A stretch of DNA of 64,000 bases from Tribonema minus (Eukaryota; Sar; Xanthophyceae; Tribonematales; Tribonemataceae), in NCBI GenBank assembly GCA_017506865.1, contig JAFCMP010000049.1:62001-126000 (forward strand), in the 5' to 3' direction. How positions within the stretch are numbered: the first letter of the stretch is position 1; each line of letters begins with the position of its first letter. The position numbers were made by a program, and so were the translations under genes. A model generated the notes under the pieces. It worked only from the letters and a program-made list of their open reading frames with translations, did no database searches and was not told where the DNA came from. Shown in pieces: positions 1 through 64,000 of the stretch.

Positions 1-25
1 CGACGACGCTGTTTTGGGGGTGCAC

Positions 26-1384
26 TATACGGCGTCGGTGGTGTCTTGCTGGTGTGTCAACATCAGCATGGCGAGCCCAGTCGAAACAACGACTTCAGAT
101 GCCAACAGCAGCAGACCTGATGGGGATGACGGCCCTACAGTTCTCAACAACAGTAGTGAACCCCATGCTGCGCTTACGGCACTGAGCAGGTGCATGGTCA
201 ACCCCACATGCCTCAGCAACAATGGTGATGGTGGAATTCAGCATGCTGCAGCTGGAAGCGGCCACGACATGGCAACTGACGACCACGGCTCTGGAACTGC
301 ACTCACTGCTGCAACGGAGCCAACGATAGCTGGTGCGCCTCCAAGTACTTTAATCGCAAAGGCGCCCTCTGCTCGCAGCAGTGGTGCCAGGTACTGCAGC
401 AGGCAGTGTAGTTGTGTGGGATGCTCGAACATTTGGTGGACCGCTCCTGCAAGCTTCATCCCCAGCTGAGACGCAAAACGTCACCTCTAGAGGCGGCAAC
501 AACAGCGCCAGCGTCTGGGGAGCAGTCTTCAGCGGCGCAGACTCCCAAAAAGCGTCGCGGTGGTGATAATACGAACCGTCATGCTGGTGCGCGTCTACGT
601 GCTACAGCTGGCTCGAAGAGTTCAGCACGTGCCAGCTATCATACAGCCAGCAAGGAGGAGCGTGCTTTGCGCAAGCAGGTTGCACGGCTCAAACAGGATG
701 CTGCTGTTTTGCGCAACACTTGGCGGGATTGTAGAGCCGGGGCAAGGAGTCCGCTGTTCCTGCAGATGTGCATGCGGCGTCCTGCTGCAGTGGCAGCAAT
801 CAGCAGCCTTTCGCACTGCGCTTCAAGCAATTGCAGGGCTGTTTAGGCAGGCGCTGGCAGGTGCCGCACATTAAACGTCAAAAGTGGCTTTGCTCAACAG
901 TGCGCTTGCGGACAGGAGAAGTGGCGTCTCAACACTAGCATGCGGCAACAGTGGCAGCAGCAGTGTTGTAAGTGGCATGTACCCCTTAATGCGTGCGGCT
1001 CGTAACGCAGTAGCGAGCCACATGGACGGGGTGCAGGCCACAGCAGCACGGCGTGTGGTGGAGTCAAATTCAGCACCATCCACTCTGAGCACTGCAAACA
1101 GGTGCGCACACGGCTGTTGGGCACATTGGCCATGACATACGCGGAAGCTGCACTGGAGGCAAGTCGGCGATTAAGGCAAGTGTCGCGACGTCTGCGCGGA
1201 GAAAATGGCTGCTCCTCATCGCAGCACTGCAGTTGGTCCTGGCGTCAACATGGCTCAGCAAACGGTGGCTGTGCTGGCGTCTTCGAGGCAACTCGCAGCT
1301 GCTGCTGGCTCCATGCAAGCAGATGGCATGCTTCCTGCAGCTGTCGCACCGCCTTTGACAGCAAAGCTCCTGGGAGGGGTTATG
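26..1384 (+). pseudogene. Degenerate copy of the CCHC zinc-knuckle (gag-like) gene
   Basis: This stretch aligns by eye, base for base over long runs, with the better-kept copy at about 7.59-8.74 kb and 9.22-9.35 kb. Shared landmarks are the block before the zinc knuckle (near 385-470, equivalent to 7970-8050), the coiled-coil segment (near 650-720) and the Ala/Gln-rich block (1230-1370). Several small indels break the frame. The zinc knuckle itself is frameshifted: one frame reads a Cys-rich stretch, another a false WD-like stretch. A 79-bp element is inserted at 964-1042. Function in the intact form is probably nucleic-acid binding; whether it is a retrotransposon Gag is inference. No intact ORF remains, so I treat it as a pseudogene. 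Confidence 0.7.
964..1042 (+). mobile_element. 79-bp TG...CA mini-element with 4-bp target duplication
   Basis: The CCHC-gene copy here has 79 extra bases relative to the paralogue near 8540-8550. The insert starts TGTTG, ends GGCCACA, and is flanked by GCAG on both sides (960-963 and 1043-1046). The paralogue has a single CAG-type site there. The insert carries the repeat core that recurs at 4434-4708 and 9149-9216, including a hairpin with arms GGCTCG and CGAGCC. It is far too short to code for anything, so it must be mobilised in trans or be a solo remnant. Confidence 0.7.
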
Positions 1385-1455
1385 TGACATGTAACCCTTA
1401 GTGCATGCGGCTCGTAACGCGGTAGCGAGCCACATGGACGGGGATGCAGGCCACA
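1385..1455 (+). repeat. Diverged copy of the palindromic ~70-bp repeat core
   Basis: The core is recognisable (cattaa-like stretch, GGCTCGTAACGC, GCGAGCCACATGGACGGGG, then GCAGGCCACA), with several substitutions and a one-base insertion relative to the copies at 973 and 9149. A further trace (tgtggacggggtgcacaggccaca) lies near 1664-1688. No protein meaning is visible. Confidence 0.75.
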
Positions 1456-1749
1456 AGGGAAGGTCAGCGGCGCGCAGGTATGTGCGAGTGTTGCAACCCT
1501 AGGTCGCCCATGGAGCGGTGGACATGCGGCGGTGGTGTCAGTGAAGGCTGAGGCGTTGTGTCGTTGTAGCGCTCCGGCGGCCATGCCGGACGGTAGGTGT
1601 GCGTCACGGACAGTGCACAACACGGCGGGCGTTGAGGCCACATGTTGGTGATGGAAGTGGGATATGTGGACGGGGTGCACAGGCCACATGCGCACGCCAT
1701 TTGGGTCAGAGCGCGGATGAAACCTCATAGAGCAAGCGTAACTACTACC
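1456..1749. other. Spacer between CCHC pseudogene and Fanzor-like relic
   Basis: About 290 bases with no supported gene. A minus-strand open frame runs across it, but with low-complexity His/Pro/Arg content and no motif. It holds a short trace of the palindromic repeat core near 1664-1688. Confidence 0.5.
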
Positions 1750-3390
1750 AAGGCCACAGTGACTGGTTCATGATTGGCAAGAAAGGCCTTTGAGAAATTA
1801 AAGCAACGAACGTGACAATTGTGGGGTCACGACCACTCTGAGACAATGCGCCGGCAGATTCTGGCTTTGGCGCGACCAGAACAGGTACTACTACTACAAG
1901 GTACGTTCAAGAACTCGGAGCAGCTCTGCCTAATGCAGTCTTGGATCGATTCAGGTAGAGGTACCTGATTAATGAGCATCACCCACTCACTCACAGCAGC
2001 AAATCGAAATGCATCAGATGGAAATGACTGCTGCAAGCAATTTTAGCATTGTGCTTGGCACCTGATATTGCCTCCACGGTAGTCAAGGCCAGAGGGCCTG
2101 GGTGACAGTAGTCAGCAGCAGCTTGAGTGGGTGGCCGGCAGTCATGATCGTGCTGTCGACGAGCCACGGGGGTAGGATGCGTCACCTTGATCGGCCGGCG
2201 TGCTTGATTGCCTTCATCGAGCCGCGCTCGCTCCAAGTTGGTTGGTGCGCTGCCGCGTGGTGTTGATGTTGGGTTCCTTTGGCTGCATGAACTTAGCATA
2301 CCACCAGAGGCCCCAACCATCCATCAGCTGAACGTGTAGGTGGAAACAGCCTGCCCATGCCGCTGCACATGCGAGGGGCAGCGCATGACACGGCAATAAC
2401 AAAGTCACATCATGGTGACACACACTGCCTGTCGCCCATGTATGGTGCGATCTGATGGATGCAATATGCGTGCAAGCAGATAGATATACTGGGCACGCAG
2501 CAATGATGACAGTTGTTCACCTGTTTGACTGTCACCTATACAGCTGCTACGACGGTAGGTTTTGTATGGCCAGGTTCGGCATATGTGATGCTGACAGCCC
2601 ATCACAGTGACTGAGATTCGACAGTGTGTCAGATCAAGCACGCCTGCCTGCCCGTGTGAAGGACACATGAAGAGTGGTGCCACTAGTAGCACTCCCATGC
2701 AGAAACTGCTGTGCTCGTCCTCAGGCTGTCTGCAGGTAATTGCAGCGCGTATATTGCTGCGGATTTCAGCAAGTATACTGCTGCGGCTCTTAAGGATATT
2801 GGTGTTAATGCATGCGCGGTGTGACACCTGTGAACCGCTGAGCGAACTGCAAGGTACAACGACGAAATGGATCTGATGCGCGTCACAACAACGTCCAGCG
2901 CCCGACAAGAGACACCTGCTGCAGCACGACAGCAACTCACAAGTGGTCGATGCGGATGAAGGTTGGCTGGAGCTTGCAGTTAGTAAGGGGAGCAGTAAGC
3001 TTTGAAGGCATTGGCAGCAGGCCCCACACAACGTCCCTGTTCTCGCGGCGCGCTGCGGCATTGCCAGGGAACTGCTCGTACAACCCTGACATCAGCTCTT
3101 GATAGTCGTTGCAGTCGGCGTCCACATGGCGAGCTGCTGCAGCTGAGCCCAAAGCCGGCGCTTGCTAGCGTTGTTGTTGCTGTCGAGCAAGTTAATTGGT
3201 GCCTGGATGCCGACGTCGTCCAAATCTGGTAATTGGTGCCTGCGTCATCCTACTCTGCGCCTCTGAAATCCAACTGAGTCAGGCGCGTCTGCAGCTCCAC
3301 GTGGAAGTCTAACGTTAGTCATGTCCATCGTTGGTCACCAGCTCTGCCAAGTCATGCACAGGCCTTGGAGCGTCGCATGCATTGGCCAGG
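1750..3390 (-). pseudogene. Truncated, inverted relative of the Fanzor gene
   Basis: On the minus strand this region matches about 14.82-16.37 kb of the complete Fanzor gene. It covers the third exon (a clear run such as QELMSGLYEQFP and AAARRENRD near 2990-3110), the fourth exon (NTTRQRTNQ near 2240-2270, and PWLVD/LKLLL near 2100-2160), and the intron DNA that follows (near 1755-1800). Intron sequence is shared, so the copy arose at DNA level, not by reverse transcription. The RuvC-I, zinc-finger and RuvC-III exons are absent. In-frame stops and indels occur. It is useful as an aligner: across the lesion of the complete gene it shows where single bases were gained or lost. Confidence 0.75.
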
Positions 3391-4022
3391 CGTAGTCTGC
3401 AAGATGGGTGGCAACAAGCACTGTCACTATCATTGTACTTAAGACCATGCTAAGCCTGGCTGGAATGCCAAAGTCAAAAATATCAGACTGCAGGTAGGCG
3501 CTTACTCTGAGCAGGCTATCATAATCAGCGCTGTCTGCGGGTGTTCACATGTCTGCGAATTATTTCAGAACATCGCGAAGAGTCACATCTTAGCCATCAT
3601 GTTCTCTCGCGTTTATCGCAACTTGTCTTCCCACTGACATACAAACTATCAGTGTGATTGCGCTAACCTAAATTCGGCTTATGTTGCGGCTTATTGAAAC
3701 TTTTTAGGCGTAAGCCCTTCGCCCAAAAAGCACAAGCCTTATCTCGGCAGTTTGGCCCGAATGAGCCTGGTGTCAAAATTTCAACTTGGCTTACAGCACG
3801 CAGGCAGATAGACGTGCATAGGCACGATCAGAGCAGCTGCGGAAGGGCAGGAGGGCGTGGGGACGTTACAAGCAATCAGGCACACACCGCGTGCGGGCCA
3901 AAGCGTGATGTAGCGGCAGCGCTAGACGTTCACAGAGCAGGCGCAATTTGCACTCGCCAGTGCTGTGGACTAGAAAAGCCAGGCGCACCGGGAGCGTGCA
4001 GGTCAGAGATAGCAGCAGCAAT
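3391..4022. other. No supported gene
   Basis: About 630 bases. A plus-strand frame is open from 3694, but its composition is unremarkable until about 4023. I see no motif, RNA or clean repeat here. Confidence 0.5.
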
Positions 4023-4433
4023 GGTGAATCATAAACGTCGTCGCGACATCCGCTGCACCAGTCTTCGTGCTCTCTGTGCACGGGAGCGCCTGCAGATCAA
4101 AGCATGCAGCGGTGCTGCTGGTGGCCAGGACGTGCAGCAGTTCCACCAAGAGCATCCCGACGACGAGTACGACGCCTACGACGAGAACCCAGAGGCCCGG
4201 CCTTTAGTAATTGCCGCTGCGGGATTGCTGCTGGCGAGCACTCGCATCCAGCGTGTATGGCAGTTGGAGCACACGGTTCACCGCTGGGACGATGACGGAC
4301 CTCACAACTGCTCAGGGCTGGCAGCTGCTGCGCATCCGCAAGGCAGACTTTGCCAAGCTGCGGGGCGGCTTGCGGCTGCCCTACGACTCATCGACCTGCC
4401 CAATCGCTCGAGATTCCACACGGATGAGGCCTT
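4023..4433 (+). pseudogene. Possible N-terminal piece of a PIF/Harbinger transposase
   Basis: Two overlapping plus-strand frames look like the front of a Harbinger (DDE_Tnp_4) transposase. One gives an acidic run DDEYDAYDENPEARP (near 4160-4205) and a hydrophobic stretch. The other gives LLRIRKADFAKLRGGLRLP (near 4330-4390), which resembles the family's N-terminal helical part ('F-R-x-x-K-x-D-x-x-x-L...L-x-L-P'). The match is from memory of the family and needs a search. The frame is broken between the two and the sequence is interrupted at 4434 by repeat copies. The catalytic half of a Harbinger transposase lies on the same strand at 9484-10521, so one element may have been split by later insertions. 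Confidence 0.35.
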
Positions 4434-4708
4434 TGTGGCCTGCACCCCGTCCATGTGGCTCGCTACTGCGTTACGAGCCGCACGCATTAAGGGGTACATG
4501 CCATATGTGACCCGTCCATGTGGCTCGCTACTGCGTTACGAGCCGCACGCATTAAGGGGTACATGCCATATATGAAATGTGTGGCATGTGGCTCGCTACT
4601 GCGTTACGAGCCGCACGCATTAAGGGGTACATGCATATGTGGCATGTACCCCTTAATGCGTGCGGCTCGTAACGCAGTAGCGAGCCACAAGGACGGGGTG
4701 CAGGCCAC
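4434..4708. repeat. Cluster of palindromic repeat cores (three inverted, one direct)
   Basis: Four copies of the core sit head to tail and tail to tail: minus orientation at 4434-4503, 4510-4567 and 4585-4634 (the latter two truncated), then plus orientation at 4640-4708. The cluster begins TGTGGCCTGCACCCC and ends GGGGTGCAGGCCAC, so the whole has inverted ends. Each core contains arms GGCTCG and CGAGCC around an 11-base spacer (GTAACGCAGTA type). Copies are nearly identical, suggesting recent activity. Confidence 0.85.
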
Positions 4709-4800
4709 TGTGGCAGCGGTGCATGCAGAGGTGCAAGTGCGACAGCACATGTGTAGCGGTTGATGAGAAGCGCGCACGTCTCTGCATGCGTTTAGTGTCT
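4709..4800 (+). repeat. Left end of the 474-bp TG...CA element
   Basis: TGTGGCAGCGGTGCATGCAG and about 80 following bases match the left end of the element at 8743-9216 almost exactly, then diverge. No right end was found, so this copy is truncated or nested. It abuts the repeat cluster directly. Confidence 0.75.
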
Positions 4801-5035
4801 ACCACGGTCTGGCGGGCTCTGCGTGCGGGAAGAAGGCGACTTCAACTTGCGCGTGAAGTCCATCATTTGCAAGGGACGTGAGTGTCTACCACCGCGAGGG
4901 CCTGCAATGAGAATTTGGGGTTATCAGGGGGGGTTATTGCTGCTGGAGGAGTGGCTGAAGCGATTGGCTCGGAATTTGCTTGGCGTGGCGTGCGCTGAGC
5001 TCGGCGTTTTCGGATTGATTTTTTTCTGAACGTGG

Positions 5036-5425
5036 GTGGCGCGCTCTGGCGATTGGCGGGAGTATTTGCGGCTGACATTGGGTGAGTGGCTTGCGCTGCT
5101 GCCCAGTAGTCGTTTTGGCACGCTGGCGCTTGCTCGTAGGCTGTCCATACAGTGCCCTCTCGCGATCGCTACTGCCGTGCTTTTTGAGGCTCGCGTGTTG
5201 CGTCGTTCATCGCGCACCTTGCGGCTTGGCGGCAGTCTGGCGGTGTATGCAGTGTCAATGACCCTATCAACAATTTACTGGCACGCTACATCCACCGGAG
5301 GGTCAAGTTTTGAAGGACTTCAGGCGCAGTCCTCGGGGTTCGCTGCATACGCGTTTTGTCTGAGGGGGTCGCCTGTAGCTCCTGCACTATCGTGTTTTGG
5401 GTGGGTGCTGGTGATTGACAGTTGA
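5036..5425 (+). CDS. Hypothetical 129-residue ORF
   Basis: An open frame without recognisable domains, Arg/Leu/Ser-rich, with no clear signal peptide or repeats. It sits between mobile-element debris and a 17-base G run. It may be a chance ORF or the front of the broken gag-like region that follows. No function is assigned. Confidence 0.2.
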   Translation: MARSGDWREYLRLTLGEWLALLPSSRFGTLALARRLSIQCPLAIATAVLFEARVLRRSSRTLRLGGSLAVYAVSMTLSTIYWHATSTGGSSFEGLQAQSSGFAAYAFCLRGSPVAPALSCFGWVLVIDS

Positions 5426-5475
5426 TTGACATCCTCTTGGCTCGCTGTGCAACCCTTCATCGCCTGCTTGGCGCT

Positions 5476-5492
5476 GGGGGGGGGGGGGGGGG
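5476..5492 (+). repeat. Poly-G tract
   Basis: Seventeen consecutive G. Such a run is prone to length error in sequencing and could hide a frameshift between flanking ORFs. Confidence 0.95.
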
Positions 5493-5570
5493 TGGCTGCA
5501 CAGCTCTCAGTTTCGTGCAGCACAAATAGGGTGTGATATCAATCAGGAATTATTCCTGGCAGCTGTCGAC

Positions 5571-6989
5571 ATGGATTCGCGTCAGCTTGGGGCAAAACAC
5601 ACTCTGCGCAGCCTTCCGGAGGCTGCCTCAAATCTTTGGGACTTTTCATCAGGCCCGGAGGCAGCGGGTACTTCGCTGCCGCAGCAGTCTGGTGTATCGG
5701 TGAGAGGTGCATCAAGGGTGCCATATGGACCACAAACTCAGCCGCAACGACTGATGTGGGAGTGCTTGCACACGATCAGCCTGTCTCACGTCGTCTTGTT
5801 CTACAGCCGTGGTCGCGAGGCGCGGCACTGGCTGGCCAGCATCCTGCAGTTCGTCAGCAGCTAGCAGACATGCGCGCTGGCACGCCGTTGATGCGGCCTG
5901 GCGGGGTTCCTACTGACTTGCCAGACTTTCGTGCATACGGCACCGGCTGCTTGGTGGGTGGCATCATGGTGGCGACGTTAAAACCACGCAACGAGGCGTC
6001 CGGCGATGTTTTTGAGCTGGGCGGAAAGCACCGTGATCGAAGGTTATAATGGCCTCGAACTTGTCGTATGGACAGTTCGTGACTGTCATAACGATGGGCG
6101 AATAACGTTGACGCGGGGTGGTGGCAGCACTGCTAAGGGACACCTACGGCCAGACCGTCAGCTGGAGCCTGTTGAGGTGGATATGAGCTTTCATCATGGG
6201 CTCCTTGCGCCATTGTCCCCACAGCTTGGCGAGCTCACGCTCATGTACTTGCGCAGCTCTGACGGCGAGACACCGAAGCCGCGCATTGTACAAGTCATTG
6301 GCTACGGAGAGTCGGCGTCTCAACCGCTTCTGCACGCCGACGACCACGTGTCTGTGTGGAATCCTCTTGGTCACAATGGCCATGGTAGGGAGTATGAGGT
6401 GAGTGCATGGCGCTTAACACCACTTCATCTGCCTGCAAGGACCCGTGTCATTGCGCTTGTTCCCGCAAATGGGCCTGATGGCGGTGGCCCATTAATGGCC
6501 GTAGTGGCCATGTTGGCAACGTGGTGTGATGCGCAGCTGCACTTACCAGAGTCGCGCACGGGTGCCTTCAGAATTCAGGTTCGCCCCATCTTCAACGGGC
6601 AGCCCTCGGCTCACGTGGTGTCGGTGATGTGGACACACGTGCGTCTGATCGACATGGCGGTCACCACCTCCTGCTCCCTGCCACCAATGGAGACAAGCAG
6701 GCCCGCCTACGCCGTCAACCCTCGCGACCTGCAATCATGGGCACAGCCGCTCGTGTACTTCTGCACAGATGACAGCATGCACTCGTACCCGCAGGCTGTG
6801 CGACCACTGCGTAGCTGCTCCTCCAAGCTTGCCTTCAGTAAGCGTTCGTCGAACGCGTCAAAGCTTGCCTGCGGCGATGGGGGCTCTGCAGACCTGTGCG
6901 GCGATGGACCCGCTCTTGTGACGGGATCACCGACCAGCCGCCATGGTGTTTCGTGCCATAACGGCCAGGGACAGCTCCTCTACTTCTAG
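5571..6989 (+). pseudogene. Frameshifted unknown ORF preceding the CCHC gene
   Basis: Two long overlapping frames (5636-6049 and 6006-6989) read as one protein if the frame changes near 6010-6045. The second, 327 residues, has globular composition with hydrophobic and charged segments but no motif I recognise. It ends just upstream of the Ser/Gly/Thr-rich repeat and CCHC region on the same strand, so all may once have formed one long gag-like protein. Alternatives are a separate mobile-element protein or a host gene remnant. No stop-free version spans the region. Confidence 0.4.
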
Positions 6990-7099
6990 CGCGGTGATGC
7001 ACGCGCGAGCGCAGGGCAGCAATGGGGTCTTGACAGCATTCGACGGCGCAAGTGTCTCCACAGATCCGCGCACCGCATCATGCAGCCCCAGCAGCAGCT

Positions 7100-7420
7100 G
7101 CTGCCATAGCACGACACGGCTCAGCGGCGATGGCAGCGCCTTTGTGCCGCACGACTCAGCTGGCACCGGCACTGGCGACGGCGATTCAACAGTGCTCAAC
7201 GGCGGTAATGGCGTTGCTGAGCAGTGCAGCACATCCTGCAGCAACATTGGTGCTCAGCAGCGATGGCAGCGCCTGCGTGCGGTCGTGCCTCAACTGGCAC
7301 TGGTGATGGCGATCCAACGGTGCTCAACGGCGGTGAGGGCGTTTCTGAGCAGTGCAGCGCGTCGCGCAACAACATCTGCGAAACAACAGTGCTCAGCAGT
7401 GATGGCAGCGCATCTGTGCC
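7100..7420 (+). repeat. Imperfect tandem repeat, ~132-137 bp unit
   Basis: The phrase GCTCAGCRGYGATGGCAGCG recurs near 7120, 7252 and 7389, and a phrase coding for GTGDGD(S/P)TVLNGG recurs between them. The two intervals are about 132 and 137 bases; the second is not a multiple of three, so the repeat array itself shifts the frame. In protein terms the unit is rich in Ser, Gly, Thr and Asp. Confidence 0.75.
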
Positions 7421-8732
7421 GCGCAGCTCGGAAGGCAGCGATGTTGACCTCGCACCAGCGCTCTGCGACGTGATTCCTGCAGCCACCACGCACTCTGTCT
7501 GCAGTGAGAATATTTGTGCTGCCTTGGCAGCCAGCGCGGACATTTGATCTGTGCTCTCAAATCCAGCAGGCGACAGTGGCGCAGGCACTGTGACACGACC
7601 TAGTGTCGATTGTAATGGTGTCGGTGGCGGTTCTGCTGGGGTCAGCATCGATACAGCGAGCCCAGTCGAAACAACGGCGTCGGATACCGACAGCAGCAGA
7701 CCTGATGAGGAGGACCGCCCTGCAGTGCTCAACAGCAGTAGCGAAAACGATGCTGCGCCTACGGCACTGAGCATGGTCAACCCCACATGCCTCAGCAACA
7801 ATGGTGATGCTGGGACGCAGCAGGCTGCAGCTGGAAGTGGCCACGACATGGCAACTGGCGACCACGACTCTGGCACCGCACTCACCGTTGCAGCGGAGCC
7901 ATCGGTAGCTGGTGCGCCTCCACGTACTTCAGTCGCAAAAGCGCCCTCTGCTCGCGGCAGTGGTGCCAGACACCCTAGCAGGCAGTGTACTCATTGTGGG
8001 ATGCTCGGACATTTGGTGGCCCGCTGCCGGAAGCTGCATCCCCAGCTGAGACGAAATTTGTCACCTATACAGGCGGCGACAACAGCAATAGCGTCTCGAG
8101 AACAGTCTTCAGCGGCGCAGACTCCCATGATGCGTCGCGGTGGTGACAACACACACCGTCATGCTGGTGCGCGTCTACGTGCTACAGCTGGCTCAAAGAG
8201 TTCAGCAGGTGCCAGCAATCATACAGCCAGCAAGGAGGAGCGTGCTTTGCGCAAGCAGGTTGCACAACTCAACCAGAATGCTGCTGCCTTGTGCGAACGC
8301 TTGGCGAGATTGGAGAGCCGGGGGAAGGAGTCTGCTGTTCCCGCAGATGCGCATGCGGCGTCCTGCTGCAGTGGGCAGCGGTCAACAGCCTTCCGCGCTG
8401 CGCTTCAAGCGATTGTGGAGCTTTGTCAGCAGCTGCTGGCAGGTGCCGCAGATTTGCGGTCAACAGTGACTTCGCTCGACAGTGCGCTCGCGGACGGGTG
8501 CAGTGGCGTGACGGCACCAGCATGCGGCAGCAGTGGCAGCAACAGCACAGTGTGTGGTGGAGCCAAACCCAGCACCATCAACTCTGAGCACTGCAACACA
8601 GGTGCGCGCATGGCTGTTGGGGACAGCGGCCATGACATGCGCGGAAGCTGCACTGGAGGCAAGTCGTTGATCAAAGCAAGCGTCGCGGCATCTTTGCGGA
8701 GGCAACGGCTCCTCCTTGCCGCCGCACTGTAG
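7224..8732 (+). pseudogene. CCHC zinc-knuckle, coiled-coil (gag-like) protein with one in-frame TGA
   Basis: One frame runs from 7224 to 8732, interrupted only by TGA at 7545-7547. A related fragment near 12340 has TGC (Cys) at the same place, so the stop looks like a point change. From Met at 7551 the product is 393 residues: a Ser/Thr/Asp/Ala-rich N-terminal half; a perfect CX2CX4HX4C knuckle (CTHCGMLGHLVARC, about residues 146-159) inside a basic stretch; then an amphipathic coiled coil near residues 230-265. These features fit a nucleic-acid-binding Gag or a transposon accessory protein. No protease, reverse transcriptase or integrase follows in frame. The original frame continued past 8740, but a 474-bp element is inserted there. 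Which autonomous element it belongs to is unknown. Confidence 0.6.
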
Positions 8733-8742
8733 CTGATGCTGG

Positions 8743-9216
8743 TGTGGCAGCGGTGCATGCAGAGGTGCAAGTGCGACAGCACATGTGTAGCGGTTGATGA
8801 GACGCACAACTCTGTATGCATTTTTCGAAGTTGTAAGTTCAACTTCAAGTTGATATTGATGTTCAACTTGAAGTTGAAGTAGGGTTGCTCCGCATGTTGG
8901 TTTAGGGTTAGCGTCATGCGCTGAGCAATGCTGCGCTGCTTGCAACTGCTAATAAAATCACTGGCCACCTTGAAACAAGCTGGAAGCTTACCTCTCATGG
9001 ATCTGGTCATTTTTATATGGCAAACGCTGTGGAATGAGTTGTTGGTAGACACATCAAGGCCGCTAGGCCACATCTGGTGACCGGAGTGCTCGAGCCGACA
9101 CCTCCGCCTTTTCGAGCCAGGAACGGAGAGCTCTGGACTGCTGTACCGGCATGTACCCCTTAATGCGTGCGGCTCGTAACGCAGTAGCGAGCCACATGGA
9201 CGGGGTGCAGGCCACA
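8743..9216. mobile_element. 474-bp TG...CA element with 4-bp target duplication
   Basis: The CCHC-gene copy at 1-1.38 kb runs straight through the equivalent site, so this insert can be delimited. It starts TGTGGC, ends GCCACA, and is flanked by CTGG at 8739-8742 and 9217-9220; the empty site would have a single CTGG. The right 67 bases are the palindromic core seen elsewhere. The left ~85 bases recur at 4709. An internal 14-bp perfect hairpin (TTCAACTTCAAGTT / AACTTGAAGTTGAA) lies near 8840-8880. No coding capacity is evident. TG...CA ends with 4-bp duplications recall tiny LTR-type (TRIM/SMART) elements, but the 6-bp inverted ends also fit a DNA transposon. Confidence 0.7.
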
Positions 9217-9480
9217 CTGGCGTCAACATGGCTCAGCAACCGGTAGCTGGGCAGGCGTCTTCGAGGAAACCCGCAGCTGCTGCTGGCTCCATGCATGCAG
9301 ATGACATGCTTCCTGCAGCTGTCGCACCATCTTTGACAGCAAAGCACACAGGCGCCATGGCTGCAGACAACGCGACAGGCACGGCGCGCCGTGACATCTC
9401 ACATGGCACAGCAGTAAGGCTGCCTCATTCACAGCCAAGGGGCAGGCGGACGGCTCAGCAGGCGGCTCGGTCCCAGCGTA
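9217..9480 (+). pseudogene. Downstream remainder of the interrupted CCHC gene
   Basis: The frame starting at 9228 (MAQQPVAGQASS...) matches 1250-1372 of the degenerate copy and would join the CCHC protein if the 474-bp insert were removed. It is Ala/Gln/Ser-rich with a basic tail. It runs to the edge of the Harbinger transposase segment; where one ends and the other starts is unclear. Confidence 0.5.
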
Positions 9481-9483
9481 AGC

Positions 9484-10521
9484 ATGGAGTTGTCAGTGCA
9501 CAACAACATGCAGCAGGAGATATTTTCTGGCCACAAACGGGTGCATGTACTCAAGTGGCAGGGCGTCGTGTTGCCCAACGGCATCATCGCCGACCTGTAT
9601 GGTCTATACGCTGGCAGACGCGACGATTCGCACCTGCTCACGCACTCGGACCTGAACGCTCGGCTGTCAGCGGCGCAGATCAACAACGCGCAGCAGTACA
9701 AAGTATACGGAGATGCTGCATATGCTGAGCCATGTGAGCAGGGGGCACCGGGGGGCCATGCTGACTCAACAGGAGAGGGAGGAGAACGAGAGCATGTCCA
9801 AAGCACGGATCTGCGTGGAGTGGGGATTTGGCAAGGTAAGCATGCGCTGACACAGCCGCCTGATGTGCGCATTACAGTAACTGCTCGCGGCACGCTTGTG
9901 CTGGTGGCAACACAATGACATGTGCGTGCTATAGTATGCTATAGTGTGCGCAGCATTGCGCGCTGCCGCTGGCAGCAACGCCGCTCACGTCTGTGCTATG
10001 CTGAGCTGCAGAGTTGAACCGACGGTAGCAGGCGCGCACCACTCGCCCAGCCTGTGCTTGTACCGCGCGCCGCCGGGCGCCAACCCTTGCACGTGGAGTT
10101 GCCGCCACTTGTCAACGTGCGCAGCGTGCTGAGCGCCGCGCTGCACAGTTGTGCTGTGCAGTCGCGCTGCTGACAATTGCATGCGCGTGCAGCACCGTGT
10201 AGTTGCGCTGATGGCGCCTGACATCAAATCAATGACAAGCTACGCTATTAATAGGAGGCTTGCACATTCCATGCTGACCGCAGACTCTAATCAGCAGTTT
10301 GTATGTTGCCTGCCTGCCTTCAGGTGGTTCAGCAGTTCGCGTTCGTGGACTTCAAAAAGAACCTCAAGCTCTACTTGCAGCCAATAGAGCGTATCTACGC
10401 TGTGGCAGCCCTGCTCACAAAGTGCCACACATGTCTCTACGGGTCGATGACGTCAGAGTACTTTGGTATCATGTCACCCACCTTACAGGAGTACTTTAAC
10501 ATGCTGAACACCATTCAGTAG
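9484..10521 (+). pseudogene. PIF/Harbinger-type DDE transposase, catalytic half
   Basis: Exon one (9484-9835) encodes the DDE_Tnp_4 core: FSGHKRVHVLKWQGVV, then GIIADLYG with a catalytic-type Asp, RRDDS, and YGDAAY with the next Asp. A one-base frameshift near 9724 is needed to reach MLTQQEREENESMSK and CVEWGFGK (9766-9835), which carries the Glu position. A GTAAGC donor at 9836 pairs with a CAG acceptor at 10321-10323. Exon two (10324-10521) gives FVDFKKN, LLTKCHTCLYGS and a stop, the usual C-terminus of algal and oomycete Harbinger transposases. The protein would cut and paste DNA and normally works with a SANT/Myb-like partner. The N-terminal half is missing here. The frameshift suggests a dead copy, unless it is a sequence error. 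Confidence 0.75.
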
Positions 10522-11071
10522 CTTTGTTGACAGATGCCCTGCGTTTGTTGCCACTGCCACTGGCATTGGTGGTCGTTGGTTGACATGGAATGGTGACCAT
10601 AATACACAAACCAGATCGGAACCGATCAATTGACGTGTGACACTTGTCTGTATCACATAAAACATGAAGATTTGCAATACTTGCTGCTGCCGCCAACACT
10701 TCAATATATTGTGTGCAATCTGCAATGGCTTCTGAAATAGTAACCTGCACCCGTTGTTTGTATTCTGAATGATCATGCACTCATACACTGCAACCAAGCT
10801 TGTACTTCAAGTACAGAAATGGTAGACTGACAACAGTCACTATATGCATGCAGTGGAACCAGCAGCCGCCAACTCGCAATTTGAATCATGAACACAATCT
10901 ATACACACTGACGCAGTGCATGCACAGCAGAATTGCATAATAACTTTCACATTGAAGAAAGCGTGTATTTAGAACGCCTCAGAGCGTGCAGCATGCAAGG
11001 CAGGGCTCAGCAAGCCCCCCTACTGCACGCACGTTGTTGATGCCCCCTGTGAGTAAGGTTACGGCGTGGAC
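10522..11071. other. No supported gene
   Basis: About 550 AT-richer bases between the transposase stop and the minus-strand Lys/Glu-rich ORF. If those two belong to one Harbinger element, this is its convergent intergenic spacer. No repeat or RNA is seen. Confidence 0.45.
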
Positions 11072-11536
11072 TCACGCCTTCTTTTCCAGAATATGCAGGA
11101 CTCTTGCCATCATTGCATCTGAGGCAGCGGACCGCTTAGCCTCTGTCTGCGCACGAATTTTCTCAGCCTCCGAACGGGCCTCCTCTGCTCAAAGCTTGCG
11201 ATCATCTAACTCAATCTTGTGTTTCTTATCCGCCGAGGACCTTGTAATGCTTTTGAGGTAGCCTTCAACATTACTCTCAAAGCTAGCATCAGCAGAAATG
11301 GCATTGGCACCTGACTGGGAGTCCCCTGCAGACCCCTTCTCCTTGCGCAGGGGTGCGCCGGTGTTGGCTGCAGCCTCCATCGCCTCTGCCTGGAGAGTCT
11401 GTGCCTTAATCTTGTCAAGTATCCACTGTGCACAGCCTCGTCCTCCTCCTCGGGACTTCGCCAAGCTGGCTGCGCCATTACTACAAGTGTAGATGACAAA
11501 GACAGATGCAGATGCATCGTGACAAAGGCAGGACAC
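11072..11536 (-). pseudogene. C-terminal end of a possible SANT/Myb-like Harbinger partner
   Basis: The minus-strand frame reads a Lys/Glu/Ala/Asp-rich C-terminus: ILDKIKAQTLQAEAMEA, then a linker, then DKKHKIELDDRKL, an in-frame TGA at 11189-11191, then AEEARSEAEKIRAQTEAKR and HILEKK before the terminal stop. The pattern of a charged helix near the C-terminus is typical of the Myb/SANT-like protein that accompanies Harbinger transposases (established for the superfamily). Its convergent placement next to a Harbinger transposase supports this. No DNA-binding domain is visible in the piece present, so the assignment is tentative. Confidence 0.35.
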
Positions 11537-11539
11537 CTT

Positions 11540-11690
11540 TGCGGCTCTGACGACGCCTTTGCGGCACTGAAAAATGACATGTGCTCGGCGAAGTTACCAG
11601 TGGTATCACACCCTGACTTCGACTTGCCGTTCGCAATGTACACAGACGCCTTGCAAACAGCTACGTGTGGCATAGTGACGCATAAAAGAG
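11540..11690 (+). pseudogene. Ty3-type retrotransposon RT/RNase H junction fragment
   Basis: The plus frame from 11519 reads AFAALKNDMCSA, PVVSHPDFDLPF and MYTDALQTATCGI. This is the signature between reverse transcriptase and RNase H in Ty3/gypsy Pol ('F..LK..L...PVL..PDF...F.v.TDAS...iGavL'). The catalytic YTDA Asp is present. Nothing of the flanking RT or integrase is recognisable, so this is a short relic of about 50 codons. Confidence 0.6.
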
Positions 11691-12245
11691 GCTGCACCTG
11701 CGGCCTGCACAGTAAATGGGAGGGAGGAAATGGAAGTGGTGCTGGGTTATTTTCATAATCAACTTCAAAAACGCTTCATGTGTATGCCAACGCATGCATG
11801 GCTGAGGCAACAGAGGCCGATTGGGGCCTGGCAAGGCAGAAGAGAGAGCATGGAAGAGAGCGAGGTTTGCAGCCAGCACCATCGAGTTGCAGCCTGGGGG
11901 CGCCATCCCTCCGTCGCGCGCCGATGAGTCGCCTGAGGTTGTTAGCAAGCTACACACACACTCAGCGAGCAGAGCCGCGGACTGATCTCACAGCGCGTTA
12001 AGGGGCACCCCCTCACGCCTGCAGCACCCAGCCGTGAGGCGTTGAACATCATAGAGCTACAACAAAGAGATGCGTTTCGTCCAGAGCGCGCGCGCTGAGA
12101 GAGGGGACTTTACCCCAGGACGGTGAGCTACTGTAGTAGCGTTGCCCTGGATGATGAACATAGACTGGTATCGCCTAGCGAAAGCCGGACTGCTAGTGCA
12201 TCTGGCCACCAGCGATCCCAAACGCGGGACTGTGCTGCGCCAACG
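11691..12245. other. No supported gene
   Basis: About 550 bases of mixed sequence downstream of the retrotransposon relic. No open frame with recognisable content. Confidence 0.4.
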
Positions 12246-12370
12246 CTATGTACCAACAGCACTTTGCGCGCTGGTGATCTCTATAGGGCTTGCGCAATAG
12301 TCTGCAGTGAGGATATGTGCTGCCTTGGCAGCCAGTGCGTGTATTTGCTCTGTGCTCTCAATGACACAAG
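12246..12370 (+). repeat. Fragment related to the CCHC gene around its TGA
   Basis: The stretch near 12301-12360 matches 7498-7557 closely (ATRTK TGCTGCCTTGGCAGCCAG-type run, then TCTGTGCTCTCAA). At the position of the TGA in the 7.5-kb copy this fragment has TGC. It is too short to classify but is a useful third sequence for ordering mutations. Confidence 0.65.
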
Positions 12371-13029
12371 AGAACGAAAGCCCCCAACACGCGTTGACCG
12401 AAATTCCATCGATTCGATGGATATCCCACCTCAACTTGAAAGATGCGACTCTCCGCGCAGTTCTGGAAGGTTTTGAAGGTTGTTCAAGCAGGTGCGGCGC
12501 GCTGCTGATAGAGAGACGACAGGTGCGCACTCGCTGAGGTCATAAATTACTGATGGTGCTGTCGCTCACTGTCTTTGTGCACCACTTCGGTGCAGTGTTC
12601 GCCGCTACAGTATGTTTTAGTTCTCCTGAGGCTGCAGTGTCTCATGATGGCTGCAGTGTAAGTGTCGACGGATTATTCCTCGTCTTTTCAGGTTTGAGCA
12701 CGTTGCTTGCAAGGCTTCTTCGCTATCCATATCGCATGGCATCATCTTATCGCATCGCCAGTGCAGCATTCAGCATCGCTTTTTCGCATAGTATCCAACC
12801 GTGAGTCACGTATCCAATAGGATTCGGGTCTCTTGTGACTGAGATGGTGTATCTCGAAAGTGGCAATTTTCACTTGTCAGCCCCACCCCAGCACACCATG
12901 TTCCAAGCTCCCAGTACATCCACTTTGACTCGTGATCAAACCACCTGTGCCTAATTATGTGCCCACGCCATCAGTCACAGCCTGTCTCTATGTTTTGTCT
13001 CCTCCAAATGGTGCAGCGATTTTCACATT
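12371..13029. other. Upstream flank of the Fanzor gene, no gene seen
   Basis: About 660 bases with no supported coding sequence. It should hold the promoter and 5' UTR, or an unrecognised first exon, of the Fanzor gene. I see no clear TATA box or terminal inverted repeat. Confidence 0.4.
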
Positions 13030-16000
13030 ATGGCGGACCTGGTCAAGAGGCTCATCAACAGGTTCGGGCAGGCGGCGGTGAATACTGCCCAGGGGCACGA
13101 GCCCTCACACACACGCCGGCTGCACGAGACTCTGATGCGGACCTTCGAGCGAAGGCGACGCATCCTTGGAGCGGATCAAGGCGTAAAGCTCAGGCACAAG
13201 ACCGTCTCTTACAGCCTTGCAAAGGTCCTGCATCGGCACCCTAGCCTTGACATCGCCGAGACGCTCCAGGAGGCTGCAGATTACGTGGGGAAGGTGCCGC
13301 ATCTGGCCTCCTTGCTGGCCAATTACATCTGCACCCGGAAGCTAGATCTCGGACAGCCATTCCCCGATGCCACGCAGCGCTTCTTCATGGAGTGTTTAAC
13401 CTGCTATGTGCAAGGAGCGGGGGCAGGTTACACGCAAGGAGCAGGACCTGGAGCTGCTCAGGTACAAGAACAAAGTCTTCTCTTCTTCGCAGCGTGGTCT
13501 TTAAAGCGGTACCGTGCACTGGGCATCACTATTCGCTGCGCATCCGCACAACAACAGTGACTGTTTCTGCATTTAAAAAAAAGCGCATGCTGCTGCCTCA
13601 GGCGCAAGCTATAACTTTGGCCAGCGCTGGAACTCACGCAGGACTTCAACAGTGTCGCATAACTTGTTGTTCGTCCATGGCTCACGACTTTATCTGAGAA
13701 GGATGTGCACGTTGAGCCATTCATGCACGCTTGTCACACAGTTTCATGAAGGCAATCTTCCATCCAGCACATGATGACCTTGTCGACCAGTATGCCAACA
13801 GCCTCACAGTACCTGAATGACTTACGCAACATGCCTGGAAATGTCACCTGTGCGAGTAGTACTGACACTCGCACTGACCAGAATGCAAATCTCAATCAAT
13901 CTGTGATCATCACAGCTGGCTACTCTGGTTACAGCGCTAGTCAAGACAATCAAAGTCAGGGCGACGGTCAACCCATTCATGTCGAGTGACACGTGCTCCT
14001 CGTGTGCTTCCTGTTGCGCAGGTGCCCCCCTCGACGCTTCAACGATTCCAGGACCTGCGCCACAACAGCAATCTGCAGGCCACCTGGCCGCCTTGGCGCC
14101 TGCATGAGGTCTTCCTCTATGTGGCCAAGGACATGGCGACGGTTGCCAAAACGTACATACAGGTGCACTTCCAGCGGTGGCGCTTGGCCATCACGTACTG
14201 GGCCCTGTTCCAAGCCCTGCGGGCGCACATCATGAGCGACGATGATGACCCTGATACCCAAGTTGACATGACTGAGCGCCCGTTCACCAGGTGGGCGGCA
14301 AATGCCTAGTTAAATGCCCTGTATTCACAAGGTACACTGTGCATACATTTGCAAGCAGTTTCTGGAACGGCTCGCATCCTCTCATCAGCACCATGGCATT
14401 TTTGCAAGTGATGCGGGTGTCTCAACGGCTCACATTTCTGCTGTTTTTGTGGTGCACTACGTTCGGCGTGATGTAACCTGGACAGAGGGCTGGGTGCAAG
14501 CTGCATTCACACTTGCGCCAGCCCTGCTCGGCAGAGGTGGAAATGGCAGCAGGCAGCTGTTTTGCCATTGAGCAAGGTGGTAGTGAACAACTTCAACCTT
14601 ACTTGTTGGTTCAGCCACACGCTGCATGTATGCGCCTTATTCTGTCCCTACATGCAAGAAAGTTGATGTGTGATGGCCTGCTCAGAATAATCAACCCGCA
14701 GTCTGGATGTTCTTGACTTGGCCTTCTAGCCAGGCTTGGATGTGGCCTGCAAGTACAGTCAGAGCGACAGTGCTTGTTTGCCACCCAACTTGCGGACTTC
14801 CCCTTGCCAAATCGATTGCACGTGATGCTCCCAGGGCTGTACATGACTTGGCTGAGCTGGTGACCACCTATGCCGGCAACGACTTGCACGGGGAGCTGCA
14901 GGCACGCCTCAACCAGCTGGGCTTCAGGGGTGCAGAGCTGGACGATGACGGAGACGTGCAGGAGGGCGCCAATTACCTCAAGATCCTGGACATCTGCGAG
15001 ACAGTGCGCCACCTGCCCGACGGCGACAGCGACGCTAGCAAGCGCCGGCGTTTGGCACAGCTGCAGCAGCTCTATGTGGAGACCGACCGCACAGACTACC
15101 AGGATCTGATGTCGGGGCTTTTCGAGCAGTTTCCTGATGATGCCGCAGCGCGCCGCGAGAACAGGGACGCTGTGTGGGGCCTGCTGCCGGTCCCTCCAAA
15201 GCTCACTGCTCCCCTCCCCCGCTTCAAGCCCCAGCCGGCATTCATCCGCATCGACCGCACGTGAGTTGCCAACACGCTGCCGCATCTGTCTCATAGCTGT
15301 TGTTATCAGGTCCTTCGCCCTTCAAGTTGCTTGAAGTTCACTGACCAAAGTTGACAGGGGCACGGCGTACGCGTGCATATGGGTGCTCTAGGGCTGCAGG
15401 CATAGCCCCGCTGCGTAGCGCCTGTGGACAAGATGAGCACGCTTAGCCTACTAGTCCTGTAGTAGCACACTACATATAGATGTCCTATTAGCTTAGCTGC
15501 TGGTAGTAGTAGCACACTGCAGATGTCCTATCAGCGCGCTTGACCTGTATCAGCGCGCTTGACCTGTCACTCTGTCAACTTTTGGTGTGACAATCATGGT
15601 CTCATCACTCTAATACGCGTGATATGGTGATCACTGAGCGGCTGTCTGAGTCAGCATCATATGCTGAAACCTGGCAGTCACAGGCAAATGTGATGATTGA
15701 GATTGTCATATTCTCAAACCAGCTGGTTGGTTCCATGCTTGCATGCATTTAGTATGCGTCTCACCATGATGTGCTTTTGTTGTCGCTGTGTCATGCGCTG
15801 CCCCTCTAATATGCAGCGGCATGGGCGAGCTGCTTCCAGGTCTTGCTGCGCGGATGGCCGGCCGGGGCCCCTGGTGGTATGCTGAGTTCATGCAGCCATG
15901 GGCGAAGGCAGCCAACATCACCACCATGCGGCAACGCACCAACCACTATGCGCGCAGCGAGCGCGGTGTGATGCGGGCAATTGAGCGCGCCGGCCAACCA

Positions 16001-18514
16001 GGGTACCGATCCTGGCCCCGTGGCTCGTGGACAGGACCTTCATGACCGATGGGCACCCAGCTCAAGCTTCTGCTGGTCACCAGCCACGACTCGCACCAAG
16101 GCCCCCATGGCCTGACCAAACTGCCGCGGAGAGGTTATCAGGTGCCAAGCACTGTGCTTACTGATAGCTCGTAGGAATGTCTGGTTGTACCCGACTTGAT
16201 GTTAAATGCTGCATTAGGCGGAGCAGCTCGGAGTTCTACAACGCATGTTGCAGTTGCAGATGCAACCTGGTGAGGGGCGCGCGTCACAACTGTTGCGTCC
16301 GTTGATTCAATCATAGGTTGATTAATTGATTCAAAAGCTTTCTTGCCGATCATGAACATTGCCACTGTGGTATTAATAGTATGTCATACTTGCGCCATGA
16401 AGTCCCATTTTGCAATCTGACTCGATGGCGTGCCGACACAGTCTGGATATGATGTGAAAATTCAATGTCGACTGCATGCAGACACTGTGTAGCCTCACCT
16501 TTGTGACTCCAGCATGCCATCAGCATGCCATCAGTGAGGGCGCCGATTGTCATGGTGCTGTACTATAGCGTACGCCTCATGGGCAGACTGACAATAGTAC
16601 ACCCAACAGCTTGCTGATACCCCCCCCCCTCCTCCACTCATGTTCATTGCATTCTCCTCTGTCACAGGTTGGGTACATCAATGAGGAGCTGGGGGATGTG
16701 CTGGAGGGGGAGGTGGCTGAAGGCCCCAATGGGGTGTTCCGCCACCAGCGTGTGCACAGGGAGATAGGGGCAGAGCCGGCTACGGTGGCAGGCGGTACCC
16801 CTGCTGCACAGGAGCGGCTGCACGCCCTGGACCATGTCGTGGTGACTGGGGTGGACCCGGGCCAGGTGCTGGCTTTCAGTGCGGTCACTGCCCTTGGCCA
16901 GCGCTGGAGGCGCGATAACGCCGCGGATTTTGCAGCAAATCCGCCCCCAGAGGGCGAGGGCGTAACGGCGCAGGAGGTTTCAGGGGCGGAGTACCGCGTA
17001 TGGGCACAGTCTGTCCGCAATGAGCAGGAGGAGGCGCAACGCCGCGGGGCCAACCAGGCGTACAGCGATGCACTCGCGGCGCTCGCGGACAGGTACACGC
17101 GCACGGGCCGCTATCAGGTAAGAATCGCCGGGCAGCAGCACTGGGCCTTGTGTTGTCCGGAGCCAGCACCGCAGGCTCTTGCATGAGTGTGCTCTTGCCT
17201 TGTGTTATACTGCTTCAACAGTGCGCAAGGGCCCACTGCTGTCTATCTCGATGCACAATGGGAGCGAGCACATGACATCATGACGGTTGGACCTGACCGT
17301 ATTTGTCATTGAATCAGCAAGTGCCACATGACTGCTACAGTTACAGGAGCGCATCAGAGTTTTGAAAGTCTGGAGTGATGTGTGCATTCATATGTTCCTT
17401 GCTGTCATTGAGAGGTATTGGGGGTCTCAAGATCAATGGTACCTCACACCAAGGGCCTGTCATTCACTGAATTTTGGTGCACATGCATGCATGCATGACC
17501 GCTGCGTAGAGCCGATGATTGTGTGTCACTGTGCAGAGCTCTGACAGTGGGAGAAGAAGCCTTGGGGCTTTCGTGATGGTAGTATGTCCTCTACAATCTG
17601 ATGCGGTGGGCCCTCACGTGACTCTACCCCTGCCCCCACTGTAATGGTAGCCCCCACTCATTCCGCTCTGTGTACACACGGTGCCCTTGCTGGTGGCTGC
17701 ATCATCGCAGGTGCTGCGCGCCTACTGCACCACTTGGGGGCACCATGCAGATGCCATGTGGGGAGAGCTGCTGCACCCAGCACGACGGCATCAGAGGTTC
17801 AGCCGCTTCCGTGCGCAGCAGGCTGCCATTGCCAAGATGGCAGAAAAGCTGGCCCCAATTCGGCTGCAGCACAGGCCCCCGGGATGGAAGCGTGTGCGGT
17901 CACGCGGCCGCGAGTATCCACGGCGCAGGCGCAGGCACAGGAGGTGGCTTGACACGCACAGGAGGCCCCGTCGAATCATCTTCTTCGGCGCATGTGCGCG
18001 CTTCCCCGCCGGCGGCCGCGCCGCCATTCCCATCAAAAAATTGGTGGCGCAGCTGGCATGCCGGTGTCCGACATTGATGACGCCACAGCCATACAGTTCC
18101 GCCTCGTGCCTGGTGTGTGGACAGCCCACGCGGGGCGGCGGCGATGAGTTTGGGCACAGAAACAGGGTTTGCCGGAACGAGAACTGCGCCCTCGCTCAGG
18201 CGGCGGAGGGGGGGGTTGCTGTCATCGACCGCGACACCAATGCGCGTGCCAACCTCGGCATGCGCGGCGTCTATGCCACATGCGGCGTTGATGACATCAT
18301 CCCGGGGTATCCCCCGGCGGATCAAGAAGAGGAGGAGGACACCGAAGAGGAGGAAAGCGACGAGGAGGACGACGATGAGAAGGACGGCGACGAGGACGAG
18401 GACGGCGAGGAGGGCGGTGACGGCGACGAGGGCGGTGATGGGGGGGGGGGGGCGTCGATGACGGGGAGGGCGGTGGTGACGAGGAGGGGGTCGACGAGGA
18501 CGGGGATGCCATAA
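13030..18514 (+). CDS. Fanzor (TnpB-like OMEGA nuclease), six exons, one in-frame stop
   Basis: Exons 13030-13461, 14022-14290, 14835-15260, 15817-16141, 16668-17117 and 17711-18514 join in phase through GT-AG introns and give about 900 residues. Exon five holds RuvC-I (VVVTGVDPGQVLAF; Asp codon at 16854). Exon six holds the region IIFFGACARF...IPIKKLVAQL, a zinc finger (CLVCG at 18107-18121 and CRNENC), RuvC-III (VIDRDTNARANL; Asp codons at 18227 and 18233) and a long Glu/Asp tail. Such proteins are RNA-guided DNA nucleases of eukaryotic transposons. Two oddities occur. Exon four has TGA at 16043-16045, flanked by apparent compensating one-base changes (near 16003 and 16056-16061) compared with the inverted relative at 1.75-3.4 kb. 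Also, canonical RuvC-II Glu is absent (Gly in FFGA), and the relocated Glu seven residues before the first zinc Cys is Gln (CAG, 18086-18088). The start is uncertain; earlier exons are possible. Confidence 0.8.
18303..18514 (+). other. Acidic C-terminal tail of Fanzor with a G run
   Basis: Roughly 50 residues dominated by Glu, Asp and Gly (runs such as EEEEDTEEEESDEEDDDE). A run of 10-11 G near 18440-18450 follows, after which the frame turns Arg/Thr-rich. A length error or slippage in the G run would change the last ~20 residues, so the true stop is uncertain. Confidence 0.7.
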
Positions 18515-19463
18515 TGGCATGAGGGGCAGTATGGAGGTCATGCAGCCGGGGGGGGGGGCAGGCACGGGGGGTTCGTCACGCTGTGTGCGGGACTGCTGCA
18601 GCAGTACACTTCACCAGTCACTCATGCAAAAGCAGCAGACACAGGGTAGAAGTAGTGTACATCCTGCATTTGTGTTTGCAGGCGGGCGGGCAGTAGCACA
18701 ATGCTCTACCACTGCCAGAATTCTGGGCTGGTGTGCCTTTGGGCCTTGGTCACCAAGGAAACTTGAGTACCAAACGGACGTTGCAACGTCTGCGCTGGTC
18801 AAGGGCAATCTGCTGTTCGCAGCCTGCGGCAGCATGCCCTCATAATGAGGCATTTGCTGATCTATGTTGCGATGACTTGCGATGGTTGCAGCTCGTTGAT
18901 TGGATTGCCTCTCGCGTTCAGCCGCCACCCCTCTGTGCGCGTTGGTCCAGAGAGCATTGTTAACTCTACGAGCACCCGCCCTGGCATGATCTGCAGCAAG
19001 CTCGCTGCGCACTATGCTGCGGTGTCTCTCGTGCACGAGCATATGACTGCCTAGCACGGTTCTGCTGCTGTCGCGTCGATTGAACACTTTAGCCACCGCG
19101 CTGGAACCACGTCCACATCATGCGGCTGCAAGAAGGCGTCAGCCCTACCGCTGTGTCCACAACTAGCCACTCTTTTGCACCGCTTTGCTTGCGACCTTGC
19201 TGCTCTGATGCGACGGCCAATGAAGTGCTACTGCTGCTCGCTGCGGCTGCTGTTACTGCTGCTGCCACTGTCGCCGACACTGCGCATCGCTCGCTTCTGC
19301 TGAGTGCTTCGGATCAGTTTTCGGTTTCAAAGTTCAACACTTGAGAACATACAAGCTTGAACTCTGATCACCATCCCTTGGTCCCGCACGAAGTAGAAGA
19401 CGTGCGCCCACCCGGCGCGCGCTCGCACTCGCGGACTGTGACGCCCGCCGACAAATATATATG
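18515..19463. other. Downstream flank of Fanzor, no gene supported
   Basis: Several medium ORFs on both strands (for example 18611-19096 minus and 19120-19344 plus) lack motifs and look like chance frames. In known Fanzor and TnpB elements the guide (omega) RNA overlaps or follows the 3' end, so this is where one would look; I cannot identify it by eye. Confidence 0.4.
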
Positions 19464-19565
19464 TTATGTGACACATGCAGCGAGGCAGCTTGCTGGCCCT
19501 CTTGGCAGTGTAGACCTGGTGCGAATTCCCTTGACAGAGCATGCTGCTGTATGCCTCGCCATTGC
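19464..19565 (+). repeat. Direct repeat pair, copy 1 (with 19811-19930)
   Basis: TATGTGACACATGCAGCGAG, GCTTGCTGGCC.TCTTGGCAG and GTGCGAATTCC.TTGACAG recur in the same order at 19811-19930, with a few small indels. The copies are about 245 bases apart. No coding content. Confidence 0.8.
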
Positions 19566-19810
19566 GGTTGGGCGCCCATGCTTCAGCAGTCACTACTCCC
19601 ACCTATCGTTGCTTGCGTATGCGCATGAAGCGCAGTTGCACGACACATACCGCAGGCAGTGCAAGTGACATCTCGAGAATGTGTATACCTTGCAGATGTT
19701 GCAATTGCATGATGCCGTTCAAGAAATATCAAGAGTGTACCAGGTATTTTGCAGATGCGACATGGGTCGCAAGCAGCATTGACAAAGACTCATGCTGTAT
19801 GCATCAAAAA

Positions 19811-19930
19811 TGCTGTGTGACACATGCAGCGAGGCAGCATTGCTGGCCTTCTTGGCAGAGTAAACCAGACCTACATTGTGCGAATTCCTTTGACAGCGCG
19901 TGCTGCAACTGTATGCTTCACCAATGCTGA
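19811..19930 (+). repeat. Direct repeat pair, copy 2 (with 19464-19565)
   Basis: It shares the ordered blocks GTGTGACACATGCAGCGAGG, TGCTGGCCTTCTTGGCAG and TTGTGCGAATTCCTTTGACA with copy 1, and has about 12 extra bases in the middle. Confidence 0.8.
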
Positions 19931-20451
19931 TGCTTCAGCACAGACAATTGATTTGTATGTATGAATAGAACGACAGTGATTGTCAAGACAGCTGCCGCCA
20001 GATCAGGTAGTCCGATTTTGGGAGTAGACGACGATGATCTGACCCAACAAGAGGGTTTCAAGATACACGAGTGCAGGTCTTGATCAGACAAGTGATGAGT
20101 TTGCATCACTGCCGCCAGGTAGGGACAGCCACGGTACAAAATATGACTGTAGGCACAAGTTTCAAGAGGTGCACGGAGACTGAACAGCGCATGACTGCTT
20201 GCTGACTCCAGTTGCTATTCAAATTGATTCGAGTAGCACGCCATGGCTTGCAATCACTGAGCAGCCGCTCTTCACTTTTCACCACCCTGGAGAACCGTTG
20301 CTGGTTTCCACACGTTGAATCCATCAAGCGCTGTAGTCATGATGACACCAGGAACCTGCAGCCAAACGCAGGGTTACGTACATTCGCAGCAGGATCAGTA
20401 AACACATCTACTTCGAAGTACTTGGTTAGGATAAGAATTTGTGAATTCTAG

Positions 20452-20600
20452 TGTGACTGAGCAGGCCAAGCATACGTTTTCATGCCAGAAAAGACCCACA
20501 GCAGGAACAACGTCACAGGTTACAAGTATCACTGAGCAGGCTAAGCATACATTGTCGTGCCCGAGAAGAAAAGGCAGCAGGAACGACGTCACATGTTAAT
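20452..20600 (+). repeat. Two-unit tandem repeat, ~76 bp
   Basis: The unit reads ACTGAGCAGGCYAAGCATAC, then a variable middle, then CAGCAGGAACRACGTCACAK. Copies start near 20456 and 20532. The two units differ by roughly a fifth of positions, so this is an old duplication. Confidence 0.75.
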
Positions 20601-20999
20601 CTAGGACGCACGAGTCAAATACTGCTGCCCACAACAGCTTTCAATGATGATTTTGCTGTCTGCACATAGGAAGCTTCTCACAAAACCACTGAGTGCACAC
20701 CGTATAGCTGATCATCAATGTGACGTGAATGAAAGCAAAGGATTAGCGTTGCGGTTAGTACTACAGTACTTGAGACAATGCTTTGGTGCAACACATCACC
20801 CTGGCAAGCACTGGCTTGCTGCTCTGCAATGACGCCATCGCCATCATGAGACAAGCTGCGCGCCGGAGTCTACATCAGGCAACAGCGAAAGCATGCCAGC
20901 CACTTCTGATACAAACAAAAAATGGAAGTTGCGCACACAGGGATCCTATCAACCCCACTACAACACCACTGTGGCGTTAACCGGCGCGATGGACAGCCC

Positions 21000-21135
21000 A
21001 TGCTGTGTATCATAAAATTATCATGGGTGTGGCCTAAAGTCATTGCTATCCGTTCCGAGATACTGAGCTTTTCAGGCCGAACTGATGCGTAGCATTGTGG
21101 CTGTGCATGCATGCATCATTTCTTGTTAAGAGACC
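21000..21135 (+). repeat. Dispersed repeat, copy 1 (with 21610-21790)
   Basis: Ordered shared blocks are GGCCTAAAGYCATYGCYATC, GAGCTTTTNRRGCCGAAC and CGTAGCATTGTRGC, followed by CATGARTTCTTG-like text. The second copy has an extra ~50 bases in the middle. Confidence 0.65.
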
Positions 21136-21609
21136 CTGACCCTAATTCCGGCGTTTTTGAGGCTTGCCCTAGCCGGTTTTCCCTTGGCGCAAACCCTAGC
21201 TTGAACGTGGATACTTGCACACGCTGTACTCCACAGCAGGAGACAGCGAGACGTGACACAGTCGCTTTAGACACAGTCGTGCTTGCCTACCAAGCGCTTC
21301 ACCTTAATGTGGGCGCTAGCGGCTAAGAAACCATTCTTCGTGTTGGGACCTCTCGGTGTGAACAGCAGCGTTGATGCACACCACTCCTGCTGGATGCGGT
21401 GTGCTGCGTCGCTACCGCTTTGATTGAGGCACTATTCATCCATGCCAGCTACAGCCTGACCCAGCGTCGCCGCCGTGCCTCACAGCGCGCGCATGATCAC
21501 TTTTCAAGAAAACTAAAAAAGTTGCGCGCACGGAAAACTTATCAACTTCTCTGCATCAATACGGTTTGCGGCACTGACTGGCGCGTTAGATAAGCGCGTA
21601 ATGCGTTCC

Positions 21610-21835
21610 ATAAGACTACGTATGGGCTTGGCCTAAAGCCATCGCCATCTTGGTGCTACCTTAGGAAGCAGTGATTTTTCATTTCTGTTTTTGACCCGTT
21701 CGTGAGATGGTGAGCTTTTTGAGCCGAACGGATACGTAGCATTGTAGCCCTTGGTGCATACATGAGTTCTTGTCAAAAAACCTATAGCTAACTCCTCAGC
21801 TGTGATGAGTTGAATTCTTGGGCGTGAACAGTGTC
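21610..21835 (+). repeat. Dispersed repeat, copy 2, plus a second short repeat
   Basis: It matches 21000-21135. Its end (TAACTCCTCAGCTGTGATGAGTTG...GTGAACAGTGTC) also recurs at 21950-22000 (TAACTCTAGCCTTGATGAGTTG...GTGAACAACTGTC), so two old repeat families overlap here. Confidence 0.6.
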
Positions 21836-22019
21836 AGTTTTCAAAAAAGAATGCGCGCGCGCTCGCAGAACCAAGAAAAATACGCCAGATTGAGGGTTAG
21901 GTTCTCTAAAAAGGTGTAGCGACAATTCAACCAAGAAAGGTATACATAGTTAACTCTAGCCTTGATGAGTTGCTTCCTGTGTCGTGAACAACTGTCGATT
22001 GGGAACGTGGAACCGACCA

Positions 22020-22039
22020 CACACACACACACACACACC
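22020..22039 (+). repeat. (AC)10 microsatellite
   Basis: About ten uninterrupted AC units beginning near 22020, just beyond the proposed 3' end of the WD40 gene. Confidence 0.9.
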
Positions 22040-22118
22040 AGCTCCTTACTAGTAGCAGCAGCACTGCGCCCCAAGATCGAGTGCGCTCTTCTCCCCGTCT
22101 AGAGCGTTTGCTGATCCT

Positions 22119-25100
22119 TCATTGAGAGGCCTCTTCAGGCGAGGACAGCCCGAGGGCTTCAAATAAGTGTGCTGCTGTGCAGAAACCGTCACACTTCAAA
22201 AAACGGGTCTATGTTAGGATACCGTTCTCCAAGGAAAACAACATAAGTGCAATGCCACGTGCACCAGACGCAAGTGGCAGCTTACCTGCGGATGGAAGTG
22301 CAACTCTTTGATGTCATGCTGCCCCTGGTGTACGAACAGCAGCTGTGGTGGGAGCTTGAGCTCTGCTATACCGCCAAGGTCTCTGTTTGGGCCACCCACA
22401 AGATCACCATCATCCGCCTCCACGGACAAGTCCCAGACAGTGACCTGCAACAACAACACGTAGCACAAGAAGAGAGTGTTAGAAGACTGTCTCACCAAGT
22501 AGAAGAACACCTGTAAACCCACAAGACCTCACAACTGATTACAATTATACATCGACTGTGCGCAAGGTTAGGGTTAGACAGTGAAAAGCCGCTATAGAAA
22601 TGGCTCTATGTCATCCAGCTGATCCTCAGAATTAACACGTGGCACACAAAGGTCTTACAATTGCAAGGACCCACAACTGCCAGCTGCAGATAAGCCCGGA
22701 AAAAAGCTAGAAGTATGTTTTCACTGCATCCACTTGTTTAATGTGTCTATGCTAATGTGATGTGTCTATGCTAGCCTACCAGCTAGTACTCTGCTGCAGT
22801 TACGTACGTGCCTACACTTACTGGATGGAACCAGTAAGGAAGTGAGCACGTGCTGCGTCGTCCTCCTGGACTCTTTGTCAAAAGTACACAATCTGAGGCC
22901 TGTTCCTCAAAGTTAATGTTGGATTGCAAGAATGTAAGAAAATGACCAACAGGTACTGAAACCCATCTCGTTGCTAAACAGCAACGCAACAGTACTAAAA
23001 AGAGCGTGCGGCAGGTCTGGTGTTGTCATGCTTGCTTCAAGTGCGCATCTTAGAAGGTACTTTGTGGCTGCAGTGCACTGGTTTGCACGGTAAATGGTCG
23101 AGGCAATTGGGGTTGTATGAATGCAAACCAATATGTTGCAGAAGCCGTGGACTTTGTCTAGAGTTGGCCTCCAGTGGTCTTGCTTTGGGTCCAGTAGAAA
23201 TGACCATGAGGTGTGGCCCATTCAGCGACCTCTCTTCCCCTCCCTTCAACGCTGTAGTTATGCACGCAATCATGTCACTTGGTACAGTGCATTGTACTTA
23301 TCATGTCCATCTGCGTGTTGCACTGAAGCAGCAGCCGCTGCTCGTTCTGTCAACCAGCGCAGCAGCTGTCACTGCGTACCGTGTCAGGCAAGCAGCATCA
23401 CGGTCGCCATGTTCTGCTGCATCTAGTGCACCTTTCATAGGCGTCTGCTGTTCTGAATTCCTCAAGCTTCCTCAATGCTTTGACATCATGAGCTGCAGCA
23501 GCTTGGCAGTTCAAGTGGCTTGCAGTGGAGTTTTTGTATTGTTGACGCTTAGCCTCTTTTGAGCCTTGAGTCATGCTATGAAGTGCCAAGTCAAAGGGCC
23601 CGGTGATGTCTTTATGTGACAGGGACCTTGCAATGTGTCAAGAATGGAGTCTCTCACCAAAATTGTTTACCGCATTGAATGGATAGAGTCGGCACAATGC
23701 ATGCATGACAAGCACGGTGGTCCCCTGCTCATTGGCTACGAACAGGGCATTTACCCTGATGATGGGGTAGCCTGTACTGGATCGGCAGCTTGCTGCTGCA
23801 GCGTAGCTGTTCAAGCAACTCACATGGCAACACCAGTGGGCATAAGAGATGCAGCGCATCTCTCAATCCGATTCATACACGCTCTCCATAAAAAGTTTTT
23901 TTTTACCTGGTTGTCTGCACCCGCAACAGCCAGCATGGATTCATCGTTGGGATCCCACTCGATGCTGGTAATGGGTGCCTTGTGCCAAGAGAACTGCGCC
24001 ACTGGCTCAGGTGTTGCCTTGCCTGCACATACACCAAGTGGCGTGGATCGTCAAACAATGCCTGGTTGCATGAAAACGCTTTGGCTCACCATCAAAAGAT
24101 CGACGCACATGCTGCAACGCATCCACTGAGGATATCAGCATGGCCATTCATGGTATAATTCAGTGAGACACCACTCAGGCAGCTGGAAAATGAAACCTTC
24201 AGTCAAACAGATACGCGGAAGGCACATGTAACCCTGAAAGAATGCACACCACAAGATCTGCTACAAGGGTTGTTTGCAGATGTTGACGCTACACATGCTA
24301 CTGCTGGTAAAAGTGATGTGTTTGCTGCAAGCTGTGCAATTGCGTACATTCGGCTGCCAGTGCGTGTACATGGGCAAAGTGGGTACGATTGTTTTGCCTG
24401 GCGGTTGTCACATGCCATGTCCCCGCTCCTCCCCTCCCCTCCCCCCCCCCCCCCCACTTCCCCCCTTGAACGATCATACTGCGCTGCACGGTGTAGCACT
24501 CAGAGCACTTGAGCTGAGTGTTACCACCAGTAACTCCTCTCCACATGCGGCCGATTTCTTGTTCCAGTTACTGGGCAAGAATGGCTATGCCAAGCGTCAA
24601 ACGCTCGTCATTCTGAACTGTCATCGGCACAGGACCTGGCGGAGTGCTTTACGGCATACGAACGCGGAGCACGAACGTTGGGCTGTTTTGCAGCACCAGT
24701 CCAAGCTCTTACAGCACGCAGTGCAGACTAGGTTGCTGCAAGGTTGTACACCCTAGGAACATGGGACATGACCTCCCTTGGGCCTTCATGGATACAAGCC
24801 CATGGCTACATGTGTGCGGTAGAGGTACCAGTGCATGACAACATGAAGCATGCTATGATTTGCCAAGAGAAATGTGCTGGTGTCACTGCCAAATACCGGT
24901 GCAGCACATAACAAACTTGTCAAGCAGTAAATATGGGTTCACAAGTATATGCGTGTGGGCTGACACAGACAGCCACTACCAATTGAGATAGCCACTGTTA
25001 CCAGCTGTGAAGTACTTGTACGCGTATGCGCAGAAAAAAAGTCTCATGCCATGCGAAACTAGTTCAGATGGTCACCTGGCTGATATCAAGCTTCAAACAA

Positions 25101-28100
25101 ATTCTGGAATGGAGATCTCAACAAATCTGTCAAGTTAGCTGTTGGTGGCTGGACGGATGGCTGTGAGGGAGTGAGTGATAATTATTGGTAGCGTGGTGTG
25201 TGGCGATGTGCTTGATGGAAGATTTCAATATCACTGTCAACTAGGGCCAGACTTCTCTTGCCAATAACAGTGCGCTTTGCAAAACTTCCACAGACAATCG
25301 CTTGCTGGTTACATTGACCAGCCCGTGCCAAACTCTCAGCTCAGCCCACCGTGGCTCCGATTATGGAGAGCTAACAATGTGTCCAGGCCTTTTCACAACC
25401 CTCGAAGTACATAACTTCTACGCGGCTGCCGACTATGTAGCGTGCCCTTTTGCAGCGGCGATGACGAATGTAGACAAAAATCAATAGCAAATCGGAACGT
25501 TCTCGATGTGCCCGTTGAATGATTGTTGCATTCTTGGTATTAGCCAGCTGTAGTGTACATGCGTGCCATCTCTGGCATCCAGTATCATGTACTGTACCTT
25601 GCAACCGAATGGCACCATCCCAACGCCTCTTTTTATCTCCGTTCTAGATGATATCAATTGTGATGACAGTAAGGCTGCAGACTGCCCTGTAGACACCACA
25701 TGTATGGAGGCTTGCCAAACTGTGCACCTTCTTACTGCTTGTGCATGCACCTTGCAGCCATCTGCCAGATCTCCATGTGGCCACATGTGCCGCCAATTTT
25801 AAGACCCTTCAATCCTTCACATTGTGCTGCAAACGCATTACACCGTCGCTGCTTGAACAATCAACTCAGCAGCAAAGGCTGCCAGGATGGCAATATAGAA
25901 CCGTGAGAATGGGTCAAGAGACCGGCCACAAGCATCCAGTATGTTTCCAGTACTTTCCAACCTGCCATGTTTGTGAAGGTAGCTTCCACCATCATCTCAA
26001 CCAGCTCTACTTGCATTGAGTGTCTGTCAGCCACTGCCACGGCTGCTGCGTGCAAGAGATTCTGAATGCCACGCCTTTCAAGGGCTTGCCATTAGATGCT
26101 ACAACCATAATCAAGTGCAAAAGCATTTGATTGCCTGTTGTGGGTTGGAATGGCACTTACCAAAACTTCGAAGGTCCCAGACCCGGAACACACCGTCATC
26201 ACCGCCACTGGCAAGGAGATAGGTGATGCTGGTGTTCCAGCTCATGACATTAACATCCTGCGAGCCATGAGCCTGGTCAATGGAAAGCATGGGCTTGGCC
26301 CATCGCCGTGTGTCCCAGATGGCCACCTGACCATACAGAGGCAACATCAGAGTTTATGAAGTATACAGAATTTGCGAATTGCGAGCTGCGCCTGCTTCAT
26401 TGATGACATGAAAGTATTCATCTGCCTCTGCCTCAGACAAATCAAAATGCACATCGTTATGAGAAGCCCGCAGAGACATGCCCAATGTCACTTGCAGCAC
26501 ATATACATCACCCTGACCACGACAGCTGCAATTTGAGCAACCAACAACACATCGTACTGATCCCCTCAAGCTCGTACTAGAATAAACGCTTTGGATGTCT
26601 CCACACAGCTTAAAACATGATGCGCAACAAGCGGGCAGCCAGCTGAACTCCCATAAAAGCGCCTGACTTCCCTCCCCCTGATGACATAATTGCTTTGTAT
26701 GACAATGACCATGCGTATGCAAGGCAACAAAGTGGCATACAACCAAGCAGGCGAGTTCAGCGCAGATACTGACCCTGCCTGCAGCAGTCTGCGATTTCAC
26801 GCTGTCACATCCTTCATTTCAATGCATATTTGAATTTCTACTCACCGATCCATCTGCACTGGCTGATGCAAAAACAGTATGTTCCGTTGGGCTCCACTGC
26901 AACTCCTCTACAGAAGCTGCAAGCATGCAGGTAAGAGGCATTCAAAGCAAGCACTCGTTAGCACAGGATTGCTATGAGCTTCAAGTATTGCCATGGAGAG
27001 CTCAGACAGCTCCAGTGACTTCTACATATCGAGTGCAACGTAGGGATGGCGAAAGTGAAATGTAAGTTTACCTTGAGCAACATTGGTCATATGATGGCAT
27101 TTGCTGACGAGTAGGTATTTACAACAGTTTTCACATGTCATTCATATTATACTTCGGAGTAAAGAAGTAAGTCTCATTGTACTGTGAAGTATATTCATGT
27201 ATACTTCAAAGTATGTGCTTTCAGCACATTGACGTGGGGATGGTAAGTGCGCATTTGTCTGGATGTTTGCGATGCTCACCAAAACATGAACGATGGAATG
27301 ATGAGCCAGGGCACTCCAAAGAGTATTTAATGCAGCACACAGCTTAATGACATCGAATAAGCCTTGCGCACTTGAAACGCACCATTGACGGTGTTGAAGA
27401 GAGTGAAGCCGCAAAAAGAATGATGAGATGTTGGTATAGCATAACAACACTGCTACAGCAGTCTCAACACCTGAGCAATAGGTGCAATAAAAGAATATCA
27501 TCGCGCTTCACCTTCTTGAAATATTTGTTGTTTCTGTCACTGCTGCTGGCAAAAATCATGTTCTCTACACGACCGTGTCGGGACATCTGTCATTGTGAAT
27601 ATTGTTAAGACAACGTTTGGCGCCTGCTGCGGTTAGAACGCTGTCGTCTGGACAACTGTTTCGTGACAGACCATCCAGGATCGATGTCGTCTACATGTTT
27701 ATGTCGCAGCATGATGTCGTCTAGGGTATGAAGCCTTCAAATCTCTTCACTTTGCAACCATGAAAACCAAGAAGGCCGCTTCCAGCGCCACGTGTGCAAG
27801 AGTACTGAGTGCGTCATGTGGTGCAGGAATTAGGACTGAATGAATGGTATGCTGTGCAAACCTCAACAGGAATGTGCCCAAGGTACGTGAAGCATCTGCA
27901 CAGCAAAAGTGATCATCATCACCATAGCTCATATTTGTACTTGGTGCAGACTACGGCAAACCAGTTCTATGCGCGCTCTCACCAGTATGACCAAGTGACG
28001 CCTGCTGGTCGGTGGCCCATGCCCCACCCTCTTGTGGCTCGTGAACATGTATGTGGCCTCCACAACATCCTGTCAACAATCGTCCCTCTGCCACCTGCAG

Positions 28101-31100
28101 CACACAATCAGTACAAATTGTGTCAATGGCCTGGCCTGGCTGCAGGTGCAATATGGTGCCACTAGCATGGTATGTTATACTTAATGAAAGTATGCACTGA
28201 GGACGTGCCTCAGTGCCTCGTACTGGCCATGCCAAAAAGGAGAGCCGCTGGCAGTTTTGTTCCACTGCTGAGACCACCATACTTTCAAAAGCACCAACTT
28301 GCTGCAACCTATGGACCTGCAAACAACAGCAGCTCGAGTGCATGTGATGGGGAAAATCGATAGGTAGAGCGAACAATTATGAACTGTCATGTCGTTATGG
28401 TACAGCAGTTGCTCAGCTCAGTCAGATAGGAAGAACATAATTTCTCCTTCACTTACCCGGCTCCAGTCCATTGCAAAGCCTTCGTCTGGGTGACCCTTGA
28501 ACGTGTAGAGGGATGTTGCGACAGTGTCCCTGTGATTCAAGCATGTGAGGTTGGAGCAGCCGAAGGTTGAGTACCAGCACCTTCAGGTTTCACGCTCACC
28601 AACACAAAATCTCTGCAACAAGCGGAAGTCAAATACTTTGAAGCATGCAATGACATCAACGCATTGCTCTGTGCACAATATATGTGATATGTCTGCAATT
28701 ATCTGATAACATTGCATATTGTGGCTGACTCACATCTGCCAGTCATTGAGTAACCATTCAGGTGCGCCCGCTACGTATCTGCCTCAAGCAAGCTGGCTAT
28801 ATAAGTGGTATTACCTAAAGAGGTACAAGTACGTACCGCAAACAAGTCAAGGAAGTCATTGAGGCGTGCTGATGACCACCAACACAGCAGTTGCACAGCT
28901 CCAAAAGTGCTGGAGCGCATACCTTGGTCCACCCTTGTCCAGCGCGTTCACTTGATGAGTCACATCAGTCAGGTATACGGACCCCTTCTCAGACCACGAC
29001 GCAACAACACCAGGCTGCTGAGGCATAGAGCGAATGCGGTTGATACCGCCACTGCAAAATAAATGACAGAAGTCAAAGGGAGCATGCGCCAGCAGAGTGT
29101 AAGCACGAGATCTGCGCATGAGTGTGGTGAACACATTGGGATTTGTTGAAGTGATGCATTCACAGGTATCTCCACGCACATCAATATGCTAGCAACACAC
29201 AGTGCACACGTTCTAGTAAACATAAGGGTTACAGGAGTGCACCTGATGCGCAAGTAACTGCTGTGAACACCTACAGCTCAGCTCCTGCATGTGAGTGGTC
29301 TCAAAAGTGCAAACTCGTGCTTACTTGTGTGCTATGTCGATGTGGTCCAGCATGGGCTCCACGTCATTGTCGTCCTCGTCGTCTGACTCTTGGTCCTGAG
29401 ATATGAAAAGACACAGAGGACGGCATCACCGAGCATTCATCGGTCACCATGTCAAGACAGGTCAGCAACAGCTGGACAGTAACTAAAGAACGCACAAGGC
29501 AGTGCAGCTGCGAAAGCTGCTGCGACCCTGTGAGATAAAGCACCTGCAGCCTTCTCAGCATATCCTGATTGCTTTCGCCGCTGCTGCAGTTTTTGTACGT
29601 ACGTAGCAGTCGACGAATATCAAAGTGTTGATATACACAATCACGCATGCTTGAACGTACGGTATCCGTTTTCAAGTGTGGCCACTTCACAAACGATCTA
29701 CTTCAAAAAATTAGAACTGCGCACAGTCATGTGATGTCAACATGTACACAAGAGCTTTTGTAAACTTCAGAAGCATGCAATTGATATATAGCGATACATA
29801 AGTATATATTGTGTAAGATAATGTGAACGTTTTGGCCAGGAATTCACGACAGCCGCTCGTAAAAGTTGACATCACCGGCATGCACGTGTTGGCCAGACGT
29901 GACGGAAATTGGCAGGGGTTTACCAGTGAGCTTTCAGGTCTTGCACATTTGCACAATCGCTCCCGCATGGTGTGTACAGAACGAGAGTGTGCACCGGCTG
30001 TACAAACAATGGTGTTCAGGCAGCATATACACACCTGCGCAAAATGTCGCACCGTTGAAAATGGAATGCGTGCTTGCGATGTGATACATATACACGAGAT
30101 GTTCTGGCTTGTAGCTTTGCATACCTCTTCATCGTCTGCGCTGAGCTTCTGTGTCTTGTGCAGGTCTGCCAGCTTCATCACCTGCACTCAGAATGCCAGC
30201 AGTGCTGCTGTGATGACATGGCGTTACAGTTGCAGCGAGCAGTCCACACCCTCAGGCAGAACAACCAGCATCTTTCTCAAAAAGAAGAACATGATGAACG
30301 CTGTGACAGGATTAACACAAGCACTGCCGGGCCCATACCAAACCTGAAAGAGGGCAGGGCTACAATGGCACAGCCTACAACTAGAATATGAACCAAATGG
30401 CGGAGAGGCCAGGCGGATGAAACAGTCCCATTAGTCGCTTCCTAGTGTTTAGGGTGAGTGATTTGTCCCCCCAGGTCAATGTGCGACAATTCACAGCTTT
30501 CTCAGGCATACAATGTTTCTGCATGTGATCTTGAAAGCACATTGCAGGTGGATACTTTGTTATGTCCATAATCATGGCTGATCATAGGAGGATTGTAGAA
30601 CGAAGCCCACATGGCGCTGGTGCCATGCACACAACGTAAAATGACCGCGCACAAATTATCAAATGTGTGTGTACAGGTTGTGACCAACTTCTTCTAACTC
30701 AATTGCATGTTTGTGACACTGTCCTGGGTGAGTAAAGCGTGCTTTTTTATACCACACCCGCAAAGAGCAGCAAGTCAAAAGCCATGCAGCGAGACAAAGC
30801 CCGTATCATCACATGCTTTGAAAATGAGAGAAAAAGTGAACCACAGGCGTTGTGCACCCAGCTGTGGTCAGCGGTAAAGCCTGCCAGGTGTTGGACTTGC
30901 CTGAATCTTATTTGGCTGACCGCGTGCTGCTTGTGTTCCAGCCACAGCAAACACAATGTGGGGATATCTGCGCACCAGTAGCCAAAGAGCACCAGGTTGC
31001 AGCAATGATATCAATAAGTGATGTAGCAAAACATGTCACGACATGCTCGCCTACTTTTGGTACAGTCACAAAGTGTTGGGACAAATGTGATTCACGGCCA

Positions 31101-34100
31101 CTGAGACAGGTCATGCTGGTGGCGCAGCAACACATATTGCGTAACAAAGAAGTGCTAGCGTGGCATGCCTTGCGACCACACCATTCCAAGCCGCACTCAA
31201 GGTTATGACCAAGACACACTGAAGGCTTTACTGGAGTAGAGGATGGTTAGCAGTTGCAATGCATGACATCACTTGTTGCCTTGCACTTCGTGTCAATGAT
31301 TTTCAGGCAACGACACAAGGGCTGACAAAACCAAGATCTAGTACGCACACACAGACGTGTCCACAACCAGATGATGCGCAAGGTCATAACATACTTGACA
31401 ACATACATCTGCAGTGGCATCACAACGTCATAGTACTAGATGGTGATTGCAAACGTGCTACACCCTTTGTTGATTGCGCGTGCTGCTATTGGACTCAATC
31501 CAGGATGCCAGGCTTGTATGGGCAAGGGCAGGAAAATCAATCTTACGTAATGGACAAAAGTTGATGATTTGCAGCTAACCCAAGCCGTAACCCTAAACCT
31601 TAAGCCGCTGGTGTTCGTTCGTAGAACCACATTACTTTGGCTGAACCCTTCGCCTCCTCAGGGCTGACAAGCGTCGAAAGACAGTACTCGGACAAAACTG
31701 AACAGAAATGACTGGCACCAGTGAGACACTCCTGTGCGACTAGCCTCGGCCGTGTGCTGGCATCACATGCACAAGCTGCCTACACAGCAAACCCACCTGA
31801 CCCTGTTGGTGCCTAGCTTGTCCCGGATGAAGTCAAAGCTCAAGCACGGCCACTCTGGACTGCAAATGCATAAACAAAGGCAACACCCGACACACATTGC
31901 TGAGCAAGAGCCAAAGTATCAGTTGGCAGGTCCAACACAAAAGTACAAGTGAATGTGAAACAGTCCAAAGGCACCCCAACTGACACCAAGAGCAGTAGGT
32001 CGCATGACAATGACTCGGTGATTTCTGGCATGCAAGCTACTGCACAGCTGCTTGCAATACAGGACAAACTGGCCGAGGAAAACCTCCGTAAGATGATGTG
32101 CTGGAGCTTGTTTCAGAAGTTGAGATCAACGCTATTGCGAAGCGGCAGGCCTGTCTGATTGGAACTCAGAGATGGCAACCACCATCACATCGAAACAGCT
32201 GCAGCATCGCACATCAAAAACGACATGATGCAATACCAGATACTGCTGACGCATGGCTCATTGCAGTGCTCACCGAAGGGAATGGTACATGTGGTATGCA
32301 CTGGGGTCATATTCCATCTCCTCGCCCTCTGGCACCTCGTCCAAGCCCGGCCGGAATGTGCGTACTTCTGCATGTCGGAGCACATACATGCCATCACATG
32401 AAAACATGGCAGCGCGCATGCAGTACTCAGTGGATTACCTTCGATTGCGGTTGCAAATCATCTTTAAATGCCTCTGACCTGCTGGCATGTTGGCACAATT
32501 GTGGCAGGTGCCGCTGCCATGTATGTCGCATGGATGTCTTGCCAGCTTGCACTCAAGTGGGTTCATGAATGAAGACAGAAATATACTGCTACCATTCAGC
32601 GCGCCTGTGTGCTGCACAAAGGATAATTTGACCGCCCTTTAGCTTCTCAAACAAGCACGTCCAGTCTGCTTGCTATTTTACTCACAAATGAGCAGCGATG
32701 GCGTGCAGGCTGCCAGATGCACAGCCCCCGAAAGGGAATTGCTCGGCGTTGTGGGCATGCATGCATGTAGAGGTCACAAATTCCTGTATGGATGCAAGTA
32801 GTATGCACTGTACTTGTGTAATGGATGTACAATCACATTGTAGTCATTGTGGAGTGAATGATTGACGTCCCTATGCAAAGGCAACACAAAAAACCCCAGG
32901 AAAAGCGCCTTGGGCATCAGCCGTAATACGGTGCAAGTATTTGACAACGCTTTGTTGAAAAATCAACATGTCCTACAAGGCACCAACTCATGTCAGGTTC
33001 TTGTCATACCTGACTGAGGTTCTGCCTGTTCGACATCCACATCCATACCCTGAATGATCAACGGCAGGATGGCAGTGGAACAGCAGAGAGACCGCACAAT
33101 GAATACCTATTTTGTTTGGTATACAAGCTGGCACACATGAGGTCACAGCCATGGGTGATGTAATGGACAGTACAGCGGCAAAACTACCAGTGCAATAATG
33201 TGCTTTTAAGTAAGTCATCAAGCGCACATGCAGGCCATCTGGTTCCGTAGTATGCCCGGGTCAGTTCACAGGTGCCATATGCTGTCACTCATCGCTACCC
33301 CCAACCACAGCATCTGAGCACGCCAAACAACCGCACTTCAAAAGTATGAGATGCACCAAGTGGCGAAACAGACATGAAGTATTGTGCTGTTCATCCTCCA
33401 GGCATCATTCCCTTATGGCCATAATGCACCCCCCCTCCCTGCCTCGCCTGGACTCCGTGGACGGTGCATTGTCACGGTGCTACATCTGCATAAATCCAGT
33501 GGTTCCTAATCGCTTGATTGATCAGTGGAGGTGCAACGGCCTGAAATCTTATTCCTCATCAGTGTTCAGCTGCAAGCACCATGAACAATTTTGTTTACCA
33601 GCACCATCAGCCACACCTGTGCCTCAGCGTTGTCTCCTTCACCATCTTGTTCATCATCTGGTAGCTCCGTGTCATCATCAAACAGCTGTTCCTCCTCCTC
33701 AAACTCGTCCTCAAAGGGGTCTTCAAAGACAAGGTCTTCCTCTGCACCACACGAACACGTGGATTAAAAAGCAGCCCTCATGAGATGGCGAGCCTATGAT
33801 TGGCGAAAAATGTCGACTTTGTGTACGTATGATGCAGCGTTGCACATGCTGACGTTGATCATGGCACAAGCAACCGCTTGAACGGCAGCTATAGAGCAAA
33901 CAGCTTCTCCCATGATGTGCAAAACTATTATGCATTGCAAGTGTATAATCGCTGCTGCCAGCAAGAATGTCTTTGCAAAGCGCTCTTACGCATGAATAGC
34001 AGCAAGCAGTAGTGCCTGCTGATGATCAGCACTTAGATGCATGATGACCGGGAAGTCTGATGCAGACATCGTGTCCGCATTATGGTGTTCAAGTATGCTG

Positions 34101-36326
34101 CATGTAACTACTGAAAGCAAAGAGACATGAGAGCATGAGCAACATGACAATGCTGATCTAAGTGCACAGACATCACCATCCCAAGTGTCAGTGAAAGCGT
34201 ATGACCAATACATTACATCCAGTATCTGAGCTTAACAGGTGCCCTGAGCCGATTTCGTTGGTTCTGGTGGACACGCTTGCATGCCCCCACAAATATACCA
34301 TCTATGCGTGCTGCTATTCGAGTTTTAGTCAGCACAAAGATTGCCTAGCTGTGACTGAAACCTGGCAGGCAACACAATACAGGCCCAACCTGCACTTCAT
34401 GCTCATGATGGCATTCTGTGCCGAGGCTTGCTCTGAGAGACGCGTCTGCACATTACAGCGTGATGTATGTTGATCAGTTGAGTTTATGGCTAAAGGGTTG
34501 GTTGTGTTCGTACCAAATGCATTTAATCTGCACCGAAACCCCTTCAGCCCATTTATCTTTTTGCAAGAACTACATACACTGGTTCTGGCGGGCAGTGTTA
34601 TATGCATGCATGTCTACAAATGTATGTTCAGCCCAGGAAGCTCATTTCCACAAGAATGGGTTGGATGAAATAAGCTTCTTCCTGATGCTGCACACAATAC
34701 GGAACGACAGCTTCAGGCCGAAGCCACCCGTAGTCTAGATTCATAGCGCCACATGCGCTACCTGATGCACTGATCAGCACTGCGACCTCCCCAATGGCAC
34801 AGAGGAGTCAATGCCGGTTCCCTTGCCCCAACATTGTTTCGTTTGTGGATCTCTTTTGTAAATGAGAGTGCGTGCTTCGAGGCATGATAGCTAGATGGAG
34901 TCAGAATGACCTGCCCATTCTCATCTTGGATATCTACTGTACAGTCTGTACCAGCTGCAACACAATGCATCGCCTTTGACAAACTTTATGCGCATCATCA
35001 CTGGTCCGAAAGCTGCCGGTCATGAGAACAGCATGAGCGTGACAGAGTGACACGAGTAGAAGGACAGAGTGTCAAACTCGCTTCAAAACAGATTACTTGT
35101 GCTCGGCAGATACTTGCTTGCGCTGCCCTACCAAAGCACGCAAAGTCTCTAAGTGGCACTTGTACGTTGCCACATCTAGGTCGAGATTGACTGAGATTTA
35201 GAGAAATCAGTCTTTTAGTCATGAGATTGGCGTGGACCATAATTACTTCACGTTGAAGCTGATGTGATGCCTTCATTCTGTACGGCTGAAGCATAGCTGG
35301 CGACAGGCTGGAGATCATTGCAAGCTGCAGCTGCAAGGAAGGCGCGTGCATCTGGTGAAGCAGACATTGCAACAAAATGGCAGCAGCTAAATGCAGGACA
35401 GCTTTTCGGCTCGAGAAGGTTGATGTCCTCTGGGCAACTGGTGCTTTTGCGGCGACCAGGACCTTGGTATCTCTGTGGTCGGCTTCTATGTACACTAGAG
35501 TACACTCTCATACACTAGAGTTTACTGTAAGGGTGCTCGAGTAGCAGAAATCACACTCAGGTAAACATGTACGCACGAGGCAGCTGACAATGAGAGCAGT
35601 TTCTCGTCCTTCCTTGATGGCTTCCACCTGGAAACTTGACTACTCTACACAAGAATGCCAGGCTCAGAAGAGTAGAACTCGGCTACTCAACTTGTCAAAG
35701 AACAGCAGATATCAAGTTAGTAATGTGCACTAGGTTGCTCACTCATCCGCGCCTGTGAGAAGGCCCGAAGCATGCAAGAAACGATATCTGTGCCGCTTGT
35801 ACCATCAAGGGGGCACTGCGCTCTAACAGTACTCAGATCTGGGGTGTCTACCAGGTCTCATGCTACCTCCAGCCAAATCCAGCCTCAGACTGCACCGTGC
35901 TCAAAGCCCATCCTTTCAACACGTCTGCTGCTCAGCGTTGGGCAAGGGGAAATCCGCAGGCCCTGCAGCACCTTCGTACACAGCTATTGTGACTTTGTAT
36001 GCGAGACGAGCCATAAAGAGGAATGCATGAACTGTGAAGTGCCAACAGTATTCCAGGTGCAGATGTGCTTGCTTGATGTGCTGGCCGTTGTGGGGTAACC
36101 AGACGATGTCACACTTTCTCTCGATTAGTGAAGAGGCTGCAATGTGCACACCTGCAGCATCAGCGTCGGCTGTAGCTAAGTTTGATGAGGAGCCACCTTT
36201 AGCCCTCTTTCCTCCACCCTCAGCTGCACCTTCGCCTGCGCTGCTTGCTGCTGCAGCTGTAGCTGATGCTCGCCCCTGTTCCAATCCCTTCGCTTTTCCT
36301 TTACCAGCTTTGCTTTTCTTGCCCAT
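22119..36326 (-). CDS. GRWD1: GRWD1/Rrb1-type WD40 ribosome-biogenesis factor, 15 exons
   Basis: Phase-consistent minus-strand exons are 36326-36152, 33741-33617, 32365-32274, 31859-31797, 30967-30901, 30181-30125, 29395-29325, 29051-28923, 28529-28457, 28094-27983, 26916-26846, 26326-26161, 24022-23907, 22444-22286 and a tentative 22208-22119, about 521 residues. The order matches GRWD1 proteins: Lys-rich start ([14 protein letters not shown]), acidic stretch ([13 protein letters not shown]), [50 protein letters not shown], a second acidic run, [41 protein letters not shown], the WD blades AIWDTRRW and [23 protein letters not shown], and [21 protein letters not shown]. In yeast and animals the family chaperones ribosomal protein L3 and binds histones in the nucleolus/nucleus. 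It is longer than the usual ~450 residues because of the N-terminal tail. The intron after 30901 uses GC-AG. The last exon is the weakest call. Confidence 0.9.
30894..30900 (-). other. GC-AG splice donor in the WD40 gene
   Basis: Reading the minus strand, exon sequence AAGATTCAG is followed by GCAAGT. The next exon resumes in phase (NKIQ then VMKLADL). A GT donor giving the same frame is not present nearby, so this intron appears to be of the minor GC-AG type of U2 introns. Confidence 0.75.
33742..36151 (-). other. 2.4-kb first intron of the WD40 gene
   Basis: The largest intron of the gene. ORFs inside it on either strand (for example 34201-34473 plus and 35248-35511 minus) have no motif and conflict with the splice model. 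No mobile element is recognisable. Other long introns of the gene are similarly empty. Confidence 0.6.
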
Positions 36327-37853
36327 GGCTGCTGCAAGCAAACAAAGAAAAGCAAGTGCGGACGAATCAAACTGTCAGGGCCTCATAATAAATTGGCGGT
36401 CACGTTTGCCTCCTGGTGACTTGTGACTTTGAACAGGAATGGCTTGCACCCAAGTGGGATCTCTCATGACAGCGAGAGAAGCTGGCTGCACCCTCATCCG
36501 TGGTCAAGCCGGCGTTCAGCCCGACCAAACGCTGTTGAAAAGCAAAATTAAGCCGTTGTTGTGCACGATACTGCTTGAACTTGTCTACCTTGCAACATAA
36601 TTGCACACAATCAGACCATGATGCCCGGAATTCGAACATATGCGGACGAGGACTTGAGTAACAACACTTAGATGCGGGATTAAGGAGTAGCAACTACTGA
36701 CAGGTGGTCAGCAGTTGCTACCTCTTACCTTCAAAAGCTTCGCGGACTTTGATGACCTATCCCGTCGTCTTTTGAAAATTTTCAGCCAACCACGAACCTC
36801 AACTGTCACTTCAAGTGTGTACTTCAACACATTTTCACTGCAATGAAACGAAGCAATGGATTTTCTTGATTCTTTTGCGCGCAACCCTTGTCATGCACTG
36901 GGAATGGAAAATCCCTTGGTCCTTGGTCCAAAATGCTGTTTTTTTTTTCACTGAATAAACGCACGGAGTGGCACTTCATCAGGAAGGAACCTGACGGATT
37001 CATGTTGTGATTGTGCTGCATACAAACATACATGCATGCATATATTCATATCTACTGAGCTGATGTCTGTCATTCGAACCACCTTCGGGGACAAAGCGGG
37101 GGTAGAAGAGTTGCTACCGGCAACAGCACAAGCATTGCATGCATCACCACTTCGAGCTCTCTAATCATTTCCAGTGGTGATGGAAACAACAAAGGTCAAG
37201 GAGATCATGGAAACGCGTGCGCACCAAGCATACAAAAGTCTCACAGCAAGTGCACCGCGTAGCCATGACAGTAAGCAACATGCACTGATCACCTGTTCAT
37301 CACGCGCACCAACGCACGCATCGATGGAGAAGCATGTAGACTTAACAAGGTAATAGCATAAGCGGTCACATATTATTATCGTTGTTAAAAACATATATAG
37401 AGAGGTACATCCGCTGGCTGTGGTGCTGGCCGATTCGGTGCTTTTGTGTGGAGCACCTGTGCGCTGCCGCAATGGACAAGCAACAGACACAAGTCAACGC
37501 CGGGCTCAGCTGCGCCCAAAGGGGCGCGGCGCGTTGTCCTGGCGCGAGGAAGTGCTTGGCACGCGGCACACGTTTGTGCTTTGCATACCTCTGCCCCAAT
37601 ACATACCGATCGTGGAGGCTGCAGGCTAGAAGGAGTGAACCCATACGAACAGACGTCAACTGCAAATCACAACTGCTGGCGTTGGATGGGATGCTAAGAG
37701 GTCGAGTAGGACAGAGGGAGGCGGGAACATGCTAACAGAAGGGATCGTGTAGGAGGGGAGCGCATGACTGCAAAACTGAGACACATGGGGGCCAGCCACC
37801 AGGGGGGGTGCTGGCCAGCGTGTGACACACCGGACGACCGGAGCCTGAGGTGT
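36327..37853. other. Intergenic region upstream of the WD40 gene
   Basis: About 1.5 kb between the start codon of the WD40 gene and the stop codon of the GH26 gene, both on the minus strand. It must include the WD40 promoter and the GH26 3' UTR. Only short chance ORFs are seen; no repeat was noticed. Confidence 0.5.
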
Positions 37854-40646
37854 CTATTCGCCTTCCCGCTTGATCGCCTTGTAGCCCAGCAAGCGCATGC
37901 CGTTGCCGAAGGCAATTTGCTGCTGTCGTGTGGTCAGCTGCCAATCCAGGAACTGCCGCACCAAGCAGCACAACAGCGAACATGCAGTGGCTTAGCTCAT
38001 GGATACAATGATATGGCGCAAACCGCCAAGCAGAGGCAGGCATGTCAACACAAAAAATGTCATCACAGGCAAGCGTCACCAGCTGCATAGGTGGGTGTAC
38101 TGTGTTGAAGTCATAATGATATGATGCGGAATGCAACCTGCCTTCTCCAAAATTTACGCACATAGCGTTGAACCTCAGGTGGATAGCCAGGTGGATGGGC
38201 ACAGCTGCCTCACCTTGTTCTCCATGAAGACGTTGACCTGCTTGAGGCGTGGGAACTGGTCTGAGGTCTTCAACGTCTTGAACATGTTCAGATACCATTC
38301 CCCCTTCGCTTTTTCGCCATCTGCATCCGTGCTGCCGCATTCCGCTATGCCGATAGGCAGTGTGGGATGCAATGCTGCCACGCGCTTGTATGAGTCCGGG
38401 AATAACTCGGAGAACTGCAGGAATGGCTTATTGCTGCCTTCGGAATCCCCGGCCCTGTGTAAGCATGGACATGAAATCACAGCAGCAGATTGTTTAGCAA
38501 GCAGCTGTACAGATCCGCCTCAAGATGACGCCAGCAGTGTGACAGCCCTGGGAATGTTGCAGGCACTTGAAGGTGGACATGGCATTTCCTTACCGTAGAT
38601 CACGGAGTATAAACCCCCCCCGTTTTAGCAAGTTGCGAGGCCCGTGTTCGGAAGACGGGGGGTCTTATACGGGGGGGGGGGTATTATACAATGTACCCCC
38701 CGTCTTGCACGCGCGTAAGTGGCTGCGGTAGCATATATCGCATGATATACACTGTAGCACTCAGCGACTGCAAGCAGCAGGCCGCAAATGAACGTTCTGC
38801 AACTCCTACCCTAGCACGCCTGGTTCAAACACGCCCTTGGCACTGCAAACACACGGCTGCAGAGGCATTGCACAGCAACGCAGGCCGCACCACCTGCTTT
38901 CGCGCTGCACCACAACTTGTCCCTCGCGCTGAATTATGCCGAAACGACTTGAAGTTGGCGTAACTGCCATGTTTCTTTGTCTACAACCCCGGTCTTCTAC
39001 AACACGTGCTTACCCCCGGTCTTATACAGCATACCCCCGGTCTTGCGTACACACACACACCTCCCTAGGGAGACGGGGGGTCACATACTACAGTATACGA
39101 TGGGGGGGTCTTATACAAGAGGGGGGTTTATACTCCGTGATCTACGGTAGTCACAGTGCTGGGAGAGCAACACGTTGTTTGCATCAAAGCGTACTGCTGG
39201 TGCGCGCTGATGATGTCAGAGATGAACACCACTCACCTGTTGTATGCAGTCGTCATGATCATGTCAACGTACTCGTCCCCCGGCCACCATGCGCTGAATG
39301 GGATCTTGTCGCCATGCACCGATTTGGCATTGTACGAAATCTGAAACTTGATGTTGTCGCCAGCACCATTTGCGCGCAGCAAGTCGACGATGTGCCTGAA
39401 TGACTTCTTGAATTTGGGGATGCTGTTGCCGTCCTTGAATGTACCCCACGGGTACCAGTCTGAGTTGAACTCGTGCAGGATGCGCACCCACATGAGATCT
39501 TTCATCTTGCTCATGCGCTTGCCGATTGCTTTGAGCTTAGCATCATAGCCACCCCTGAGAATCATCTCTAGCCCGCTCTCCTTCTTGGATGTCTCATTGA
39601 ACTCCATGACTAGCACAATCTCATGGCCCTGGTTTTGCCGGCGCTGCACGAGGCACAGGCAACAGTAAGCCAAATCTTCAGCATGTGCCTGTCAAGCAGC
39701 CTGCAACACACTATGTAATGCTCTTGGACATCTATGCGAGCTTGCCAGAAAACTGGACAGGGGGTGCAGCGACCCTTGGCGACACAAGTGGCTCCAACGA
39801 TGACTGGCTGCCGTCCCTGTGCGAAATGGGCTACAACATGAATCATCTGAAGCATCGTATCCACACCCGCTACACATGAAAAAAACGCGAACACGATCTG
39901 CACTGCAGTGTGGTGTAACAGAACAACGGATGATGTACTGTGTACTAGCGGTTACACACTGTTCAGCGGTCGTGTGTGCGACGCCGCATCAGTACTTCGC
40001 GACTACTCTACACCTTAAGCATAGTGATGCAGAGTGCGGCTGGGGTGGTACGCGGCACTGCGATCAGAAGCGCTGAAAAAAATGAACCGGTCTGATTTGA
40101 TCGCAACACAGAGCGGTAACGCCCAGGACGAGGCATTAACGCCAGAAGCCAAGCATTGGTGGCTTTGAGTACTGAATGCGCATGACGGCACCGCACTCTG
40201 CCCGCACCATTTGCGCAACAATCAATCAGCACGCGGGGCAGAAAATTACTCACCGTGATTTCGTAATCCCAATTGTCGAGCACATTGAAGCAGGGCTGGA
40301 ACACCATGGCGATGGGGATGTGTGCGCCCACCTGTTTCTGCCTGTCAGCTATGGAAACGGAGCCCATGGACACCCCTACGTCTATTCTTGACGAGATTGG
40401 CGTCGGGGCCTCTACCCCTGGCTTCTTGATAATCGATAGAAGGCCACGCGCGCGGGGCACATCACGCTCGTCGATTACCGATACGAGAGTAGGTTTGGCG
40501 CTGCTGCAACCCAATGCCAGCATCACCAGCATGAGCGCCGCCGCGGCTCCTATCGCCCATGCCCTGCCTCGTGCTGACTTGGTTGCTGTTCGCTGGAGAC
40601 ATTTCAGCGTACATTGTGCCTCCTGCGCCAGCTCCAGGTCCGCCAT
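37854..40646 (-). CDS. Glycoside hydrolase family 26 (beta-mannanase-like), membrane-anchored
   Basis: Exons 40646-40254, 39643-39237, 38454-38214 and 37952-37854 join in phase to 379 residues. A short basic N-terminus precedes one hydrophobic segment (about residues 29-50, AIGAAAALMLVMLAL), so a type II signal anchor or signal peptide is likely and the enzyme would act in the secretory path or outside the cell. The catalytic domain shows GH26 hallmarks: acid/base Glu in RILHEFNSDWYPWG, a YVDMIMTTAYN strand, and nucleophile Glu in PIGIAECGST. Family members cleave beta-1,4-mannans and related polymers by a retaining mechanism; the substrate here is unknown. The third intron position hosts a 555-bp MITE. 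The first exon and upstream DNA are duplicated at 43.1-43.8 kb. The start at 40646 is chosen because the preceding in-frame Met adds only ten residues before the basic stretch. Confidence 0.8.
38593..39147. mobile_element. 555-bp MITE with TA target duplication and G-rich repeats
   Basis: The ends are near-perfect inverted repeats: CCGTAGATCACGGAGTATAA at the left and its complement at the right, extended by C/G runs to about 27 bp. Each is flanked by TA (38591-38592 and 39148-39149), the target duplication of Tc1/mariner-type elements. The inside lacks coding capacity but repeats a GGGGGGTCTTATAC-like motif in both orientations near both ends. It lies in an intron of the GH26 gene and would be spliced out. 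Confidence 0.88.
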
Positions 40647-41251
40647 GGCTGCTGATGCGCAGGCACCCTTGCACACACACCGCTGCTGCTGCCGCTTTGC
40701 ACTGCTGGAAGAGCAGGCTTGCTGGCAGGCTTTGCTGTGGTTAAACTGGTTACGCCGAGTGCAACGAATTGGGGGATGATCCCCCCGGGGGCACCTGACC
40801 GACCTGACCGGCGGAGCTGAAGAATATAATCAATTTTATTCATCAGGTCCTGCACATGATGATGTTGGCTGTTGGTTGCGCAATGGTCCCAGCTCACAGC
40901 CTCCACCGTGCTTCAAGGCTGATGCTGCCTGCTCAAGCTCTCAAAAGTAATCTCTATAGCACCACACACTGTGGCACACAGCCATCAGAGGTGAGATGCA
41001 ACAGTCAGGGTCGGAATCACAGAAGGACAACCGACACAAGCCAGCAACGAATGTGGCGTCGAACATGGTGGTGTGGGACGAGGAAGGACAAGCACACAAG
41101 GCCGACTCAAGGTTCTTGAGCGATCCTCGTGGAGTATTGCCTTTTTTGTGCCAGTACAGCGGCAGCAGCAGCACAACGGACTGCTTGCTTCAGCGGATGC
41201 TAATTGATTGGCGTTGCGCAGTAAGTACTTCTCAGCGACCTCGAGCAGTGT
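40553..41251. repeat. Segmental duplication, copy at the GH26 gene
   Basis: About 700 bases, in direct orientation, nearly identical to 43102-43801. The block covers the beginning of GH26 exon one and the upstream flank. A single-base difference (an extra T in the distal copy within gctttt/gcttt) and scattered substitutions separate the two. Confidence 0.92.
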
Positions 41252-42249
41252 CGCACAGCCATGGCAGTTAAATGCAGCAGTCGTCAAGATTTACAAAAAC
41301 AAATATGCCGAGTTGAACTTGAGGAGCCAGCAGAACTTAGCCAAAATCTTGAAAAAGCAGCAAGATGTCTGGAACATAGTGCAATGGCTCATACATTGTG
41401 TGTGATGGCGCGAAGTATGCTATTATGATTCATCAAGACATGTTGACGACTCGCCAGAGCTCCCATACTGCCGCAGCGGTCGGATGGGATGTGTCGACAT
41501 GATCAGTTTGCGTTTATTGTCACCTATGGGCAAAAGCAACCGACGGTTGTAAATGCAGGCTCCCTGCCATGTGCTGAAGCGTTCTGTCTTTGCTGCCAGG
41601 AAGATTCCGACAGGCCTGGATCAGGTGTACCAAGCCAGTTACTTGAGTCCATGGGGCCGGGTATTCGCAAGAGATTCACTACACTGTGGCACTCACTATG
41701 TAATATATTCTATAGCCCAAGCTTGGGGGCGGGGGGGAAGTCCTGAAGATGCCTGCAGGGGGAGGTGGCTACATAGCAAAACATTGCAATGTCCAGGATA
41801 AATTGTTGATGGCATTCGGTGATTAACATGCTGAATGGCAAAGCAGGAGTTCAGCGCACATTTGCCTGGTGCACCATGGTGTCTTTTTTTGCAACCTCTA
41901 CAACTCTAGCTCACACCCTAGGGAGCTCCTGACAAATGCGCGCTTACTCCATGCCGCATGATGCCGACTTCATGAGAGGATCAGATTAGTGCTGTCACAT
42001 CTCACTGTGGCAGCACAGGGTGTGTACTGCTCCGCCTTTGAGCGCAAACGCCAAGCTCGCTCAGCTCAGGCTGCAGCCCGGATTGACGGCATGCAGCTCC
42101 GAGTCTGCCTTGATTTTGCATGTTGCATGGCTTCAGGTGAAGCCAGGTCCAGCCACTTTCCTCCACCAACAGTTGATGAGTGCCAGCCGCAGCTCTTGAT
42201 CGTGCATAGGTTGCTGAATCAACTGACCGCAACCTGCTGCGCGTTGAAA
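41252..42249. other. No supported gene
   Basis: About 1 kb between the duplicated block and a tandem repeat. Only short chance ORFs. Confidence 0.45.
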
Positions 42250-42715
42250 TGTCACCTTCCAAGTGATGTGCCAGTGGCTGCAGGTGCACCATGGTGGTTG
42301 CAACACATAGGTGGGCGACAAACTTCTATCTATATCTTTTAAGCAACAGAGAGGCCGGCACTTGTTGGTTGGTGATGGAGCCTGAGGGGCCACAACAGCA
42401 GTGCTTGCTGCGGTTGACGAGAAGACTGGCTGATGTATTTACATTTCAGGTTAAGGCTGTGCCGGTGACTCTCCGCTTAGGTCTTGAAGTGCACAGTGTT
42501 GGCACCTTCCAAGTGATGTGGCTGGTGGTGGCAACAGATAGGTGGGCGACAAAGTTTCAAGCAACAGAGAGGCCGGCTCTTGTTGGTTGGTGATGGAGCT
42601 TGAGGGGCCACAACAGCAGTGCTTGCTGCGGTTGACAAAAAGACTGCAGTGGCTGATGTATTTACACTTCAGGTTGGGGCTGTGGCTTAAGTCTTGAAGA
42701 GCACTGTGTATTTCT
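42250..42715 (+). repeat. Two-unit tandem repeat, ~250 bp
   Basis: Landmarks CCTTCCAAGTGATGTG, AGGTGGGCGACAAA, AAGCAACAGAGAGGCCGGC, TTGTTGGTTGGTGATGGAGC and CACAACAGCAGTGCTTGCTG occur twice in the same order, starting near 42257 and 42507. The second unit is slightly shorter. No coding content. Confidence 0.85.
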
Positions 42716-43101
42716 AGGGCTTAGTCCCCTGACCACATCATGATGGCAATACTTGTTGCAGTAATATGCCAACCGGGCCCCGCTGTGTGCTCCGGAGAGC
42801 AGCAGAGTTAGGTTGTGGTGCACGCTGCACACATTGATTCTGCCTCAATTGATTGTGAAGTTGATTAGTGTCTGCACACATGGCAGCCGTCGCTTCAAGT
42901 AATGTATCTCAGACAGTATCTGGCATAGTACACATGCAACCGACCGCAGATGAATCAGACAGGATGCAGCACCACGCTTGAGCGCAGCCCGCGCTCGAAC
43001 TGAGCAACTCCTGTGCCGCCTCAGCCTCGCATCAGTGCTAGTAGTTGCAAACTCCCGCACAGCGATCGCCGACACGTCGTCGATGCGTTTCAGCCCCACC
43101 G

Positions 43102-43801
43102 CCCATGCTGTCCCTCGTGCTGACTTGGTCGCTGTTCGCTGGAGACATTTCAGCGTACATTGTGCCTCCTGCGCCAGCTCCAGGTCCGCCATGGCTGCTG
43201 ATGCGCAGGCACCCTTGCACACACACCGCTGCTGCTGCCGCTTTGCACTGCTGGAAGAGCAGGCTTGCTGGCAGGCTTTTGCTGTGGTTAAACTGGTTAC
43301 GCCGAGTGCAACGAATCGGGGGATGATCCCCCCGGGGGCACCTGACCGACCTGACCGGCGGAGCTGAAGAATATAATCAATTTTATTCATCAGGTCCTGC
43401 ACATGATGATGTTGGCTGTTGGTTGCGCAATGGTCCCAGCTCACAGCCTCCACCGTGCTTCAAGGCTGATGCTGCCTGCTCAAGCTCTCAAAAGTAATCT
43501 CTATAGCACCACACACTGTGGCACACAGCCATCAGAGGTGAGATGCAACAGTCAGGGTCGGAATCACAGAAAGACAACCGACACAAGCCAGCAACGAATG
43601 TGGCGTCGAACATGGTGGTGTGGGACGAAGAAGGACAAGCACACAAGGCCGACTCAAGGTTCTAGAGAGATCCTGGTGGAGTATTGCCTTTCTTGTGCCA
43701 GTACAGCGGCAGCAGCAGCACAACGGACTGCTTGCTTCAGCGGATGCTGATTGATTGGCGTTGCGCAGTAAGTACTTCTCAGCGACCTCGAGCAGTGTCA
43801 C
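43102..43801. repeat. Segmental duplication, distal copy (5' part of GH26 gene)
   Basis: Carries a minus-strand copy of the GH26 N-terminus (MADLELAQEAQ...KSARG) up to the start of the membrane anchor. Beyond about 43102 the sequence is unrelated, so the copy encodes a truncated chimera at best. The same upstream flank is present, so it may still drive transcription. The open frame here continues to 42845. Confidence 0.88.
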
Positions 43802-44006
43802 GGCCATCTTCCGCTGATGCTGCAACGTGGCTCTATTCTGTCTGGCTGATCGGAACGCTGCATCAAGATGCACACATGAGTTCACACAGTGTGTTGCAGT
43901 TGACGCCCACACCAGTTTGTTTGGCGCAGATCACCTGCTGTCGGCTGATGGCCATGATGATTGATCGAAGTACGGCAGATTTCCTTCATGCTTGCCTTCG
44001 CCTTCC

Positions 44007-44007
<1 letters not shown>

Positions 44008-44034
<27 letters not shown>
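44008..44034 (+). promoter_or_regulatory. CT-rich tract upstream of the light-harvesting gene
   Basis: A run of about thirteen CT units (interrupted once by AT) lies 115-140 bases before the start codon. Pyrimidine tracts of this kind are common near transcription starts in algae and plants. The promoter role is inference; as a microsatellite it is certain. Confidence 0.5.
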
Positions 44035-44037
<3 letters not shown>

Positions 44038-44149
44038 GCTGCCGTTACATACGGTATGTATACCCAACCCTTGTTGAACGAGGATCTCTCCAAAAAGCCT
44101 TTTTTTTCTTGACTGCCACTCCACTCGTCTTTGAGAAACCTCGCAAAGA

Positions 44150-47100
44150 TGAAGGTGAGAGAGCACGACGGCCTGGCAGGCATGGATGGTGTCGATGAGG
44201 CGGCTGCTGCCCCTTGGCGTTTCTGGTAGCAGGCGGGGCGTTCTTGTATGGGCATGTGTGTGGAGGAAGCGACTGATGAACTTGTGTGCTGTGCTGCGTG
44301 CAGGCCGTCGCATGCGTTGCTGTTGCCTCTCTGGCGGGTGTGGCCGCTTTCACGCCCTCTGCCTTCGCCGGCAAGGCGCTGGCTCGCCCTGCGGCTCGCA
44401 CCCACGGTGAGTACCCTGGAGGATTGTTTCCTGGCTGCTTGCTGCGCATGATTGTGGTGTGTTGCCCACACGGGTAGATTTCAGAGTTCCCGCGTGCCTG
44501 TGCCTGGCACTGCGATCTGAGATCTGCAATTGCTGTTGCATGCACCTCTTTTGGCATGGCGCGTGCATGCGCTGCTGTCGATGGTGAGCTTGCTGCGCCT
44601 GCATTTGAAGCTTGATGGGATGGGGATCTGCTGGAGCAGAGCCTGTGTGCAAGCGCACGGAGCGATCGACGAAAGCTTGGTGGGAGGGCGGACTCGTGGG
44701 AAAAGGCGGGCGGGCGCGCGTGCGATGGAGCACTCACTGGCATGATGCCGCTCATGTACACAAATACAAGAGCAAGGCGCCGGCTTGCTTGCTGCGAGAA
44801 AGGTTCCTGGGCGCGAAGGAGATAGGAGCACCGTTACCTTCCGTTCGGCATAAGCGCTGGAATGTGGGAGTGCGTGAATCGATAGACGGCGTTGCTTCTA
44901 CCGTATCTGACGTATGTCGCTTCTCGCTGTCTGCTGCAGCCGTGACCCGCATGAGCGTGGAGGACATGGTCGGCATTGACGTGGAGACCGGCGGCCTGTG
45001 AGTTATTTCAAAACCTTCAACTCTTGCGATCACATCATAGCTGAGTGTCGTGCAAATGTCATCGCTCCAAGCTTCAGTGGTCGCGTTCATCGGCGACTTC
45101 GATCACTGCGACTTAGCAGGGCAATGGGTTGTTGATCAAGAGCAGCATATTGGGCGCGGCCATCTCACGTCACATTTTTTTATTGCAATCTCCTACGATG
45201 TCTCATGGTATGCAGTCCTGCAGCAATCGTGTTGCGTCATTCATTCGAGCCTTGCCTGACCAAGTTAGTAATTTTCAGGTCTATTGACACAACCCTTGTC
45301 TTGTCTTTCCTTTGTGCATGCAGCTTCGACCCTCTGGGCTTCTCTAAGGACGAGGCATCTCTGTTCCGCCGCCGTGCTGTGGAGCTCAAGCACGGCCGCA
45401 TCTGCATGCTTGCCACCTTCGGCGTGCTTGTCCAGACCTACGTCCACCTCCCGGACGCTGTCTTCAGCAACCCTCGTCCCATTGGCGCGCTTCTCCAGGT
45501 CAGCTCTTGGCTTCTGCAATTAACATGTTGCACAATGACGGAAGGACATGTCGGAACATGTGAAGGCTAACGTGAGAAGAACAGGCCGCGTGCCTCCACA
45601 ACAGCACATGCTGGCACAGAGACACAGTGACGACCGATAGCGATGGTTTGCATAGTTCATGTGACAGCTGACATCTTGGCCACATATACAGCGAAATCAA
45701 ATCATGACGACAGCACACGCTTGTAAACATGTTTGCGCGCATTTTTGAACTGCCACAGGTCCTGGACCAGCGCCCAGTGGCTGCTATCCAGATCCTCCTC
45801 GCCATTGGCCTGCTTGAGCTGACTGCTGGCGCACAGGACTATGCAAACAAGGCCCCCGGGGACCTCGGCCGGTAAGTTGTGTTTGCGAAGAGTACAAGGA
45901 TCCCAAGTGCTGCTGATTGGGTTAATTGATACATGCCTGATTTTGCAGAAGAGCGCACTTTCTATTTGTATCCAGGAGCACTTGCTGCTTTGTATTCATA
46001 GCTTTCACGGAGCTGTGCAGCACCTGGCAGTGTATTGTGGCACATGGAAGTGCATCACATGCAAATTAACAGACACTTTACCTGGATGTGAAGTGCATCA
46101 CATGCAAATTAACAGACACTTTACCTGGATGTGCCCATGGCAGGTTCGGCGACGCCTTCAAGCCTGATGACGCAGGGGAGCTGGCTGAGCTGCAGCTGAA
46201 GGAGCTCAAGAACGGGCGTCTGGCGATGATGGGCATCATGGGCATGCTGGTGAGCAGTCTCAACAGTGGAACAAGCTGAAACAGCTGACAAGCGAGATGC
46301 AAGGCAATTGCATAGAGTGCTTGGTGACTTGCAGTCACGAGTGGCCACAAGTGATTTTAGTGATCGCAGGGTATGCACCCGCGGTAGTCACGTGTGGCAA
46401 ACAGTGAGTTTGTGATGGCATCAGGTCTCAGGGTATATATATGCACACACGACATCATACCTTTGCAATCTTGCTCAATTGGAGTAGCGATATGTTGACC
46501 ACATCAGCAAGTCATGTCGTGAGCAGTATTTGTTTAACTCCTTGTATGTAGCTTACTCTTTGTGATGTGCATGCTCAGATTGATTTTTGTGGGCTGGAAG
46601 AAAAAAATTATACGATGGATCTTGATGCGTTGTTGCTCACCATGTCGGATTAATGATTTTCGTGTAAAGGCCAGTGGGTAACGTTTGTCGTGCAAGGTGC
46701 ACTTGAATATATGATGGATGATGATAATGATGTTGCTCACCACATCCAATTGATGGGGCACTCTCAGGTCCAGGAAGGTCTGACCAAGCAGGGGCCCATC
46801 GAGCAGCTGCTGGTGGGACACACATCTCCCTTCGGCGACGGCCAGGTACGTATTGTATGGCATGCCTCGCATGTACACATGCACTTCACATCTGTAAGAC
46901 AAGCTCTGCGCACCAGCACCCCTGCAGCGTTGCAAGTTGACACAGTAAAAACATGGCATGCGACGGATTGTAGTAAGCTGGTCACATGCAGATGGACAGA
47001 TGTTTGGTGTGTTCTGCAAGTCCGTTGTGCGTGTCAGGGCTGGTAAAGACGAAGAAAAGTGATGGAGTAAAAACAAAGTTTTGCATTCCATTCGCGAGAT

Positions 47101-47294
47101 ATTCTTTGTGGTGGTTGGTTGTCGCATGATGCTTGCACTCAGCTTTGTGTTGCCATATGGCAGTTACTCTTGGCGTTATTCCTCGAACTGGTTGGCAACC
47201 TGCTGGAAGTGATAATCTGAGAGCATCCAATCACATTGCTTACTTGTTCCTCTCCTGTGCATTGTGCGCTTTCTCACCGCAGGGCTTCTTCTAA
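44150..47294 (+). CDS. Fucoxanthin/chlorophyll-binding light-harvesting protein (FCP/LHC), eight exons
   Basis: Exons 44150-44155, 44304-44406, 44940-44997, 45324-45498, 45759-45871, 46144-46249, 46768-46845 and 47283-47294 join in phase to 216 residues. The first exon is only ATG AAG and the last only four codons including the stop (GFF, stop). The N-terminus (about 24 residues, AVACVAVASLAGVAAF) is a signal peptide followed by TPSAFAG and a basic stretch, like the bipartite leaders with an Ala-Phe cleavage motif in red-derived secondary plastids. The mature part has helix 1 with RRRAVELKHGRICMLA, helix 2 with QILLAIGLLELTAG, and helix 3 with LQLKELKNGRLAMMGIMGML. The paired ExxHxR/ExxNxR motifs bind chlorophyll and cross-link helices 1 and 3. 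The end, SPFGDGQGFF, is typical. It would sit in the thylakoid membrane as an antenna subunit. All key residues are intact. Confidence 0.93.
46038..46133 (+). repeat. 47-bp tandem duplication inside an intron of the LHC gene
   Basis: GAAGTGCATCACATGCAAAT and TAACAGACACTTTACCTGGA occur twice in immediate succession, ending ten bases before the splice acceptor at 46141-46143. The copies are essentially identical, so the event is recent. Splicing signals are not disturbed. Confidence 0.9.
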
Positions 47295-47575
47295 ATTCAA
47301 CTTTTGAGACTCGCCATCATGCAACAAATCAACCTCTGATTACCCGGGAGGCCGAGTGTGTGTTACAGTGCACGTTGTGAACGCCCCGTTGCCAGTACTG
47401 AGGGCGCTCATCTTGCGTAGAGCCTCGTTGGCTGCTGCTTGAGTCTGGCGCGGGTAGACTTACAGCAGACAGCACCGCACTCGGCTACCGGCGGCGGCGG
47501 CTACCCCATGTTTATTATATTACTACATAATACCAAGATCTCCTGTTTGACGAAGTTCCTGTTCCCATGTGCTTG
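47295..47575. other. 3' flank of the light-harvesting gene
   Basis: Non-coding; presumably the 3' UTR and terminator. No canonical AATAAA stands out close to the stop. Confidence 0.4.
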
Positions 47576-47930
47576 CTATTTTTCTGATTTTTGTGTTGTG
47601 CACACTGAAGCTGTCATGATGTTTGCGCATGGTTTTTTGATCGAGAGATGTCTGGTTGTATTTGTGCACTCGTGTGAAGTGTTTGGGAAGATGTCTACTT
47701 GACATCTTTCTGACAGTTGCGCACACTGTCTCCGTCATGATAAATGCGCATGGTATTGTGCACTCGTGAACAGCATTTGGGAAGATGTCAGATTGTGCGC
47801 TCATGAGAAATGATTGAGACGATGTCTGCTTGACATCTTTGTTATTGTTGTGGATACTGACCCCTGTCGTGATAAATGCACATGGTGTCGAGGACTTGTG
47901 TAAAGCATTTGGAAAGATGTCAGCGTCATG
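47576..47930 (+). repeat. Three-unit imperfect tandem repeat, ~100-130 bp
   Basis: Each unit contains a CACACTG/ATACTGA phrase, GTCRTGATAAATGCRCATGG, a GTGCACTCGTG or related phrase, and TTTGGRAAGATGTC, often followed by TTGACATCTTT. Units start near 47590, 47715 and 47850 and differ by small indels. No reading frame is conserved across units. Confidence 0.75.
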
Positions 47931-49319
47931 CGGTATGCTGCCCTCGCAGAAATAGACAAAAGACTTGGAGGTCTGGTGAAGGTGTGTGACGCGCTCTGTG
48001 CTGAGCTGCGGAGGTTGACAGTCGTCACGTCCGACTGTTCGAAGTTTGACCTGGACCCTTGGGATGAGGTTGCTCATCACCACACTTTGTTGCTGACATC
48101 AGAGCATGTGCGCCAAGTGTCACAAGAAAGGAAGGGCAAGGGAAGATGACTATTTTGTGATGCGCGCGCCCGCCGAAAGTGCAGACATGGCCGCCGTGCG
48201 CCCGCCGGACGAAGCCGAGTGCATAGCATTAGCGGGCTCATTATCATGGCAAGCATGCACATCCGCATTCACCGCTGTTCAAGTTACATCACATCACGGC
48301 TTCTCGCTCGTCGTGTCTTGGGTACGTGTGTTGAGATTGACCTTGAACATGCGATGAGCATTGCTACAGTATCTGCCACATGTCATACATAGCTGGAGTC
48401 ACAGCGCAGTACTCATTGTCATGCTCGGTTTGCGTACATTTTGTGGCGATGTTGCAGTCTTTCGTGTGTTGTGGTGCACACGCTGCTCCGTATGCAGGAC
48501 GTGCGACAAAACAGTACAAGCACGACACATGAGAGACCACAGCAGAGCACAGACAACACATCATGCCGCTTGCTGCTCTGCGCGTGGCTCATTCAGCTGC
48601 CTGGAAGGGCCATCAGTCTGCTTTCTTGGCAGTTGCAGCTGCTACACCTCCTGGGCGGCCACGCCTTTGTTTCTTCGCATAAGTCTGCAAGCAAGGCAGG
48701 AGCAATAGCACTACATTATGGCACCATCTCATGCTACCAGGCACATGAAGCTTTGATAGTGGATACTTGACGTGGGCTTCTCATCACGCCCTCAGCGACA
48801 CTGAAAAATGCCGCATTTTAAATGCGACATCATCGTCACTTTATGCAGCAAGTGGCCTGTGGTAGACGGCCAGTGGGCATGCAACATACCAAACCTCAAG
48901 TGCTGCAGGAAAACTGTCATCCGCATGCTTCCAAAGCACATGCACATCAGTAGTGCTGTCCGTGCTTCCTGATGCAAGGATTGGCACAAACTACAGAAAA
49001 TGGGACAATACTTCGAAGTACTTCTATGTGATGCTGGTACACGAATGCAGTCGGCTACATCACAGCGACATGATGTTCATGCCCCTCTGGCCAGTAAATT
49101 CCAAGGGTTGGTGTAAATGAGATATGGCCAGACGTGTAATGAGGTTGAGCCTGCGTCCAATTGATTGACACGCTCAAGAAGTCTAGCGCTGGTCCCAAGC
49201 CGAACTTCTCTATGCAGTTGCAGCACCAAACCAGTAACTGTCCGCTTCAATGAGCTATATGCACTCCGGCTGATCTTCATGTAGCGCAACACTAAAGCGA
49301 GCAGCGTTTGAGCACGCAC
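47931..49319. other. Intergenic, or 3' end of the elongase gene; nothing firm
   Basis: No gene is supported. On the minus strand an acceptor (TGTAG) near 48990 followed by an in-phase frame ending near 48840 could be the last exon of the elongase gene, but the encoded residues do not resemble the family. Confidence 0.35.
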
Positions 49320-52300
49320 CTGTATGTAAAATGCAAGGAAGAAGAGGAAGTACATCAAGTACAGCCCGAGGCCCGCAGCAATGGGCACCAGGCTGTTGGC
49401 ACAGCCAGCCTCCATTGCTGCGACACAACACAATAAGATGCAAACGGGCTGAGGGCTGGCTGCTGTGTGTATGCAGTTGAATGTTGTGAGACTAAGATAA
49501 TGATGAGACCATGTTATAGTGTGGATAGCCAGTAAACTATTACATTTAGTAAATGTGATGCCGCGAGGATGATTCTACACATGAACAAGTGCTGGCAAGA
49601 CTACGCATAGCAATGCAAAGGTCTGCTTGATCAGAGGGCATGTTGACATGCCAACTGTGATGCGCGGGTATAAATGTATAGCAAGCAGCCACGGCGCCAG
49701 CATCACTTTGAAAAAATTGGCCTGCAAAAGCAGCTCCTGCATACAGAGATGAGGCGCGTGCTTGCCAACATTCATGTCCATTACCATGAACCAATTTGAC
49801 ACGCTTTTGTACGCACTAAAGCATCCATGAACTACAGCAAGCTTCTCTGCAGCAGCATAACGATTTGCTATAGGTTCATGGGGTGAGCGACAGAAATCAG
49901 CGAAAAGATGTTATGGCGTAAACTGAGGAAAAGGCCACCAAGTAGTTGCTGCTGTACAGTGGTCCCTTCATGATGTTGTGCCATGTTTCACCATGGGCAC
50001 GCACCTTTGTCATCACCTTGTCTTGGTCGCAACAACTCCCTGCAAAAGATCACATGCAGCACGGTAAACATGAGGAGACAGCTGAGACTGCGGCCCTGAT
50101 GACAACATCCACCAAATGATGACAGCATACAAAGGTCATGCCTACACCCTGCAGATAGTCAGCAGCATCAAGCCGACGCAACAGAGCAAAAGACACAGTG
50201 CTTGAAGTGGTAAAGCATGCCAACAGGACTTCTTCGGCATCCGAGACAGGCACACGAGAACACTTTATGTAGCTGTTAAATTACGAAGCGACCATATCCT
50301 TCGCCGTGGAGCTCGTACTTGACAACACACCCCTTGTTGTAAGCTTTTGACAAGTTCACAATCAACATGTTGCTGATGCCGTGCATCATGCAGTTGACCT
50401 TGTCATGGCCAACAACACATAGCATTCGAAAGGTTGCAGGTGCGCACCCATAGGAGTTGCAGCGCAGGCAAGCGCAGCAGATCACACAGCTGCCGGTCAT
50501 TTTAGCTGCGCAAAAACTGACATACTGTTCAGAGAGAAATGATGCACCACCTTGGACGCAAGCATCACGACTCCAATGACGGACATAAAAAAGCACCATT
50601 GCCTGCGCACTGCTGCAATGGGGAGCCAAAGCAAAGCACCTCCAATATCCACCAGCATTGTCATCAGTATGAACATGGGGGAAAGGGGGTGCACCTGAGT
50701 ACATACAACGCTGACGCCAGTACACCAGCGTGCTGCAGGATTTGTATGCGAGTGATGGCACGCCGCAGCGGGCGCAGCAGACTCGGCTTCCAGTAGTACC
50801 CATACATCCATGCATGTACAAAGCTGGAGCAAGGGAGGCAACGGTGGCGAACTTAGGTGTCAGGGTCAGCGGTGACGATTCAGCATGCTGTGCGTGGTGT
50901 GCTTTAGATCCTTTACAATTTGTATGGTGCAATGGTATTCTCCTTCTACAGACACATGCCATGCAATGAAAATAAAGACAATGTACGAGCAGGCACAGCA
51001 TCAAAGGCATACTGCGGTGAACGGGGCGGCTGCGTGCTTTGCCCTACACTCCATGGCAAGCGCGACTGCCATGGGAGCATCGTCATGAGCAGCGAGGCTG
51101 CCTGGGACATCATTGTTAATCTGCCATATTTCCACGGTCACTGACTCACTGCGCCCGATCACATTCACAGTACACATGCTCATTCAACAGTAAACATAGT
51201 GGACCTGTCACTGCCGACGCCGCAGGCGCAGCAATAAAGATTTGTCATATTGGCTATCATGGAATCTCTTTCAGTAGGGGCAATGCCTGTAACAGTCCGC
51301 ATTGAACGCATTCATGTGCCGAAGCGATGTCCATGTGATGAACAGCCCTCTGAATGTCGAGAGCGCATCGCAAGCAACTCGATGCATACTTCTGTTTCAA
51401 GTCAGCATTGTACCTGTTTGTAGCACACACGATGCTCCACATGGCATTGTAGATGGGAGACATGTTGAGCATGGTCAGCACGGCCGTGCTGGCATGATGT
51501 GTGTAGTGCAGCCTGGGGCAGAGCACACAGCGTAACACAAGTGGGTGAGCGAGCATGACCAAACCTGATGCATGTCACACCAACACCACCATAGACTGGC
51601 AATTGCAGCTCTGTGCAGTGGTGTGTTTGATCATCTCTTGCAGAGTTGATTCAAGGCATTGAAAAAGCATGCTGCTACTGCAGTGTACGCACTCATGGCC
51701 ACATCAACACACCTGCACCGCCAAAGCTGATGCATGCAAAGATGCAAGGCAAGTAGGCCATTTGAACCGTTTCAGGCGGTCAAGGCTTCCCTTTCTGGCA
51801 AAATGATGTGCAGTTCTTCAATGTAGTCTAGCAGGTATATATGTATGCTTGTCAAATGTGCAGACCTGCACTGGTGACCTGCACTCGCATATGCAGCATC
51901 AGCAAATCATCAGCTCTATTCCATTGCTGATGTCAAGGCATCGTCATGCCACTGTTGCGTTCACCCACCATGTGACAGGTTTCCCTTTTGCCACCAGAAG
52001 AGCTGTGTCACCCCACTCCCAGAACTTGCTCCAGAAGAACAGATGCGCAGTCCACAGGAATACCGTGTCCTCCTGTGCACAGGGTTGAGTGTTCACAAAT
52101 GTCAATCACCATGAGCCGACTAAATGTACAGGTACAAGTGCTGCACAACAACTTTGGTACTGTGGCATACAATAAGCAGCGCCCTTCACTGCTTGACCAG
52201 AGCACACACATGTAATGCTGGCACCCACTTGACTTGTTAAAGTACCAATCATCAACTGCTGCCTGGTCGCGTCGGCGTGCATGACAAAAGTCAGAATCAA

Positions 52301-55300
52301 GGCAGATTTTTTTCTAATCACGCGTGCAGGCTAGCATAGCACACCGCACCAATCACAGCGCAGATGCAGACGGGAGCAGCAACAGGCGACACACACTATA
52401 TTTGTACGGATACTGAAAGGAAGAAGGTAAAAGAAGTGATCATTCCTGGCCACAGCAAACCTGCGCGTGCCAACTCAGAGTTGCTGAAACACCTTAACCG
52501 ACAAACCGTGGGCTGATCTCAAACGACTGCAAACAAAAACCGTAATTCAAGCAGAAATATCAAGTGCCTATCTCAAAGGCATTGCGACATGTAACAACTA
52601 GGGTGTGCTACTAACTCTAACAACAGAGCAGCGCCATATTCAAACAGGGATGACAAGCCCGATGTCAAAGGATGCATGAGCAAATTGCTTGCTCCTGTCT
52701 CCTGACATAACAAAACTGTCGTTGAAATTCCACAGAGCTTTGTGTTCACAAGGCAATTCCATCAAAGTAAACTGTACTTTACTTGAGGGAAGGCACAGAC
52801 TGTTGTACATGAATCCTGATTGTAGCTACAGGGGCCAGTCACTCCACACAGCCCTCACTGGCCCCTAGTTGGCTTTACTACTGAACCGAAGGCCCATATT
52901 TCGGCATTTGAAGCGGGTTTGTAGAGAGCAATCAAAGTAGGTCACTTTGCTCCGCCTTTGGGATGTATCAAAAAAGTATATATTTTGCATGAAGGGTCCC
53001 GGCCATTGCCTGGCAAAACTGGTGCCAATACTCACCGTCCAGCAGCAGTGTAAATACATGCAGCTGATCCATCTGTCAACAGAGGGGGGCATCTGAGCGA
53101 CGCATTGCTGAGGTTGACCAGAACATATGTGCCATTGCTTGGGTAGGTGTTGCATGTTGCATGCTTCAGAGTTAAAATTTCAGATTGTGCTGTTGTGCCG
53201 GTGCTGACACGTGTGACATGATGGCAGTGCATGAAGCAAAGTGCAGCTCACCGGCCTTTAACAGCGCACCTGAAAGGGTTGGCACAGCAGCGCGTGTAGA
53301 CTCTCCACCTTCCCGCTGACAAAGCAGCTGCGCACAATACCTACTAACATGCCCGCGCTGAGTGCTGCCAGCCCCATATTATGGGCATTTTCCAGGCGCA
53401 GGACCGCTTTGCGCATTGTACCACCTGCAAGCATTGGTGCAACCATACAAGTGGATCAATGCTTGCAAGGAGTCAAAGCAGATTGGATAGTGCATGCATC
53501 TTGCATCGACGCAAGTGCATTGCACAACCCCCTCTCTTTGCGCGATCAGAAATTTGACAGTTGCCCATGCTTCGTTGCACCGCTATGATTTGAAAGTATA
53601 CGAGGTGATACATACAACTTGCATGTGTGTGCAAGCCCGCATTGCACAAAAGTGCAGACACCGGCTAGTTCGCCGTGCAACGATGACCTCAGGCAGCCGT
53701 GCTGCATACAGTGCAAAGACAAGGCCATAAACACTGCACACATGCACGAGAGGGTGCTAGTCAATCCCAATACGTGGTTCAACAAATGGGGGGGAGCTGT
53801 CTATCAGTCCAGAATGGAGATGGGTGAACCTGAAACCACAACCAGATTGCCAGGCCTCGAGCAACATGGTAGAGGACAGCATGTCCTCACCCATGATAGC
53901 TTGCAACACATGCGGCGTTTGGCTGCGCAATCTTATTGACTGTGGCGCTTTTCTGCATGTGGGACCACAGGTCTCTAAGCGCATCTTTGTCATTCGATGC
54001 GTTTGGCGAGTGGCATGGGTGCTCATTAAGTATGGGTGTCTCACATGCACCACTCGATTTGAGCGTGGATTGCCATCAGGTGGCCCGAAGCCACACTGAG
54101 GTTCTTCACTCATACGGCAGACTGATTCAAATGGCCTACCTGATGGCCTGCGCCTGGTGTATGATGACATGAAATAGCCAGGTCTGCACCGCAAACTGTC
54201 ATCAATCGTTATCATTCGTGACAACTCGAACACATGCCTGGATGCGTGCCAAACCATCCAATGCACGGAGATCACATGTTTTCTCCATGGGGTCAACACT
54301 ACATTAATGAAAGTGAAGGATAGAGGAGCTGCCACATGGTTATCCTGAGCATTGACCTTTTTATTGATGCCCCGTGTGGTGACGGTGATCAGGCGTACAG
54401 AAAACGCACATGTGCCAGTTACATAACTTGCACATCAACAAAACCGATGTACTTCAAGGTATGTAAGGAAGAGTCAGTTACTGTCCAGCGCGCTTTAAGA
54501 CTTGTGAGCACTGAAATGATGCAGTTGCTGTTGCATCGATACGAATCCGTAGTTGGTGATGACTCACCTTTGGCGGTTGCTTCTTCAGGTGTGCTACCCG
54601 GCTCATCGGCTGGGGCAGTGGGTGGGGCTAAGAACAGAAGCGCTACCTCGACAAACGCCAGATAGCCGAGGACAGATGTCATCCCTGCAATCTGATGCAA
54701 GGAGTGGCAGGAGGTAAGCGATACGTCTGTCATTGCTGTGAAGACTTGGGGGGAATCAGCTGAGCTCAGTGCTCACCCCCTAAGCAAGTCGAAGTACACT
54801 GGAAAGCAGGAGTTCCAAGAATGCATGTAATGATGACTGCAATGAAGCAATCCGCTGTTCCTGCTTGCTGCCAAGAGTACAATGACTACTTCTATATGGT
54901 TTCATGCATCTCTGTTGCCTGTTTGCTGAGGAGAGCAGCCTCATAGCGTGATGAGAGCAGCCTCATAGCGATGCCATACTGTCATGTGATGAGAATAAGT
55001 GACCAGGACCAGGGTCACCTGTCCTATGGGGCAGGCTGCCTTGTCTCGGTGAAACGCGATATCACAAATGGCATCGCCACAGCGATCGTCCAACACACTG
55101 TGCAAGATGACATTGAGGCGTCAGGATAACCTTTGAAGTAATTGAGCTCTGTCATTGGATCCATCACACGAGAAAACTTCGACGCTCACTTCCTGACATT
55201 GTCAACGGTGTCCAGCGAGCAATCCTTACAACGAGCGAGCACCAGTTTGGACTTCATCAATACAAGGATTCTCAAGCCAAAACTCAAAACACATCAAGTT

Positions 55301-56287
55301 ATCTTCAAGTACTGGAGCCGCCGCGTTGATGTCAATAAAACATGATCACTGATGATGTGAATGCATACCTTCAACGACAGCTTGCAATAGGTATCTTTGC
55401 CTGGTTTAGAACATACAAAACGCTCAACGTATCACGCACCTGAACTGCCGTGAGAGGCGCAAATGGATCCACGCCAAACCGCTCAATTGCAGGGCCCAGC
55501 GTCCGTTGCTCCATGCGCGCCCAGTTCTTGGCGTTGAACAGCGGCGATGCAGCAAACGCCGTGGTCACCTTTGCCAACATCCTCCCCAGCCTGGCATAGG
55601 CAGGTGTTTGATATGGTGCCCTGGAAGTGCCCAATGCCACCGTGAGCGCCAGCAACGCCAGCTGTGCAGGACCACACAGACCCACCGCAAAGGGTACACA
55701 CAAACTATATGAGGCATGCCCCGCTGGTTGCCATACGTAACTCAACGCTTGCCCGTACAGAATCAGGCACAGGGTAGAACAGAAATACGAGATGTCCGTC
55801 GTCATGTGACGTGCGAGGCGACAGTGAAACGTCCGCTTGTGCCTTGACTGTTGTAAGACCCTTAGTTGACAGCAGACGCTCCGGTGTCCTGCAAGCGATG
55901 GCATAGCTGCTCACAATGCTGAAACCATAATCACACTTGAGTGACTACCCAGCAGCATACCAGCGCCAGTCTCTTACGTGCTGTTGTAAGCCCAACAGAG
56001 GCACGAGGGGGGGCGAGGTCATGCGGCCTTGAAGATTTATTCCTCTGCCAGAAAAACATTCGTTCAAGTACGACCAAATCCAGCAGTAGGCATAAGCATA
56101 CCTGCACTGGTGCCAAAGTGACCGCTGTGGGGTTATGCAGGCACCTGCCGACTGTGACCGCCACTGCAGCTGCCGCCATAACAGCATAGTGCAGCCCTTG
56201 CCGCCCCTCCACTAAGCTCATGCTGCTGTGCGTTGCTGCGAGGCGTGCAAGACTGAGATCGGCAATTATTGAGAACCAGCTGATCAC
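49320..56287 (-). CDS. ELO-type very-long-chain fatty-acid elongase, multi-exon (3' end open)
   Basis: Phase-consistent minus-strand exons are 55847-55440, 54691-54568, 53424-53270, 52072-51969, 51512-51414, 50823-50726 and 49417-49320, with a possible first exon at 56287-56102. Family marks in order are: DPFAPLTAV; a transmembrane stretch SVLGYLAFVEVALLFL; LENAHNMGLAALSAGML; ESLHALLCQPFQ; FFWSKFWEWGDTALLVAKGKP, which contains the KxxExxDT motif; LHYTHHAST, the HxxHH metal-binding box; TNSFVHAWMYGYYW; and AAGLGLYLMYFLFFLAFYIQ near the C-terminus. ELO proteins are endoplasmic-reticulum membrane condensing enzymes that add two carbons from malonyl-CoA to acyl-CoA; in algae they include PUFA elongases. 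Substrate preference is unknown. The N-terminal ~180 residues from the first two exons exceed the normal length and may not belong. A short exon for one transmembrane helix, and the last exon, are not identified. Confidence 0.82.
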
Positions 56288-56519
56288 CCAGTCACCACAG
56301 CAAGCCAGCTCCTTTTCAAAGCTCGAGCGCGATCTTCAAGAGAAACTTCAAGCCGGTATTGAAGTTGCCGGAGTCGCCCGTTAACGGTCCTCCAGGGCCC
56401 TAGGGGTTGTACAACTGTTCTGTTATTCTATCTCAAAGCGACCTTTTTGTTGTCAAGTCGACCAACTTGGTGCCATAATGATCACGTGCAGTGTGATTGT
56501 CTGCAGTGAGCTGTGTACG
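56288..56519. other. Upstream flank of the elongase gene
   Basis: Short non-coding stretch, presumably the promoter of the minus-strand elongase gene. No motif noticed. Confidence 0.35.
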
Positions 56520-57306
56520 CCTACCGATGTGCTGGTGTGCATGCTGAAGGCAGCCTGCTCCTCCGCGTCCCAGACAATGCTGCAGTTATCCATGAGCACG
56601 CCTTAGTGGCAGAACGAGCCAATGAGCTTGCCGTCATCAAGTCAAGGATGCTGCCAGCGCTGATGTGCGTATAGAGCTGGGTCATGAACCTTGGCACTCT
56701 CGTCCTGCGCCCCAAACATGGCCGACACAGTGAATCAATGCTGACAATGTACGTGCCCTTGCGCCTTGTACTGAAGCCTTGCAGGTATTACATTGCTCAG
56801 GCCGTTTGCAAGCGCAAATGTGTCCGAGAGAGTGCCAAATAGCCCAGGCAACCGTCACAATGGTGCCACCAGCAGCGTTCTGCCTGTGCCTGTTGGCAGC
56901 CCGGCATCGCGCAGTTTAACTGCGTACCGCCCGTCCTTGCATGCTGCGAGTTTACGGGGTGAAATGACCATCGACCCACAGCGCTGCCCGCTTTGGGCCA
57001 ATGGTCTTGGGGCGTAAAGGAACGTTGTCGCATGAGGTTGTGTTGTGAATGCGTCATGAGCTGCGCCATGGAGTGCGGGTGTGCTGCAGCGCCGTTGATG
57101 TCGTGCGCACAGGTGAGCACCATCACACATGGAGTGCCGTCTGCTCCACAAAGCCGTTTGGAAGCAGCACCTTGCGCTGCTCGCCACACATACGCCCCAA
57201 GGCTCGCACAACAATGGTGATTGAGATGGCATTGTTGACAGCGAGCGTGAAGTGGGTACAGGTTGCCGCGGACGTTGGCGCATGTCCTGGCGGTAGCACT
57301 ACACAA
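56520..57306 (-). pseudogene. Broken ORF cluster with a helicase-like motif I
   Basis: Minus-strand frames here shift repeatedly. One contains GLPTGTGRTLLVAPL (near 56860-56910), resembling motif I of superfamily 2 helicases (xPTGTGKT) but with Arg for the catalytic Lys. No DEAD/DEAH box or later motifs were found in the same frame. It may be a relic of a helicase, possibly from a mobile element. The motif is short and could be chance. Confidence 0.25.
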
Positions 57307-58052
57307 CGAGCATCAACTCAAAGCGCCGTCGCGCAAATGCGCTCCAGCACCTGCCCGATGGTCTGCTGCAGCAGAAGACGCAGCTTCTCGGGGAGGCGTA
57401 TGTTGTTTGCCTGACACATATGCCTGGTCCGTGACTATCACCCAGGCCAGCCCCCAGGCTGTTTGAACCTGTGCAGGATTGAAGTGTGTTGGAAGAAGCA
57501 GAAGCTGACTCAGAGGGAACGGCAAAGGGTGGTGTTCCTTGCCGATGAGCTAACCATATCGTACAGAGCTGAACATGCAGGTAACGTAGATGCCTGAGTG
57601 ACATGGACGACAGAAGGTTGGGGGGTTGAGGCGTCTGCGCTGGCAAGGGCCCGCTGCTGCTCTTTGACTACAAAGTGGGCAAAGGTGGCATGCCAAATTC
57701 AATTCCGCTCAAAATGAAAAAAACACACACAATATTTACACACCAAGTTCACATGTGCACAACGATGTATTGGAGCAGTACAGTATGGATGTAGAGTTAT
57801 GGTATGGTATGGCACGGTACTCAGGAGCAGGCTGGGTTGAGCACCATCAGATGACAGTGCTCAGTTGATTCATACGCATCACAGGTCTCAGTGCTTGACG
57901 AAGGTGTACTTTGAAGTACATGCCTTGAAGGTAACTGCCAGGTAGACATGCGAGGAAGTCAACAAACGCACACATACCATGGCAGTAGTAGCTGTTGCAG
58001 CGACAATGCTGTTATGGGTTACAGTAAGGGCCCTGTAAGGCATAAGGTAGCT
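57307..58052. other. No supported gene
   Basis: About 750 bases with only chance ORFs on both strands. Confidence 0.4.
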
Positions 58053-58126
58053 CACACCGACAGGAATTGAACCTGCGTCTCCAGGGTATGTGTTGCCCTG
58101 GTGTGCTACCATTGCACCACGGTGTG
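58053..58126 (-). tRNA. tRNA-like gene with an enlarged anticodon loop
   Basis: On the minus strand a cloverleaf can be drawn: acceptor arms CACACCG and CGGTGTG; D arm GTGC/GCAC around AATGGTA; T arm GCAGG/CCTGT around TTCAATT. RNA polymerase III boxes A (TGGTGCAATGG) and B (GGTTCAATTCC) are both good. The anticodon arm has stem CCAGG/CCTGG but an 11-base loop (GCAACACATAC) instead of seven, and no U in position 33. I therefore cannot name the anticodon. It may be a tRNA pseudogene, a tRNA-derived element, or a tRNA with a tiny insertion. Confidence 0.5.
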
Positions 58127-59187
58127 TAAAAAGAATGTGATGATGATGCAAGCCAACTACAACTACACGCGCATGGCAACATTGTCATGGCATTTGCAAT
58201 GTATTTACAAATACTTGTGTTACTCGAATTCCAGACTTTGTTGATTTGGAATGTAACAAGGCCTCTCTTGGTGGACCTGAACCGGTAAGGCTCAGTGCCA
58301 AGCCCCCGCACCACGACAAGGTGGAGGCCGCATTCGCGGGGGAACTACCTACACAAGCAACGCCGTAAAGCAGCACGCCAAGCAACAACAAGCCTGCGCA
58401 ACATTGAATCCCAGCACAATCTGCACGACTTGTGTCAGCGTCTTTGGTCACAAGGCGAACAAATTGGTCTAAGATTCAATGTACGCAGCCTTACTGCTGC
58501 TTGACGCACATCAGCCAGACAGAGAATGCTGCTGAACACAGGCACGGCCTAGGAAGACAGAGGGCGGCAATCCCCCTCTCTTCCAGAGGAGGGTACCCAT
58601 CAGCGGCTGGGTACCCTCCCGCGGATCAACCGACCCTCTCATTGCTGCTTAGAGTGCCGACCGTGACTTGAAGGGCGGTCGCCGTGGACTGATATGTCAG
58701 CACGAACAGCACCACAATCAGCCCTGCTGCGCTGCTGCGACAGCAGGGCCTCCCAGGCAGCCAACAAGTGGTTGACTTCATTGCGCCTGGTTTCCTGTAT
58801 TCAACAGCAGCTCTTGTCTGGCCTTTACCTGTTGTCTCGTGGTGCCGTCGGCCGTATGCCTGGGCCAAAGCGCCGCGCACATTCAAGTGGAAGGTGCGAT
58901 GACGAAGTGGTCACCTCCAGGCACGCGCCCGCCACAGACCAAGCGCTCCTACGCCACCAGGGACGGCCTGGGCAGAGCAGTAAGTGACTGCTGTGGATCT
59001 GCCCCAAGGAAAGCCAATTTTATGCCTCCCTGCAATCAGGCTGCCTTCTGATTGCCAGCCGCCAGCAATGTGTGCCGTTGCTGTGCAGCGCCACCCTGGC
59101 ACACATTGACTGCCGTCAGCCTTGTTGCAGCACGCAGCATGCATCTTGGCTCCTGGTTGGCGTAGGCACTGCGAGCGAGCAAAAGGC
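58127..59187. other. No supported gene; one strong hairpin
   Basis: About 1 kb of chance ORFs. It contains an 11-bp perfect inverted repeat described separately at 58588-58619. Confidence 0.4.
58588..58619 (+). repeat. Perfect 11-bp inverted repeat
   Basis: GGAGGGTACCC, a 10-base loop (ATCAGCGGCT), then GGGTACCCTCC. The stem is GC-rich and would fold stably in RNA or single-stranded DNA. No gene ends here that would make it a terminator. Confidence 0.9.
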
Positions 59188-59300
59188 GACGGTTATCGAG
59201 AAGGGTACGGTAGGTATAGTCATCATTGAAGTTAGCATTGAAGTTCAGTGTGTAAGGGGTTGCATGCCCCCCACCTGAAACTCTTTCTTCAAGATCTGAT
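59188..59300 (+). repeat. Dispersed repeat, copy 1 (with 60176-60295)
   Basis: GGTTATCGAGAAGGGTACGG, TAGGTATAGT, AAGTTAGCRTTGAAGTT and a CCCC..CACCT phrase, then AGATCT, recur in the same order about 985 bases downstream. Confidence 0.85.
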
Positions 59301-59479
59301 GCGATGAGGCTTCAAACAACGCCATGCTGCCAGGGTTCAAGAATGAAGAGTACAACAAACTATGAATTCACTACAGCCTCACGCTTGTCTTTGCAGCGCC
59401 CACAGCAACAATCAACACGAGGCACGTGCTGCCGGCTGTACACAAATGCTGGTAGCAAACTGGATATCCACCATCTGGG

Positions 59480-59530
59480 CTTTTTCGCGCCCTGAGCAAG
59501 AATTTGAAAATGACAAGTACACAAATGTCG
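59480..59530 (+). repeat. Short imperfect repeat (with 59860-59912)
   Basis: GGGCTTTTTCGCGCCCTGAG and AAGTACACAAATGTC recur near 59862-59912 with a diverged middle. Between them (59525-59570) lies a G-rich stretch with TTGGGGTTGGGTTGG. Confidence 0.6.
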
Positions 59531-60175
59531 GGGTTCGGGTGGGGTTTGTTGGGGTTGGGTTGGACTCTTCGTAGCAACAGCATTGATACCCTTAGCACCA
59601 GTGCCTGGTGCCCAGTGATCATTTTGCCTAGAGGCGTGCTTCAGACGTGTCAGCATGGTCCTCAGTTCTGGGCGCTGTCAAAGGCGACCCAGGCCTGCAT
59701 AAATCTTTTTCAAGACGGGACAAGTGTGCCTCACGGCTTGGCAACCCTAAGTAGGGTTTGGTTGTGGGGTGTTGGTGGTAGTGTGAAGAGGGGGAAGCCT
59801 GTTTGCGTTTGAGTCTCTCTTCGGAGAAGGAATGTTGCATTGAGTGCACATCCAAAGAGAGGGCTTTTCGCGCCCCTTGCGAAGTGAAATCAATAAAAGT
59901 ACACAAATGTCAGGACAGAAGAACTGTCGGAAAGGCTACTGGCTACCCGCCAGAATGCAGTATGCACAAGCTTTCAACTCTTTTCAGCGCAAGCATCATC
60001 AGTAGCCAAATACAGACAACACGGATGCTGCTAAAATCAGACTCGACATGACTCAGACTTGAGTGCGCGCACCATCAGCAACATTTGTGCAACATCAGCA
60101 GCAACGTTTAACATGAGCAGCACATGCACTGCGCATGTACATAAAAGTGTTGTATTTGCCTGATAATCACAGTGG

Positions 60176-60295
60176 CGGCGGTTATCGAGAAGGGTACGGT
60201 AGGTATAGTAGTCATATTGAAAGTTAGCGTTGAAGTTGGAGTCATGGGGGGATTATTCCCCACCTTGAAGGCTCATTCTTTGAGATCTCATGCTA
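60176..60295 (+). repeat. Dispersed repeat, copy 2 (with 59188-59300)
   Basis: Same ordered blocks as copy 1; differs by short indels and a longer G run. Confidence 0.85.
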
Positions 60296-61476
60296 CATAT
60301 GTGGTTCAAAAACGCCATACTCCCAAGGCAAAAGAACACAAGTCACGCACCAGTCAATTCATTACAGCATCGTGCGCCTGCTGCAGTGCCCTTGCACCCC
60401 CCCCACGACTTCATCATAGGCAAATCAGAAGAACGCCGCTTAATTCGATGACGCTGCAGACAGTGTTGCCTTGTGCTATGCCGATTTGATACAAGCTTTC
60501 TGTTTTCTGTGCTAGTTCAGTACAGAGCACCAGGGGAGTCGTTCTAGAACCGGACCATTCCTGGGACCGTTCTTCAACTTCAAGTCCTGGCCACTTGAGG
60601 ACAAGGCCCTTTTGCTCACTCTTGGTTCTGGCCCTGGGCAAGAGAGATATCCTGTTGGGAGACAGCAAGCCTTTCTGGAGCTGAGCCATTCAAGTGGCCG
60701 TCAGTCCATGTCCACAGAGGTGTGTCTCATTTCTCTTGCTTTGCTAATGTTTGTCCAGCAAGTTGGCTGCAACTTGGTCTCGCCAGCACACTACAGCCCA
60801 TCTGCCTTTGGCAGCATGGAAGCCAGGCCGTTTGCTGTATCAGATGGCTCAGCTCCAGCTTGCTATCGACAACGTTAGCACCAGAACAAGCTAGAACTCG
60901 CCAACTAGTCTCTCCGCAACCGTGCAGCTAGGCACGAAGGGTATTCCGAAGTGCAGCGTCCGCGAATACGTTGTCGCGATGGCAGCATCAAGGAAGCCAT
61001 AGGGATGCTGAGGTATAACCTGATGCGTCAGGATCCATCAGTTGCTATTATGTCATGGCAAGTCGTGTTTCCCTGCACACGACGACGCAGTTAGCAACGA
61101 AAAACTAGACTCGCGCTCCCTTGAAGCACAACAGCCGCCGAGCATAAAACCAAGATGCTGCAGCTGCTTGTAGAATTCCGTGAGCATAGACGTGCGACTA
61201 TGCAAACAGCGGTTTTCGATCAGTCGGTGTGAGCACCACCGGCTGAAGTGCACTTGATTCCTGGCACAAAATCGCACACAGCGTGAAACTCAAATGCTGC
61301 GGGACTGATCACCCCGAAGCATCGAGTTAACAATGTGGAGTTGTTATACGCTGTCTGGACTAGACCTCGTGGATCCTCCAGCACTTTTAAGTGGAGGGGG
61401 GATGACTTCTGCATAACCTTTGAGCAGAACTGCATAACCTTTGAGCAGACCGCGCTGCCTAGAGCGAAAATCTTGA

Positions 61477-62109
61477 GTGCTCCAGTACGCCGCCAACGCG
61501 CATGTTTTGAGCGTTTGCCCGCTTGCCACAAAGTGCGCGCTGTGGCGAGTTGCTGCCCTGTTCTCGTGCTTCAGGGAGACGCTGCAAACCGCGCTGGTAA
61601 CGCCGGGCAGCCTGCGGCCGGCGAAGCGGCCTAAGGGGAAACTGGAGTTGCGGGAGCTAGTGGTAAAAGTGGGAGCAGTAGTGCGTGTACCCAGGCGCAG
61701 CCCTGCTCTGCGCAGCCTGTGTCAGCACCTCCAGCTGTACAGGCCGGTATGTCGGTCGTGGTCACCTCGATCGTCTCGCTCGCGACGTCTACCACCCCCG
61801 CCTGCTGTAACTGCCGCCGCTGCTGGTACCCCCGTGACGCTGGGAAACCTGCCGGCTGCAACGTCCGCTGCGACTGTGCCGACGCCCAGTGCTGGGTCTG
61901 TGCAGCTTGACAACATTGTCAGGGACTCCGGAACTCTGGAACGCCTCCCGGGCGTTGATGACGCGGCTGTGCGCCATGCCGCGGAGAGCATGCGCGCCAC
62001 CATGAGCCACGCCCCCGCTCCTTTCTTCAACCCGTCGAGCTTCTCTAATACTATTTCCGCCGTTGCACCTAGCAAACTCGACCCTTCCAATGAACCGCGA
62101 GAGCACTGA
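61477..62109 (+). CDS. Hypothetical ORF inside the inverted-repeat unit
   Basis: 210 residues. The N-terminal part is basic, the middle is Pro/Ala/Thr-rich, and the C-terminal part has a more ordered stretch (IVRDSGTLERLPGVDDAAV, then HAAESMRATM). It resembles the low-complexity start of a capsid or Gag protein in composition only. A frame change near 62100 would join it to the next frame (MNRESTENAASDIDAEIERN...). No family is recognised. Confidence 0.3.
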   Translation: MLQYAANAHVLSVCPLATKCALWRVAALFSCFRETLQTALVTPGSLRPAKRPKGKLELRELVVKVGAVVRVPRRSPALRSLCQHLQLYRPVCRSWSPRSSRSRRLPPPPAVTAAAAGTPVTLGNLPAATSAATVPTPSAGSVQLDNIVRDSGTLERLPGVDDAAVRHAAESMRATMSHAPAPFFNPSSFSNTISAVAPSKLDPSNEPREH

Positions 62110-62263
62110 GAACGCTGCGAGCGACATTGACGCAGAGATCGAGCGCAACTTGGCGCTGGCCTCCGCCGCTCGCGACGAAGCTCACCGCGGTGTCCAAGCC
62201 CTTCGTCATCGAAACAGCGCCGGCGCTCTTTGCCGACGCTGCCCAGCACGCGCGCCACAAGCT

Positions 62264-62345
62264 CTTTGGCGCCCAGCAACTGCCCCCAGCGCTCAGCAAC
62301 TGCCCCCAGCGCTCAGCAGCTGCCCCCAGCGCTCAGCAGCTACCA
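62264..62345 (+). repeat. 22-bp minisatellite, about four units
   Basis: The unit CAGCAACTGCCCCCAGCGCT plus two bases repeats about four times, the last units varying to CAGCTACCAGTACACCC. In frame it encodes a Gln/Leu/Pro/Ala/Ser repeat, but 22 is not a multiple of three, so the reading frame changes in each unit. Confidence 0.85.
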
Positions 62346-62702
62346 GTACACCCTAGCGCTCAGCAGCAGTACCCCCGAGCGCGGGCGCCTACCCCTTCGC
62401 GCCACCACCCAGCTACACTCAGCTACACCAGCGGCTGACTGTCGGCGCAGGCGATATTCTCGACCCCGCGCGCGCGCCTCCGATTACTACGGCGCTGCGC
62501 CCCGAGGAGCTCGCAGTCTTCAAGCACAACCCTAAGTCGGCTGCAGAGCTCGCCAGCTACGCCCTCGCCGGCATCACCGGCGGCACTGCTATCGCAACTG
62601 GCTCCAGCGGCGCCAGCCCGACCGGCGGCGCTGCCAAGTCTGCCGCGATGTCTGCCGCCAAGACCCCCCAGAGGCAGCCTGACAAGTCAGCCGGCCCGGG
62701 CA

Positions 62703-63188
62703 AGCCCCAGAAGCTGCCACAAGCATTTCCTCAGCGACGGCAAGCTGCACGAGCACCAGGTGCAGCGCGCCCCTTGGTACGACCAGCGCATCGAGAAGCT
62801 GAAGAAGGAGAAGCGGCCCCGTGACCAGCTTGAAACCAGACGTGACGAGCTCTGCGCCCAAAAGCGCAACCGGACGAGTGAGTCACCTGGAATCACTTCT
62901 CGTGTCTTGCCTAGTGTACCCGTGGATGTTGACGCGCCAGAGCCGCTTGGGCTAGTCAAACATCTCATTAGCTCCACGCAAGACATGTTTGAAGTACCAG
63001 CTGCGCAGCCAGTGGCCGTTAAGGCCAGCGCACCGGTCACATGCGTGCTTGACAAGACAGTTGGCATTTACATGCTAGCCTCGGTCTTGTACGCGCATAG
63101 TGAATCAGCAGTGGTCAGTTATCTGGCTTCAAATATGATACAGCAAAACGGCCTGGCTTCCATGCTGCCAAAGGCAGATGGGCTGTAG
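62703..63188 (+). CDS. Hypothetical charged ORF inside the inverted-repeat unit
   Basis: An open frame of about 160 residues. It starts with a Cys/His-containing basic piece (SCHKHFLSDGKLHEHQ), then a highly charged helix (YDQRIEKLKKEKRPRDQLE, likely coiled coil), then a less charged tail that runs into the right inverted arm. No known domain. The charged helix is the kind seen in structural proteins of retroelements, but nothing specific supports this. Confidence 0.3.
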   Translation, partial: SPRSCHKHFLSDGKLHEHQVQRAPWYDQRIEKLKKEKRPRDQLETRRDELCAQKRNRTSESPGITSRVLPSVPVDVDAPEPLGLVKHLISSTQDMFEVPAAQPVAVKASAPVTCVLDKTVGIYMLASVLYAHSESAVVSYLASNMIQQNGLASMLPKADGL

Positions 63189-63493
63189 TGCTGCTGGCGA
63201 GACCAAGTTGCAGCCAACTTGCTGGACAAACATTAGCAAAGCAAGAAAATTAGACACACCTCTGTGGACATGGACTGACGGCCACTTGAATGGCTCAGCT
63301 CCAGAAAGGCTTGCTGTCTCCCAGCAGGATATCTCTCTTGCCCAGGGCCAGAACCAAGAGTGAGCAAAATGGCCTTGTCCTCAAGTGCTGGCCAGGACTT
63401 GAAGTTGAAGAACGGTCCCAGGAATGGTCCGGTTCTAGAACGACTCCCCTGGTGCTCTGTACTGAAGTAGCACAGAAACAGAGAGCTTGTATC

Positions 63494-64000
63494 ATCCCTC
63501 TTCTTTGAAAAGGGCCGCCTTGTGCGGGCCGTCTGGCCGGCATGATACTTGAAATCTCAGCAAGGCAAACTAGTTCTGTCGCATCACAGCCTGGGTTTCT
63601 GGTCTGGTCTGCTCTGGTCTGGTCTAGCGTGTGTACCGTTCACCATTCCTTCGCGCCAGGCGCGCGAACTCAACATGGCTTCAAGAAGTTCTGGGCATAG
63701 TCGAGGTCTAGGATGCGTGTCATTCACCATTCCTTTGCGCCGGGTGCGCAAGCTCAACATGTTTTTCAGATATACGCATCAGTGCTCTGTCACTCCTTTT
63801 TCACTGTGCGTGCGAGTTCAATGTGGCATTGCTAACTCGTGTGTGAGCGTTTGCTGGGTCTGGTGGCCTCCGCTTCAGTTGGCGGTTCCTTAGCAAGCTC
63901 ACGTGCTAGTAACAAGTTCCAGGATGACTGCTCAGCATGAGCATCATCATGATGGTATCCTGCTCTAAGCTTCAGGCGCTTCTCCATGGGCTTCTTTCCT
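63494..64000. other. Right edge; short tandem duplication, no gene
   Basis: A unit of about 85-90 bases (CATTCCTTYGCGCC, then GCGCRARCTCAACATG) occurs twice, near 63636-63680 and 63720-63765. An ORF runs through it at 63549-63893 without recognisable features. Confidence 0.6.

Follow-up and report, generated by a model that had tools for sequence, protein, structure and literature searches.

A six-exon gene with a damaged reading frame

The window analysed here, a 64,000-nucleotide stretch of the Tribonema minus genome, carries on its forward strand a gene whose six exons can be followed along a single uninterrupted open reading frame of 779 amino acids in the same genome (L048). Exon 1 (13030–13461) is an open frame with a GT donor and resembles L048 residues 65–146. 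Exons 2 (14022–14290) and 3 (14835–15260) have AG/GT borders and correspond to residues 173–221, a weak match, and 265–362, respectively, and the front part of exon 4 (15817–16141) resembles residues 378–421. Exon 5 (16668–17117) contains the RuvC-I motif VDPG. Exon 6 (17711–18514) contains the RuvC-II position, occupied by glutamine, a C4 zinc finger, the RuvC-III RD and an acidic tail, which starts at about position 18326 in this copy and the end of which varies in frame between copies. The motifs of the original prediction were all confirmed on reading these exons, as GVDPG (RuvC-I) in exon 5, and CLVCG...CRNENC (zinc finger) and DRDTNA (RuvC-III) in exon 6.

Direct reading of the window exons shows that all five introns are of the GT...AG type and that the phases join. 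In a search of two sequences only, exons 1–6 aligned to L048 separately and colinearly, with E-values of 3.7e-6, 3e-3, 3.5e-6, 1.4e-11 (front part of exon 4), 1.6e-15 and 1.8e-19. Genome-wide, a query of exons 5+6 found L048 at 3.0e-21, and a spliced sister copy (L039) reached 241 bits with L048, compared with at most 29.6 when L048 was shuffled. Because the six exons match one uninterrupted open reading frame in the right order, the exon structure is not a product of chance.

The proposal of six phase-consistent exons thus holds for the introns, the phases and the ordered match to L048, but not for an open frame. Three-frame reading of exon 4 alongside the sister copies reveals a stop in frame 0 between two offsetting frame shifts, and the TDG stretch of this exon is out of frame. 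The window gene is a genuine but damaged copy of a Fanzor gene, and, owing to the frame-shifted exon 4 and to glutamine at the RuvC-II position, it very likely gives rise to no working protein. Elsewhere in the window, ten long open reading frames gave nothing in Pfam at E 0.01.

Relationship to Fanzor proteins

Bao and Jurka's motif for Fanzor/TnpB proteins, D-X(125,275)-[TS][TS]-X-X-[C4 zinc finger]-X(5,50)-RD (PMC3627910), is complete in the window copy, where the D is followed by 215 residues, SSASC, the C4 finger, 14 residues and RD. The active-site fingerprint of Fanzors includes DPG at RuvC-I and a RuvC-II glutamate six residues before the zinc finger (PMC10711439). VDPG is present in the window copy and in most sister copies, its G being altered in two (C279 and C479); L046, L048 and L007 likewise have DPG. 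Glutamate occupies the fingerprint place of RuvC-II in L046, L048, L007 and six of 20 copies. The family carries this fingerprint, and the window copy, with its glutamine, lacks the RuvC-II mark. TDG, a motif of the Fanzor1 WED domain, is in frame in L048, L007 and most sister copies read, and the sister copies and relatives between them show all three marks of Fanzor1: DPG, TDG and a RuvC-II glutamate at its relocated position.

Profile searches, a check set by the original prediction, did not bear out the predicted Fanzor identity for the window exons searched: no TnpB/Fanzor family was returned by Pfam for exons 1, 3 and 5+6, or by NCBIfam and PHROGs for exon 6. The relatives, on the other hand, do reach PF07282, L007 above the cut-off and L048 below it (E 4e-4). 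Among PDB entries, the top match of the family profile was Guillardia theta Fanzor1, with the same motifs aligned at a non-significant E of 0.4. As single sequences, L007 weakly matched the TnpB-like protein L79 (E 0.3) and L048 gave no useful match; a structure model of L048 computed from two sequences was worthless (mean pLDDT 31). No viral relatives of L048 were found in phages or in viral_contigs, where none of 10 pattern-matching stretches was confirmed. At the level of sequence, the Fanzor identity of the window gene is supported, indirectly, via its relatives in the same genome and the complete Fanzor motif.

An amplified element and its mode of movement

The gene is the cargo of an amplified mobile element, which the original prediction overlooked. 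This Fanzor1-carrying element occupies positions 12362–18848 of the forward strand (about 6.4 kb), with a left part from about 12362 and a conserved body from about 12424. A separate repeat to its left stops at 12361, and the segment 12300–12361 matches other places independently. Its right end is GCAGCATGCCCTCATAATGA (about 18848–18851, forward strand), a motif common to the copies, beyond which the DNA is mostly different. The element is present in dozens of copies. These mostly agree at the right end, but their left ends are ragged and, like their interiors, often missing; the long copies keep their introns. Eight long copies that were fetched start at 12385–12431 in window coordinates; six of them end at 18827–18849, L034 at 18703 and L041 at 18251. 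With at most one mismatch allowed, the terminal motif has 86 matches in the genome.

The unit would carry no transposase of its own and would be copied as DNA by rolling-circle machinery of the Helitron type supplied in trans. We consider it likely, taken as a whole, that the window holds a damaged Fanzor1 copy in a photosynthetic alga, that the family is mobilised by Helitron-type machinery in trans, and that its open copies are guide-RNA-directed cutters. As to the algal genome originally proposed, it is a photosynthetic host that the data bear out, through 92 matches to chlorophyll-binding proteins.

A close parallel is provided by CRe-1, CRe-2 and CRe-3 of Chlamydomonas reinhardtii, which PMC3627910 describes as non-autonomous, Helitron2-borne green-algal Fanzor1 elements with 5 or 10 exons. 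Like the window element, they occur in high copy number, are often 5′-truncated or internally deleted, and almost always have an intact 3′ end. However, the CRe ends correspond to those of known Helitrons, and target duplications accompany many CRe copies; neither was found for the window element. RepHel is represented in the Tribonema genome by 15 matches to PF14214, none of which adjoins any of the 86 terminal-motif matches, a set that more diverged ends would escape. Of 18 similar rows, nearly all retain the AGGGCA...TGCCCT pairs of the 3′ hairpin, but the fold of the final 62 bases is not superior to that of shuffled sequence (z of −0.77 as RNA and −1.14 as DNA). Nor do L036 and L044, whose left tips are complete, show a 5′ hairpin that outperforms shuffles (z of 0.30 and 0.95); in the left part of the window copy, the tip of which is missing, a hairpin is present (z of −1.77).

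Mobilisation by non-Helitron means, for example by reverse transcription of unspliced RNA or by a tyrosine recombinase, is an unlikely alternative. A constant 3′ end combined with ragged 5′ ends is also compatible with target-primed reverse transcription, the genome contains at least 151 reverse-transcriptase matches, and L031, L036, L041 and L044 carry at their left tips a directly oriented sequence similar to the right-end motif, which favours non-Helitron movement. Yet long copies retain their introns, and internal deletions such as those of L031 and L043 leave both ends in place. Neither an A tail nor a target-site duplication was recognised by eye, and a reverse-transcription origin was set aside because the introns are kept.

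The 3′ non-coding end with its hairpins (18724–18851, forward strand) is a candidate guide-RNA scaffold, rolling-circle 3′ hairpin, or both. The protein spliced from an open copy, for example the glutamate-bearing L039, would take up a guide RNA derived from the 3′ end and flanking DNA, and its RuvC site would then cleave DNA matching the guide. Among the glutamine copies, the 3′ part has a p-distance of 0.040, compared with 0.081 for intron 5 and 0.066 for silent sites; in windows of intron 2 the value falls to 0.032, so that the 3′ part, though fairly conserved, does not surpass some stretches of that intron. The 3′ end folds weakly better than shuffles (z = −1.90), and only 2 of 50 paired positions have changes on both sides.

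Glutamine at the RuvC-II position

The RuvC-II codon of the window copy (18086–18088) is CAG, a glutamine that the original prediction missed, as it did the break in exon 4. This codon is found in 14 of the 20 copies read, the window copy included, and GAG in the other six; genome-wide, glutamine occupies about 20 of 44 scored sites, with glutamate in the other copies and in the outgroups. The two remaining catalytic aspartates are retained in all main-family copies where they could be read. A short tract (18064–18086, forward strand) holds five of the six fixed base differences between glutamine and glutamate copies. On the tree of copies, the two labels need six changes, no fewer than shuffled labels, which gives no support to the glutamine copies being one lineage.

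Green algae are already known to harbour mobile Fanzor elements; an active-site glutamine in about half of the scored copies is unusual, and the available text of PMC3627910 makes no mention of one in the CRe elements. The coexistence of glutamate and glutamine versions of one protein, in dozens of copies within one genome, is a natural experiment on whether cutting by Fanzor promotes the spread of its element. If glutamine copies spread equally to glutamate copies, cutting is dispensable; should the glutamine proteins be functional, the standard triad is not essential to Fanzor action.

We lean towards reading the glutamine as a passenger change: the element would be non-autonomous and copied in trans, and Fanzor activity would be irrelevant to its spread. 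All six long glutamine copies are damaged or truncated, as are two of the three long glutamate copies, the third being open. The absence of a noticed transposase and the internally deleted copies that still have both ends agree with this reading. What speaks against a passenger change is constraint, which favours some function of the glutamine copies. At deeply conserved positions these copies have 2 amino-acid variants in 46, against 84 in 309 elsewhere (p = 0.0003), and their private variants common to at least two copies comprise 16 silent and 10 replacing ones, against a neutral ratio of 1 : 2.42 (p = 6e-4). Furthermore, 13 of the 14 are free of stops in the exon 5–6 codons read (codons with indels excluded, several copies being only partly read), although only about 3% of random changes create a stop.

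The same constraint speaks for glutamine copies that encode a Fanzor1 with a D-Q-D site, either a non-cutting RNA-guided DNA binder or a cutter with altered metal use, a reading that we regard as doubtful. It also draws on the frequency of CAG and the retention of the other two aspartates. Replacement of the RuvC-II glutamate by glutamine, on the other hand, usually abolishes cutting. No long glutamine copy is intact, compared with one open copy among the three long glutamate ones, and the glutamine labels are no more clustered on the tree than shuffled ones. Since only six glutamate copies were sampled, some variants counted as 'private' may in fact be older. The private singletons, 22 of them silent and 40 replacing, show no departure from neutrality (p = 0.17), and the replacing-to-silent contrast at conserved sites reaches only p = 0.055. 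According to PMC11423790, GtFz1 is active with a D-E-N site and the D606N substitution increases the activity of SpuFz1; an amide is therefore tolerable at one catalytic position. GtFz1 (PDB 9CER), the non-significant top PDB match of the family profile, shares a non-canonical triad with the glutamine copies. Its odd residue is the third, asparagine for aspartate, in an active enzyme, whereas that of the glutamine copies is the second, glutamine for glutamate, as read from sequence alone.

That a glutamine Fanzor1 stayed under protein constraint while multiplying, as a eukaryotic counterpart of nuclease-dead TnpB repressors or as a D-Q-D cutter, is in our estimate improbable. Those repressors (TldR) have lost RuvC catalysis and retained the rest, as glutamine copies may have, but they are bacterial and domesticated beside regulated genes (PMC13418256, available part). 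Among the literature matches listed, a set judged by titles and the starts of abstracts and lying mostly outside subscription journals, none describes a natural nuclease-dead Fanzor. A further Fanzor repeat is found in Auxenochlorella, a green alga the most abundant repeat of which codes for a Fanzor, characterised in the available part of PMC12633428 only as 'uncharacterised'.

Gene model and family membership

The six exons read from the sequence of the window gene (forward strand), each translated alone, align in colinear order to the uninterrupted 779-amino-acid ORF of L048, a relative in the same genome. Exon 1 (13030–13461) matches L048 residues 65–146 (E = 3.7e-6), exon 2 (14022–14290) residues 173–221 (3e-3), exon 3 (14835–15260) residues 265–362 (3.5e-6), exon 4 (15817–16141), in its front part only, residues 378–421 (1.4e-11), exon 5 (16668–17117) residues 514–604 (1.6e-15) and exon 6 (17711–18514) residues 612–765 (1.8e-19). 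These E-values come from two-sequence searches to which composition correction was not applied; in a shuffled-L048 control, some match appeared in 182 of 200 shuffles, the best at 29.6 bits, and the spliced sister copy L039 scored 241 bits against L048. A genome-wide search with exons 5 and 6 reached the L048 ORF at 3.0e-21.

All five introns are bounded by GT...AG and the phases join, so the original prediction of six phase-consistent exons stands but for exon 4, in which frame 0 reads to ...YRSWPRGSWTGPS, meets a stop and later resumes. The stretch ending in FMTDG lies in another frame there and is in frame in most sister copies. The window copy is damaged. Among nine long copies compared by pairwise projection (the window, L029, L034, L035, L036, L039, L041, L042 and L044), only L039 and L041 have stop-free joined exons, and L041 ends prematurely within exon 6. 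Each of the remaining seven is disrupted by stops, frame shifts, deletions or the loss of a splice site.

The gene had also been predicted to encode a Fanzor protein. Profile searches did not return this identity, the TnpB/Fanzor family being absent from the Pfam results for exons 1, 3 and 5+6 and from the NCBIfam and PHROGs results for exon 6; motif and relatives' homology favor it. Membership, which is supported indirectly, rests on the Fanzor/TnpB motif, the DPG, RuvC-II and TDG marks, a homology chain and a PDB match. The motif, as defined by Bao and Jurka in the available part of PMC3627910, is complete in the window copy, and the DPG and the RuvC-II residue are placed as described for Fanzors in the available part of PMC10711439, which locates TDG in the WED domain. 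L048 scores under the PF07282 cut-off (E = 4e-4) and L007, another relative, over it (3.8e-6); the window exons are linked to this profile by homology via L048 to L007. The top PDB match of a three-row profile, Guillardia theta Fanzor1, aligns the same motifs at a non-significant E of 0.4. The genome also holds other large Fanzor-like ORFs with DSG in place of the RuvC-I DPG (L006, L008) and TnpB/Fanzor2-like ORFs with DMG (L002, L003), L002 having an OrfB HTH domain and passing the NCBIfam TnpB cut-off.

The mobile element and its mover

With exons 5+6 as the query, the genome yields 128 matches, many of them sharing 85–97% amino-acid identity, and introns are retained in element copies. By DNA comparison with 20 fetched stretches, eight long copies start on the left at 12385–12431 (window coordinates); on the right, six of them end at 18827–18849, L034 at 18703 and L041 at 18251. 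The right-end motif CAGCATGCCCTCATAA is present with at most three edits in 19 of 20 extra loci, followed in most by TGA, after which the DNA diverges; L067, L068 and L040 have a common right flank, so some flanks are not unique. The left tip, beginning AGCATGCCC, is reached by L031, L036, L041 and L044 among nine stretches examined and not by the other five, the window included, where the left part of the element starts at ~12362 and a different repeat terminates at 12361. A tip at C224:977121, within locus L045, is consistent with the left end seen in L039. Genome-wide, the tip motif occurs 86 times at no more than one mismatch (reversed control, 0). Both ends are retained in L031 and L043, which have internal deletions, and inspection of the element ends by eye recognised no target duplication.

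According to the available part of PMC3627910, CRe-1, 2 and 3 of Chlamydomonas are non-autonomous Helitron2 elements whose Fanzor1 genes have five or ten exons; 5′ truncation and internal deletions are frequent among them, and nearly all 3′ ends are intact. The Tribonema family fits this picture, and we consider it probable that the window gene belongs to a damaged copy of a Fanzor1-carrying mobile element spread by Helitron-type copying. Unlike in the CRe elements, however, the Helitron marks are weak. The sequence of almost every one of 18 rows permits a 3′ hairpin, yet its stability does not exceed that of shuffles; the two full left tips have no hairpin (z = 0.30 and 0.95), and the window's left part, which lacks the tip, has one (z = −1.77). 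Of 15 genome-wide matches to the Helitron protein RepHel, none lies beside a terminal motif. Since the hairpin marks are weak and the RepHel matches lie away from terminal motifs, the Helitron assignment is likely but unproven. These observations slightly lower the confidence in the whole reading and lend some weight to movement by something else, which is distinctly less probable. Helitron Rep matches of nearly equal score lie within ~11 kb of contig starts (C19:6235, C342:10409, C111:6128, C104:3721), and many reverse-transcriptase matches are likewise located near contig starts.

For the distribution, 80 places from the exon 5+6 search were merged within 4 kb into 61 elements, a set that omits intronless relatives and many second pieces and retains distant relatives (43–60%). 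A neighbor within 100 kb was found for 37 of the 61, against a mean of 4.3 and a maximum of 15 in 2000 random placements. The clusters are strong and mostly one per contig (C9, C59, C49, C525, C224, C41); they are possibly centromeres or other transposon-rich regions. Green-algal centromeres are rich in transposons according to the available part of a preprint (PMC12633428), where a Fanzor element is also the most abundant repeat of Auxenochlorella. Copies at L037/L038 (C525:108200–123600) recur every ~5.5 kb, two sharing a right flank, which suggests local tandem duplication. An older, degenerate copy with a stop lies in the window at 1893–3521 (reverse strand; exon 3 and 4 regions, ~75% DNA identity), and within C48:209629–209771 a match to an exon of a chlorophyll-binding protein is preceded, ~40 bases upstream, by a terminal motif.

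Glutamine at the RuvC-II position

The window copy has Gln six residues ahead of the first zinc Cys. The codon is CAG in 14 and GAG in six of 20 copies read, window included; as these copies were chosen among the top matches to the exons of the window copy, the sample may be biased towards Gln. Two pattern searches scored 44 sites at up to two mismatches: 24 have G (Glu), 22 of them in or beside family matches, and 20 are assigned C (Gln), three of these being unread (C, A or T). Glu is taken as ancestral, as it occupies this place in the relatives L046, L048 and L007 and in second relatives within L036 and L044. Every main-family copy read there retains the two other catalytic Asp. In the available part of PMC11423790, active GtFz1 has Asn as its third catalytic residue and SpuFz1 D606N outperforms the wild type in cutting; an amide at the second position is not described in that part, and that the Gln copies are nuclease-dead is therefore a prediction.

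Gln could nevertheless be tolerated rather than merely dead. Pooled dN/dS is 0.47 in Gln copies, 0.61 in Glu copies and 0.47 between groups. Gln-private single-base codon variants present in at least two copies are silent in 16 cases and replacing in 10 (p = 6e-4 relative to a neutral ratio estimated on intron 5 and the 3′ part); singletons, of which 22 are silent and 40 replacing, show no departure from neutral expectation (p = 0.17). Replacing variants in Gln copies fall twice at 46 positions invariant across L039, L048 and L007 and 84 times at 309 others (p = 0.0003; Glu copies, 7 versus 89, p = 0.07), and the replacing-to-silent contrast at the same sites in Gln copies is weaker (p = 0.055). 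Against tolerance, none of six long Gln copies (window, L029, L034, L035, L041, L044) is intact, compared with one open copy among three long Glu copies (L036, L039 and L042); few Glu copies were sampled; and a random change seldom creates a stop (3% of changes).

Six base differences are fixed between Gln and Glu copies across 16668–18845, five of them inside 18064–18086. Of 53 two-state sites, tract sites included, four have at least four fully linked neighbors within 25 bases, all in the tract. A tree built without the tract requires six label changes, no fewer than with shuffled labels, a FastTree run also mixes the labels, and a single Gln clade is not rejected (p-AU 0.133). A single old tract, passed between copies through recombination or conversion, would account for both the tract-confined linkage and the mixed labels.

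The 3′ part and other features

Gln copies differ from one another by 0.040 in the 3′ part, less than at silent sites (0.066) or in intron 5 (0.081). Across the nine long copies the last stretch has 0.032, and the 3′ part is not exceptional, since intron 2 windows are equally low (0.032 to 0.055). As RNA, the last 150 bases fold with z = −1.90 (window), −1.57 (L039) and −0.80 (L045), and the window's last 62 bases with −0.77 (control stretches, −0.32 and −1.34); both sides change in only two of 50 predicted pairs. These data give weak support to a candidate guide RNA.

Elsewhere in the window, two chlorophyll a/b-binding protein matches (C49:107319–107477 and 108055–108255; window ~45319–46255, forward strand) probably mark a host nuclear gene. 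Internal duplications pair 40554–41262 with 43100–43807 (98% identity), 31–963 with 7617–8545 (85%) and, inverted, 60487–60845 with 63133–63494 (96%).
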